Source: Cyanobium sp. PLM2.Bin73
GTDB lineage: Bacteria; Cyanobacteriota; Cyanobacteriia; PCC-6307; Cyanobiaceae
Direction of reading: 5' to 3'
NCBI GenBank assembly: GCA_007694915.1
Contig: REEV01000055.1
Location: 1-45,024, forward strand
DNA length: 45,024 nt
Shown here: in pieces, positions 1 through 45,024 of the stretch
How the letters are laid out: the number at the start of each line of letters is the position of its first letter
How positions within the stretch are numbered: the first letter of the stretch is position 1
Notes under the pieces: model-generated
What the model was told of the DNA's origin: nothing
Database searches by the model: none
What the model saw: the letters and a program-made list of their open reading frames with translations, nothing else
Program-made: the position numbers and the translations under genes

Positions 1-264
1 GCCCTTGAAGGTGCCGTCGGGATAGCCGGCCACGCAGCCGTAGCGCTCGATCAGGTTGGAGAGGGCCTGGTAGGCCCAGTCCGTGGGACGGACGTCGGGG
101 AACTGGGAGATGCTGGTGACTTGATCCAGTGAGCCCGAATCGCCGTAGCGACTCAGCTCTTCGAGCGCCAGATCGCGGCCGCCCAGATCAGCGGCACTGG
201 CCAGGCACGGGGTGAACAGGCCGGCGCTGATCAGCGCCAGGGCCAGGGATTGGCTTGATGCCAT
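1..264 (-). CDS. SOM-type iron-uptake porin, N-terminal part (runs off window)
   Basis: The first 88 codons of a second outer-membrane porin are present; the rest lies beyond the left edge. An N-terminal signal peptide ending near CLASA is followed by an SLH-type segment (FPDVRPTDWAYQAL, then IERYGCVAGYPDGTFKG). From the DVRPTDW segment onward it is nearly identical in DNA and protein to the porin at 442-1857, so the two are tandem paralogues. The ATG at 264 is chosen because GAGGA sits five bases upstream. Unlike its neighbour it is preceded by about 175 non-coding bases and so probably has its own promoter. The family spans the outer membrane of cyanobacteria and passes small solutes and inorganic ions; the specific substrate is not visible here. 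Confidence 0.9.
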   Translation of the reverse strand, partial: MASSQSLALALISAGLFTPCLASAADLGGRDLALEELSRYGDSGSLDQVTSISQFPDVRPTDWAYQALSNLIERYGCVAGYPDGTFKG

Positions 265-290
265 GGAAATCCTCACAACGACAGATCACG
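265..290 (-). promoter_or_regulatory. Ribosome-binding site of porin with Yfr1-complementary motif
   Basis: On the minus strand TGTGAGGA (277 down to 270) contains the Shine-Dalgarno sequence GAGGA five bases before the porin ATG. These eight bases are the exact complement of UCCUCACA inside the conserved unpaired core of the cyanobacterial sRNA Yfr1 (ACUCCUCACAC). Yfr1 is known to target porin mRNAs of Prochlorococcus at their 5' ends. That this transcript is a target is inference; the Yfr1 gene itself is not in this window. Confidence 0.5.
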
Positions 291-441
291 ACTTACCCCT
301 TCGGGAAGCAGCGACCGCCACTCTTTTAGCTGCCTTGGCTATGGCGAACTTCCAGGTCTGTCACGATCCCGTGTGATCAATGTTGCACCGACAGGTTCCG
401 ATCTGGGTTCCCCTGCCTGGCGCCCGTCTTTGCCGCGTTGT

Positions 442-1857
442 TCAGAAGCGAAAGGTGGTCTGCAGTACACCACCCCAGGCATCATTGCCGCTGTTGGTGG
501 CCACATCGCTGCCGTAGAAGAGGCCCGGGGTGACGGTGATGTGGTCGCTGAGGTGAATGCGAAAGAAGAGTTCGTAGAGCACCCCGTTGTCTGCGCTGCC
601 AGTGAACGGAGGCTGCCCCACGGCAATGCCGGCGGTGTTGCCCGGCCAGATCACATCGTTCCACTGCAGGCCGGCCATCCACGACTGGGAATCGTCCACT
701 GGGGCGATGGTCCAGTTGTAGCCATAGCCGAGGCTGATCGAGGGGACCCAGCTGTTGTCCATCGGGCTCCAGGTCCCGGCGACGGCCAGGCTGTTGCTGT
801 AAGCGCCAGCGGGCACAGTGGCGTTGAAGTTGGCATCTGCAAGCCTGGAATTCTGGGAGCCATAGCGATAGCTCAGGGCCAGGCCCCAGTTGCTGCCGTG
901 GTAGCCCCACTGGCTGAGGGCATTGAGCCCACTCTGGCGGTTGAGCACACCGACGCTGGCGTCGGCGAAGCCGTTGTTCGCCACCACGCTGGCATCCACG
1001 GTGAATGTGGCGGTGCTCGGGTCCGGATGCTGTCGCCAGCTGAAGCCGACGCCAGCCCCGGTGGCCTTGTTGTAGGTGCCTGAGGCGCCCGCCAACGAAA
1101 AGAAGTCGAGCACTTCACTCCTGTACGCCGAGGGGAAGAAGGAGAGCATGTCGGTGTTGCGCACAAGGCCACCCACGGTGATGCGCACGTGCTCACCGGC
1201 CGGAAAGCGGTAGAAGAGACGATCGACGCGCACGCTGTCGTCGCTGCCCGAGGCCCTGTCGAGGATGAAGATGCCTTCGCGGAACGGCAGTCTGGAGAAG
1301 TTGCCGGAGCGGAGGCGGGTGCGCAGCAGGTCCTTGCCGGTGAAGCTCGTGTCGAGAACGAGCCGCAGGTCGTAGTTGACGGTGGTCTGGTTGGGGTTGG
1401 CCGGACGGCTGCCGTCGGAGTTGCGCTGCGGGCTGTTGAAGTCGGGGGAGCCGGCCAGGGTGAAGCTGGCTTCACCGCGCAGCTTGGTGGTGGTGGAGAA
1501 CTGGTTGGCCTCCAGCTCACCCACCTTGGCCTCGAGGCCATCGACGCGGCCCTTGAGGATGGCGAGTTCCCGCTCGAACTCGGTCATCAGGCGCTTGAGC
1601 TCATCTGTCACCTCGGTGACGCGATCAAGGCAGGCATTGAGGAGGGCGGCAGCCTCGAAGCGGGTCATGGCCCGCTGGCCCTTGAAGGTGCCGTCGGGAT
1701 AGCCGGCCACGCAGCCGTAGCGCTCGATCAGGCTGGCGAGCGCCTGGTAGGCCCAGTCGGTGGGACGGACGTCCCCGAGCCCGTCGACTGGTGTGGCCCA
1801 TGCGGGGCTGGCCAGAGCGGTGCAGGTGAGGGCCAGCGCTGCGGAGCCCCCCTTCAT
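442..1857 (-). CDS. SOM-type iron-uptake porin, coupled to futC
   Basis: This 471-aa outer-membrane porin has a signal peptide (cleavage likely after PAWA), an SLH domain (about residues 28-80, DVRPTDWAYQAL and YPDGTFKGQRAMTRFEAAAL), a short coiled coil (about 85-120, LKGRVDGLEAKVGELE) and an OprB-like beta barrel ending in the aromatic C-terminus TTFRF, a typical outer-membrane assembly signal. The ATG at 1857 overlaps the futC stop as ATGA, so the porin is the last gene of the idiA-futB-futC operon. That context suggests it brings iron across the outer membrane for the Fut transporter; this is inference. The reading frame stays open upstream into futC, but only this start gives a signal peptide. 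Confidence 0.93.
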   Translation of the reverse strand: MKGGSAALALTCTALASPAWATPVDGLGDVRPTDWAYQALASLIERYGCVAGYPDGTFKGQRAMTRFEAAALLNACLDRVTEVTDELKRLMTEFERELAILKGRVDGLEAKVGELEANQFSTTTKLRGEASFTLAGSPDFNSPQRNSDGSRPANPNQTTVNYDLRLVLDTSFTGKDLLRTRLRSGNFSRLPFREGIFILDRASGSDDSVRVDRLFYRFPAGEHVRITVGGLVRNTDMLSFFPSAYRSEVLDFFSLAGASGTYNKATGAGVGFSWRQHPDPSTATFTVDASVVANNGFADASVGVLNRQSGLNALSQWGYHGSNWGLALSYRYGSQNSRLADANFNATVPAGAYSNSLAVAGTWSPMDNSWVPSISLGYGYNWTIAPVDDSQSWMAGLQWNDVIWPGNTAGIAVGQPPFTGSADNGVLYELFFRIHLSDHITVTPGLFYGSDVATNSGNDAWGGVLQTTFRF

Positions 1858-2885
1858 GCCGGCAGCGCCACCACCTGCTCGCTCACCTCCAGCCGCACCC
1901 GCTCGCCTTCCTGCAGCGCATCCGTATTGGTACTGATCACCGTCAGGGCGATGTCGCCCACGCGCACGCGGTAGAGCTGATCGTGGCCGCGGAATTCGCG
2001 CATCTCCACCGTTGCCGCGGCCTGGGCATCGGCCACCAGCCGGATCTGTTCGGGGCGCACGGCGATGGTGGTGGGACCCTGGGCCGGAGTCACCAGGGCA
2101 AGGCAGCCCAGCGGCGTGTCCACCGCTGAGCCGTGGGCCTGGCCGCGCAGCAGGTTGGAGCGGCCCAGAAAACTGGCCACGAAGGCGCTGGCTGGCCGCC
2201 GGTAGATGGCATCGGGTGTGCCGCACTGCAGCAGGCGCCCCCGCTCCATCACCGCCAGGCGATCGGCCATCACCATGGCCTCCTCCTGGTCGTGGGTCAC
2301 CAGAATCGCCGCCGCCCCGGCCCGCTGCAGCAGCCGGCGAACCTCCTGGCGCATCTCCAGGCGCATGGCGGCATCGAGGTTGGAGAAGGGCTCATCGAGC
2401 AGCACCAGCTCCGGCTGCGGGGCCAGGGTGCGGGCCAGGGCCACCCGCTGCTGCTGGCCGCCGGAGAGTTCGTGGGGATAGCGGCGGGCCAGGGCCGTGA
2501 GCCCCACCAGCTCCAGCATCTCCTGGGTGCGCCCCACCGCCTTGGCGCGGGGCCAGCGGTGCAGGCCGAAGCGCACGTTGTCGGCCACGGTGAGGTGGGG
2601 GAACAGGGCGTAGTCCTGGAACACCAGGCCGATGCCGCGCCGCTCCGGCCGCCAGCCGGTGATCGGGATGCCCCGCAGCCACACCGAGCCGGCGTCCACG
2701 GTTTCCAGGCCGGCGATCATGCGCAGGGTGGTGGTCTTGCCGCAACCGGATGGGCCCAGCAGGGCCATCAGCTCACCTTCGGCCAGACTGAAGCTCACCC
2801 GGTCAACGGCGGGGATGCCGTTGGCGAACCGTCGACAGAGATCCCGTACCTCCAGCAGGGGGGGCGATGGGGTAGCAGCGGTCAT
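1854..2885 (-). CDS. futC: Ferric iron ABC transporter ATPase FutC
   Basis: A 343-aa cytoplasmic ATPase of the Fe3+ (FbpC/FutC) class. It has Walker A GPSGCGKTT (residues 44-52), signature LSGGQQQRVALAR, Walker B LVLLDEP, an H-loop (LVTHDQEEA) and a C-terminal TOBE-like regulatory domain (about 270-343). The frame is open 29 codons further upstream, but the ATG at 2885 overlaps the futB stop as ATGA, the same coupling used at its own 3' end with the porin, so this start is preferred. It would power the FutB permease fed by IdiA/FutA. Confidence 0.93.
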   Translation of the reverse strand: MTAATPSPPLLEVRDLCRRFANGIPAVDRVSFSLAEGELMALLGPSGCGKTTTLRMIAGLETVDAGSVWLRGIPITGWRPERRGIGLVFQDYALFPHLTVADNVRFGLHRWPRAKAVGRTQEMLELVGLTALARRYPHELSGGQQQRVALARTLAPQPELVLLDEPFSNLDAAMRLEMRQEVRRLLQRAGAAAILVTHDQEEAMVMADRLAVMERGRLLQCGTPDAIYRRPASAFVASFLGRSNLLRGQAHGSAVDTPLGCLALVTPAQGPTTIAVRPEQIRLVADAQAAATVEMREFRGHDQLYRVRVGDIALTVISTNTDALQEGERVRLEVSEQVVALPA

Positions 2886-4567
2886 CGGCAGGATGGAGGG
2901 GCGATCGCCGCGGTTGGGTCCGGGGCTTCGGTTGAGTCCGGGACTGTTGTCGTTGGGCTGGTTTGCGGCCACTGCCGATCACGCCGCAGCACCACGCCCA
3001 CGGCCAGGGCCGAGAAGGCGATGATCGCCGCGGCGTAGGGCGCCGCCTCCACCAGCATCCCCTCCGAGGTGCGCGAGAACATCTGAATCGCCAGGGGCCG
3101 GAACCCCGGTGGTGCCAGCAGGAAGGCGATCGGCAACTCCTTCATCACGGTGACGAACACCAGCACCACCGCCGCCACCAGCCCCGGCTGGATCAGCGGC
3201 AGGGTGGCCCGCCGGAAGCTGGCCAGGGGCCCCAGCCCGAGGGCCCGGGCCGCCTCCTCGATCGCCGGCCTGGCCTGATACAGGGCGCTGCGGATCGGTC
3301 CCACCGCCAGGGCCAGAAAGGCCAGGGCATACACCAGCACCAGCAGGCCGCGGGTCTGGTACAGCCAGGGGGCGCTGCGCAGGGTGACGAACACGAAGGC
3401 CAGGGCGAAGGCCAGGGCGGGCACGGCGTAGCCCACGAACGACAGCCGGTTGACCCAGCGCGACAGGCGGCCGGGGAAACGCACCGCCAGCACGGCCACC
3501 GGGATGGCCATCAGGCCAGCCAGCAGGGCCGCGGGGGCGGCCATGCTCAACGACTGGACGAAGCTGGTGAGCAACCCCTGCCAGGTGGCCTGGGACACAC
3601 CCCGGCTGATCCAGAAGCTGAGCACGGCCACGGGCAGGCCGAGGGCCGCGGCGGCCACCGCCAGGCAGAACAGCAGGCCCAGCACCTGGCCCCAGGCCGG
3701 CAGGCGTAGGGGCGCCAGGGGCCGACCGCTGCCGCTGCCGCTGGCGCTGTAGTGCTGGCCCTGGCGCAGCTTGCTCTCCGCCCACACCACCAGCAGGGCG
3801 ATGGCGATCAGGATCAGCGACAGCCAGGCCGAGTAGAGGAGGTCGTAGGCGATGGCGTACTGCTGGTAGATCACATAGGAGAACACGCGGAAGCGCATCA
3901 GGGCCACGGCGCCGAAGTCGCCGATCACGTACAGCCCCACCACCAGCCAGCCGGCCATCAGGGCCGGCATCAGGTGGGGCAGGGTGACCCGGCGGAACAG
4001 CTGCCGGGGCGTGGCTCCCAGCACCCGGGCCGTTTCCTCCAGGCTGGCTTCGAGGCCGGCGAAGGCTGCCCGCAGATTCAGATAGAGGTAGGGATAGCAG
4101 TAGAGGCTGAGGGCCAGGGTGGCCCCCCACCAGCCCTGGGGCCTGGGCATGGTGACCCCGAAGGTCTGGTTGAGAAAGCCGTAGTTGCCGGCCAGACCGA
4201 TCAGGGCATAGGCCATCACATAGCCCGGCACCGCCAGGGGGAGCACCGCCAGCAGGTTGAGCCAGCGGCGGCCATGGAGGTTGGTGCGGCTCAGTAACCA
4301 GGCCAGGGGCAGGGCGATCAGGGTGCTGAGCCCGAGCACCCCCGCCGTGAGGGCGGCGGTGTTGGCCAGCAGCTCCACGGTGCGCCAGCGCCACAGCAGG
4401 GCCGCCACCTGGGCGGGATCGGCTTCGCTGGCCCGCAGCAGCAGATACACCAGCGGCAGCACCATCAGCCCCGCCACCACCAGTCCGAGGCCGCTCACCA
4501 GCCAGCGGGCCAGCGGCAGGCCGGGGCGCCGGCGGAGGGAACGGTGTGGCGGGGCTGCGATCAACAA
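2882..4567 (-). CDS. futB: Ferric iron ABC transporter permease FutB
   Basis: This 561-aa inner-membrane permease has two fused binding-protein-dependent transport domains with about twelve hydrophobic segments, as in FbpB/FutB. Each half carries the cytoplasmic EAA loop (LEETARVLGATPRQLFRRVTLP, shortened here to its core LEETARVLGA; and IEEAARALGLGPLASFRRATLP, core IEEAARALGL) that contacts the ATPase. Only TTG codons are available at the 5' end (4567 or 4564), four to seven bases after the idiA stop; a weak GAG lies just upstream. The exact start is uncertain by one codon. It sits between the binding protein and ATPase of the same system. Confidence 0.92.
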   Translation of the reverse strand: MLIAAPPHRSLRRRPGLPLARWLVSGLGLVVAGLMVLPLVYLLLRASEADPAQVAALLWRWRTVELLANTAALTAGVLGLSTLIALPLAWLLSRTNLHGRRWLNLLAVLPLAVPGYVMAYALIGLAGNYGFLNQTFGVTMPRPQGWWGATLALSLYCYPYLYLNLRAAFAGLEASLEETARVLGATPRQLFRRVTLPHLMPALMAGWLVVGLYVIGDFGAVALMRFRVFSYVIYQQYAIAYDLLYSAWLSLILIAIALLVVWAESKLRQGQHYSASGSGSGRPLAPLRLPAWGQVLGLLFCLAVAAAALGLPVAVLSFWISRGVSQATWQGLLTSFVQSLSMAAPAALLAGLMAIPVAVLAVRFPGRLSRWVNRLSFVGYAVPALAFALAFVFVTLRSAPWLYQTRGLLVLVYALAFLALAVGPIRSALYQARPAIEEAARALGLGPLASFRRATLPLIQPGLVAAVVLVFVTVMKELPIAFLLAPPGFRPLAIQMFSRTSEGMLVEAAPYAAAIIAFSALAVGVVLRRDRQWPQTSPTTTVPDSTEAPDPTAAIAPPSCR

Positions 4568-4571
4568 GCGC

Positions 4572-5582
4572 TCAGTTGAAGTGCTTGTTGATCAGGGCCA
4601 GGGTGCCCTGCATGTCGGTGAGGTCGTTGAGATCCACCTCGGGGGCATTGGCGGCGGCGGTGGCGTAGTCCACGCCGGCGCTGCCCTCCGGCACGATCGA
4701 GATGCCCGTCACCGGGTACTCGAACACGCTGCCGGTGAAGTACTGCTGGGCCGTGGGGCTGGCCAGGAACTCCACGAATTTCTGCGCCGCCGGCTTGTTG
4801 TTGCAGCTCTCGAGGATGCCCACCCCGGCCACCAGCATCAGGTTGCCGATGTCGCCCGGCTGGAACTGGGTCTGGGCCACGGGGAAGTCGGGATCGCTGG
4901 CCTTGAAGCGGCCCAGGTAGTAGTTGTTGGTGGAGGCAAGATCCGCCTCGCCATCGGCGATCGCCTGGTGCTGGGCGGTGTTGTTGCGCACGATCACCGG
5001 CTCGTTGGCAGCGATGCCCTTCAGCCAGGCCTCGGCGGCCTCATCGCCCTGGGTCAGCCGCAGCGCGGCCACGTGGGCCACGAAGGAGCCGTTGGTGGGT
5101 GCCACCGCCAGCCGGCCCTTGAACTTCGGATCGGCGAGCTCGGCCATGGTGGTGGGCAGATCCCCCTCCTGCAGCCGCTCGGGGGAATAGATCAGCAGTC
5201 GGGCCCGGCCGGAGGTGCCGATCCACTTGCCGTCGCGGTCGCGGTACACCGGCTCCACCTTGTCGGTGATTGAGGCCGGCAAGCCGGTGAACAGGGGTTT
5301 GGTGGCTCCGAGGGCGGCCACGTCCTGGGCCCAGAACAGGCAGGCCGGGCTCTGGCCCCCCTCCTCCTGCAGCAGGTTGGCCAGTTCGGCGGTGCCGCCG
5401 TAGCGCACCTCCACGCTGATGCCGCTTTCGCGCTCGAAGGCCTCGATCAGCGGGGCCACCAGCGGCTCACCGCGGCCGGAATAGAGGGTGAGGGAGTCTT
5501 CCCCGGCGCTGTCCTGCTGGCAGCCGGCGAGCAGCAGAGAGCCGGAGAGCAGTGCGGCACTGAGCAGACGGCGTTGACGCAT
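4572..5582 (-). CDS. idiA: Ferric iron-binding protein IdiA/FutA (lipoprotein)
   Basis: A 336-aa periplasmic iron(III)-binding protein of the FbpA/FutA/IdiA family. The N-terminus is a lipoprotein signal with lipobox LLAGC (Cys21). Candidate iron ligands of the tyrosine-rich site are visible: Tyr34 in TLYSGRGEP and the Tyr221-Tyr222 pair in NNYYLGRF; the GTSGRARLLIYSPERL region around residue 122-137 is also typical. It is the first gene of idiA-futB-futC-porin. No clear Fur box is visible upstream, so iron control cannot be shown from sequence alone. In cyanobacteria the family also protects photosystem II under iron limitation. Confidence 0.94.
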   Translation of the reverse strand: MRQRRLLSAALLSGSLLLAGCQQDSAGEDSLTLYSGRGEPLVAPLIEAFERESGISVEVRYGGTAELANLLQEEGGQSPACLFWAQDVAALGATKPLFTGLPASITDKVEPVYRDRDGKWIGTSGRARLLIYSPERLQEGDLPTTMAELADPKFKGRLAVAPTNGSFVAHVAALRLTQGDEAAEAWLKGIAANEPVIVRNNTAQHQAIADGEADLASTNNYYLGRFKASDPDFPVAQTQFQPGDIGNLMLVAGVGILESCNNKPAAQKFVEFLASPTAQQYFTGSVFEYPVTGISIVPEGSAGVDYATAAANAPEVDLNDLTDMQGTLALINKHFN

Positions 5583-5947
5583 GGTGTGGTGACGAACAGG
5601 GTGGAACGACGGTGATCGGCGATGCCGGCTGGGGGCCGGTGTGTCGCAGCGTCAGACCAGGCCAACGGGGGTGTTCAGCGACCCTAGGGATCGCCTGCTC
5701 AGCACCATGTGACCGATCGACTGAGATCGGGTGACATTTGCTACCAAGCCCGAGGAGGGGCTGGCCCTGCTCGTTTCCCCCGTAAAGCTCGTGGCGACGC
5801 TCACCGGATGGACCGCCATGGACTGGTGGCGGCCGGCGAGGGTGTTCTACCGGGGAAGGGTGCTGCCGAGCCGGCAGCAGGATTCATCGGGGTGTAACCA
5901 AAGGCACGGGTTGAGGTTCCAGAGCCCAGAGGCTGCTCGAGGGAGCC
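5583..5947. other. Intergenic region upstream of idiA
   Basis: About 365 bases without a convincing gene; the short frames here have no family resemblance. It must hold the idiA promoter (read leftward). An imperfect inverted repeat, CCGATC-GACTGA-GATCGG at 5713-5730, lies about 130 bases upstream of idiA and could be a regulator site, but nothing identifies the regulator. A small hairpin (5862-5878) is listed separately. Confidence 0.4.
5862..5878 (-). terminator. Possible hairpin downstream of the 47-aa peptide gene
   Basis: GCTGCCG-AGC-CGGCAGC forms a 7-bp GC-rich stem with a 3-base loop, about 70 bases after the stop of the small membrane peptide gene on the minus strand. There is no strong T tract, so terminator function is only possible. 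Confidence 0.3.
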
Positions 5948-6091
5948 TCAGCGGTGGCGCTGCACCCGCACCGGTACCAGGGCGGGCTGCATCATGCCGC
6001 CGCCGCCGTTGTCGTCGTCGGAGTCGGTGGTGAGCCAGAAAGCCAGGCCGAACAGGGCGATCACGCCCGAGAGCAGCAGCAGTTCGGCCAT
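5948..6091 (-). CDS. Small membrane peptide, 47 aa, Asp/Gly-rich tail
   Basis: A 47-aa product: one N-terminal hydrophobic helix (LLLLSGVIALFGLAFWL) followed by an acidic and glycine-rich linker (TTDSDDDNGGGGMM) and a basic end (VRVQRHR). I recognise it only as the kind of single-helix small protein common in picocyanobacteria; no function is known to me. It lies about 100 bases downstream of hupE on the same strand and could be co-transcribed. The larger open frame extending to 6367 is a shadow of hupE. The composition and the clean helix support it being real. Confidence 0.6.
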   Translation of the reverse strand: MAELLLLSGVIALFGLAFWLTTDSDDDNGGGGMMQPALVPVRVQRHR

Positions 6092-6188
6092 GGGGTGGTG
6101 GTGACTCGACTCACCGTAGCCAGATGGCCCCACCGTGGTGTAACAACCTTGGCGGTTATCCCCCGGCCGGCCCCCCCGGCCGCCGGAG

Positions 6189-6764
6189 CTAGGCCACCGC
6201 CAGCACCACGCCGGCCACCGCCAGCACGGACGCCACCAGCAGCGTCCAGCGGGTGTGGGCCTGGCGCAGCAGCCCGTAGCTCCCGCCCACCACCAGGGTC
6301 GATCCCAGGGCGGCCCCCAGCCACCAGCTGGCGGTGCCGCTGGCCTCCTGGCCGTGGAGCAGGGCATGAACGCCGATGGCCAGGGCCACCACGGTGCCGA
6401 TCAGCCCCAGCCGCGGGCTGCGGCCACTGCGCTGGCTGGCCAGGATCACCACCCCCGTGGCCGACACCGCCAGGGCGGCCAGCAGTTCGGCGCCGGGCAG
6501 ATCACCCCCCAGCGAGCCGATCACGGCGCCGGCCACGGCTCCCACCAGGGCAAACAGCAGCACGGAGCTGCCGATGAAGGCGGCCACGCCACCCACGCCC
6601 ACCAGCAGCAGCAGGTGGTCGAGCCCGCTGATCGGGTGGCTGAAGCCGCTGCTGAAGCCGGCGTCGGCGATGCCATGGGCCTGGGCGGGCAGACCGGAGA
6701 GCAGGCTCAGGCCCAGACCCGCCGCAACCGGCAGCAGCAGGGGACGCACAGTGGAGAAACGCAT
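6189..6764 (-). CDS. hupE: HupE/UreJ-family metal transporter, probably cobalt
   Basis: A 191-aa inner-membrane protein of the HupE/UreJ family. A signal-like N-terminus ends at PAQA before His30-Gly31; the conserved motif HPISGLDHLLLL is at residues 43-54 and a second His motif (GVHALLHGQE) around 121-130. Six or so hydrophobic segments follow. Family members carry Ni2+ or Co2+. The gene sits directly behind a cobalamin riboswitch (6800-6910), which argues for cobalt supply to B12 synthesis rather than nickel; that assignment is inference from context. No hydrogenase or urease genes are nearby. Confidence 0.88.
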   Translation of the reverse strand: MRFSTVRPLLLPVAAGLGLSLLSGLPAQAHGIADAGFSSGFSHPISGLDHLLLLVGVGGVAAFIGSSVLLFALVGAVAGAVIGSLGGDLPGAELLAALAVSATGVVILASQRSGRSPRLGLIGTVVALAIGVHALLHGQEASGTASWWLGAALGSTLVVGGSYGLLRQAHTRWTLLVASVLAVAGVVLAVA

Positions 6765-6799
6765 GGTGAGACCGGTCCGCGCCGGAAGAAAAAGAAGCG

Positions 6800-6910
6800 A
6801 AGCGAGGGTGAACGTTCTGGCTCAGGCGCGGGCCGGAGCGGCCGGGGCGCCATCCCAGCTGCGGGACAGTTGCCTTCCCGGGCTGACTCCGGGAAACCCT
6901 TGGCGCCATT
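6800..6910 (-). ncRNA. Cobalamin (B12) riboswitch upstream of hupE
   Basis: Read on the minus strand, the leader contains the B12-box ACTGTCCCGCAGCTG (6870 down to 6856), preceded by a GGGTTTCCCGG/CCCGGGAAGG helix region, and ends with the conserved GAGCCAGAACGTTCACC (6823 down to 6807). These are the two most conserved blocks of cobalamin riboswitches. It is 35-150 bases before the hupE start. By analogy, cobalamin binding would lower hupE expression. Exact ends were estimated by eye. Confidence 0.8.
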
Positions 6911-6954
6911 ATTGATGCAGTGGCGCCATCTGGCAGTGGCGCGATTTGGCCGGA

Positions 6955-8112
6955 TCAGGCGAATCCCTTGCCCGCATCCTTGGCCACACAGGCCTGCAGC
7001 TGGCGGCGCAGGTTGTCGTGATCGAGGTTGCGGCCGATCAGCACCACCTGGTTCTTGCGCTGGTCGCTGGGCCAGTCGGAATCGTCGATCGAGAAGCGCT
7101 TGCCCGCCAGGTGGAACACATGGCGCCGCTCGCTCTCGTTGAACCAGAGGATGCCCTTGGCCCGGAAGACGCTCTCGGGGAGCTGGTTGTCGAGGAAGTG
7201 CTGGAACTTGCGCAGGGCGAAGGGGCCGTCGGCGGCGAAGGAGAGGGAGGTGAAGCCCTCGATGGCGGCGTGGTCGGGATGGGTGGCGTGGTCGTGGTGC
7301 GCGTGGCTGTGGGCGTGCTCGTGATGACCGTGCTCGTGATGAGCGTGCTCGTGGACGTGGTCGTGCTCGCAGTGGCCGTGGTCGTGGTCGCAGGCGCTGT
7401 GGTCGAGCTCGGGATCGCTCTCGATGGAGTCGGCCACCACCCGGTCGCTCTCGAACAGCCCCACACTGAGCAGCAGCGGCAGGGGCACCTCGCCCTTCAC
7501 CGAGCGCAGGATGCGGGCGTCGGTCTTGATCTGGCGCAGCCGGCTCTCAAGGGCCTCGAGCTGCTCCTCGGCCACCAGGTCGCACTTGTTGAGCAGAAGC
7601 ATGTCGCCATACACGATCTGGGCCCGGGCCACCTCCCCCTCCAGCAGCTCGTCGCTGAAGTTCTCCGCATCCACCAGGGTGATGATCGAATCGAGCCGCG
7701 TGGCCTCGCGCAGGTCGCTGCCCAGGAAGGTCATCGCCACCGGCAGGGGATCGGCCAGGCCGGTGGTCTCCACCACCAGGTAGTCCACTTTCTCCGGTCG
7801 CTCCAGGATCCGGTACACGGCCTCCAGCAGCTCGCCGTTGATCGAGCAGCAGATGCAGCCGTTGCTCAGCTCCACCATGTCGTCGGCGGTGGCGACGATC
7901 AGATCGTTGTCGATGCCGATCTCACCGAACTCGTTCACCAGCACGGCCGTTTTCAGCCCCTGCTGGTTGCTGAGGATGTGGTTGAGCAGAGTGGTTTTGC
8001 CCGCCCCCAGGAAGCCGGTGAGGATGGTCACCGGCAGGGGCCTGGGCTCGCCTCCGAGCGTGTCCGGCGGGGCGGTGCTGGCGGCGGGAGTGGCGGTGGT
8101 GCTGGGGCTCAT
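6955..8112 (-). CDS. COG0523 (CobW/ZNG1-like) GTPase with His-rich loop
   Basis: A 385-aa G3E-family GTPase. Walker A GFLGAGKTT is at residues 33-41, the metal motif GCICC with C86-x-C88-C89 follows, ETTGLADP is the switch/Walker B region and NKCD the base-recognition motif. A long His/Asp/Glu loop (about 235-282, many HxH and HDH units) precedes the CobW C-terminal domain (about 285-375). Members of this group hand Zn2+ to client proteins under zinc limitation. A Zur-box (8121-8135) lies 9 bases upstream of the ATG, and the gene follows zur on the same strand. A role in cobalamin synthesis is less likely, since regulation and His loop point to zinc. Confidence 0.93.
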   Translation of the reverse strand: MSPSTTATPAASTAPPDTLGGEPRPLPVTILTGFLGAGKTTLLNHILSNQQGLKTAVLVNEFGEIGIDNDLIVATADDMVELSNGCICCSINGELLEAVYRILERPEKVDYLVVETTGLADPLPVAMTFLGSDLREATRLDSIITLVDAENFSDELLEGEVARAQIVYGDMLLLNKCDLVAEEQLEALESRLRQIKTDARILRSVKGEVPLPLLLSVGLFESDRVVADSIESDPELDHSACDHDHGHCEHDHVHEHAHHEHGHHEHAHSHAHHDHATHPDHAAIEGFTSLSFAADGPFALRKFQHFLDNQLPESVFRAKGILWFNESERRHVFHLAGKRFSIDDSDWPSDQRKNQVVLIGRNLDHDNLRRQLQACVAKDAGKGFA

Positions 8113-8120
8113 GGCGGCGG

Positions 8121-8135
8121 CGAGAACGGTTCTCA
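8121..8135. promoter_or_regulatory. Zur box in front of COG0523 gene 1
   Basis: CGAGAAC-G-GTTCTCA is a 7-1-7 inverted repeat, one mismatch from TGAGAAY-N-RTTCTCA seen repeatedly in this window. It fills the gap between the zur stop (8140) and the cobW start (8112). Confidence 0.8.
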
Positions 8136-8139
8136 GACG

Positions 8140-8586
8140 TTAGGCAGAGGGCAGCGAAGCGGACTGGCCCGCCGCTTCAACGGCCTCGCTGGCCGTGCGC
8201 CGCTGGCGGCGCTGGCAGTCGGGGCAGAGGCCGTAGAACTCCAGGGTGTGGAACAGGGGCAGGTAGCCCCGCAGTTCCTCGCCGCTGAGCTCCAGGGCAT
8301 GCACCGGACAGTGCTCCAGGCGGTGGGTCTGCCCGCAGTCCACACAGGTGAGGTGGTGTTCGTCGCATTCGGTGGGGGCGAACAGGGCCTCGCCGCTGGG
8401 CAGATGGCGGCAGCGCACCCGGCCCCACTGCTGCAGCTGGCGTAGATGGCGGTACACGGTGGCCAGGCCCATGGGGGTGGCGCTGGCCCGCAGGCGGGCG
8501 TGCAGATCCTGGCCCGAGAGCTCGCGGCCGGCGCGGCGCAGGGCCTCCAGCAGTTGTTCCTGGCGGGAGCTGAGTTTGGGAGCCAC
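8140..8586 (-). CDS. zur: Fur-family zinc regulator, probably Zur
   Basis: A 148-aa DNA-binding repressor of the Fur family: winged helix with the recognition segment GLATVYRHLRQLQ (residues 40-52), then the HHLTCVDCG block (C81, C84) and FYGLCPDC (C121, C124), the four structural-zinc cysteines. The HH and later His/Glu residues would form the regulatory site. The GTG at 8586 is preferred because it starts the usual VAPKLSSRQ helix; an upstream GTG at 8646 would add 20 untypical residues and overlap the preceding gene. Zur rather than Fur is inferred from neighbours: zinc importers, COG0523 genes and many matching operators surround it. It is probably the last-but-one cistron of the operon starting at 12914. 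Confidence 0.85.
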   Translation of the reverse strand: MAPKLSSRQEQLLEALRRAGRELSGQDLHARLRASATPMGLATVYRHLRQLQQWGRVRCRHLPSGEALFAPTECDEHHLTCVDCGQTHRLEHCPVHALELSGEELRGYLPLFHTLEFYGLCPDCQRRQRRTASEAVEAAGQSASLPSA

Positions 8587-8627
8587 GGGGACCAGGGCGG
8601 ATCGGTGGGCCAAGCACTGGGGCCGTT

Positions 8628-10004
8628 CTAACCGGGCACCAGCCACTGGGCCCGTTTCACGGGGCCCGGCAGGGGCCGCAGCTCCAGGCTGGTGGCGTCG
8701 ATCAGCACCGCCCGCGCCGGGGGCGGAGCGGCATCCCCACGGGCCCGGGGGCGCAGGGTGGTGAGCAGCTGCTCGCCGCTGGCGTCCCAGTGCAGTCCAC
8801 TGCCGGGCTCCAGTTCCCAGCCCGTGAGCAGGCGCCGTCCCAGCTCCACGCCGTTCCGGTCCAGGGCCAGCAGGGTGAGGCGCGGTTCCTCAGTGCCCTC
8901 CATCAGCAGGGCCCACACCCGGTCCCCGCTGCGGCTGCAGGCGCTCGCCACCAGGGCCTGGGTGCCCAGCCACAGCTGTTTCGGCGGTTGGCCCGGTTCC
9001 ACCAGCTCCAGCGAGCGGCGGAAATCGGGCCAGTGGCGCTGCAGCAGGGCCCGGCCGGCCTGGGGGCAGAAGCTGCTCAGATCACGGCTGCCTGGCAGGG
9101 TCTGGCGGCGTGGCGCCTGGGGGGGCAGGGTTTCCAGGTGCAGCCCATCGGTGTCGGGCACCACCACCGCGCCCCCCTCGGGCAGCAGCAGCATCGGGCC
9201 ACTGGCGCTCCAGGGCAGCTGGCGCCAGCGCCGCCTGCCGCCCCGCTGCAGCCGCGCCTGACTGCTGCCGGGCTCCAGCTGGCCGCTCTGCACCAGCAGG
9301 TCGCCCAGGCGGTTGCTGCTCAGGTGGGCGAACAGCACCGGCCCGCCTTTGAGGGGCTGGGGGTCGGCCGCACGCACCGCCTGGGCCGGCTCGCTGGCCA
9401 GCCGCAGGTTGTGCTGCTGCAGGGCGATGCGCCACAGCCGCAGCTGGCCGTCGGGCTCCCGGCTGGCGGCCGCCACCCCGGAGCCATCGCCGAGGGGCAG
9501 CACGTGGGGGATCTCCGGCCACACCGGACTGATCGGCCGCCAGCTGCCGTCGTGCTCGCGCAGCTGCAGCTGCTCCCCGCCCGCCGCCGCCACCACCGCC
9601 AGCACCCGCGGGCGGGGATCCCAGTGCCAGCGGCTGGGCGCCAGGGCCTGGCCCCGTTCATCCCGGCCGGCGAGCTGCAGCTCCAGGGGGGCCTCAATGC
9701 GCTGGCCCTCGGCGAGGCGGAGCAGCAGGGTGCTGCCGCTGCCCAGCCAGCTGTGGGCCAGGGGCGGGCTGAGCTGGCCGGCCTGTTCCAGGCTGGCCAC
9801 CTGCATCGGCCGGCTGAAGCGGGCCTGCAGGGCCGCCGGCCCGGAGCTGGCCGGGGCGTTGTTCAGGCCCTCCAGCTGGGGCGGCTGTCGCACCAGCAGC
9901 TGCTGCTGGGCCACCACCAGCAGGGCCGGCAGCCCCAGGGCCAGCAGCAGGGGCCGCGAGGGGAGGGCCAGCAAGGGCCTTGGCCGCGAGAGGATCCGGG
10001 TCAT
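8628..10004 (-). CDS. Membrane-anchored predicted beta-propeller protein, unknown function
   Basis: A 458-aa protein I do not recognise by name. It has one N-terminal membrane helix (LLLALGLPALLVVAQQQLLV), then an Ig-like segment (about 55-120) with the FSRPM signature of bacterial Ig domains, then about 330 residues of repeated beta-rich motifs (for example PISPVWPEIPHVLPLGDGSG, GQLRLWRIAL, DRVWALLMEG), consistent with a TolB-like propeller facing the periplasm. The ATG at 10004 overlaps the stop of the YcgQ-like gene as ATGA, so it is translationally coupled to the YcgR-YcgQ pair and probably works with that permease. Metal ligands are not obvious. Confidence 0.75.
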   Translation of the reverse strand: MTRILSRPRPLLALPSRPLLLALGLPALLVVAQQQLLVRQPPQLEGLNNAPASSGPAALQARFSRPMQVASLEQAGQLSPPLAHSWLGSGSTLLLRLAEGQRIEAPLELQLAGRDERGQALAPSRWHWDPRPRVLAVVAAAGGEQLQLREHDGSWRPISPVWPEIPHVLPLGDGSGVAAASREPDGQLRLWRIALQQHNLRLASEPAQAVRAADPQPLKGGPVLFAHLSSNRLGDLLVQSGQLEPGSSQARLQRGGRRRWRQLPWSASGPMLLLPEGGAVVVPDTDGLHLETLPPQAPRRQTLPGSRDLSSFCPQAGRALLQRHWPDFRRSLELVEPGQPPKQLWLGTQALVASACSRSGDRVWALLMEGTEEPRLTLLALDRNGVELGRRLLTGWELEPGSGLHWDASGEQLLTTLRPRARGDAAPPPARAVLIDATSLELRPLPGPVKRAQWLVPG

Positions 10005-10666
10005 GGTTCCAGGGGGCGGGCCGGCCGGGGGATCGGCTGGATGCGCTCGGGCACCACCTCCAGCTGGCCGCTCTCGATCGCCATGCGGCCCTCGATCGCC
10101 AGCCACTGGTCGGTCCGGGGCAGGGGATCGCCCACCGGCCAGCGCACCGGCAGGCTCACCGGGGTGGCATCCGCCAGGCAGCAGCGCACCAGCAGCCGGG
10201 CCAGCTGGGGGGGCGCGCCTGTCATCGGCAGCACGAAGCCGCTGATGCGCACCGGATCGCCGTCGAACAGCTGGGGATCGGGCTGGCTGCGCAGCAGCCG
10301 CACCCAGTCGGTGAGGCTGCGCTGGGCCGGGGGCAGCACGAAGCTGAGGCTCTCCTCGCCGGTCTCGTCGGCCGGGCGCTGGCTGGCCAGGTCGGCAAAG
10401 GAGGGATTGGCCGGCAGGGCGATCAGCATGGCCGCCACCGCCGCCGTGGCGGCACTGAGGCGGCGCTCCTGGCGGCTGGAGGGCTCGCCGCCGCCGCGCC
10501 ACTGCCGCAGACCCACCAGCACCTGCACCACCGCCAGCATCAGCAGCACGCCGCCGGCGCTGCTCACCAGGGGGTGGAAGGCGGCCCGCAGCAGCAGATC
10601 CAGCCGGCCGTCGACGCTGCTCTGCAGCAGCACCACGGCCCACAGGCCCAGGGCCAGCCCGCGCAT
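10001..10666 (-). CDS. YcgQ-like protein (DUF1980/TIGR03943), permease partner
   Basis: A 221-aa protein with two to three N-terminal membrane helices (residues 1-95) and a soluble C-terminal domain (about 110-221) containing the conserved VRISGFVLP and RCCLADATPV motifs of the DUF1980 family; the adjacent Cys-Cys is characteristic. Its ATG overlaps the stop of the upstream permease (TGATG). YcgR/YcgQ pairs occur widely and tend to sit near zinc-responsive and COG0523 genes, but their cargo has not been established to my knowledge. Co-transcription with Zur under a Zur box suggests a function in zinc limitation. Confidence 0.85.
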   Translation of the reverse strand: MRGLALGLWAVVLLQSSVDGRLDLLLRAAFHPLVSSAGGVLLMLAVVQVLVGLRQWRGGGEPSSRQERRLSAATAAVAAMLIALPANPSFADLASQRPADETGEESLSFVLPPAQRSLTDWVRLLRSQPDPQLFDGDPVRISGFVLPMTGAPPQLARLLVRCCLADATPVSLPVRWPVGDPLPRTDQWLAIEGRMAIESGQLEVVPERIQPIPRPARPLEP

Positions 10667-11640
10667 CACAGCCGCCACAGGTTCACCCACTGACCGATCA
10701 ACAGCACCAGCACGCCCGAGCCCGCGGCCGTGAGCAGCAGTCCCTTGCCGCGGAACAACAGGCTCAGCAGCCCCACCAGCTTGATGTCGATCACCGGGCC
10801 CAGCAGCAGAAAGGCCAGCAGGGCGCCTGGGGTGATCTGGGCGGCGAAGCCCAGGGCCAGAAAGGCATCCACGCTCGAGCACACCGACAGCACCAGGCTG
10901 AGGGCCATCAACGCCACGATCGAGAGCGTGGGGGCGCCGCCCACGGCCAGCAGCCACTGGCGCGGCAGGGTGGCCTGCACCAGGGCGGCAACGGCGCAGC
11001 CCGCCACCAGCAGCAGGGCCAGGTAGAGAAACTCGCGGCTGCCGTGGCGCAGCACCTCCTGCCAGCTCGGCGGCGGCTGGCTGGGCAGGCTGGGCGGGGC
11101 GTCGTCCGCCAGGCCGATCACGCCGCCGCGGCGCTCCAGCAGGCTGACGCTGGCCAGGGGCTGGTTGAGGCGGCGCTCCTCCAGCAGGTCGGTGCGCAGC
11201 AGAACCGCCTCGGGCAGCAGCCGCAGCAGCAGGGCCAGCCCCAGGGCCACCAGCACGGCGCCCAGGGGCCGGGCCAGCAGCAGCCAGGGCTGATCGGGGA
11301 AGGCGGCCCAGGTGCTGGCGATCACGATCGGGTTGAGCACCGGTGCCGCGAACAGAAAGCCCAGGGCCGTGCCCACCGGGGCGCCACCCACCAGCAGGCG
11401 GCGGGCCACCGGCACGTTGCCGCACTCGCAGGCGGGCAGGGCGAAGCCCAGGGCGGCGCCGGTGAGCGGGCCGGCCACCGGGTGGTCGGGCAGACGGCGC
11501 AGCCAGGCGCCGCCGGGGCTGAACCAGCGGGCCAGGGAGGCGATCAGCACGCCGATCAGCAGGAACGGCATGGCCTCCAGCAGCAGACCCTGGAACAGGG
11601 CCCAGGCGGTGTTGAGGCGCGTCAGAACGGCGCTGGTCAT
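10666..11640 (-). CDS. YcgR-like permease (DUF318/UPF0718)
   Basis: A 324-aa polytopic membrane protein of the DUF318 permease family (distant relatives include ArsP). Two halves of about four helices are separated by a hydrophilic loop (about 165-215). Signature residues are LPACECGNVPVARRL (C71-x-C73) in the first half and VCSSVDAFLALGFA in the second. The ATG overlaps the upstream stop as ATGA. The substrate is unknown; the cysteine pair in a membrane segment and the Zur-headed operon make a metal or metal-complex plausible. It could also move a chelator made or modified by the FAD enzyme upstream. Confidence 0.87.
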   Translation of the reverse strand: MTSAVLTRLNTAWALFQGLLLEAMPFLLIGVLIASLARWFSPGGAWLRRLPDHPVAGPLTGAALGFALPACECGNVPVARRLLVGGAPVGTALGFLFAAPVLNPIVIASTWAAFPDQPWLLLARPLGAVLVALGLALLLRLLPEAVLLRTDLLEERRLNQPLASVSLLERRGGVIGLADDAPPSLPSQPPPSWQEVLRHGSREFLYLALLLVAGCAVAALVQATLPRQWLLAVGGAPTLSIVALMALSLVLSVCSSVDAFLALGFAAQITPGALLAFLLLGPVIDIKLVGLLSLLFRGKGLLLTAAGSGVLVLLIGQWVNLWRL

Positions 11641-12914
11641 CGTTCCGGGGCTGCGCGCAGCGATTCTGCACCGCTCCCCAGGAGGGTGGCTGCGGCCGGG
11701 GGGCAGCGGTGCAGCAGATCGGCCGTGATCCGCCGCGCCCCCTCCCGTCCGCCGTGGATGTTGGCCGCGGCCGGGCCCAGCTGCAGGGCGCTGAGGCCCC
11801 CCATCACAGACACGCCCGCCCCGCCCCAGCCCAGCTCGGGGCTGAGCACGGGCCAGTCGTCCACCAGCTGCAGGGGCCGCTGCCGCTGGAGCTGCCGCAG
11901 CAGGGGCTGGTGGCTGACGCCCTGCTGATGGCCGGTGGCCAGCCAGATGCGCTCCACCGCCAGGGAGCTGCCATCGCTGCAGGCCACCTGCCAGTGGCTG
12001 CCGCGCCAGCGCAGCTGCCGCACCTCGCCCTGTTCGTGCAGGCGCAGCCGGCCGCCGCGGCGGGCCTGCTCCAGCCGGTGGCGCACCTCGGCGGTGAGGG
12101 AGCCGCCGCCGCGGGCCTGGCGCACCAGCTCCCGGCGCCGCTGCCAGCTGGGTTCGGCCGCGAAGGCCTTGAGCCGCTTCGGGCCCAGCCAGCCCGGGTC
12201 GCTGTCGAAGGGCTGCACCCGCAGCCGCCGGCGGCAGAGCAGCTCCACCGTTGCTCCCCGCTCCAGGGCACCGAGGGCCAGATGGCCGCTGGTGAGCCCG
12301 CCTCCCACCACCAGCACGCGCTGCCCATCCAGCCGCCCCAGGGCGGGCAGGTTGAGCGTGCGGCTGTGCTGCAGGGCGGCGGGCGGATGCAGCGGCGGCA
12401 GATCCAGGGTCCAGGCCGGCCAGCTCGGCTCTCCCGGGCCGCAGGCCAGCACCAGATGGCGGGCCTGCAGCCGCTCACCGCTGGCCAGGCTGAGCTCCAG
12501 GGGGCCGCCGCGGCAGGCGGCCAGCCGCAGCTCCCGCACCTGGCCGGGGTGCACCAGGCCGGCCAGGTCCTCGCTGTCGATCAGCTGCTGGCAGAAGTCG
12601 CTGAACAGGCCGGTGTGGGGCTGGCCGAAGGGGCCGTGCAGCTGGTGGCCGCGCCCCCGGCCGTGGGCGTAGTCCCGCAGGGCGTTGGGGTTGGGATGGG
12701 GATGGTGGGGGGCCGGCGAGCGCAGCATCGGCACCTCCAGGCCCTCCATCTGCCGGCGCCAGCAGCTGAGCCAGCCCCCGGCCGGATCGATCACCCGCAG
12801 GTGGCGCCGCCAGCGGGGCCGCTTGCGCAGCAGCTGGGCGCAGAGGCAGAGGGCCTGGGGGCCGGCGCCCACCACCACGATGGCCGCCCCGCCGGCGGAG
12901 AGCTCACAACCCAT
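11637..12914 (-). CDS. FAD/NAD(P)-dependent monooxygenase-like protein
   Basis: A 425-aa flavoprotein. The FAD-binding GxGPxx motif is at residues 16-21 (VVVGAGPQAL), the NADPH-binding GGGLTSGHLA motif around 205, and a late ATG motif (IWLATGH) around 335, the arrangement of N-hydroxylating (lysine/ornithine) and related class B monooxygenases. It heads the operon of FAD protein, YcgR, YcgQ, propeller and Zur, and shares a Zur box (12930-12944) with the divergent znuA. The substrate is unknown. Hydroxylation of an amine to make a metal chelator is one option, but no peptide synthetase or ligase is present here. Confidence 0.82.
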   Translation of the reverse strand: MGCELSAGGAAIVVVGAGPQALCLCAQLLRKRPRWRRHLRVIDPAGGWLSCWRRQMEGLEVPMLRSPAPHHPHPNPNALRDYAHGRGRGHQLHGPFGQPHTGLFSDFCQQLIDSEDLAGLVHPGQVRELRLAACRGGPLELSLASGERLQARHLVLACGPGEPSWPAWTLDLPPLHPPAALQHSRTLNLPALGRLDGQRVLVVGGGLTSGHLALGALERGATVELLCRRRLRVQPFDSDPGWLGPKRLKAFAAEPSWQRRRELVRQARGGGSLTAEVRHRLEQARRGGRLRLHEQGEVRQLRWRGSHWQVACSDGSSLAVERIWLATGHQQGVSHQPLLRQLQRQRPLQLVDDWPVLSPELGWGGAGVSVMGGLSALQLGPAAANIHGGREGARRITADLLHRCPPAAATLLGSGAESLRAAPER

Positions 12915-12929
12915 GAAGCGGGCTCAATC

Positions 12930-12944
12930 TGGGAATCATTCTCA
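12930..12944. promoter_or_regulatory. Zur box between FAD operon and znuA
   Basis: TGGGAAT-C-ATTCTCA is a 7-1-7 inverted repeat, one mismatch from the consensus of this window. It lies in the 63-base gap between divergent starts (12914 and 12978), so one operator could control both directions. Confidence 0.88.
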
Positions 12945-12977
12945 TTTATGGTGGCATCCACGTGTTCCCCCTTGTCC

Positions 12978-13970
12978 ATGCCCTCTCCGTTCCTCCCCCG
13001 GCTGGGGGGTGCTTCGCGGCGCCTGCTGGTGGCCGTCTCGGCCCTGGGCCTGCTGCTCGCCTCCTGCGCCCCCGCCACCGGCCCCGGCGCTGATGGAGGC
13101 CAGAACGGCGAGGCCAGCGGGGATCTCAAGGTGGTCACCACCTTCCTGCCGATCACCCTGTTCACCCGGGCGGTGGCCGGAGACTGCGCCGAGGTGAGCG
13201 CCCTGATCCCCCCCAGCACCGGCCCCCACGACTTCCAGTCGCGTCCCGGCGATCTGGTGGCCCTGCGCCAGGCCCAGGTGCTGGTGAAGAACGGCCTGGA
13301 GATGGAGGACTTCCTCGACAAGCTGGTGGAGTCGGCCGAGAACGCCGAGCTCGTGGTGATCGACAGCAGCCGCGGCGTGGCCACCATCGAGAGCGACGAC
13401 CACGGCCATGGCCACGATCACGGCCACAGCCATGGCCACAGTCACGGGGCCGTGAACCCCCACATCTGGCTCGACCCCCAGCGGGCCGTGCAGCAGGTGG
13501 AGACCATCCGCGATGGTCTGGTGGAGGCCGACCCCAGCTGCGCCGACGGCTACCGCCGCAACGCCGAGGCCTACATCGCCGAGCTGCGCGATCTCGATGC
13601 GTCCATCGCCACCGAGCTGGCCCCGTTCAGCGGCAAAACCTTCGTGGCCTTCCACGACTTCGCCCCCTACTTCGCCGAGCGCTACAACCTCCAGGCGGAA
13701 TTCGTGGTGGATGTGCCCGAGATCAATCCCACCCCCGCCGACCTGGCCCGGGTGAGCGAGATCGTGGAGCGCACCGACCTCCGGGCCCTGCTCAGCGAAC
13801 CCCAGGAGGGCAACCGCTCCTTCAATGCCCTGGCCAGGGATCTGGGGGTGCGTGTGAGCATCTTCGATCCCCTGGAAACGGGCTCGGAGGAGGATGCCCG
13901 CGACCCCTCCACCTACCTGCGGGTGATGCGCAGCAACGTGCAGGAGCTGCGTCAGGCCTTCGGGGCCTGA
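12978..13970 (+). CDS. znuA: Zinc ABC transporter binding protein ZnuA (lipoprotein)
   Basis: A 330-aa cluster A-I binding protein. The lipobox LLASC places the lipidated Cys at 30. Zinc ligands expected in the family are His84 (STGPHDF), His162 (NPHIWLDP) and His226 (VAFHDFAPYF). A His/Asp-rich loop (about 141-157, DHGHGHDHGHSHGHSHG) between them is typical of ZnuA and absent from manganese binders. An in-frame ATG at 12948 lies four bases after the operator, leaving no room for a leader, so the ATG at 12978 is preferred. No permease or ATPase follows directly; the znuCB pairs are at 28.8 and 35.7 kb. Confidence 0.94.
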   Translation: MPSPFLPRLGGASRRLLVAVSALGLLLASCAPATGPGADGGQNGEASGDLKVVTTFLPITLFTRAVAGDCAEVSALIPPSTGPHDFQSRPGDLVALRQAQVLVKNGLEMEDFLDKLVESAENAELVVIDSSRGVATIESDDHGHGHDHGHSHGHSHGAVNPHIWLDPQRAVQQVETIRDGLVEADPSCADGYRRNAEAYIAELRDLDASIATELAPFSGKTFVAFHDFAPYFAERYNLQAEFVVDVPEINPTPADLARVSEIVERTDLRALLSEPQEGNRSFNALARDLGVRVSIFDPLETGSEEDARDPSTYLRVMRSNVQELRQAFGA

Positions 13971-14043
13971 GCCCGGGCCCGGGCCGGCGAAGGCTGTTGT
14001 CTAGCGTTCCTTCAAGCCTCCCGGTTCACCCATCCCCAGGCCG

Positions 14044-15012
14044 TTGTTGTTTCTCTCCCCGCCTCGCCGTGGTGCCGCCCCCAGGTCGTGGCTGGGGCTG
14101 ACCCTGGCCCTGGCCGTGGTGCTGGCCGGTTGCGGCCCCCGGGCTGAGCGGGGTGCCGCTGATTCCTCCGCAGCCGACGCTGGCGCCCCCCTGGTGCTCA
14201 CCAGCTTCACCGTGCTGGCCGACATGGCTTCCGAGGTGGCCTGCGGCCAGCTGCGGGTGGAGTCGATCACCAGGCCGGGGGCCGAGATCCACGGCTACGA
14301 CCCCACCCCCAGCGACCTGCGCCGCGCCCAGGACGCCCAGCTGGTGCTGGTGAACGGCCTCAACCTGGAGCTCTGGATGGAGCGCTACCTGGCCAGCGCC
14401 CGCGGCGCCGAGCGGGTTGTGGTGAGCGAGGGGGTGGACGTGATTCCAATCAGCGGGGACGCCGGCGCCGGCCAGCCCAATCCCCATGCCTGGATGTCGC
14501 CCCGGCAGGCCCGCACCTACGTGGCCAACATCCGCGACGCCTTCATCGGCTTCGATCCCGCCAACGCCGACACCTACCGGCGCTGCGCCGACGCCTACAG
14601 CGCCGAACTGGAGGCCCTCGACGGCGAGCTGCGCGAGCAGCTGGCGGTGCTGCCGCCCGATCGTCGGCTGCTGGTGAGCTGTGAGGGCGCCCTCAGCTAC
14701 CTGGCGGCCGACTACGGCCTGGAGGAGGCCTACCTCTGGCCGGTGAACGCGGAAACGGAGGTCACCCCCCAGCGCATGGAGCGGGTGATCCGCACCGTGC
14801 GCGAGCGGCAGGTGCCGGCGGTGTTCTGCGAGAGCACCGTGGACGACCGGCCCCAGCGGCGGGTGGCCGAGGAAACCGGCGCCCGCTTCGGCGGGGTGTT
14901 CTACGTGGATTCCCTCTCCGAGCCCGATGGTGTGGCACCCACCTATCTCGCCATGCTCCGCCACAACGCCAGGATCCTGGTGCAGGGTCTGCGTGCCGAT
15001 GGCCAGCGCTGA
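14044..15012 (+). CDS. mntC: Manganese ABC transporter binding protein MntC (lipoprotein)
   Basis: A 322-aa cluster A-I binding protein with a lipoprotein signal (VLAGC, Cys30). The four metal-ligand positions read His83 (EIHGYDPTPSD), His148 (NPHAWMSP), Glu214 (VSCEGALSY) and Asp289 (YVDSLSEPDG). Glu in the third position, where ZnuA has His, and the missing His-rich loop are the marks of Mn-binding MntC. The start is a TTG (14044 or 14047) just after AGG; no ATG/GTG fits and an in-frame stop lies at 14002. It is followed by its ATPase and permease with overlaps. No Zur box precedes it, in line with a separate manganese role. Confidence 0.9.
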   Translation: MLFLSPPRRGAAPRSWLGLTLALAVVLAGCGPRAERGAADSSAADAGAPLVLTSFTVLADMASEVACGQLRVESITRPGAEIHGYDPTPSDLRRAQDAQLVLVNGLNLELWMERYLASARGAERVVVSEGVDVIPISGDAGAGQPNPHAWMSPRQARTYVANIRDAFIGFDPANADTYRRCADAYSAELEALDGELREQLAVLPPDRRLLVSCEGALSYLAADYGLEEAYLWPVNAETEVTPQRMERVIRTVRERQVPAVFCESTVDDRPQRRVAEETGARFGGVFYVDSLSEPDGVAPTYLAMLRHNARILVQGLRADGQR

Positions 15013-15784
15013 GCGCCAACCGGATCGCGGGGCCACCGCCGCCGGCCAGGCCCCGGGCATCGCCGTGGACAACCTCACGGTGGGCTACAACGGCCGCCCG
15101 GCGGTGGTGGATGTGAGCCTGGAGCTGAGCTCCGGCAGCATCTGTGCCCTGGTGGGCATGAACGGGTCCGGCAAGTCGACCCTGTTCAAGGCGCTGATGG
15201 GCTTCCTCCAGCCCAGCCGCGGGCGCATCCGCATCGCCGGCTGCGACCTGCGCCAGGCCCGGCGCCGCCAGCTGGTGGCCTACGTGCCCCAGAGCGAGCA
15301 GGTGGACTGGGACTTCCCCATCCGCGTGTGGGATGTGGTGATGATGGGCCGCTATGGGTCCATGGGGCCGCTGCGCTGGCCCTCGGCCGACGACCGCCGC
15401 CAGGTGCAGCGGGCCCTGGAGCGGGTGGACCTCTGGGATCTGCGCGAGCGGCAGATCGGCTCCCTCTCCGGCGGCCAGCGCAAACGGGCCTTCCTGGCCC
15501 GGGCCCTGGCCCAGGGCGGGCAGGTGCTGCTGCTCGATGAGCCCTTCAGCGGCGTGGACATCGGCACCGAACGGCTGATCATCGACCTGCTGATCGAGCG
15601 CCGCGACCAGGGCGCCACGGTGCTGCTCGCCACCCACGATCTGGAGTCGGTGCCCAGCTTCTGCGACCGGGTGGTGCTGATCAACCGCACAGTGCTGGCC
15701 TACGGCGACACCTCGGAGGTGTTCACCCAGGCCAACCTGCTGCGCACCTTCACCCTGGCCGCCCCTCCGGCCCCCAACAGCTGA
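14999..15784 (+). CDS. mntA: Manganese ABC transporter ATPase MntA
   Basis: A 261-aa ATPase: Walker A GMNGSGKST, signature LSGGQRKRAFLAR, Walker B VLLLDEPFSGVD and switch ATHDLESV. The Q-loop region contains YVPQSEQVDWDFPI, a typical stretch of Mn/Zn transporter ATPases. The ATG overlaps the mntC end by 14 bases, and its stop overlaps the permease start as TGATG. It energises the MntB permease supplied by MntC. Confidence 0.92.
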   Translation: MASAERQPDRGATAAGQAPGIAVDNLTVGYNGRPAVVDVSLELSSGSICALVGMNGSGKSTLFKALMGFLQPSRGRIRIAGCDLRQARRRQLVAYVPQSEQVDWDFPIRVWDVVMMGRYGSMGPLRWPSADDRRQVQRALERVDLWDLRERQIGSLSGGQRKRAFLARALAQGGQVLLLDEPFSGVDIGTERLIIDLLIERRDQGATVLLATHDLESVPSFCDRVVLINRTVLAYGDTSEVFTQANLLRTFTLAAPPAPNS

Positions 15785-16614
15785 TGGAGCTGCTGCTGGC
15801 CCCGCTGGAACTGGTGTTCATGCAGCGGGCCCTGGCGATCGGCGTGGTGGTGGCGGTGGTGTGCGCGGTGCTCTCCTGTTTCATGACCCTCAAGGGCTGG
15901 GCGCTGATGGGCGATGCGGTGTCCCATGCCGTGCTGCCCGGGGTGGTGATCGCCTATGCCCTCGGCCTGCCCTTCGCCCTGGGGGCGTTTGTGTTCGGGG
16001 TGGGCTCGGTGGGGGTGATCGGGGTGATCAAGCAGCACACCCGGGTGAAGGAGGACACGGTGATCGGGCTGGTGTTCACCGGCTTCTTCGCCCTCGGGCT
16101 GGTGCTGATCTCCAAGATCCGCAGCAGCGTGGACCTCACCCACATCCTGTTCGGCAATCTGCTGGGCATCACCGACGCCGACCTGGTGCAGACGGTGGTG
16201 ATCAGCCTGGTGTGCCTGGTGCTGCTGCTGGTGCTGCGCCGGGATCTGCTGCTGTTCTGCTTCGATCCCAGCCATGCCCGCTCGATCGGGCTGAACACCG
16301 GCGCGCTGCACTACCTGCTGCTCACTCTGGTGAGCCTCACCGCCGTGGCCGGCCTGCAGACCGTGGGGATCATCCTGGTGGTGGCGATGCTGGTGACCCC
16401 CGGCGCCACCGCCTACCTGCTCACCGACCGCTTCGATCGCATGACCATCCTGGCGGTGCTCTCGGCGGTGAGTGCCACGGTGCTGGGCATCTACGCCAGC
16501 TACTGGCTGGACGCCTCCACGGCCGGCTGCATCGTGGTGGTGCAGACCCTGCAGTTTCTACTGGTGATGGTGCTGGCCCCCCGCCACGGCCTGCTGGCGC
16601 GGCGGCGGCTGTGA
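15784..16614 (+). CDS. mntB: Manganese ABC transporter permease MntB
   Basis: A 276-aa membrane protein of the ABC-3 (ZnuB/MntB) family with eight or so hydrophobic segments. Typical blocks are SCFMTLKGWALMGDAVSHAV near the N-terminus and VGIILVVAMLVTPGATAYLL near residue 200. It completes the mntC-mntA-mntB operon. The last codon abuts the feoC stop on the other strand without a gap. Confidence 0.93.
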   Translation: MELLLAPLELVFMQRALAIGVVVAVVCAVLSCFMTLKGWALMGDAVSHAVLPGVVIAYALGLPFALGAFVFGVGSVGVIGVIKQHTRVKEDTVIGLVFTGFFALGLVLISKIRSSVDLTHILFGNLLGITDADLVQTVVISLVCLVLLLVLRRDLLLFCFDPSHARSIGLNTGALHYLLLTLVSLTAVAGLQTVGIILVVAMLVTPGATAYLLTDRFDRMTILAVLSAVSATVLGIYASYWLDASTAGCIVVVQTLQFLLVMVLAPRHGLLARRRL

Positions 16615-16845
16615 TCAGGGTGCCGGGCTGTCCCTCCAGCAATAAAACTCGAGGGCATGGCCGTCACAGAGGCTGCAGCCATGGCAGCGCTCGGGGCGGG
16701 GCAGCCGTTGAACCCGGCCCTTGCGCTCCAGCAGGTTCAGCATCCCCCTGAGGGCGTCGGCCGAGACCCCCAGGCTCGCTTCCATCTGCGTGAGCGAGGC
16801 TGTGTTGTGCTCACGCAGATAGTCCTGAAGACCCTGCAGGATCAC
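16615..16845 (-). CDS. feoC: FeoC-like winged-helix protein with cysteine cluster
   Basis: A 76-aa protein with the FeoC helix-turn-helix (MILQGLQDYLREHNTASLTQ, then DALRGMLNLLERKGRVQRL) followed by Cys residues in CHGCSLCDGHALEFYCW. The cysteine loop may carry an Fe-S cluster, as proposed for other FeoC proteins. Its ATG overlaps the feoB stop (ATGA), so it is the third gene of feoA-feoB-feoC. It probably modulates FeoB activity or stability. Confidence 0.85.
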   Translation of the reverse strand: MILQGLQDYLREHNTASLTQMEASLGVSADALRGMLNLLERKGRVQRLPRPERCHGCSLCDGHALEFYCWRDSPAP

Positions 16846-19223
16846 GATGCCTGGGCCGATGCGTCGGCCAGCGGGTTATGGCCCGCCGCTTCCCTCGGCG
16901 GGCCGACAGCCTTCAATCCCAGGATGGTGAGCGCGAAGGCGATGGCAACCGCCAGGATCCAGGCCAGGGATTGGCGGGGATGGCTGGGAAAAGTCCCTCC
17001 CTGATACACCAGGATCGACGCGGCGTAGGCCAGACCGGTGGTCCAGAGGCCCACAAAGGCTGTCCAGCCCCAATTCGTTTCCCGATACACGGCACCCATG
17101 GCCGCGACGCAGGGGAAGTAGAGCAGCACGAAGATCAGGTAGGCAAAGGCGCCGATGCGGCCGTTGAACCGGCTGGCCATGGCACCGAAGGTGCCCACAC
17201 CCACCTCCTGCTCTTCAGCGGCTGTGTCGATGGTGCTGACATCACCCACGCTCAGCCCCAGGGGGTCCAGCAGCATGCCGGGGACCTCCGACAGGTTGGC
17301 CGGGATGGTGGCGAACGCCTCGGAGAGCCCGCCCCAGAAGCTGAAGGTGTCCCCTTCGTCGCTCACCAGGCCCCTGGCCGCGTCATCCTCCGCCCCCAGA
17401 GTTGAATAGAGGGCATCGAGGGAGCCCACCACCGCTTCCTTGGCGAAGACCCCGGTGAAGATGCCAACGGTGGCGGGCCAGTTGTCCTGGCGAACGCCCA
17501 GCGGGCTGAACACCGGTGTGATGGTGCGGCTGAGGCTGCTGAGAACGGATTTGTCGCTGTTCTCATTGGAGAAGCTGCCGTCGACACCAATCGAGGCCAG
17601 GATGCTGAGGATCATCACCATGATCACGATCACCTTTCCTGCCCTGATGATGAAGCTCTTGAGCCGCTCCCAGCCTCGGATCAACACACCCTTGATGGTG
17701 GGCATGTGATAGGGAGGAAGCTCCATAACAAAGGGAGAGGTTTCGCCGCGGAGAATGGTACGTTTGAGAATCAGGCCTGTGAGCACGGCCATGCCGATGC
17801 CGATCAGATACAGGGCAAACACAACATTCTGGCCTGATGCCGGAAAGAAAGCGGCGGCGAACAGCGCATACACCGGCAGCCTTGCCCCACATGACATGAA
17901 GGGATTCATCATGATGGTGAGCAGTCGATCCCGCCTGTTCTCCAGGGTGCGTGTGGCCATGATGGCTGGAACGTTGCAGCCAAAGCCAATCAGCATCGGC
18001 ACAAACGACTTTCCAGGCAGCCCGATGAAACGCATGAAGCGATCCATCACGAAAGCCGCTCGCGCCATGTAGCCGGAGTCCTCGAGAACGGCCAGAAACA
18101 GAAAGAGTATGCCGATGATGGGGATGAAGGTGGCCACTGTCTGGATGCCGGCGCCGATTCCTCCGGCCAGAATCAGGATGAGCCATTCGGGTGTGTTGAT
18201 GGAAGCCAGTAGGGCGCCAAACCCATCAACGGCGATCGTTCCCGCTGCAATGTCGAAGAAATCGATGAATGCCCCGCCGACGTTGATCGTGACAAGGAAC
18301 AGGCCGTACATGACCATCAGGAAGATGGGGATGCCCAGCCAGCGGTTCAGCACCACCTGATCGATGCGATCAGACACGCTCCGGCTCACCGCCCGCGTCT
18401 GCCTGGCGACGCCGGACACCAGCTGCCGGATCCAGCCATAGCGGCTGTCCGCAAACACCACATCCAGGTCCTCCTTCAGCACCTGGCGGATCAGCCGGCG
18501 ATGCTCCACAACTCGCCGGTTCAGATCTCCTCGTCCGCGCAGCAGGGTCTCGGAGTGGTTGCTGCCTTCCAGCAGCTTGAGGGCCAGCCAGCGTGCATCC
18601 GGCACCAGGGACCCCACGCTCTCGGCATTGGCAAGGGTCCCCAGTTCGGGCATGAGCTCGGCGATGGCGTCCTCCACCACGGCGGGGTAGGCCACATAGG
18701 GATGGGGGCGCGCGGGAGAGAGCAGCTCCCGATGCAGCACATGCAGCAGGGTGTCCACACCGATGCCCCGGGAGGCCACCAGGGGGGTGACGGGGCAGCC
18801 CAGGCGTTCGGAGAGGGCCACGGTGTCAGTCTCCAGCCCGGCATCCTCAGCCGCATCCACCATGTTGAGGGCCACCACCATGGGCAAACGCATCTCCATG
18901 ATCTGGGCGGTGAGGTAGAGGTTGCGCTCCAGATTCGAGGCATCAACGATGTTGATGATCAGGTCAACATGTCCAGATGTGAGATAGTCGCGCGCGACTT
19001 TCTCATCCAGGCCTCCCTGGGCATCGGCAAGATCCAGGGAGTAGATGCCTGGCAAGTCCACCAGCCGCACGGGCATGTCATCGATGCGGAACAGGCCTTC
19101 TTTGCGCTCAACGGTGACTCCCGGCCAGTTGCCCACCCGTTGGTTGGTTCCGGTGAGCTCATTGAACAGCGTTGTTTTACCGCAATTCGGATTGCCGCAG
19201 AGGGCGATCACCTTTTCAGCCAT
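16842..19223 (-). CDS. feoB: Ferrous iron transporter FeoB (copy 1, full length)
   Basis: A 793-aa protein. The N-terminal G domain has G1 GNPNCGKTT (residues 10-18), G3 DLPGIYSL, and G4 NMVD. A helical regulatory domain (about 170-270) and a polytopic membrane part with two gate motifs follow (IGFGCNVPAIMATR and MSCGARLPVYALF, each with the conserved Cys). It overlaps feoA by 8 bases and feoC by 4. The DNA is visibly less GC-rich than flanking genes and uses A/T-ending codons more often, which could reflect separate ancestry of this feo operon. The second FeoB (31520) is much shorter. Confidence 0.96.
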   Translation of the reverse strand: MAEKVIALCGNPNCGKTTLFNELTGTNQRVGNWPGVTVERKEGLFRIDDMPVRLVDLPGIYSLDLADAQGGLDEKVARDYLTSGHVDLIINIVDASNLERNLYLTAQIMEMRLPMVVALNMVDAAEDAGLETDTVALSERLGCPVTPLVASRGIGVDTLLHVLHRELLSPARPHPYVAYPAVVEDAIAELMPELGTLANAESVGSLVPDARWLALKLLEGSNHSETLLRGRGDLNRRVVEHRRLIRQVLKEDLDVVFADSRYGWIRQLVSGVARQTRAVSRSVSDRIDQVVLNRWLGIPIFLMVMYGLFLVTINVGGAFIDFFDIAAGTIAVDGFGALLASINTPEWLILILAGGIGAGIQTVATFIPIIGILFLFLAVLEDSGYMARAAFVMDRFMRFIGLPGKSFVPMLIGFGCNVPAIMATRTLENRRDRLLTIMMNPFMSCGARLPVYALFAAAFFPASGQNVVFALYLIGIGMAVLTGLILKRTILRGETSPFVMELPPYHMPTIKGVLIRGWERLKSFIIRAGKVIVIMVMILSILASIGVDGSFSNENSDKSVLSSLSRTITPVFSPLGVRQDNWPATVGIFTGVFAKEAVVGSLDALYSTLGAEDDAARGLVSDEGDTFSFWGGLSEAFATIPANLSEVPGMLLDPLGLSVGDVSTIDTAAEEQEVGVGTFGAMASRFNGRIGAFAYLIFVLLYFPCVAAMGAVYRETNWGWTAFVGLWTTGLAYAASILVYQGGTFPSHPRQSLAWILAVAIAFALTILGLKAVGPPREAAGHNPLADASAQAS

Positions 19224-19872
19224 GGTGGGTTACCGCAATCATCAACATGTCTGCCTCCTGTTTTCGCAACATCAGTGAAAAGCCGCGCACCCGCAGCTCC
19301 ACCGGATCGCCCATGGGGGCATGGCGGGTGACCTCGAATTGTGTACCCGGTGTGAGGCCCATGGCCAGAAGCTTCTGGCGGTAACTCCTGGACCCATCCC
19401 GAAACCCTTCCACGCGTCCGCGGCTGCCAACGGGAAGGTGCTGCAGCCGCTCCGGGGTGGGATCGGTCAGGGAAGGTGCTGGATCCGGTGATCGGTCTGA
19501 AGGCAAAACCATGGCTTGAGGTGGTAACTCAGTGCGGCGACGGGCTGTCACAGGGCTGGTCTCGATTCCCGAGCTGCGAACTTCGATGGCCCGGCTCATG
19601 GCCCCGTCGAGCCCCAGCCTTGTGTTGGCGATTGAAATCAGAATGGAGTCGTCGTCGCCGCGCATCACCACCCGCAGTTCACTCCCCCGGTGGATCCCCA
19701 TGCTCACCAGCTTGTCCCGCAGGTCGCGGCTGGCTCGCACACTGACAACCCACACCAGTTCTTCGATGCGGGCTTCCGGGAGTGGGAAGCAGGTCTCTCG
19801 CAGGTCAGCGTTGGCGGCGGGCTTCCAGCCGAGACGCCAGCGCCGCCGTGGCTGGCCGCCGTTGGCAGGCAT
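19216..19872 (-). CDS. feoA: Two-domain FeoA protein
   Basis: A protein of about 218 aa with two FeoA (SH3-like) domains in tandem. The first (about residues 25-95) contains VSMGIHRGSELRVVMRG; the second (about 135-215) contains HLPVGSRGRVEGF, LLAMGLTPGTQFEVTRHAP and LRVRGFSLMLRKQEADMLMI. A proline-rich linker joins them. Most FeoA proteins have only one domain of about 75 aa. The start is uncertain: ATG at 19872 or 19929, or GTG at 20019; the shortest is given because nothing upstream looks like protein-family sequence. It overlaps feoB by 8 bases. Confidence 0.82.
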   Translation of the reverse strand: MPANGGQPRRRWRLGWKPAANADLRETCFPLPEARIEELVWVVSVRASRDLRDKLVSMGIHRGSELRVVMRGDDDSILISIANTRLGLDGAMSRAIEVRSSGIETSPVTARRRTELPPQAMVLPSDRSPDPAPSLTDPTPERLQHLPVGSRGRVEGFRDGSRSYRQKLLAMGLTPGTQFEVTRHAPMGDPVELRVRGFSLMLRKQEADMLMIAVTHHG

Positions 19873-20176
19873 GGCTGAGGAGGGCGACCCCCAGGCCGGG
19901 TGGTCACCGGGTCGGTTGCGGCCGTGCATCAACACGCAGCGGGGGGTGGCATGGGAATCACGGGAGGGTGAAGTCGCCGGCGGGACAGGAAGGCTTCTCA
20001 GTGCTAAGGGCTTCTCCACGCAGCCGCCGTCAAGGAGCTACCCAGGCACGTAGCGAATGGCACCCGTGGAGGTGCGTGCCAGGTGTCCTGTGGCAACGCC
20101 GCCCGCCGACGCACCTCCGGGCCAGCGGCCCTCAGCGTCCAGGTCGTGTCCTGTGCCGGCTGAAAGGCCGCTAGAA

Positions 20177-20191
20177 CAGGAACGATTCCCA
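20177..20191. promoter_or_regulatory. Weak Zur-box-like repeat before COG0523 gene 2
   Basis: CAGGAAC-G-ATTCCCA fits the 7-1-7 pattern with four mismatches to the consensus, and ends 13 bases before the ATG of the second COG0523 gene. Position and gene type support it, but alone it would not be convincing. Confidence 0.5.
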
Positions 20192-20204
20192 CTCCAGACC
20201 CGGC

Positions 20205-21188
20205 ATGGCCTTCTCCTCCGCCGTTCCCGCCGGCGAACGCCTGCCGGTGACCGTGCTCACCGGCTACCTCGGCGCCGGCAAAACCACCCTGCTCAATCGG
20301 ATCCTCACCCATGAGCACGGCCTGAAGGTGGCGGTGATCGTGAATGAATTCGGTGAGGTGGGCATCGACAATCAGCTGGTGATTGATGCCGACGAAGAGA
20401 TCTTCGAGATGAACAACGGCTGCATCTGTTGCACCGTGCGCGGCGATCTGATCCGCATCATCGGCAATCTCATGAAGCGCCGTGATCGCTTCGACCACCT
20501 GGTGATCGAAACCACTGGCCTGGCCGATCCCGCCCCCGTGATCCAGACCTTTTTCGTGGATGAGGATCTGCGCGATGAGCTGCGGCTGGATGCCGTGGTG
20601 ACGCTGGTTGACCTCAAACACGTGGAGCAGCACTGGGATACGGAAGAGGTACAGGAGCAGCTGGCCTTTGCCGATGTGCTGGTGCTCAACAAGAGTGATC
20701 TGGTCGACGAATCAGCACTCCTGGCGATCGAGCGTCGCGTGCGCGCCATCAACCCCGTGGCTCGCATGCTTACCAGTGAGAACGCTGATGTGCCGATGCA
20801 GCACCTGTTGGGTGTTGAAGCCTTTGAGCTGGAGCGGGCCCTGAGCCTCGATCCGGGCTTTCTGGTGGACGAGCACGCCCATGAGCACGACGATGCAGTG
20901 GGTTCACTGGCCCTGGTGGAGGAGCGCCCCATGGATCTCGACAAGCTGGGCAGCTGGATCTCGGATCTGGTGAGCAGCCGCGGTCCGGATCTGTTCCGGA
21001 TGAAGGGCATCATCCAGCTGGCCGGCAAGAACGAGCGCTATGTGTTGCAGTCGGTGCACATGCTGATCGACGGCGATTTCGATCGCCCCTGGAAGCTGGG
21101 TGAGCGGCGGCGCACTGAATTTGTGATCATCGGCCGCGATCTCGATGCCGATGGCCTGCGCGCGGGCTTCCACGCCTGCGTGGCCTGA
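20205..21188 (+). CDS. COG0523 (CobW-like) GTPase, copy 2
   Basis: A 327-aa G3E GTPase: Walker [10 protein letters not shown] (20-28), GCICC with C73-x-C75-C76, [10 protein letters not shown] and NKSD. The metal loop is short (EHAHEHDD near 224-231) compared with the His-rich copy at 6955. The CobW C-terminal domain covers about 245-325. It is followed after 7 bases by a WD40 gene, so the two are co-transcribed. Likely role: metal chaperone, zinc by context; which client it serves is unknown. Confidence 0.92.
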
Positions 21189-21195
21189 ACAGTCG

Positions 21196-22299
21196 ATGGC
21201 ACAGGCAGCTCCCCTGGTGCGTGAGCTGCTCTGCGGTGATCTGCAGCAGCCGATCACGGCCCTGGCCTGGTCAGCGGATGGTGAGTTCCTGGCGATCGCC
21301 AGCGCCGGTGGTGAACTGCTGCTGCTCGACTTCCGCGCCGGCTGCGAAGAGCTGCTGCGCGGCGACCACGACAACAGCCTCGATGTGATCGGATTCAGTG
21401 CCGACGGCCAGTTTCTGATGGCCGCTGGTCAGGGCGGTGAGGTGCTGCTGTGGGAACTGGGGGGCACGGGGGTGCGGCCGCTGGCCATGGATCCCATGCC
21501 CCTGGGCTGCGGATGGATCGATGCGGCGGCCTGGCAGCCAGGTGGCCAGCTCCTGTCGGTGGCGGCCGGGCGCGAGGTGAGGCTCTGGGATGGGGGCAGC
21601 CGCCAATGGCGTGAGCAACCGTTGACTATGCCTGGCACTATCCAAGCCCTGACCTGGAGCGCCGATGGGGTGCAGCTGGCGGCCAGTTGCCACGGCGAGC
21701 TTGTGCTGTGGCAGCCCTGCCTGGATACCCCACTGGATCCGCCGCTGCGCCATGCAATTGGGTCTGCCGGTCTGGCGCTGGCATTTTCACGGCTAGGGCA
21801 TCATCTGGCTTGTGGCCTGCTGGATCGCTCCTTGCTGCTGTGGCCACAGGAGTGCCAAGGCCAGCCTTGGCAGTTCAGCGGCTTTCCCGCCAAGGTGCGC
21901 CAGCTGGCGTGGAGTGATCAGCCTGGGCGGTTGGCGCCGCTGCTGGCCAGCGCCTCGGCAGAGGCTGTGATCCTGTGGACGCAGGTGCAGCAGGGCTCTA
22001 AGGCCTGGCAACCAGAACCGTTGCTCTGGCATGAGAAGCGCGTCAATGCATTGGCCTTTGCGCCCGGGAGCACCTTGTTGGCCAGTGCCTCCAGCGATGC
22101 CACCGTGGCGCTCTGGGATGGGCGCGGTCGGCTGATGCAGCCGATCGAAGGGCAGGGAGCTGGGTTCAATTCACTGGCCTGGCGCCGGGACGGCCGGCAC
22201 CTGGCGGCGGGTGATGCCCAGGGGCGCTGGTGGCTCTGGCCGGTGTCGGTGCCGGTGCGTGAGCGTCAGCGCAGTTCTGCCGGGAGCGGTTTTGGCTGA
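21196..22299 (+). CDS. WD40-repeat protein 1 (eight repeats)
   Basis: A 367-aa protein made almost entirely of eight WD40-type repeats, each ending in LW/LLW-like strands (for example [41 protein letters not shown]). No signal peptide is present, so it is cytoplasmic. It starts 7 bases after the COG0523 gene and is homologous along its length to the WD40 protein at 25147. No enzymatic domain is visible. A scaffold or client-recognition role with the GTPase is an inference. Its 3' end overlaps the extended yidD frame on the other strand. Confidence 0.85.
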
Positions 22300-22527
22300 T
22301 GGCAAGAGGCGGTACTGGGTCGTACCCCCGGGATGCAGCGGATGGCAGCGGCCCAGCCGGCGGAGGGCCAGCCAGCAGCCACACCAGGGTCCATGGCTCT
22401 GAATGGCTTCAATGGCGTATTGGGACCAGCTGGGGGTGAAGCGGCAGTTGGGCCCCGGCAGTGGGCTGATCAGGATCTGATAGCTGCGGATCAGGAGCAA
22501 CAGGAAACGCGTCGAGACGACAACCAT
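22171..22527 (-). CDS. yidD: YidD-like membrane insertion factor, C-terminus frameshifted
   Basis: The N-terminal 70 codons match YidD: amphipathic helix [20 protein letters not shown], then [20 protein letters not shown] and [12 protein letters not shown]. The family's usual continuation GYDPVP is found in the next frame, immediately after a run of five G (minus strand) near 22330; a sixth G would restore it. The open frame therefore runs on with unrelated residues to 22171, overlapping the WD40 gene. In addition the normally conserved Cys of the PTCSQYA motif is Trp here. The ATG at 22527 is the best start. YidD assists YidC-dependent insertion. Confidence 0.6.
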
Positions 22528-22534
22528 GGCGATC

Positions 22535-23874
22535 TCAAGGGTTCGCAGGGGTTGGAGAGGTGCTGCAACGGCTGGCCTTGCCATCGGCCACCGGCACCCC
22601 GGCCTCGATCAATTGTCGCCGCAATTGATCCGCCAGCTGGAACTCGCTGGCTTGGCGAGCCCGTTGGCGGCGCAGGTGCAACTCGGCGATCGTTTCCTTC
22701 GACAGCCTTACCTCCGATGGAGTTGCCTGCCGGTGTGCTTGATGCAGCGCGGCCAGCGCCTGGTGGGGCTCCTGCTGCAGCAAGCCGAGCAGCTGGCCTG
22801 AGGCCAGCAGGCTTGCACTGAGGGCCTCCAGCACGATCGAATCGGGGCCGCTCTCGTCAGCGCTGATGCGGTGTGTGTCGCCAGGATCAGCACTGGTGAG
22901 GGCCCGGTAAAAAGTCGTGAGCGTGCGCTTCGCCTGCTCGAGCCGCTCCTGATTCCAGTCCAGTGGTTGGCGGTAATGGCTCGCCAGCAGGGCCAGACGG
23001 ATAGCTTCGCCGGGAGTCTGCTGGAGCAGATCCCTTACCAGCACGACGTTGCCGAGGGATTTCGACATCTTCTGTACCGCCACGGTGACGAAGCTGTTGT
23101 GCATCCAGGTGTGGCAGTAGGGCAAACCGGTGGCGGCACAGCCCTGGGCGATCTCATTCTCGTGATGGGGAAAGATCAGATCCTGGCCACCCCCATGGAT
23201 GTCGATCGGGAAGCCCAGGTGCCGCCTGATCATGGCCGTGCATTCCACATGCCAACCAGGTCGGCCACGACCCCAAGGACTCTCCCAGCCCGGCAGCTCG
23301 GGGCTTGAAGGTTTCCAGAGCACGAAATCCATGGGATTGCGTTTGAACGGTGCCACTTCCACACGGGCGCCGGCGCGCATCGCCTCCGGCGAGCGGCCGG
23401 AGAGCAGGCCGTAGCTGGCGAAGCTGGTCACCTCGAAAAGGACGTGGCCAGCCGCCTCATAGGCATGGCCCCTTCGCAGAAGCTGGTTGATGAGATCCTG
23501 AATGTCCCCGATGTGCTCGGTAACGCGGGGCTCCCGATCCGGTGGCATCACCTGGAGGGAGCGCATATGAGCCTGATACGCGGCAATCGTGCGCTCAGTA
23601 ATCGTGCGAATGGGCACCCCCGAAGAGGCAGCCGCCGCATTGATCTTGTCATCCACATCGGTGAAATTGCGCACATAGAGCACCTGCCGGAAGGCGTGGC
23701 GCAGCAAGCGCACCAACACATCAAATACAACGGCCGGCCTGGCATTGCCGATATGGGGCAAGTCATAGACGGTGGGGCCGCACACATAAAGCGTCACCCG
23801 GTCAGGCTGCTCCAGTCGCAGGGGAACGTGCGCCGGCTCAGGCTGTCGTGCAGTTGGATCGTGAGGGCAGTCAT
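22535..23874 (-). CDS. cysS: Cysteinyl-tRNA synthetase, apparent 1-bp frameshift near 5' end
   Basis: A class I synthetase that charges tRNA-Cys. Motifs: [16 protein letters not shown] (HIGH box), [18 protein letters not shown] and KMSKSLGN. The four zinc ligands of the family (Cys of YVCG, Cys of WHVEC, His and Glu of HHENE) are intact. Translation must begin at the ATG at 23874 (TGATG overlap with the upstream gene), giving [18 protein letters not shown], but the frame shifts at a run of four C (minus strand, 23821-23824); one more C joins it to [15 protein letters not shown] and gives 446 aa. The C-terminus lacks the common EDxxxGTxW end. Whether it is the only cysS copy cannot be told here. 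Confidence 0.85.
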
Positions 23875-24605
23875 CAGTTTTTTCTTGTCTCCGGCAGCAA
23901 GGAGGAGTGATGGTGTGAAATTTTCCACTCACCATCCTCCAACACATAGATGAAGCTGTAGCGGGCCTGGGCACTGCTGCCATTGGCAAAACGAAAGGTG
24001 TAGAGCCCCGCGTCCTGAAGCATGTTGCAGCCAATCAGGATTTCCCGCTGGCTGATTTCACCATGGGGCTGCTTTTCAAGAAAGTGGCTGAAGTAATCGA
24101 CGATAGTGTCGTGGTCGGTTCGGGGCTCATTCGAGAGCGTGGGAAGTAACACGGCATCGCGGCTGTAGAGGCGAGCTACTCGCTCCGGATCCTGGCTCTG
24201 CAACGCCTTGTTCCAGCGCTCAAACAAGGACTGAACATCGCTCTGGCTGATCAGGGCGCAGCCGCTCGGCCCGTCGCCCGCCAGCGATGGCTGGCGGGAT
24301 TCGAGCAATTCAATCTCCAGCCAGATCAGCCCGTTGCGGGGAAGGAAGGGATGGCCCACCAGGAAGGGCGGTCGCTCGCGAGGCCCCACGCGCCAGCGTC
24401 TCAGCGTGCCCGGCTTCATGGAGGCCAGCTCCGCTTCCAGCCAGGGCGAAAGGACGCCCTGGCCCAGGGCCAGAGAGAGGAGTTGACGTTCTGTGCGGCG
24501 TCTACCGCTGAGATCTGTGGCATGGAGCGCCACGGTCAGGACTGGCGCAGACCCTGCAGGGGCGATGGGGTCCTGCCCCTGCCTTGAGGGAGTTGTGCGC
24601 TGCAT
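23874..24605 (-). CDS. FKBP-like plus NTF2/SnoaL-like fusion protein
   Basis: A 243-aa protein. Residues about 45-103 resemble a degenerate FKBP domain (SPWLEAELASMKPGTLRRWRV, then NGLIWLEIELLE). Residues about 118-240 have the NTF2-like fold of the CaMKII-association/SgcJ-EcaC group (LFERWNKALQSQDPERVARLY, then YSFIYVLEDGEWKISHHHSSLLP, core only: EWKISHHHSS). No signal peptide. It is coupled to cysS by TGATG and sits behind a Zur box shared with the divergent WD40-2 operon. The function is unknown; whether the FKBP-like part isomerises prolines is doubtful, since the aromatic pocket is not evident. Confidence 0.75.
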   Translation of the reverse strand: MQRTTPSRQGQDPIAPAGSAPVLTVALHATDLSGRRRTERQLLSLALGQGVLSPWLEAELASMKPGTLRRWRVGPRERPPFLVGHPFLPRNGLIWLEIELLESRQPSLAGDGPSGCALISQSDVQSLFERWNKALQSQDPERVARLYSRDAVLLPTLSNEPRTDHDTIVDYFSHFLEKQPHGEISQREILIGCNMLQDAGLYTFRFANGSSAQARYSFIYVLEDGEWKISHHHSSLLPETRKN

Positions 24606-24638
24606 CGCCGGATGGACCAGAGTCTGTGCCGTACTCTA

Positions 24639-24653
24639 TGAGAATGATTCTCG
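24639..24653. promoter_or_regulatory. Zur box between FKBP-NTF2/cysS and WD40-2 operons
   Basis: TGAGAAT-G-ATTCTCG is a 7-1-7 repeat with one mismatch, in the 66-base gap between divergent starts at 24605 and 24672. It is suited to control both operons. Confidence 0.88.
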
Positions 24654-24671
24654 TTCGCCAATGTGGAGCCC

Positions 24672-25154
24672 ATGTCGCGGCCCTCGGCGCAAAGGCTGGG
24701 CCATCTGCTGATGGCCTCTGACCCGTGGGACTTTTCTGAGCAGGACCCCTCGGAGCAGAAGCCTTCAGCCCAGGAGCAGGCCCGCTTCGAGCAGATGCAC
24801 GATGGATTGCTACGCCGCCAGGGCAGCCTGAGGGGTCAGCAAGAGCAGCTCTGGGCCTGCATCCAGGCGATGCAGAGCCTAACGGCGTCCGTTGTTCAGC
24901 AGTTGACCAGCGATCCACCCTCTCTGGAGCGGCGGATCATCGGACGGCGGCAGGTTCTCAGCGATCTGAGGGCTGTGCAGGCCCGGTTGCTATCGGTGGA
25001 AGTTCTGCTGGAGCGCACCGGTGAGGTGGAGTGGCCGCAGCTGGTCGAGCGCTTGGCCCAGGAGCTCGTCGGCGAGATGGCGCCGGATCCGCAGTGCGAG
25101 CAGCGGATGCGGCTCAATCAGCTGCTGGAGCGCAGCAGCAGCCGTGATGATTGA
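24672..25154 (+). CDS. Helical protein of unknown function upstream of WD40-2
   Basis: A 160-aa cytoplasmic protein I do not recognise. It is rich in Gln, Glu, Arg and Leu, with predicted long helices (about 36-75 and 85-120, for example QVLSDLRAVQARLLSVEVLL) and only two Cys. The ATG at 24672 is preferred to the GTG at 24663; both lie right after the Zur box (24639-24653). It overlaps the WD40-2 start by 8 bases, so the two are translationally coupled and their products probably meet. It may be the partner bound by the propeller. Confidence 0.7.
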   Translation: MSRPSAQRLGHLLMASDPWDFSEQDPSEQKPSAQEQARFEQMHDGLLRRQGSLRGQQEQLWACIQAMQSLTASVVQQLTSDPPSLERRIIGRRQVLSDLRAVQARLLSVEVLLERTGEVEWPQLVERLAQELVGEMAPDPQCEQRMRLNQLLERSSSRDD

Positions 25155-26244
25155 GCTCTCACGGCCGGCACTACCGACGGACCAGGGGCCGGTGACACAA
25201 CAACTGCGCGGCAGGGTTCAGGGCTTTGTCACGGGGTTGGCCTGGGCTCCCCATGCTCCCCAATTGGCTATCGCCAGCGCTGCTGGGGATTTCAGCCTTG
25301 TTGATTTCGCCGCCGGCGTGGACTGGCCCCTGCAGGAAGCCAACGACTCCGGCAGTCAGGGCTTCGACGCCTTGGGATTCTCCAGCTGTGGCCGCTGGCT
25401 GGCCGCGGGCGGCGAGGGTGGTGCGCTTTCGCTTTGGCGCCTGGACGGTGACGCGCCGGTGCTTCTGTTCGTACCGGCAATCGGGGGCTGGATTGATAAG
25501 TTGGCCTGGCAACCGGATGGCCCCCTGTTGGCCGTGGCACGGGGTGCCGAGATCTGGATCTGGCACGGCGAGGACCAGGTCTGGTTGCCGCCGCTGTGCA
25601 GCCCAGGCGCTGCGGTGATGGCCCTCAGCTGGAGCCCAGCGGGCGATCAACTGGCGGCGGGCACAGGGCAGGGTGTGTGGATCTGGAGCTTGCCGCTGGG
25701 CTCACCGCAAGCCGCAGGGCCCCTGCAGCTGGAGACGGGTTCGGCCGTGCTGCAGCTGGTGTGGGGGGTGGATCCCCCTTGGCTGGTGGCTGGTTTGATG
25801 GATCGGCGCTTGGTGCTGTGGCGGGATCTGCAGCAACCCATGCTTGGCGTCGGTGACTTGCCCGGCAAGATCCACGCCCTCGCGTTGTCGCGTTTACCCA
25901 ATGGCCAGCAGGCCTTGCTGGTGGCAGCCGCGGAGGCCGCAGTGGTGTGGTCGGGGCAGGGGGATGACCCTGAGGCCTGGAACGCCGTGCTGCTGCCCTT
26001 TCATCTGGATCGGATCTCAGCGCTGGCCTGTGGCCCTGCCCAGGCCCCGATCGTCACAGCCTCGCGTGATGGCACCGCGGCCCTGTCGAGCGAAACAGGA
26101 TCCCTGCTGCAGGTGCTCGAGCTCGATGGCCAGGCGCTCAGCAGCGTGGCCTGGCGATCCGACCGCAAGGCCCTGGCGGCTGGCGGTGAGGAGGGTGGCT
26201 GGGTGATGTGGCCCCTCGATCCGGACGAGGGGACTAGGCCATGA
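25147..26244 (+). CDS. WD40-repeat protein 2 (eight repeats)
   Basis: A 365-aa protein of eight WD40-like repeats, paralogous over its whole length to the one at 21196 (shared order of blades; compare [20 protein letters not shown] with FSSCGRWLAAGGEGGALSLW, and [13 protein letters not shown] with LVAGLMDRRLVLW). Here the seventh repeat is degenerate. No signal peptide. It overlaps the helical gene by 8 bases behind a strong Zur box. Zinc-responsive expression of two such propellers suggests a scaffold in metal allocation, but no experimental role is known to me. Confidence 0.85.
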   Translation: MIELSRPALPTDQGPVTQQLRGRVQGFVTGLAWAPHAPQLAIASAAGDFSLVDFAAGVDWPLQEANDSGSQGFDALGFSSCGRWLAAGGEGGALSLWRLDGDAPVLLFVPAIGGWIDKLAWQPDGPLLAVARGAEIWIWHGEDQVWLPPLCSPGAAVMALSWSPAGDQLAAGTGQGVWIWSLPLGSPQAAGPLQLETGSAVLQLVWGVDPPWLVAGLMDRRLVLWRDLQQPMLGVGDLPGKIHALALSRLPNGQQALLVAAAEAAVVWSGQGDDPEAWNAVLLPFHLDRISALACGPAQAPIVTASRDGTAALSSETGSLLQVLELDGQALSSVAWRSDRKALAAGGEEGGWVMWPLDPDEGTRP

Positions 26245-26268
26245 GCGCAATACCCCCGAAGGCTGGCG

Positions 26269-26979
26269 TTATGCGAACCCCCGGCCCCTTGATCCAGGCT
26301 GCTGGTCCAATGTCCTGAACTCAATCCTGTCGCTGCCTGGGTCGTAGAGGGTGTAGTGGAGGCCTGAGCCAATGCCGATCACTTTGCGCTGGGGTACCAC
26401 CTGCTGAAGCTGCCGTTCACCTTCCAGATCGCGCACGTGGGAATCGATGCCCCCACCCGTGAGATCCACACTGAACTGCTCGCCGCTGCGCGCCGTGAAC
26501 AGGCGGTTCACATCCATGCGTGTGAGGCGATCCAACAGCAACAGTGGGGAACTGCCGGTGTTGAGGCTGTCGCCCACGTCGGCTGAGCTGCCGTGCAGCA
26601 GGGCGCAGTCGAGCTCAATGAAGCCGAACTGCAGCGCTGCCAGCCACTGCAGATGCCCGGGATCAACCGCTTGCAGAAGGGCATCAACCGCCGCCTCACC
26701 CTGGCTGAGCCTCAGGGCATCAGCTCGGCGGTCGCCGCGGAATGCCCTTTCGGCGAGAAGCTGATCTTCCCACCATCCATAGATGCACTGGGGTTGCAGC
26801 TCTCCTCGGCGTGGACTCTGCAGCCGATCCAGTAAGGCATTGGCATCCCGGTCAGGACCGATCAGATTCCCCAGCACAAACAGGGTGTCTACACGGCCCA
26901 CCTGCCGCAGGTCGCGTTGGATCGCCTCATAGACCTCCAGCTCGCCCTGCAGCCCACTCACCAGTGCCCAGCGTGCCAT
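26269..26979 (-). CDS. Metallophosphoesterase-fold protein lacking metal ligands
   Basis: A 236-aa homologue of the adjacent phosphoesterase in which the catalytic motifs are replaced: SDxHG reads SGLQG (residues 8-12), GDxxGYGP reads GNLIGPD (37-43), GNHD reads GWWED (68-72), and no GHTH is found. The VHGS motif survives as LLHGSSAD. Fold-level similarity (VDTLFVLGNLIGPDRDANAL) is clear, catalysis is very unlikely. It starts on the last base of the upstream stop (TGATG), so it is made together with the Cys-substituted paralogue, perhaps as a heterodimer partner or ligand sensor. It is the last gene of the operon that begins at 28627. Confidence 0.78.
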   Translation of the reverse strand: MARWALVSGLQGELEVYEAIQRDLRQVGRVDTLFVLGNLIGPDRDANALLDRLQSPRRGELQPQCIYGWWEDQLLAERAFRGDRRADALRLSQGEAAVDALLQAVDPGHLQWLAALQFGFIELDCALLHGSSADVGDSLNTGSSPLLLLDRLTRMDVNRLFTARSGEQFSVDLTGGGIDSHVRDLEGERQLQQVVPQRKVIGIGSGLHYTLYDPGSDRIEFRTLDQQPGSRGRGFA

Positions 26980-27797
26980 CAGCGCTCACACACGTGGCTG
27001 GCGTCATCGGCCCGCTCGGCATACTCAAAACCTTGGCTGAGTCGCCAGGCGAACACCGGCGGCAGGCCAGCTTCAACGATGGCCTGGCAGGTGCGTTCCA
27101 GGTCATACGGCACCTCGCGGATCTCGACGCTGCCCGTTTCCTCATCGTGAATCACGTAGGTGGCGTTGGTGTTGCCGTGGCGCGGTTCACCCACCGAGCC
27201 GGCGTTGATGATGCGGCGCACGGGCAGGGGCATCTGCCGCTCTGCTGGTGACGTGTGATCTGTGGAGCTCTGGATGCGCACGCGGATGGATCCATCCCGC
27301 AGATCACGCACGTAGGGGCGGTGGGTGTGGCCGCAGAACAGGGTGTCGGCACCTGCTGTCTCTACCCGTTCCAGCGCGGCAAAGGCATCCATGTCGGGTA
27401 GCAGGTATTCGTGCTGGCTGTTGGGACTGCCATGGACGAACAGCAGCCGGTCCCGCCGAAGAGTCATGGGCAAGCTGGCCAGAAAGACCTTGTTGGCCTC
27501 ACTCAGCTGGTCGGCGGTCCACTGGTGAGCCAGATGCCCCCGCCTCTCCGCCAGCTGGGAGGGGTAGCTGCACTCACAGGAGTTGAGCCCCTCGATGATG
27601 TCCTCATCCCAGCAGCCCTGGCAGCTGGGGATGGCGCGCTCACGCACCAGCTCCACCACCTCATTGGGCTGAGGCCCGTAGCCCACCAGATCACCCAGGC
27701 AGGTGATGGTGGTGATGCCGAGCTGGTCGATGTCCGCCAGCACCGCTTCCAGAGCGGCGAGGTTGGCGTGCAGGCAAGACATCACGGCGTGGGTCAT
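26979..27797 (-). CDS. Metallophosphoesterase with Cys-substituted metal site
   Basis: A 272-aa calcineurin-like phosphoesterase of the YfcE/ApaH-like type. Conserved: GDLVGYGPQPNEV (Asp36), VHGSPNSQHE, CGHTHRPY and NAGSVGEPR. Changed: the first motif SDxHGN reads SCLHAN (Asp to Cys8, His10 kept), and GNHD reads GCWDED (Asn to Cys62, His to Trp63), followed by Cys74 and Cys76. Two metal-binding positions are thus cysteines, which would favour Zn2+ or redox-type chemistry over Mn/Fe. Substrate is unknown. It lies between the COG0523-like gene and the ligand-less paralogue in an operon with a perfect Zur box. Confidence 0.85.
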   Translation of the reverse strand: MTHAVMSCLHANLAALEAVLADIDQLGITTITCLGDLVGYGPQPNEVVELVRERAIPSCQGCWDEDIIEGLNSCECSYPSQLAERRGHLAHQWTADQLSEANKVFLASLPMTLRRDRLLFVHGSPNSQHEYLLPDMDAFAALERVETAGADTLFCGHTHRPYVRDLRDGSIRVRIQSSTDHTSPAERQMPLPVRRIINAGSVGEPRHGNTNATYVIHDEETGSVEIREVPYDLERTCQAIVEAGLPPVFAWRLSQGFEYAERADDASHVCER

Positions 27798-27841
27798 GGA
27801 GTGGTGGCGCTGGGGTGGGTGCGTCGGCGGGGCGGTGGGGA

Positions 27842-28627
27842 TCAGCTGGCCGCACTCGGCTGGGGAACCGGGAGCCGCAGGGCCGCCTGCTGCAGCTCCA
27901 GGGCGGCATCGCTGAGCAGGCAGTCGGACAGCGTGGTCTCGATCCCCCCTGAAGCGAGGGCCTTGCCCTGAACCACCAGCCGTGAGAGGCGCGCTGGCCG
28001 CCCCTGTGGAGGGGCCACCGCAGTCAGCGGCTCAAACTGGGAGCCGCTCTGGCTCACCATCCAGTTGAAGAAGAAGCCACGGCCATCGGGCAGGTTGAAC
28101 AGGGCCTTGGCCCGATAGACATCGCCGTAGGCACCGTTCACCAGCTCAAACCAGAAACTGCTCAGGCTGGCTGGATCCCACACAGTCCCGCTGAGGTTGT
28201 GCCACCACGACTCCAGCCGGCGGAAATCGAGGGTGTCCTGGGCGGGTAGCTCCCGGTCCCGGCCGAAGTGCAGGTGAGCGTCGGGCACGAGGTGGTGGGC
28301 GTCCAGCGCGGGAATGAGTCGGCGGTCGATGCCATCCGGCCCGGAGGCGGAGGGCGGCTGGAACTGCGGCACCTCGATCAGGGCTAGCAGGTTGTCGGGA
28401 CGGGGCGCCAGGGCATGGTCCGGGTTGGCCAGATCGAGCAGGTTATCCACCCGGTCCTGCAGCACAGCGGCATCGATGCCGCCGTCGCGGGCCTGCTGCT
28501 GGCCCTCGTCACCGAAGCCGCCGAGGCGCAGGTAGGCCCTCGGCCCGCGGTGGGCCTGGAGCCGCTGGCAGATCCAGGTGGTTTTTCCGCACCCGGGGGG
28601 GCCGGAGATCAGCAAGGTGTGGCCCAT
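27842..28627 (-). CDS. COG0523-related P-loop protein without CxCC motif
   Basis: A 261-aa P-loop protein: Walker A GPPGCGKTT (residues 9-17), and a C-terminal CobW-like domain (about 165-235, with YGDVYRAKALFNLPDGR and RLSRLVVQGKAL). The middle is short and lacks the CxCC metal motif, the ETTGLADP block and a clear NKxD, so GTP specificity is doubtful. It resembles a stripped COG0523 protein more than any other family I know. It is first in an operon with two phosphoesterase homologues and 70 bases downstream of a perfect Zur box (28698-28712). An insertase or chaperone for the phosphoesterases is a testable idea. Confidence 0.75.
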   Translation of the reverse strand: MGHTLLISGPPGCGKTTWICQRLQAHRGPRAYLRLGGFGDEGQQQARDGGIDAAVLQDRVDNLLDLANPDHALAPRPDNLLALIEVPQFQPPSASGPDGIDRRLIPALDAHHLVPDAHLHFGRDRELPAQDTLDFRRLESWWHNLSGTVWDPASLSSFWFELVNGAYGDVYRAKALFNLPDGRGFFFNWMVSQSGSQFEPLTAVAPPQGRPARLSRLVVQGKALASGGIETTLSDCLLSDAALELQQAALRLPVPQPSAAS

Positions 28628-28697
28628 GACGACTCCCTAAAGCGCTCAAGCCCGGCGTCCAGCGCAGCCCCGGCGTCGGGCTGAGCCGGTCAGGGCC

Positions 28698-28712
28698 TGA
28701 GAACGGTTCTCA
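28698..28712. promoter_or_regulatory. Perfect Zur box before P-loop/phosphoesterase operon
   Basis: TGAGAAC-G-GTTCTCA is a perfect 7-1-7 palindrome, 70 bases upstream of the 28627 start. Together with the box at 28793 it makes a two-operator divergent control region. Confidence 0.9.
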
Positions 28713-28792
28713 TTATGAATGATGGGCTGCTGCCCCGCCGCCGCGCTGGCCTTGGTTGCCCTGGGGAGCGGGGCCGCGCGCCTAAGGTGCGC

Positions 28793-28807
28793 TGAGAATC
28801 GTTCTCA
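28793..28807. promoter_or_regulatory. Zur box before znuC-znuB copy 1
   Basis: TGAGAAT-C-GTTCTCA matches both half-site consensus sequences fully (one non-paired position) and ends 32 bases before the preferred znuC start at 28840. It overlaps an ATG at 28807, arguing against that codon as the start. Confidence 0.9.
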
Positions 28808-28839
28808 TGGGCTCTGGATGGCAGATGGCGGGGCGGCCC

Positions 28840-29616
28840 ATGGCTGAGCTGGTGCTGCAGGTGAGCGGACTGCGGGTGCTGCGCGACGGTGTGCCCGTGG
28901 TGGATGACGTGAGCTTTGCCTTGCCCGCCGAGAGCGACACGGCCCTGGTGGGCCCCAATGGCGCCGGCAAGAGCACCCTGGTGGCGGCCGTGCTGGGGTT
29001 GCTGCCCCGCCAGGCCGGCGAGGTGCGGCTGCTGGGCCAGCCCCTCAGCCCCCAGGGCCGCTGGCCCCGGTCCGTGCGCGCTCAGGTGGCCTACCTCCCC
29101 CAGAGCCTGGCGGTGGAGGGCCGGTTCCCCCTCACGGTGCGGGATTTTGTGGGTTTCGGCTTTGATCCGCCCGGCCCGCGCTGGCCCTGGCGGGGTGCGG
29201 AGCGGCGCCGCCAGGCGATCGAGCGGGCCCTGGAGCGCACCCAGTGCCGTGCCCTGGGCAGGCGCTTGATCAGCGAGCTCTCCGGCGGCCAGTGGAAGCG
29301 GGTGCAGCTCGCCTTCTGCGTGGTGCGGCCCCGCCGGCTGCTGGTGCTCGATGAGGCCCAGGCGGGCCTGGATGCCCCCTCCAGTGAGCGCTTTCAACAG
29401 CTGCTGCTGGATCTGCGACGCCAGGAGGGCTGGACCGTGCTGCAGGTGTCCCACGATCTGGAGATGGTGCGCCGCAGCTGCGACCAGGTGCTGTGCCTCA
29501 ACCGCCAGCTGCGCTGCAGCGGCAGCCCCGACCATGCCCTCAGTCCGCAGCGGCTGGCGGAGCTCTACGGCCCCGGCTATGTGCCCTACCAGCACCACCA
29601 CGCGCCCCTGTCCTGA
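28840..29616 (+). CDS. znuC: Zinc ABC transporter ATPase ZnuC (copy 1)
   Basis: A 258-aa ATPase: Walker A GPNGAGKST, Q-loop YLPQSLAV, signature LSGGQWKRVQLA, Walker B LLVLDEAQ (Ala-Gln after the catalytic Glu is unusual but shared with the second copy) and SHDLEMV. The C-terminus is His-rich (YQHHHAPLS). In-frame ATGs at 28807 and 28825 lie in or next to the Zur box, so 28840 is preferred. The stop overlaps the permease start (TGATG). ZnuA is not adjacent; it is encoded at 12978. Confidence 0.9.
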   Translation: MAELVLQVSGLRVLRDGVPVVDDVSFALPAESDTALVGPNGAGKSTLVAAVLGLLPRQAGEVRLLGQPLSPQGRWPRSVRAQVAYLPQSLAVEGRFPLTVRDFVGFGFDPPGPRWPWRGAERRRQAIERALERTQCRALGRRLISELSGGQWKRVQLAFCVVRPRRLLVLDEAQAGLDAPSSERFQQLLLDLRRQEGWTVLQVSHDLEMVRRSCDQVLCLNRQLRCSGSPDHALSPQRLAELYGPGYVPYQHHHAPLS

Positions 29617-30443
29617 TGGCCGCTGTTGAGGCTCTGCCGGCGCTTCTGGCGCTGCCGTTCATGCAGCGGGCCCTGCTGGGCGGGCTGCTCACCGGAGCCC
29701 TGGGCGGGCTGCTGGGCAGCGTGGCCGTGCTGCGTCAGCTCTCCTTCTTCAGCGACGCCCTCGGCCATTCGGCCCTGCTCGGCATCAGCCTGGGGATCCT
29801 GCTGGGGGTCAATCCCACCCTGGTGCTGGTGCCCTTTGCCGTGCTGTTCGCCCTGCTGGTGAACCAGCTGGTGCAGCGCAGCCGCCTGCCCACCGATGCC
29901 CTGCTGAACATCGTGTATTCCACCTCCCTGGCCTTCGCCGTGGTGGCCCTGAGCCTGGTGGACACCTACCGCGGCAACATCCAGCAGCTGCTCTTCGGTG
30001 ACATCCTCGGCATCAGCTGGCCGGATCTCTGGGTGATCGCCGGCCTGGCCGTGCTGGCCCTGGGCTACCTGATCGTGAGCCTCAGGGCCCAGGTGCTGCT
30101 CATCCTCAACGACGACCTGGCCGGGGCCTTTGGCGTTCGCATCAGCGCCCACCGGCTGGCCTTCATCGTGCTGCTGGCCGTGGTGGTGGCGGTGTCGATC
30201 AAGGCCGTGGGGGTGCTGCTGATCAGCGCCTTCGTGGTGATCCCCGCCTGTGCGGCGCGGCTGGTGAGCCGCCGCTTCTCCACCTACGTGCTCACGTCGG
30301 TGCTGCTGGGGGGCAGTTGCGCCGTGCTGGGCCTGCTCGGCTCCGGGCTCACCAACCTGCCCTCTGGCCCCTGTGTGGTGATCGTGCAGTTCGCCGGGTT
30401 CCTGCTGGCCCTGCTCTGGAGCCGGCTCGTGGTGCCCGCCTGA
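29616..30443 (+). CDS. znuB: Zinc ABC transporter permease ZnuB (copy 1)
   Basis: A 275-aa ABC-3 family permease with eight or so membrane segments. Characteristic blocks: GSVAVLRQLSFFSDALGHSA, ALLNIVYSTSLAFAVVAL and SIKAVGVLLISAFVVIPACA. Closely similar along its length to the permease at 36515. It forms a two-gene unit with znuC and would accept zinc from the single ZnuA. Confidence 0.92.
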   Translation: MAAVEALPALLALPFMQRALLGGLLTGALGGLLGSVAVLRQLSFFSDALGHSALLGISLGILLGVNPTLVLVPFAVLFALLVNQLVQRSRLPTDALLNIVYSTSLAFAVVALSLVDTYRGNIQQLLFGDILGISWPDLWVIAGLAVLALGYLIVSLRAQVLLILNDDLAGAFGVRISAHRLAFIVLLAVVVAVSIKAVGVLLISAFVVIPACAARLVSRRFSTYVLTSVLLGGSCAVLGLLGSGLTNLPSGPCVVIVQFAGFLLALLWSRLVVPA

Positions 30444-30458
30444 TTCAGTCGCCGGATT

Positions 30459-30731
30459 TCAGTCGCCGGCCTCGATCGTCATCCACAGGGTGTGGTGGGC
30501 ATCCACCACCTCCAGGGCCTCGAGATGCTCGGCCGTGAGGGCGCGGGCATCGTCCAGCCGCCACTGCAGGCTGAGCTTTGACAGCCGCTGCATGCACCAG
30601 TCGCGCACCTGGGTGAGCTGCAGGGTGCGATTGAGGTCGGTGGATTCCATCGGCCCGTGGGCGGCGGGGTGTTTCACTGTGCTGGAGGGCCAGCGTTGCA
30701 GCTGATCCGATTGCACAAGGGCGTGTGTCAT
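30459..30731 (-). CDS. Small conserved-looking protein, unknown function
   Basis: A 90-aa (or 63-aa from the ATG at 30650) soluble protein I cannot assign. The C-terminal part looks helical (DLNRTLQLTQVRDWCMQRLS, then WRLDDARALTAEHLEALEVV). The codon pattern fits a gene, and it is convergent with znuB. Just before its stop, an imperfect 13-base direct repeat (NTTCAGTCGCCGG) marks the end of both genes. No regulatory site is evident upstream. Confidence 0.5.
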   Translation of the reverse strand: MTHALVQSDQLQRWPSSTVKHPAAHGPMESTDLNRTLQLTQVRDWCMQRLSKLSLQWRLDDARALTAEHLEALEVVDAHHTLWMTIEAGD

Positions 30732-30818
30732 TTGTTGCGACGCAGGGTGGCTGGTGCCTTTGATCAGACCCTGTTCACAACGTCTTTCTGACCTGGCATC
30801 AGTACGATCCGTTGGAAG

Positions 30819-30849
30819 AGATCATGGAATAACAAAGATCATGGAATAA
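30819..30849 (+). repeat. Tandem 17-bp direct repeat in ferritin-feoB2 leader
   Basis: AGATCATGGAATAA occurs twice with 17-base period (30819-30832 and 30836-30849), inside an AT-richer, gene-free stretch (30732-30975) upstream of the ferritin gene. A shorter repeat CTGAACTT follows at about 30875-30895. A regulator site pair or promoter duplication is possible; no Zur box occurs here. Confidence 0.5.
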
Positions 30850-30987
30850 ACCGCCCTTGCAGCTGGGTTTAGGGCTGAACTTCAACTTCTGAACTTAACC
30901 GGCCGAGCTTCAGCCACCGCCTGTTACAAGGCTTCATCGCGCGCCCATCGCGTGCGTACCGTTTCTTCAGCCGTAATGCGCATCCCG

Positions 30988-31512
30988 ATGCAGGACCTCA
31001 CCCAGGCCATCAACAACCATCTCGCCTCCGAATTCCAGGCCAGCCACACCTATCTGGCCATGTCGATCTGGCTGCGGGAGAAGGATCTGGCCGGCTTCTC
31101 CCAGTACATGCTCGAGAAGAGCAATGAGGAGCGGGGCCATGCCGCCCGCATGATCTCCTATCTGGTGGACTGTGATGAGCCGGTGGAGCTGCCCACCATC
31201 GAGGCTCCCGAGCGCAGCTGGCCGTCGGTGCAACAGCTGTTCGATCGGGTGTTCGAGATGGAGAAGCAGGTCACCGCCTCGATCAACCGCCTCTACTCCC
31301 TGGCCGAGCAGGCGGGGGAGCGCAGCGCCTCGGCGATGCTCGATTGGTTTGTGAACGAGCAGATCCAGGAGGAGGCCGAGGCCCGCTTCGTGCTCAAGCG
31401 CCTGCGCCTGGCCGGCGACAACAGTGCCGCCCTGCTGCTGCTGGATCAGCAGTTTCTCGAGGGCAACGCCCTGGCCCACGTGAAGACGGGCATCAGTGGG
31501 GGCGGCCAGTGA
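30988..31512 (+). CDS. Ferritin (non-haem type, FtnA-like)
   Basis: A ferritin of about 174 aa. Ferroxidase residues are visible: Glu15 (ASEFQASHTY), Glu48 and His51 (NEERGHAARM), a Glu in the VFEMEKQV helix and EQIQEEAE in the fourth helix. It would oxidise Fe2+ and store iron. In-frame starts are ATG at 30976 or 30988 or GTG at 30952; MQDLTQAINNHL begins the usual first helix. It is 7 bases upstream of feoB2, so iron uptake and storage are co-transcribed. Sequence differs strongly from the second ferritin (33616), so they are not recent duplicates. Confidence 0.88.
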   Translation: MQDLTQAINNHLASEFQASHTYLAMSIWLREKDLAGFSQYMLEKSNEERGHAARMISYLVDCDEPVELPTIEAPERSWPSVQQLFDRVFEMEKQVTASINRLYSLAEQAGERSASAMLDWFVNEQIQEEAEARFVLKRLRLAGDNSAALLLLDQQFLEGNALAHVKTGISGGGQ

Positions 31513-31519
31513 CGATGCC

Positions 31520-33349
31520 ATGACCCAGGCTCCAGCCCTCACGGTGGCCCTGGTGGGCATGCCCAACACCGGCAAGTCCACCCTCTACAACCGCCTCACG
31601 GGCGGCAACGCGGTGATCGCCAACTGGCCCGGGCTCACCGTGGAGCTGCTGTGTGGGCCGATGCCGGCGGATCGGCGGGGGCGGGGCTACACCCTGGTGG
31701 ATCTGCCGGGCATCCACGATCTCACGGGCAGCAGTGAAGATGAAGCGGTGGTGCAGCGCTTCCTGCGCCACACGCCTCCGGCGCTGGTGGTGGTGGTGGT
31801 GAACGCCAGCCAGATCGCCCATCAGCTGCGCTTTGTGCTGCAGATGGGCCAGCAGGGCATTCCCCTGGTGGTGGCCCTGAACATGAGCGACGAGTCGCGC
31901 CAGCTGGGCATCGCCATCGACCACCAGCGGCTCAGCGCTGAGCTGGGTCTACCGGTGCTGCCAATCAGCGCCAAGCGCAACCAGGGCATTCACGAGCTGA
32001 TCGACGCCCTGCACCAGCTCGGCGAGCGGCTCCCAGCGGCAGGTGAGCAACCCGAGCCTGCCAACGGATCCCTGCGAGCTGCGCAGGATCTCGATGCCCG
32101 GGGGGACGCCCTGGCCGCCGCTGCCGTCACCCTGCCGGAACGGCTGATCAACCGCGGCACCCGCCGGGCCGATCGCCTGCTGATGCATCCCGTGGTGGGG
32201 CTGGTGGTCTTCCTGGTGATCGTGCTGGCGATGTTCCAGCTGCTCTACGCCGTGGGCACGCCGCTGCAGGACCTGCTCGGCCAACTGATCGACTGGACCC
32301 AGATCGCCGTGCTGGAGCCGCTGCTGCAGGCCGCCGGCGCTCCGGAATTCCTGCGCGGCTTTCTGGTGGATGGGGTGTGGCTGGGCGTGGGCACGGTGGC
32401 CACGTTCCTGCCGATCATCTTTCTCTTCTACGTGATCATGGCGGTGGTGGAGGATTCGGGTTATCTGCCCCGCGCCGCCTTCCTGATGGATGGCTTCATG
32501 CGCTGGCTGGGGCTCGATGGCCGGGCCTTCGTGCTGCAGGTGATGGGCTTCGGCTGCAACGTGCCCTCGATCCTGGGCACCCGGGTGATCCGGGATCGCG
32601 GCATGCGCCTGCTGGCCATGCTCTGCATTCCCTTCTCGCTCTGCCAGGCCCGGCTCACGGTGTTCCTCTTCATGGCGGCGGTGTTCTTCCCGCGGCCCTG
32701 GTGGGCACCCGGACTGGTGGTGTTCAGCTTCTACGTGCTCAGTTTCCTGGCGGCGGTGATCACCGGCCTGGTGTTTCAGCGCGCCTTCCCCAGTCGCGAG
32801 GCCTTGATCCTCGAACTGCCGCCCTACCGTTCCCCGAGCGTGGCCACGATCCTGCGGCGCGGCTGGACCGCGATGCTCAATTTCCTGGTGACCACGCGGG
32901 TGTTCATCGTGGTGGGGGCCGCGGCCATCTGGCTGCTCACCCACCTGCCGCCGGGGGCCGCGCAGGGGTCGGGCGCCACCATCGCCGATGGCATCGGGGC
33001 TTTCTTCCAGCCCGTGCTGGCACCGATCGGCATGAATCCATCGCTCACCGTGTCGCTGTTCTTCGGCTTGATCGCCAAGGAGATCCTGCTGGGAGCGATG
33101 GCGGTGATCTATGCCACCAGCCAAACCGATCTGGGCGGCGTGATCAGCCAGACGATCACGCCCCTGCAGGCCCTCAGCTTCATGACCTTCGTGCTGCTCT
33201 ACACCCCTTGCCTGGGCACGGTGGCGGCGCAACTGCAGGAATCGAAGAGCCGCCGGTTCACCCTGTTGTCGCTGGGATGGTCGTTGGCTTTGGCCTGGAT
33301 CCTGGCACTTGGGGTGTATCAGGTGGGCGTCAGCCTGACACCAGGCTGA
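31520..33349 (+). CDS. FeoB-like ferrous iron transporter (copy 2, short form)
   Basis: A 609-aa FeoB homologue, about 180 residues shorter than copy 1. G domain: GMPNTGKST (13-21), DLPGIHDL, NMSD. The GDI-like linker is short and Ala/Glu-rich. Membrane part has both gate motifs in modified form (MGFGCNVPSILGTR and SLCQARLTVFLF). A role in Fe2+ uptake is likely, but the shifted gates might alter selectivity (for example Mn2+). It follows the ferritin by 7 bases, and its end is base-paired with that of the convergent feoA2. Confidence 0.88.
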   Translation: MTQAPALTVALVGMPNTGKSTLYNRLTGGNAVIANWPGLTVELLCGPMPADRRGRGYTLVDLPGIHDLTGSSEDEAVVQRFLRHTPPALVVVVVNASQIAHQLRFVLQMGQQGIPLVVALNMSDESRQLGIAIDHQRLSAELGLPVLPISAKRNQGIHELIDALHQLGERLPAAGEQPEPANGSLRAAQDLDARGDALAAAAVTLPERLINRGTRRADRLLMHPVVGLVVFLVIVLAMFQLLYAVGTPLQDLLGQLIDWTQIAVLEPLLQAAGAPEFLRGFLVDGVWLGVGTVATFLPIIFLFYVIMAVVEDSGYLPRAAFLMDGFMRWLGLDGRAFVLQVMGFGCNVPSILGTRVIRDRGMRLLAMLCIPFSLCQARLTVFLFMAAVFFPRPWWAPGLVVFSFYVLSFLAAVITGLVFQRAFPSREALILELPPYRSPSVATILRRGWTAMLNFLVTTRVFIVVGAAAIWLLTHLPPGAAQGSGATIADGIGAFFQPVLAPIGMNPSLTVSLFFGLIAKEILLGAMAVIYATSQTDLGGVISQTITPLQALSFMTFVLLYTPCLGTVAAQLQESKSRRFTLLSLGWSLALAWILALGVYQVGVSLTPG

Positions 33350-33354
33350 CGCCC
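33325..33354. terminator. 13-bp palindrome spanning both stop codons of convergent feoB2/feoA2
   Basis: GGGCGTCAGCCTG - ACAC - CAGGCTGACGCCC is a perfect 13-bp inverted repeat with a 4-base loop. The feoB2 stop (33347-33349) and the feoA2 stop (33332-33330) lie symmetrically in the two arms, so the two coding regions overlap by 20 bases inside it. Such a stem would work in both transcripts, as terminator or 3'-end stabiliser; no T tract follows. Confidence 0.65.
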
Positions 33355-33560
33355 ATCTCGTCGGCTTGATCGTGGCGGATCATGAATTCCATGATGCCGC
33401 AGGCTACATGCAGAATCCCTCCAGGTTTGCCGCGACGGAGCACTTCAACCCTGACACCGGGCTTGATGCCGATCGCCATCAGGCGCATCTGCAGATTGTG
33501 CTCTGAAGGTAGGGATTCAATCCGGAGAGCACAACCTTCGGGGGCGACACTCAGGGGCAT
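33330..33560 (-). CDS. Single-domain FeoA-like protein (copy 2)
   Basis: A 76-aa FeoA (SH3-like) protein with MRLMAIGIKPGVRVEVLRRG and LHVACGIMEFMIRHDQADEM. It is on the opposite strand from feoB2, ends inside its 3' end, and lies 55 bases downstream of the second ferritin, with which it probably shares a transcript. This is unusual, as feoA normally precedes feoB on the same strand. It likely modulates one of the two FeoB proteins. Confidence 0.85.
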   Translation of the reverse strand: MPLSVAPEGCALRIESLPSEHNLQMRLMAIGIKPGVRVEVLRRGKPGGILHVACGIMEFMIRHDQADEMGVSLVSG

Positions 33561-33615
33561 GGCTTGCGCTGATGCTGACCTTCAGCCTAAGCCCATCCCC
33601 TGGGAAGGACCGCCT

Positions 33616-34203
33616 TCAGCCCAGCTTGGTGGTCTCGTGCTTGCCGTCGCTGAGTTCGCCATCGATGATCAGCAGGGCGGCGGGCTGGTTCTGGGCGAAG
33701 CGCACTCGGCCCAGCAGGTGGGCGAAGGTGTTCTCGGAGGCCACCTGGCTGTCCACCAGCGGATCGAGGAACACGGTGGTGCGGGTGTCACCCGCACGCT
33801 CGGCCATCGCGTACATCTGCTGGAGGGAGGCAGTGACGTCGGCCTCCATGGCAAACGAGGCCGCCATGATCTCCTCCACCGAGGCCCAGCTCTGGCGCGG
33901 GGCGGGGATGTCCTGCAACTCCACGCTCTGGCCGCGGGCGATCAGGTAGTCGGCCACGGTGCCGGCATGCTCCTGTTCGTCCTGGGCCTCCTGCTTGAAG
34001 AAATGGCCGAAGCCCCGCAGTTCCCGCTCGGCAAACCAGATGGCCATGGCGAAGTAGGCGGCGCTCGCCTGACGCTCCATGGTGAGGTGCTGCTGGAGGG
34101 CCGCCAGCAGTTCGGCATCCATCGGCTGGGCCACGGCCCGGCCGGCGGGGCCGGTGTTGATCGTGATCGGAGCAGTGGATTGGGTGGCGTCGGTGGACAG
34201 CAT
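33616..34203 (-). CDS. Ferritin of the marine Synechococcus (SynFtn) type
   Basis: A 195-aa ferritin. The block MDAELLAALQQHLTMERQAS, then DEQEHAGTVADYL and DTRTTVFLDPLVDSQV closely resembles, from memory, the structurally studied ferritin of Synechococcus CC9311. Ferroxidase Glu (TMERQ) and Glu/His (DEQEHA) are present. The frame is open to 34293, but the next upstream ATG (34230) lies at the edge of a Zur-box (34215-34229), so the ATG at 34203, which gives an N-terminal arm like that of SynFtn, is preferred. Zinc-responsive control of a ferritin would be uncommon. Confidence 0.88.
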   Translation of the reverse strand: MLSTDATQSTAPITINTGPAGRAVAQPMDAELLAALQQHLTMERQASAAYFAMAIWFAERELRGFGHFFKQEAQDEQEHAGTVADYLIARGQSVELQDIPAPRQSWASVEEIMAASFAMEADVTASLQQMYAMAERAGDTRTTVFLDPLVDSQVASENTFAHLLGRVRFAQNQPAALLIIDGELSDGKHETTKLG

Positions 34204-34214
34204 CGGATCAGTGC

Positions 34215-34229
34215 TCGGAACGGTTCTCA
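34215..34229. promoter_or_regulatory. Zur-box-like operator before the SynFtn-type ferritin
   Basis: TCGGAAC-G-GTTCTCA, two mismatches from the consensus, 12 bases upstream of the preferred ferritin start. Confidence 0.7.
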
Positions 34230-34245
34230 TGTGACAAATGTTACA
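34230..34245. promoter_or_regulatory. TGTGACA/TGTTACA inverted repeat abutting the Zur box
   Basis: TGTGACA-AA-TGTTACA (one mismatch) lies directly next to the operator and also contains GTG-N8-TAC, like an NtcA site, and on the minus strand a possible -10 element (TAACAT). A second regulator or simply the promoter core may be here. Confidence 0.35.
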
Positions 34246-34391
34246 GGCGATTGTGATGGTTGGTGGGTTGTGGGCGTGTGCGATTTCGACCACCCCTGGC
34301 AGCGCCTGATTGCGAATGACTCGCAGTTGCGCTGAGCGTTTGGCGCTGAGCTCGCTACAGCGCTGCCGGGGCTGACTGCAAGGGAAATTCG

Positions 34392-34877
34392 TTAGTGATC
34401 GATCAGCCGTTGGTCAGCGCCGAACCACTTCGGCAGGGCCTCGAAGCAGGCGGCGTTTTTCTCGTTTTCCCGGGCCTCGGTTTTCCAGCAGCAGCTGCGG
34501 CCGCCGTCGCGCTCCAGCAGCAGCTCGTTGGCCCAGTGCCACACCAGTTCGGCGCTGGCCTCCATGCCCACATTGGCCATCACGCGCAGATCCAGGGCGC
34601 CCTGCTCGTGGAGCTGCCGCCAGCTGGCCAGCAGGGGGTCGTCGGCACTGGCCAGAAAGGTGTGATCGAACTGCTCCGCCAGCCGCCGCTCGAGGCTCTT
34701 GAGCCCGGAGAAATCCACCACGAAGCCGTTGTCATCGAGGTGGACCGCCCGGAACCAGAAGCGGAAGCTGCGGCTGTAGCCGTGCACGAAGCGGCAGTGG
34801 CCCTGGTGGCGCCACTGGCGATGGCTGCAGGGATAGCCGCTGAAGGTTTTGCTGCAGGTGTGCACCGGGGACGGCAT
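34392..34877 (-). CDS. 6-carboxytetrahydropterin synthase (QueD)-like protein
   Basis: A 161-aa member of the PTPS/QueD family: CSKTFSGYPCSHRQW, GHCRFVHGYSRSFRFWFRA, then VVDFSGLKSLERRLAEQFDH and VGMEASAELVWHWANELL. The usual HGHxY zinc motif reads HGYS, so one of three His ligands is Tyr, while the first His (CSHRQ) and the His of HGY remain. Function could be the 7-deazaguanine pathway or a diverged pterin reaction. The C-terminal tail is Cys/Arg-rich (GRSCCWKTEAREN). Its ATG overlaps, on the opposite strand, the ATG assigned to hisIE. Confidence 0.8.
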   Translation of the reverse strand: MPSPVHTCSKTFSGYPCSHRQWRHQGHCRFVHGYSRSFRFWFRAVHLDDNGFVVDFSGLKSLERRLAEQFDHTFLASADDPLLASWRQLHEQGALDLRVMANVGMEASAELVWHWANELLLERDGGRSCCWKTEARENEKNAACFEALPKWFGADQRLIDH

Positions 34878-35622
34878 GGGGGAAGATCGGAGCAGCGGCA
34901 GCGCCAGGGCCTTGCAGGCATCATTTCAGCCCTCCGATCCGGGACCTGCGGATGGGGCCTTCCCGGATCCGGGCTTCATCGAGGCCCTGCGCTTCAACGC
35001 GGCCGGCCTGATTCCGGCCGTGGCCCAGGACTGGCTGGATGGCGCCGTGCTGATGGTGGCCTGGATGAACCGGGAGGCGATCGAGCACACCTGCGCCAGC
35101 GGTGAGGTGCACTACTGGAGCCGCTCCCGCCAGGAGCTCTGGCACAAGGGGGCCACCAGCGGTCATTTTCAGCTGCTGCGGGGCCTGCGCTACGACTGCG
35201 ACGCCGACGTGCTGCTGCTCACGGTGGAACAGCGCGGCGAGGTGGCCTGCCACACCGGCGCCCGCAGCTGCTTCTACGAGCAGGGCCCCACGCCGACTGC
35301 GGGAGGCGCTGGCGCCGCGCCCCCACCGGCCGACGCCTGCACCGAGCTGATGCGGGTGATCGAGGGCCGCCGCGACCGCCCGGAGCCCGGCAGTTACACC
35401 AACCACCTGCTGGAGGGCGGCGACAACCGCATCCTCAAGAAGATCGGCGAGGAGAGTGCCGAATTCGTGATGGCCTGCAAGGACGGAGAGGCCACCGCCA
35501 TCGCCGGCGAGGCCGCCGATCTGGTCTTTCACCTGCAGGTGGCCCTGGCCCACCACGGCGTCAGCTGGCGGGAGGTGCAACAGGTGCTGGCCCGGCGCCG
35601 GGGGGCACCGCGGCGGGGCTGA
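34876..35622 (+). CDS. hisI: Bifunctional histidine biosynthesis protein HisIE
   Basis: A 248-aa fusion of PR-AMP cyclohydrolase (HisI, about residues 30-145) and PR-ATP pyrophosphohydrolase (HisE, about 155-245). HisI metal motifs: HYWSRSRQELWHKGATSGH, RYDCDAD, and EVACHTGARSCFY with the zinc cysteines. HisE: GGDNRILKKIGEESAEFVMA. Catalyses steps 2 and 3 of histidine synthesis. The ATG at 34876 overlaps the divergent QueD-like start; a TTG at 34912 would avoid that. The product needs Zn2+, which fits the theme but may be chance. Confidence 0.92.
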   Translation: MGEDRSSGSARALQASFQPSDPGPADGAFPDPGFIEALRFNAAGLIPAVAQDWLDGAVLMVAWMNREAIEHTCASGEVHYWSRSRQELWHKGATSGHFQLLRGLRYDCDADVLLLTVEQRGEVACHTGARSCFYEQGPTPTAGGAGAAPPPADACTELMRVIEGRRDRPEPGSYTNHLLEGGDNRILKKIGEESAEFVMACKDGEATAIAGEAADLVFHLQVALAHHGVSWREVQQVLARRRGAPRRG

Positions 35623-35670
35623 CGCCAGGCTTGAGAGCGGGGATCCCGGCCTCCTAGCCTGCGCTGATGC

Positions 35671-35685
35671 TGACAACGGTTCCCA
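35671..35685. promoter_or_regulatory. Zur-box-like operator before znuC-znuB copy 2
   Basis: TGACAAC-G-GTTCCCA, two mismatches from consensus. It sits between hisIE (stop 35622) and the probable znuC start at 35697, and overlaps the first codons of the longer frame from 35667. Confidence 0.7.
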
Positions 35686-35696
35686 CCCCCGCCGGC

Positions 35697-36518
35697 GTGC
35701 CCGTCCCCCTGACCGAGACCGGCTCGGATCCCTGGCCGCAGACCGTGCTCGAAGTGGACGGCCTGACCGTGGGCTGGGGCGCCACCGCCGTGGAACGGCC
35801 GGCCGTGGAGAACGTGAGTTTCCGCCTGGCCGCCGAAACCGACACCGCCCTGGTGGGCCCCAACGGCGCCGGCAAGAGCACCCTGGTGCAGGCGGTGCTG
35901 GGCATCCTGCCCCGTCAGGCCGGCACGGTGCGGGTGCTGGGGGCGCCGCTTTCCCCCAGCGGCCGGCTGCCGGCGGCCGTGCGCGCCCAGGTGGCCTACC
36001 TGCCCCAGCAGCTGACCGTGGACGGGCGCTTTCCGCTCACGGTGGCGGAGGCGGTGGGTCTGGGCTGGGAGCCCAGTGGCCTGCGCTTGCCCTGGGCCGG
36101 GCGCCGGGGCCGCGGCGCCGCGGTGCGGGTGGCCCTGGAGCGCACCGGCTGCGCCGACCTGGCCGATCGTCTGATCAGCGAGCTCTCCACCGGCCAGTGG
36201 AAGCGGGTGCTGCTGGCTTTCTGCCTGGTGCGTCCACGGCAACTGCTGGTGCTCGATGAGGCCCAGGCGGGCCTCGATCCCCAGGCCGCCGACCAGTTCC
36301 TGCGTCTGCTGTTCGACCTGCGCCGCAGCGAGGGCTGGGCCGTGCTGCAGATCTCCCACGACCTGGAGATGGTGCGGCGCACCTGCGACCGCGTGCTCTG
36401 CCTGAATCGCAGCCTGCGCTGCCAGGGCAGTCCGGAGATCGCCCTCAGCCCCGCCCAGCTGGAGCGCCTCTACGGCCGCGGCTACGTGCCTTACCACCAC
36501 CACCACAGCCGCCCGTGA
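35697..36518 (+). CDS. znuC: Zinc ABC transporter ATPase ZnuC (copy 2)
   Basis: A 273-aa ATPase (283 aa if ATG 35667 is used). Walker A GPNGAGKST, Q-loop YLPQQLTV, signature LSTGQWKRVLLA (Gly to Thr in LSGGQ), Walker B LLVLDEAQAGLD, SHDLEMV; His-rich end (YHHHHSRP). Highly similar to copy 1. The GTG at 35697 is favoured because the Zur-like box occupies 35671-35685. The stop overlaps the permease GTG start (GTGA). Confidence 0.87.
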   Translation: MPVPLTETGSDPWPQTVLEVDGLTVGWGATAVERPAVENVSFRLAAETDTALVGPNGAGKSTLVQAVLGILPRQAGTVRVLGAPLSPSGRLPAAVRAQVAYLPQQLTVDGRFPLTVAEAVGLGWEPSGLRLPWAGRRGRGAAVRVALERTGCADLADRLISELSTGQWKRVLLAFCLVRPRQLLVLDEAQAGLDPQAADQFLRLLFDLRRSEGWAVLQISHDLEMVRRTCDRVLCLNRSLRCQGSPEIALSPAQLERLYGRGYVPYHHHHSRP

Positions 36519-37348
36519 GCCTGCCCGCGGCGGAGTGGCTGGAGCTGCTGCGCTTTCCGTTCATGCAGCGGGCCCTGCTGGCGGGCCTGCTGAGCGGTTC
36601 GCTGGGGGGCCTGCTGGGCAGTGTGGCGGTGCTGCGCCAGCTCTCGTTCTTCAGCGATGCCCTCGGCCACTCCGCTCTGCTGGGCATCAGCCTCGGGGTG
36701 CTGCTGGGGGTGGAGCCCACGCTGGTGCTGATTCCCTTCGCCGCCCTGTTCGCCCTGGTGGTGGCCCAGCTGGTGGAGCGCAGCCGGCTGCCCAGCGATG
36801 CCCTGCTCAACATCGTCTATTCCTCGTCGCTGGCGATCGCCGTGGTGGTGCTGCGGCTGCTCTCGGCCCGGGCCGGCAGCCTCGAGCAACTGCTGTTCGG
36901 CGACATCCTGGCGGTGTCCTGGGGGGATCTGGCCCAGCAGGCCCTGCTGCTGGCGGCGGTGCTGCTCTACCTGCTGCTCACCCGCCGCGCCCAGATTCTG
37001 GTGAGCCTCGATCAGGGCCTGGCGGTGAGCCAGGGCGTGGCGGTGGGGCGCCAGCGGCTGCTGTTCGTGGTGGTGCTGGCGGTGGTGGTGGCCCTCTCGA
37101 TCAAGGCCGTGGGGGTGCTTCTGATCAGCGCCTTTGTGGTGATTCCCGCCTGCTCCGCCCGCCTGATCAGCTCCAGCTTCGGGGTCTACGTGCCCCTGGC
37201 CAGCGCCATCGGCGCCGGCTGCGGGGTAACCGGCCTGCTGGCCTCCGCTGCCTTCAACCTCCCGTCCGGCCCCTGTGTGGTGATCGTGCAGCTGGTCAGT
37301 TTTCTGCTGGCGCTGCTGATTCGATCCCGGCGGCTGCAGCCGGGCTGA
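36515..37348 (+). CDS. znuB: Zinc ABC transporter permease ZnuB (copy 2)
   Basis: A 277-aa ABC-3 permease, parallel to copy 1 (GSVAVLRQLSFFSDALGHSA is identical; also SIKAVGVLLISAFVVIPACS). The start is a GTG in a GTGA overlap with znuC. The last 53 bases overlap the convergent metalloprotease gene. Two close znuCB pairs with one znuA suggest shared use of one binding protein, or that a second znuA lies elsewhere. Confidence 0.91.
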   Translation: MSLPAAEWLELLRFPFMQRALLAGLLSGSLGGLLGSVAVLRQLSFFSDALGHSALLGISLGVLLGVEPTLVLIPFAALFALVVAQLVERSRLPSDALLNIVYSSSLAIAVVVLRLLSARAGSLEQLLFGDILAVSWGDLAQQALLLAAVLLYLLLTRRAQILVSLDQGLAVSQGVAVGRQRLLFVVVLAVVVALSIKAVGVLLISAFVVIPACSARLISSSFGVYVPLASAIGAGCGVTGLLASAAFNLPSGPCVVIVQLVSFLLALLIRSRRLQPG

Positions 37349-38147
37349 GCAGCAGAGCGGGCTGCGCCTGCAGCCACTGCAGCGTGGCGCGATCGCGCGG
37401 GCTCAGGTGCCGCACCGGGGTGGCGCCCGGCACGGCGGCCATGGCGTCGGCGGGGTCGTCGCTGTGGCCCCAGAGCCCGAAGGCATGGCCCAGTTCATGC
37501 AGGGCCGTGGCCTCCATGGCCTCGGGCCGCTGCCCGGGGCTGATGCTCACGCTCACGTGCGGCTCCAGCGCCAGCTCGCCCCGCCGCTGCACCACCAGCA
37601 GGGCCAGCTCCGCCCGGCCATGGCTGGCCCGGCCGCCCCGCAGCGGTGGCCGGCGCCGCCACACCAGCACCTGGGCCCGTTCGGGATCGCTCACCACGGT
37701 GAGCGGCAGCAGCTCCTGCCAGCTGGCCACCGCGGCGGCCACCGCCGCGGCCCAGGCCTGGTCCCAGCGGGCGGCCGGACCGTCGCTCGCCCCCGGCTCG
37801 ATCCACAGGCACCAGTGGTCGCGGCGGGGCCAGCCGTAGGGGGTGGGCCGCAGGCGGTGGCGGTAGTCGAAGCCCGCCGGATCGGGGGCGGGGGCTTGGG
37901 CTGCGGAGCCGGTGCCGGTGCCGGCGCCGGTTCCGGCCTGGTGGTCGTCGCTGGGAGGCGTCAGCGGCCGGCGGCGCTCCGCCAGCGGGCAGGCCTGATC
38001 GGCGGCCCGGGCCACGGGGCCTCCGATCCTGGGAAGCAGCCCCGAGAGGCTGAGAGCGGCGGCGACGAGCGCTGCAGCCTGACCCGCTGCAAACCGAGCC
38101 GCTGCCGCTCGACCCGCTGCCCGCCGCCGGTTCAGCCCCGCCGGCAT
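37296..38147 (-). CDS. Matrixin-like zinc metalloprotease, exported
   Basis: A 283-aa protein with the metzincin motif HELGHAFGLWGHSDDP (His-Glu-x-x-His-x-x-Gly-x-x-x-x-His variant), followed by the DAMAAV Met-turn region. A basic, hydrophobic N-terminus (about residues 15-50, ending ARAADQA) indicates export. A Pro/Gly/Thr linker precedes the catalytic part. The ATG overlaps the stop of the DUF2214 gene (TGATG). Substrate unknown; being near zinc transporters may be chance. The 3' end overlaps znuB by 53 bases. Confidence 0.83.
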   Translation of the reverse strand: MPAGLNRRRAAGRAAAARFAAGQAAALVAAALSLSGLLPRIGGPVARAADQACPLAERRRPLTPPSDDHQAGTGAGTGTGSAAQAPAPDPAGFDYRHRLRPTPYGWPRRDHWCLWIEPGASDGPAARWDQAWAAAVAAAVASWQELLPLTVVSDPERAQVLVWRRRPPLRGGRASHGRAELALLVVQRRGELALEPHVSVSISPGQRPEAMEATALHELGHAFGLWGHSDDPADAMAAVPGATPVRHLSPRDRATLQWLQAQPALLLSPAAAAGIESAAPAEN

Positions 38148-38647
38148 CAGGCCGCCAGGGTGCCGGGCAGGCCCACCCCGCGGGCCATCAGGGTGGCCAG
38201 CAGGGGGATGAGGGCAAAGCCCGCCAGCTCGATGTTCAGCACCCAGGCCAGCCGCCCCGCCAGGGCCTCGCTCACCTGGGGCAGCTCCCCCTTGCGCAGC
38301 GGAATCGCCCAGAGGATGTAGGTGATGGTGGGGTAGAGGGAGAGCCCGCCCACCGCCAGGTACACCCCCACCTTCCACCAGAACAGAGGGTTTTCGGTGT
38401 AGAAGGCGCTGCCCTGGCCGAAGTAGAGCACCCGCAGGATGCCGCTGCCCAGCAGCGCCAGGGCCGCCAGGCCGTACACCACGTCCGTGATCACCATCAA
38501 GGTGGCGTCGGCCTTGTTGGGGTTGGGCTGGATCAGGCGGCGCTCCAGCACCAGCGCCCCGAAGCAGACCATGAAGCTGAGGTAGTGCACGTAGGCCACC
38601 CCGGCGCGGCTCAGCAGATCGGGCGGAATGGCCGCAAACCCGGTCAT
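38147..38647 (-). CDS. DUF2214 family membrane protein
   Basis: A 166-aa integral membrane protein with four hydrophobic segments. Hallmarks: YVHYLSFMVCFGALVLER near the N-terminus, VYGLAALALLGSGILRVLYF, and NPLFWWKVGVYLAVGGLSLY. The family is frequent in cyanobacteria; function is unknown. Translationally coupled to the protease gene downstream. Confidence 0.85.
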   Translation of the reverse strand: MTGFAAIPPDLLSRAGVAYVHYLSFMVCFGALVLERRLIQPNPNKADATLMVITDVVYGLAALALLGSGILRVLYFGQGSAFYTENPLFWWKVGVYLAVGGLSLYPTITYILWAIPLRKGELPQVSEALAGRLAWVLNIELAGFALIPLLATLMARGVGLPGTLAA

Positions 38648-38877
38648 GGGGCGTCAGCAACGGGCGCAACCGTAGCGGCAGCAGCGGCTGGGGCGAGAGC
38701 AGGGCGACCACCCCGGGCCGATGTTGATCTCAGCACAACGGTTCATCACCTGTAATCACAAAACCTTTCCGCAGATGTTGTCACTTTCGATTGTGTGTCC
38801 GAACTCGGAAGTTTTTCCAAGGGTTTCTGCCCAGGGGCCAACTGTCCCTACGTTCAATCCAGTGCAGAGAGCAATCC

Positions 38878-39798
38878 ATGGCCAGCGCGTTGAGCAGCTA
38901 TCTCGGTGAGATCGGTCGCCATCAGTTGCTCACCCCCGAGCAGGAGCTCACCCTCGGCCGCAAGGTGCAGGCCATGGCGAGCCTGCAGGAGCGCTGCCGG
39001 GCGGCCGGCGGCGAAGGGCCCGCCTGCGACTTCAGCGATGTGGAACGCCGCACCCTGCGCCAGGGGGAGCGGGCCAAGAACCAGATGATCACCGCCAACC
39101 TGCGGCTGGTGGTGAACCTGGCCAAGCGCTACCAGAACAAAGGTCTCGATCTGCTCGATCTGATCCAGGAAGGCACCCTGGGTCTCACCCGGGCGGTGGA
39201 GAAGTACGACCCCACCCGCGGCCACCGCTTCAGCACCTACGCCTACTGGTGGATCCGCCAGGGCCTCAACCGCGCCCTCTCCACCCAGAGCCGCACGATC
39301 CGCATCCCGGTGAATGTGAACGAGAAGCTCACGCGCCTGCGGGCGGCGAAGGCGCGGCACCTGCAGGCCCACGGGGTGTCGGCTTCCCCCACCCAGCTGG
39401 CCCGCGCCCTCGATCTGCCCATGGCCGATGTGGAGGATCTGCTGGCCTGCGAACTGCGCAGCATCACCGTGAGCCTTCAGGGGGCGGTGAAGTCGAAGGC
39501 GGACCCCTCCGAGCTGGTGGATGTGCTGCCCAGCCCCGAGCCGGCACCGATGGAGCGTGCCGAGCTGGCGGAGCGCAGCGCTGCTGCCTGGACTCTGCTG
39601 GATCGGGCCAGCCTCACCCCCAAGGAGCGCACGGTGGTGATGCTGCGCTTCGGGCTCGACGGCAGCCACGAGTGGCGCACCCTGGCGGAGGTGGCCCGGC
39701 AGCTCGGCTGCAGCCGCGAATACTGTCGCCAGGTGGTGCAGCGGGCGTTGCGCAAGTTGCGGAAAACCGGAATCGACAGCGGCCTGGTGGAGGTGTGA
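38878..39798 (+). CDS. Group 2 RNA polymerase sigma factor (sigma-70 family)
   Basis: A 306-aa sigma factor without region 1.1. Region 1.2 SYLGEIGRHQLLTPEQELTL, region 2 NLRLVVNLAKRYQNKGLDLL and DLIQEGTLGLTRAVEKYDP, with FSTYAYWWIRQGLNRAL, region 3 ITRLRAAKARH-like, and region 4 LTPKERTVVMLRFGLD with helix-turn-helix TLAEVARQLGCSREYCRQVV. Group 2 sigma factors adjust transcription to stress or growth phase in cyanobacteria. The upstream 230-base gap holds no recognisable operator. Confidence 0.94.
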   Translation: MASALSSYLGEIGRHQLLTPEQELTLGRKVQAMASLQERCRAAGGEGPACDFSDVERRTLRQGERAKNQMITANLRLVVNLAKRYQNKGLDLLDLIQEGTLGLTRAVEKYDPTRGHRFSTYAYWWIRQGLNRALSTQSRTIRIPVNVNEKLTRLRAAKARHLQAHGVSASPTQLARALDLPMADVEDLLACELRSITVSLQGAVKSKADPSELVDVLPSPEPAPMERAELAERSAAAWTLLDRASLTPKERTVVMLRFGLDGSHEWRTLAEVARQLGCSREYCRQVVQRALRKLRKTGIDSGLVEV

Positions 39799-39835
39799 GG
39801 GGTTGAGAATGGCTGCGTTGGCTGCCTGAAAGGCC

Positions 39836-40216
39836 GTGACCCAGAGTGTGAACGCCGATCCCGGTAATTCCGATTCCGTGGATGCCGAGGTGCTGGAGAG
39901 CAGCGTTGTAGATGAGGCCCTGCTGCTGCGGCTGCTGCGTCGAGCCGGGCGACTGGTGGCGCGCCCGGCCCTGGAATGCCTGGAGATGCTGCTCGATGCC
40001 GACACCCCCACCCCCGTGAAGATGACGGTGTTGGCCGCCCTCACCTATCTGGTGTTGCCGATTGATCTGATCCCCGACTTCATCCCAGTTCTCGGCTTCA
40101 AGGACGATCTGGTGGCCCTCACCGCCCTTCTGGGCATCTGTGGCCGCCATCGCACCGAGGCGATCCGCGCCCGCGCCCAGCGCCGGCTCGACCGCTGGTT
40201 TCCCCTCGGCCGCTGA
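39836..40216 (+). CDS. YkvA-like DUF1232 protein
   Basis: A 126-aa small membrane-associated protein with the DUF1232 core VLAALTYLVLPIDLIPDFIP and VLGFKDDLVALTALLG. Start is a GTG. Function unknown. It begins a same-strand series (YkvA, next small gene, PhyH) with short gaps. Confidence 0.83.
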   Translation: MTQSVNADPGNSDSVDAEVLESSVVDEALLLRLLRRAGRLVARPALECLEMLLDADTPTPVKMTVLAALTYLVLPIDLIPDFIPVLGFKDDLVALTALLGICGRHRTEAIRARAQRRLDRWFPLGR

Positions 40217-40221
40217 GGGCC

Positions 40222-40560
40222 ATGGCGAGCCTCACCACTGAGCAGCTGGACGACCTTCAGGCCTTCCTGAAGGACTGGCTGCGCCATGCCGGCCGCACCC
40301 AGTCGGATCTGCGCCGGGCCCTGAAGGCCGGCTCGATCCGGATGCCGGTTTTGCTGGAGGTGCTGCAGGCCACCTACGGCCAGCGCGGCCTCGCCGGGGT
40401 CGCCGACCAGCTGTGCGCGATCGAAGATCGCTGGCGGCAGGACGATGCCGATGGGCCCGCCGGCACCCCGCAGCGCCCCGTTGCCCACGAGGATTCTCTC
40501 GGCCAGCTCGATCTGCTGCTGCAGGAGATCCGCGGCGACGCCGAGCTGCCCCAGGCCTGA
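40222..40560 (+). CDS. Conserved small protein, unknown function
   Basis: A 112-aa soluble protein with a helical N-terminal half (LTTEQLDDLQAFLKDWLRHA and QSDLRRALKAGSIRMPVLLE) and an acidic C-terminus. No assigned family comes to mind. Spaced 5 bases after the YkvA-like gene, so co-transcribed. Confidence 0.65.
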   Translation: MASLTTEQLDDLQAFLKDWLRHAGRTQSDLRRALKAGSIRMPVLLEVLQATYGQRGLAGVADQLCAIEDRWRQDDADGPAGTPQRPVAHEDSLGQLDLLLQEIRGDAELPQA

Positions 40561-40575
40561 CCCGATCAGACGCCC

Positions 40576-41517
40576 ATGCTCTCGCTGCTGACCCGCAAGA
40601 AGCGCTTCGGGGATCCCTGGATCGGCCATCCGCGGCTGAATCAGGGCTTGGCCCTGCACCGCCGGCGGATGCAGCTGGCCGAGGGGCTCTGCCGCTGGCG
40701 CCGCTGGCTGGTGGCGCCGCAGGGGGTGGCCCCAGGGGCATTGCCGCTGCCCGCCGCCGCCCTGGCGGCCCTGGCCCGCGATGGCTGTGTGCAGATCCCC
40801 GACTTCCTCCCAGCCGCCAGCTTCGCGGCCCTGCGCGAGGAGGTGGAGGAGGCGGTGGCCACCGCTGCCCGCTTGCGGCCACCCGGCGGCAACCGGCGGA
40901 CGGGCTACCAGCGCAAGCGGCCCTTTCCCGGCGGCTTCGACCGCTTCGATGGCGGCACCCTCAACCGCTTTCTGGCGATCCGGCCCGCCTCCATGCCGGA
41001 GGCTGCGCGGGTCTGCGCCGATCCCCGGCTCACGGCCTGTTCGCGCGCCGTGATCGGTCTGCCGCACCGCCCGGCCAACATGGAGGTGTACCTCACCGTG
41101 CACGGCGAGGAGGCGCGCACCCCCGACCTGCAGAAGGTGCTGCACCGCGACACGTTCTTCCGCGCCCTGAAGTTCTGGTTGTTCCTGCGGCCCGTGGAGC
41201 CTGAGGACGGCCCTTTCGAGTACGTGCCCGGCAGCCACAGGCTCGATCGCCGGCGCCTGCAGTGGGAGCAGGCCACGGCCAATGCGGCGATCGCCACCCG
41301 GGCGATGCCCAACCTGGGGGGCTCCTTCCGCATCCAGGAGGCAGAGCTCGGTGCTCTGGGGCTGCCCCGGCCGGTGTCCTTCAGCTGCTCCGCGAACACC
41401 CTGGTGCTGGCCGATGTGCTGGGCTTCCACCGGCGCGGAGACGCTCTCCCCGGCCGGCAGCGGCTGGCCCTCTACGGCTGGCTGCGTCCCTATCCCTTTT
41501 CGCCCCTGCCCTGCTGA
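40576..41517 (+). CDS. Phytanoyl-CoA dioxygenase (PhyH) family protein
   Basis: A 313-aa Fe(II)/2-oxoglutarate oxygenase-type protein. The iron facial triad is visible as HRD (KVLHRDTFF) plus the distal His in LGFHRRGD; the 2-oxoglutarate Arg would follow (FHRR). Region YVPGSHRL is typical. Substrate unknown. It follows the small conserved gene by 15 bases. Confidence 0.82.
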   Translation: MLSLLTRKKRFGDPWIGHPRLNQGLALHRRRMQLAEGLCRWRRWLVAPQGVAPGALPLPAAALAALARDGCVQIPDFLPAASFAALREEVEEAVATAARLRPPGGNRRTGYQRKRPFPGGFDRFDGGTLNRFLAIRPASMPEAARVCADPRLTACSRAVIGLPHRPANMEVYLTVHGEEARTPDLQKVLHRDTFFRALKFWLFLRPVEPEDGPFEYVPGSHRLDRRRLQWEQATANAAIATRAMPNLGGSFRIQEAELGALGLPRPVSFSCSANTLVLADVLGFHRRGDALPGRQRLALYGWLRPYPFSPLPC

Positions 41518-41584
41518 TCCACGGATTCGCGTCCCCGCCGGCATGGGCAGGCAGAGTGGGGCCACGCCTGAACGCGAGCCTCTG

Positions 41585-41872
41585 ATGGCCAGTCCCGCCG
41601 CCCTGCCCCGCCGCCCAAACGTCTCAGGTCCAGCCCGGCGGTTGGCCATTGCCGCGTGCGTTGTCGCCCTCACCGGGTTCGGCCTGCCCCCGGCCCAGGC
41701 CCAGCGGCAGCTCTGGATGCGCGGGCCCGGCAGCGAGGTGACGCCCAGCACCGAAGTGGTGCCCACCAGCTGCGTCACGGCCCCCGATGGCACCGTCACC
41801 TGCGACACCGAACTGCGCAATCCCCCGGGTCGCACCCCCGCCCGGCCCAGCCTTGAGCTGTTCGGCAACTGA
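41585..41872 (+). CDS. Small exported protein with two cysteines
   Basis: A 95-aa protein with a signal peptide (RRLAIAACVVALTGFGLPPA, cleavage after AQA) and a short mature part, PTSCVTAPDGTVTCDTEL, whose two Cys could form a disulfide. No known family. Followed after 14 bases by the PsiE-like gene. Confidence 0.6.
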   Translation: MASPAALPRRPNVSGPARRLAIAACVVALTGFGLPPAQAQRQLWMRGPGSEVTPSTEVVPTSCVTAPDGTVTCDTELRNPPGRTPARPSLELFGN

Positions 41873-41886
41873 GCGGGGCTGAGCCG

Positions 41887-42384
41887 ATGCGCCCCCAGCG
41901 GCTGTGGCGTGTGCTCGATGACGCCAATTACCTCCATGTGATCGACCGCAGCGAGCAGCAGCTGGCCAAGCTGCTCGGGCTGGTGCTGGTGGTGGTGATG
42001 GCGGCCGCCACCGTGCAGCTGGTGGTGGAGGTGGCCCTGGCGTTCACGGCGGAGGGCACCCCCTGGCTGGAGGCCAAGCTCACCAAGGTGCTCGGGGATC
42101 TGCTCAACCTGCTGATCGCCCTTGAGGTGCTGCAGAACATCACCTCCTACCTGCGCCGCCACGTGGTGCAGATCGAGCTGGTGCTGCTCACGGCCATGAC
42201 CGCCGTGGCCCGGAAGGTGATCGTGCTGCCGCCCGGAGCCGAGGGGAAGCCCGCCCTGCTGGCCGGCCTGGGGGTGGCGGTGCTGGCCCTGGCCGGTGCC
42301 TACTGGCTGGTGCGCTCGCTCACCCTGAAGAAGCCTCCCGCCAGAACAGGGCCAGCCATACGCATCCGGGCTCCCCATCGGTAG
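41887..42384 (+). CDS. PsiE-like (phosphate-starvation-inducible) membrane protein
   Basis: A 165-aa protein with four membrane segments and the PsiE core LNLLIALEVLQNITSYLRRH and LLTAMTAVARKVIVL. Function poorly known. Its 3' end overlaps the convergent Nif11-cupin gene by about 65 bases. Confidence 0.8.
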   Translation: MRPQRLWRVLDDANYLHVIDRSEQQLAKLLGLVLVVVMAAATVQLVVEVALAFTAEGTPWLEAKLTKVLGDLLNLLIALEVLQNITSYLRRHVVQIELVLLTAMTAVARKVIVLPPGAEGKPALLAGLGVAVLALAGAYWLVRSLTLKKPPARTGPAIRIRAPHR

Positions 42385-42880
42385 CCACTACCCGGTGCCG
42401 CCGGTGGGCGGGGATCAGCAGGGCATCGCCGCGGCAGAGCTCCAGTTCCTCCTCCCCATCGCCGGGGGCCGATGCTGCCAGGCGCAGCCGGGCGCTGCCC
42501 TGCAGCAGGGTGAGCCACTCGTGCTCGCTCTGGTCGTACCAGAAGTCCGGCGGGCTGCTGGCGCTGCAGGAGTGGATGCGCTCCAGCCGCCAGCCCTCGC
42601 CGGAGGCCAGCACGGTGGTGCGCTCCTGGCCCGGCGGTGGGCAGGGCCCGGCCAGCAGGTTGTCGCCGGGTGCGGCGGCCGGGGCGGGGCTGGCTGGGGC
42701 CGTTTCTCCCCAGCGGCGGCCGATCTCGAAGCCGTGCCGGCGGGCCAGGGCCACCACCTCCTGGTGATGGCTGCAGTGGCGCAGGGCCTCACGCACGGCC
42801 GGATCGGCTTCGCTGAGGGCCACGAAGGCGTTGAGCTGGCGCACCTTCTCCAGGAACTGCTGCAGCTGGGCTTCAGCCAC
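42320..42880 (-). CDS. Nif11-like domain fused to a cupin domain
   Basis: A 186-aa protein. Residues 1-60 are a Nif11-type leader domain (AQLQQFLEKVRQLNAFVALS, then EVVALARRHGFEIGRRWGE). After a Pro/Ala linker, residues about 95-185 form a small cupin (HEWLTLLQGSARLRL, then LELCRGDALLIPAHRRHRVV). Nif11 domains usually precede short core peptides of natural products; here the core is replaced by a metal-type cupin with His residues (HEW, HRRH). The function is unknown. It overlaps the GNAT gene by 8 bases on the same strand. Confidence 0.78.
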   Translation of the reverse strand: MAEAQLQQFLEKVRQLNAFVALSEADPAVREALRHCSHHQEVVALARRHGFEIGRRWGETAPASPAPAAAPGDNLLAGPCPPPGQERTTVLASGEGWRLERIHSCSASSPPDFWYDQSEHEWLTLLQGSARLRLAASAPGDGEEELELCRGDALLIPAHRRHRVVATDGEPGCVWLALFWREASSG

Positions 42881-43394
42881 GGGGATCGGCCGGTGGGATG
42901 GGGATGAGCGGCTTGATCATGCGCCAGCGCTGGAACCAGGCACCACCGAACAGCACGGTTTCCTCGGCCTCCACCAGCCAACCCCGGCGCTCCAGCAGGG
43001 GCCGGGAGAGCTGGCTGGCCTCCGTGCGCAGCTGCCGCTGGCCCTGGCGGCGGGCCTCCCCCTCCAGGGCGCTGAGGATGGCGCCGGCCCGCCCCTGCCG
43101 GCAGGCGCGGCCGCGGCAGTAGAGCAGGGCCAGGCGGTCGCCGGGATGCAGCACCCCGAAGGCCTCGATGCTGGTGCGATCCAGGGTTGTGCTGGCCAGC
43201 CCGTAGCCCTCGGCCAGGGGTTGTCGCAGCGCCCCCGAGCGGGCCGGGTGGTGGGCCCAGGCCTCGATCTGGGGCTGGCTATAGCGCCCGGCGGTCTGGC
43301 TGAGCACGGCATCGCGATACACCGCCAGCAGTTCGTTGTGGTCGGCGGGCTGCAGGCGCCGCAGGGGGAAGGAACGGTGGGGCCCGGAATCCAT
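42873..43394 (-). CDS. GNAT family acetyltransferase
   Basis: A 173-aa N-acetyltransferase. The acetyl-CoA motif region reads LYCRGRACRQGRAGAILSAL (Arg/Gly-x-Gly-type loop), with SQPQIEAWAHHP in the N-terminal half. The ATG at 43394 is chosen; the longer frame to 43667 runs through the cytochrome gene on the opposite strand and is a shadow. Substrate unknown. It overlaps the Nif11-cupin start. Confidence 0.75.
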   Translation of the reverse strand: MDSGPHRSFPLRRLQPADHNELLAVYRDAVLSQTAGRYSQPQIEAWAHHPARSGALRQPLAEGYGLASTTLDRTSIEAFGVLHPGDRLALLYCRGRACRQGRAGAILSALEGEARRQGQRQLRTEASQLSRPLLERRGWLVEAEETVLFGGAWFQRWRMIKPLIPIPPADPRG

Positions 43395-43493
43395 CACTGC
43401 CGCTGGGGCCGTGGCGTGCGCTCCCCAGTGTCTCGCCCGTCGCCACACTGGAGTTGCCTCACGCCTGCGCTGCCCCCGGTCTGCGCTCTCACC

Positions 43494-43880
43494 ATGCCCG
43501 CTGCCGCCCCGCCCTTCGCCAGCTCCGCAGCACACCGCCTGAGGCTGGCGCTGCTGGCCCTGGGGCTGGTGCTGCTGGTCAGCGTGTGGCTGGTGCTGCC
43601 GGCGGCGGCCCGCGCCGAGCCCGCTGCCGGAGCCCAGCTGTTCGAGGCCCACTGCGCAGGTTGCCACCTCCAGGGCGGCAACATCATCCGCCGCCGCAAA
43701 ACCCTCAAGCTGGCGGCCCTGGAGCGGGAGGGCATCGCCTCGCCGGAGGCCATCGCCGCCATCGCCGCCGGCGGGGTGGGCCAGATGTCCGGCTACGGCG
43801 AGGTGTTGGGTGAGGAGGGGCCCCAGGAGGTGGCCGCCTGGGTGTGGCAGCAGGCCCAGGCGGGCTGGCCCCGGGGTTGA
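43494..43880 (+). CDS. Cytochrome c6-like protein, exported
   Basis: A 128-aa protein with a signal peptide (LALLALGLVLLVSVWLVLPA, cleavage near ARAEP) and a class I cytochrome c core: haem-binding CAGCH (C54, C57, H58) and axial Met98 (GQMSGYG). C-terminal helix EVAAWVWQQAQ. It resembles cytochrome c6 (PetJ), which moves electrons in the thylakoid lumen; a c6-like variant is as likely. Confidence 0.85.
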   Translation: MPAAAPPFASSAAHRLRLALLALGLVLLVSVWLVLPAAARAEPAAGAQLFEAHCAGCHLQGGNIIRRRKTLKLAALEREGIASPEAIAAIAAGGVGQMSGYGEVLGEEGPQEVAAWVWQQAQAGWPRG

Positions 43881-43902
43881 TCGGCCTGCCGCGCGCCAGG
43901 GC

Positions 43903-44169
43903 TCAGAAGGCCTGGATCCAGGGGTACACCTGCACAGCGGTCCAGATGCCGTGGCGCCAGTAGGTGTCGCCGTGCACCAGCTCCTCCACCTGCTGCTGGC
44001 TTTCGGCCTCGTAGATGCCGAACACGTGGCTGCTGTCCGCGGTGGGTCCCAGGGTGATCAGGAGGCCCGCGTCCTTCTGGCGCTGCAGCCCGGCCAGGTG
44101 CTCCTGGCGGTAGGGGGCGCGCTTCTCCAGGGCGTCGTCGCAGTAGGTGCCCCAGAGCACGAATCGCAT
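43903..44169 (-). CDS. YCII-related domain protein
   Basis: An 88-aa YCII-like protein (RFVLWGTYCDDAL, GLLITLGPTADSSHVFGIYE and VHGDTYWRHGIW). The dimeric ferredoxin-like fold is typical; function is mostly unknown, possibly small-molecule related. ATG at 44169; the frame extends to 44196. It is convergent with the cytochrome gene. Confidence 0.8.
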   Translation of the reverse strand: MRFVLWGTYCDDALEKRAPYRQEHLAGLQRQKDAGLLITLGPTADSSHVFGIYEAESQQQVEELVHGDTYWRHGIWTAVQVYPWIQAF

Positions 44170-44397
44170 TGCGATAAAGAAATCGGCTGCTCGCAAAGAG
44201 TAACTGGCACCGCTGCCTCCCTTAAGGATCAGACCGCGACCAGATAAATGCCTCCCGGGCGGCTATGGCCATTGCCGCGTTGAATGGGATGGCCACTCGG
44301 TCGCTTGCCAGATCGTCGAAGTTGTCGATCTTTTTCCAGTGAGTGTGGTGTGCTGAACATGGTGCCAACTGGGCTAGGGAAGCCTCGGCAGGCCCGA
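44170..44397. other. Intergenic sequence next to IS remnant
   Basis: No gene is supported. The composition changes to lower GC. It may hold the left end of the insertion sequence, but no clear inverted repeat was found by eye. Confidence 0.4.
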
Positions 44398-44948
44398 TTA
44401 GTGAAGTCGCAACGGCACGTCAATGCTCAAGCTGAACTCTGCTGTGCGTGGCAACTGAGTTATCAGCCGATTACTGTCAGCATAGTGAGTTTGCAGCTGT
44501 TCACGGCCATACCCTCTCAGCTGTATTGTCTCGGAGCTGAACTGATGATCGATCACCCATAAGCGGTGTTCCACCTTGGCCCGGATGTGAGCGAGCGTTG
44601 CCATATCCGCCAAACTCTCCAGCCGGCTATTGGGCTTATCCGGCAAGGCCTGCCTTTTCCCAGGACGCAGGGCGAACCGAAACTTGATGCCTTGGCTCGA
44701 CCTCTATTCTCGATGTCTTGATAGCTGTTGTCCGAGTACAACACCTCCTCCTCGATGTAGAAGAACTGGTTTGCAGTGGTGAGGTCGTGCACATTGGCGG
44801 CAATCTTCTCCACTGAGCGGATCAGCCCAGTGTTCTGTTCCACACCGATGTGGACTTTCATGCCGTTGGCGAAGCCTACAGCCAAGCGGTTGCACGCCAT
44901 GGATAGTTTTTGTGGCCTGGCACATCTCGGGACAATGCCTATGAGCAT
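44398..44948 (-). pseudogene. Degenerate IS5-family-like transposase
   Basis: Two overlapping frames together resemble an IS5-type DDE transposase. The upstream frame (44553-44948) has NGMKVHIGVEQNTGLIRSVE, ANVHDLTTANQFF, and EEEVLYSDNSYQDIE; the downstream frame (44398-44646) has the C-terminal piece HIRAKVEHRLWVIDHQFSSE. They are out of frame with each other near 44600, and a further shift is likely near 44870, so the gene is broken. The N-terminal part is not seen clearly up to the window end. Base composition is visibly more AT-rich than the rest of the window. Terminal inverted repeats could not be set. Confidence 0.75.
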
Positions 44949-45024
44949 TATCTTTTTGGATTGGGGACCGTACTCAAGGTGTATCGGTGATCGTGCACGG
45001 CTTCCTGGTCGTGATCCGTTCTTT

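Follow-up and report, generated by a model that had tools for sequence, protein, structure and literature searches.

A patchily distributed cyanobacterial gene trio with a cysteine-substituted metallophosphoesterase and a possible role in metal handling under zinc starvation

The arsenate reductase activity of Car1 reportedly works with thioredoxin. According to the accessible part of PMC12124457, Cys74 and Cys76 of Car1 are reported as essential for arsenate reduction. With regard to zinc, the paralogues that spare this metal are better known members of Zur regulons than proteins gaining thiolate ligands (accessible part of PMC6103462; also general knowledge). In the portion available of Haas et al. 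(2009; PMC2770081), Zur sites are placed upstream of COG0523 genes of Prochlorococcus, Nostoc, and Cyanothece, which may or may not correspond to the stripped COG protein described below. No paper linking zur, cyanobacteria and metallophosphoesterase was found in the openly licensed PMC literature, a scope that makes this negative weak.

The locus studied here lies in a stretch of 45,024 nucleotides from Cyanobium sp. PLM2.Bin73, called the window. An earlier note on this DNA had placed three genes behind a perfect Zur box, and this arrangement was recovered: COG (27842-28627), MPE (26979-27797), and PAR (26269-26979) lie on the minus strand, with the box at 28698-28712. COG encodes a 261-aa P-loop protein with a CobW_C domain but without CxCC and NKxD motifs, MPE a 272-aa protein of metallophosphoesterase fold in which two of the canonical metal-ligand positions are occupied by Cys, and PAR a 236-aa degenerate paralogue of MPE. 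On the plus strand, a znuC-type ABC ATPase gene (28807-29616; Pfam ABC_tran) is divergent from the trio; its product matched NCBIfam Mn/Zn transporter families, each below its cut-off. A znuB-type permease gene of uncertain start codon is located at 29535-30443 of the same strand (Pfam ABC-3, E 1.3e-56). The window also contains feoB, ferritin-like genes and an ArsP_1-type permease gene 15 kb away from the trio, and a gene for a FAD/NAD(P)-binding protein that has its own 13/14 Zur-type box.

The metallophosphoesterase fold of MPE was recognized by Pfam Metallophos_2 (PF12850; E 2e-21), and its AF2 model reached a pLDDT of 87.1. The protein had been read as Cys-substituted, with SCLHAN replacing SDxHGN, GCWDED replacing GNHD, and Cys74 and Cys76 also present; this reading held, and the conservation of these cysteines, proposed as a check, was complete, since C8, C62, C74, and C76 occurred in 60/60 aligned MPEs together with H10, D36, H122, H157, and H159. 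Cys8 (codon 27774-27776) takes the place of the first-site Asp of the DxH motif, next to a retained H10, and Cys62 (codon 27612-27614) that of the second-site Asn of GNHD, where Trp63 also replaces His; the bridging Asp of GD (D36), the His of HGS (H122), GHTH (H157 and H159) and the NxGSVGEP stretch are retained. The alignment shows that one predicted ligand of each canonical metal site is now Cys, with the other five retained. Further invariant His and Cys residues specific to the clade were H91, H129, H207, C237, H268, and C270, which might supply ligands from other positions. Cys and His were enriched among the clade-specific invariant positions (8/22; P = 5e-5), a count that includes the tail positions H268 and C270, gapped in most or all outgroup rows. 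MPE identity across the phylum was 56-85% at the thresholds used and, with the four Cys present throughout, this conservation indicated that the pattern is not due to chance.

The nearest relatives found outside the cyanobacterial MPEs were arsenic-operon MPEs, with 35-39% identity where measured (Hymenobacter, Adhaeribacter, and Rubrobacter), which carry a C-x-C pair too. Cys74-Glu75-Cys76 (codons 27570-27578) aligned with the CGC of five of them, three of which have it at residue 74 and two at residue 75; the comparison with the Car1 pair was made via these relatives. The relatives have the C-x-C without Cys8 or Cys62, which rules out that C74/C76 arose together with C8/C62. As the pair is shared, C74/C76 is an older, redox-type element, and C8 and C62 are the cyanobacterial additions. 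Of the Cys set listed in the earlier note, C74 and C76, common to the arsenic-operon MPEs, are thus no part of what is novel.

Homology of the C-x-C to a reductase also points to possible redox chemistry, against a pure metal-handling reading. The main rival explanation, which we regard as rather doubtful, is that MPE is a thiol-redox enzyme of the Car1 reductase type. Its C74/C76 pair would still switch from dithiol to disulfide and back at the metal pocket, the substrate now being an oxyanion, a thiol or a metal-bound compound encountered when zinc is scarce, with COG and PAR in regulation or delivery. The C-x-C was aligned in 5/7 plasmid MPEs taken as outgroup, all five beside arsenic genes, its counterpart is invariant in the cyanobacterial MPEs, and the pair is reportedly essential in Car1. 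A FAD/NAD(P)-binding protein, the one with the 13/14 box in the window, also recurs near the trio: its gene adjoins the trio in PCC 7117, relatives were near the trio in 5/20 loci, and it is co-induced in PCC 7002 according to the part available of Ludwig et al. (2015; PMC4628125). In contrast, Asp8 and Asn62 are kept by the arsenic-operon relatives and lost in all 60 cyanobacterial MPEs, and the three annotated cyanobacterial plasmid regions presented zinc-type genes and no arsenic-named gene, although the window itself holds the distant ArsP_1-type permease.

The nearest solved folds were 2gju, 1nnw, 3rqz, and SapH (3qfm), with Z from 27.1 to 29.6; between 219 and 236 residues were superposed, at an rmsd of 2.1 to 2.6. 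SapH, an Ap4A hydrolase by its PDB title, carries GNWED, so that Trp at the His of GNHD does not by itself imply that catalysis was lost; Trp63 was discarded as proof of this. These folds, the GNWED of SapH and the retained D36, H122, H157, H159, and NxGSVGEP favour the view that MPE still hydrolyses phosphoesters (of Ap4A-, nucleotide- or phosphodiester-type) at a metal centre ligated by Cys and stands in for a zinc-dependent hydrolase, and Zur regulons frequently hold paralogues of zinc enzymes, as stated in the accessible part of PMC6103462. We consider this explanation unlikely: the Asp and Asn ligands are fixed in 9 outgroup rows whereas all 60 MPEs have Cys, and the strict pairing with COG would be left unexplained.

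The first gene of the trio had been described as a P-loop protein with a CobW-type C-terminus and no CxCC, and the family agreed with this. CxCC was found in 0/60 relatives and not in the window copy, the P-loop GxxxxGK[TS] in 58/60 and the NKxD guanine motif in 1/60. The Pfam CobW_C score of COG was 22.3 bits against a cut-off of 22, and the domain was detected in 19/21 family members (E 0.01). Entries of YjiA were the sole COG matches of Foldseek at E 0.001; this structural comparison, like the profile-profile comparison with full COG0523, covered mainly the C-terminal domain.

PAR gave no match in Pfam or NCBIfam. Its relationship to MPE was evident from BLASTP (21%) and from profile-profile comparison (probability 99.85, E 1.2e-30). 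The claim that the last gene had lost every metal ligand proved wrong, since canonical H129 is present in the window PAR and two positions are kept in the family: the His of HGS (H129) in 58/58 members and the Asp of LGD in 57/58, the exception being the window copy, with Asn there (counts leave out the L108 row, where the best match was MPE itself). In the tree, PAR had a very long branch (2.78) and grouped with cyanobacterial MPE (99/92), its exact placement being unsure because MPE was supported as a clade of its own at just 76/69. Mucilaginibacter has two MPEs in tandem, and a correspondence of PAR with the second was unsupported, given this grouping and the canonical ligands of that protein.

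The suggestion that the three genes form a block was borne out. MPE was present in 79/339 sampled cyanobacterial genomes and COG in all 79; the Fisher P value for this co-occurrence (4e-73) overstates independence because the genomes share descent. MPE directly followed COG on the same strand in 78/80 MPE copies, the order COG-MPE-PAR was found in 29/29 loci checked for order, and PAR accompanied the pair in 39/40 loci, being displaced by about 7 kb in the 40th; no MPE was recovered at locus L112. The four genomes counted as COG-only all held decayed sets: broken MPE plus PAR (G419), fragments of all three genes (G125), COG with a stop (G329), and a broken COG (G381). At 1e-60, no MPE match appeared in 260/339 genomes; MPE was absent from 75/121 genomes of the family, and the trio from the three other sampled genomes of the genus of the window, yet it reaches Prochlorococcus. 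The trio is thus a real but patchy cyanobacterial unit, conserved and usually adjacent. A phage or plasmid origin was considered and rejected; a phage collection gave one 27% match and IMG/VR two, both with canonical ligands. The trio does occur on certain cyanobacterial plasmids.

The contig scan comprised the best 80 of 589 relatives, and the unit may also occur outside cyanobacteria. Outside picocyanobacteria, frequent neighbours of the trio were znuABC, hemB, thrS, folE, and full-length COG0523. Loci with a zinc context include hemB-znuA-znuC-znuB-COG0523-folE-COG-MPE-PAR (L110), znuA-COG-MPE-PAR (L104), and COG0523-COG-MPE-PAR (L032 and L066); plasmid-borne trios adjoin a gene for a zinc-binding protein or one of thrS, folE, hemB, and hisI. 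At L055, znuA, a gene for a His-rich, secreted-looking protein and full COG0523 precede the trio, which is on the opposite strand. The genes synw0972-0973 belong to the Zur regulon of WH8102 in the accessible part of PMC9337993. Their identity with the trio was weakened, not settled, by the L055 order, by analogy with which they may be the first two genes of such a set (znuA and the His-rich protein).

The box upstream of COG (TGAGAACGGTTCTCA; 28698-28712), some 70 bp 5' of the start codon of this gene, reads as a perfect 7-1-7 palindrome and matches the consensus used at 14/14, and a second box (TGAGAATCGTTCTCA; 28793-28807), 14/14 to the degenerate consensus, touches the znuC start. Six sites of at least 13/14 occurred in the window against 0.05 expected under a Markov-1 model, and two of 14/14 against a Markov-1 mean of 0 (100 runs). 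Across 140 loci, in which certain genomes are counted under two locus ids, 82 had a box of at least 12/14 no more than 250 bp from COG, as compared to 4.3 in mononucleotide shuffles. Among the other 58, 25 had COG0523, folE, hemB or znu genes just 5' on the same strand. The remaining 33/140, with neither a 12/14 box nor an upstream zinc gene, count against a zinc-starvation reading; at least 22 of them are Prochlorococcus-type, with sequences of only 10-11/14. In most loci examined, the trio thus stands behind Zur-type boxes or inside zinc-starvation gene runs.

Boxes of the Fur family look alike. This resemblance, and the feoB, ferritin-like and ArsP_1-type genes of the window, would fit a trio serving a metal or stress other than zinc, such as iron, cobalt, cadmium or arsenic, under Fur/PerR boxes instead of Zur. 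We judge this very improbable against recurring neighbours of the znuABC, hemB, thrS, folE, and COG0523 type, and against the published induction of the PCC 7002 locus. In PCC 7002, MPE is gone, PAR and COG are truncated, and a perfect TGATAATTATTATCA separates the COG remnant from its divergent neighbour. In the accessible part of Ludwig et al. (2015; PMC4628125), this neighbour and the COG remnant, assigned by gene order, are up when zur is mutated and upon treatment with TPEN, a chelator that binds iron too, whereas no induction is seen for the two genes separating COG from folE. The published derepression therefore covers the COG remnant and not an intact MPE. The same part of that paper records this remnant locus on plasmid pAQ7, states that G0130 has no homologues and describes no trio.

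Taking these results together, we favour, at a probability of roughly 45%, a cytosolic metal-handling complex induced by zinc starvation. The patchy distribution, the zinc-sparing paralogues that better typify Zur regulons, and the loss of MPE in PCC 7002 speak against it. The MPE pocket would be a thiolate-rich site with tight binding of Zn(II) or of some other soft metal; COG, devoid of the CxCC metal motif, would supply a nucleotide-driven switch and MPE the metal site missing in COG, as a split metallochaperone, and PAR would be a non-catalytic partner that shapes or stabilizes MPE. A more specific version, which we put forward as speculative and rather unlikely, is a split zinc insertase or carrier: the phosphoesterase fold would serve as a polynuclear metal-thiolate pocket (C8, C62, C74, C76, H10, D36, H122, H157, and H159), emptied and refilled by the CobW-like NTPase without a metal motif of its own, while the ligand-poor twin would act as a scaffold and the release of metal would be gated by the older redox pair, C-x-C. 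The trio may represent an undescribed way to handle scarce metal. It touches on how cytosolic zinc is rationed and on which proteins receive metal from CobW-type proteins, and is suited to such questions as a discrete three-gene unit whose metal site has been remodelled at two known ligand positions and for whose sister family a mechanism has been proposed. If the trio handles zinc, it would be a metal-delivery system absent from the literature searched, and many of the organisms concerned inhabit waters or other settings very poor in zinc; if it is instead a redox enzyme, the recent report of a phosphoesterase turned reductase would extend into zinc physiology.

Compared with known systems, the trio has the same neighbours and the same box as the Zur-controlled zinc-starvation cluster on pAQ7 of PCC 7002. 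COG resembles the COG0523/G3E metallochaperone GTPases (YjiA, CobW, and ZigA) in its P-loop and CobW_C domain, and differs from them in lacking CxCC in 60/60 and NKxD in 59/60 members. SapH and 3rqz belong to the solved folds nearest to MPE that also resemble it in sequence, and SapH shares its Trp, whereas neither presented Cys8, Cys62 or the C-x-C in the alignments. The closest resemblance of MPE is to Car1-type and arsenic-operon MPEs (Rufibacter Car1; Hymenobacter, Mucilaginibacter, Rubrobacter, and Paraclostridium), with the same fold and a C-x-C at 74/76 or 75/77; in contrast to the MPE of the trio, the arsenic-operon proteins compared have Asp8, Asn62, and Tyr63, and their setting is one of ars genes.

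The nearest named relatives of the window belong to Synechococcus and Cyanobium, pointing to a Cyanobiaceae-like source. The three open reading frames described in the earlier note were present on the minus strand of the window. COG (27842-28627; 261 aa) gave a Pfam CobW_C match at the cut-off and weak P-loop matches, the metallophosphoesterase MPE (26979-27797; 272 aa) matched Metallophos_2 at 2e-21, and no match was obtained in Pfam or NCBIfam for its divergent paralogue PAR (26269-26979). A perfect Zur-type box (14/14) is located at 28698-28712, before COG; znuC- and znuB-type genes, divergent from the trio, have a box of their own. Our results indicated that the trio is genuine and conserved as a unit, that its metal pocket has been rebuilt and that it is linked to the zinc-starvation response of cyanobacteria.

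Within the family, MPE was matched in 46 of 121 genomes (71-85% identity, window excluded), and 37 of these 46 displayed a second, weak match, corresponding to PAR in the loci checked. The distribution is patchy, since the sample included three further members of the genus to which the window belongs and MPE had no match in any of them. Conservation of the genes as a block, a check that the earlier note had proposed, was confirmed in a phylum-wide sample of 339 genomes: MPE (E 1e-60 or better) occurred in 79 genomes (56-81% identity, window excluded), all of them among the 83 with COG (E 0.001), and it lay directly behind COG on the same strand in 78 of 80 copies, the other two being 20 kb from COG and on a different contig, respectively. 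The four genomes with COG only held broken or fragmentary sets. The order COG-MPE-PAR was found in all 29 neighbour loci; in a wider set of 40 loci COG and MPE were always present and PAR in 39, that of the fortieth being about 7 kb away. Loci fetched through COG matches (n = 20) contained MPE in 19 cases and PAR in 18. Among the best 80 of 589 relatives in genome contigs, COG accompanied 79 and PAR 74; four of the six lacking PAR had a contig end at most about 400 bases from MPE. These 80 were cyanobacterial records except for two MAGs labelled Spirochaeta and Blastopirellula, whose contigs (L138 and L140) carry the trio with MPEs 79 and 76% identical to that of the window and are probably cyanobacterial contamination. 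In one genome (G184; L115 and L231) the set occurred twice, on different contigs. Cyanobiaceae locus pairs with MPE DNA identity of at least 85% rarely shared a flank of at least 500 bp: 9 of 148 pairs did so on the upstream side and 9 of 165 on the downstream side. The neighbourhood thus seems to change around a trio that travels, or is retained, as one block.

Of 140 loci, 82 had a box scoring at least 12/14 no further than 250 bp from COG, vs. 4.3 in shuffles, and 43 had one of at least 13/14, vs. 0.35. Among the 58 loci without a 12/14 box, 25 had COG0523, folE, hemB or znu genes on the same strand no more than 1.5 kb upstream, as would be expected inside a longer operon. The remaining 33, mostly from Prochlorococcus, showed only 10-11/14 sequences, which shuffles yield too. 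Outside the picocyanobacteria, the trio often lay near znuABC, hemB, thrS, folE, hisI or full-length COG0523 genes. Service to another metal or stress appeared very improbable.

A study on Synechococcus PCC 7002 found hemB-II, folE-II, G0131 and G0132 upregulated both by the chelator TPEN and upon mutation of zur, whereas G0129 and G0130 were not upregulated in the zur mutant (PMC4628125). Compared with the sister strain PCC 7117, pAQ7 of this strain (L220, 4368-6139) has lost MPE and retains a 147-residue part of COG together with the final 130 residues of PAR; this decay suggests why G0129 and G0130 were not induced. Judged by gene order, G0132 would be the FAD protein and G0131 what remains of COG; a perfect box lies between the two. 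Decay in a model strain, unlike PCC 7117, may explain why the trio was overlooked.

Other loci of the window were also noted. A FUR-family gene (8143-8646) is immediately followed by a full-length COG0523 gene (cobW plus CobW_C; 6958-8112), both on the minus strand, and a Zur-type box scoring 13/14 lies at 8121. A protein with a SgcJ/EcaC, DUF4440 and CaMKII_AD-type domain and a cysteinyl-tRNA synthetase (22538-24653; 13/14 box upstream at 24639) are a possible zinc-sparing pair; such domains include metal-free iota carbonic anhydrases. In region 10669-12944, a FAD/NAD(P)-binding oxidoreductase gene (11640-12914; 13/14 box at 12930) precedes that of an ArsP_1-type permease (10669-11640), both on the minus strand; relatives of the oxidoreductase neighbour the trio in PCC 7117 and in 5 of 20 other loci, and in PCC 7002 one of them was induced along with other genes by the zur mutation (PMC4628125). 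A metal island at 14927-33349 comprised a second metal ABC transporter (14927-16614), feoB (16842-19223, minus), a second COG0523 (20205-21188), two WD40 genes and two ORFs named from sequence, ferritin-like (30952-31512) and a second FeoB-like (31496-33349).

The proposed cysteines at two MPE metal positions proved conserved: C8 and C62 were present in 60/60 cyanobacterial MPEs, whereas 9/9 outgroup proteins had Asp and Asn, and H10, D36, H122, H157 and H159 were kept across this alignment. Twenty-two positions were invariant in the cyanobacterial proteins and absent from the outgroup, eight of them Cys or His (C8, C62, H91, H129, H207, C237, H268 and C270), a higher share than in the protein composition (p 5e-5), with H268 and C270 in a tail mostly missing from outgroups. 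The AF2 model displayed a complete metallophosphoesterase fold (mean pLDDT 87.1, pTM 0.85), weaker around C74/C76 (pLDDT 62) and near 50 in the tail with H268/C270; the closest structures were 2gju, 1nnw, 3rqz and 3qfm (Z 27.1-29.6). Ligands were presumed to occupy sites 1 and 2 from established superfamily knowledge and the alignment, not from coordinates. Hydrolysis was judged unlikely.

COG also corresponded to its earlier description: CxCC was found in 0/60 relatives, and the P-loop in 58/60, CobW_C in 19/21, NKxD in 1/60 and an invariant E85 in 61/61. Foldseek matches of its model (pLDDT 87.7) at E 0.001 were YjiA entries only (best 3.5e-6), aligned with Z 9.6 over 99 residues, mainly of the C-terminal domain. 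COG may work like COG0523, though failing COG0523 membership. PAR aligned with MPE over its full length (probability 99.85), and a tree placed it with cyanobacterial MPE (99/92), its branch measuring 2.78 changes per column. The suggestion that it had lost every metal ligand was too strong: C8, C62 and the DxH His (58/58) are lost, as are the first (52/58) and second (58/58) His of GHTH, but the HGS His is kept in 58/58 and the LGD Asp in 57/58.

The closest non-cyanobacterial MPE relatives found were plasmid proteins of Hymenobacter, Adhaeribacter, Rubrobacter and others. All seven fetched adjoin arsenic genes. SDxH, GNYD and a C-G-C matching C74/C76 in the alignment occur in five of them (Hymenobacter, two Rubrobacter, Paraclostridium and Mucilaginibacter); the other two (Flammeovirga and the second Mucilaginibacter protein) have GNHD without C-x-C. 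Car1, the Rufibacter tibetensis arsenate reductase, is reportedly a binuclear metallophosphoesterase in which a Cys74-Cys76 disulfide, coupled to thioredoxin, works at arsenate bound to the metals. In that case, the two new Cys ligands would share a single pocket with C74/C76. One arsenic-operon MPE is stated to be about 40% identical to Car1 and to carry Cys74 and Cys76, which are essential for activity in Car1 (PMC12124457). A redox function seemed a rather doubtful reading, and we tentatively favoured metal handling, with a probability of about 0.45. No description of the trio was found in the openly licensed literature searched, where absence weighs little. All three proteins fall within a known superfamily or at the edge of one. 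The MPE-PAR pair has a parallel in the arsenic operon of a Mucilaginibacter robiniae plasmid (L224, 3001-4493), with two tandem MPEs, the first with GNYD and C-x-C and the second with GNHD and without C-x-C.
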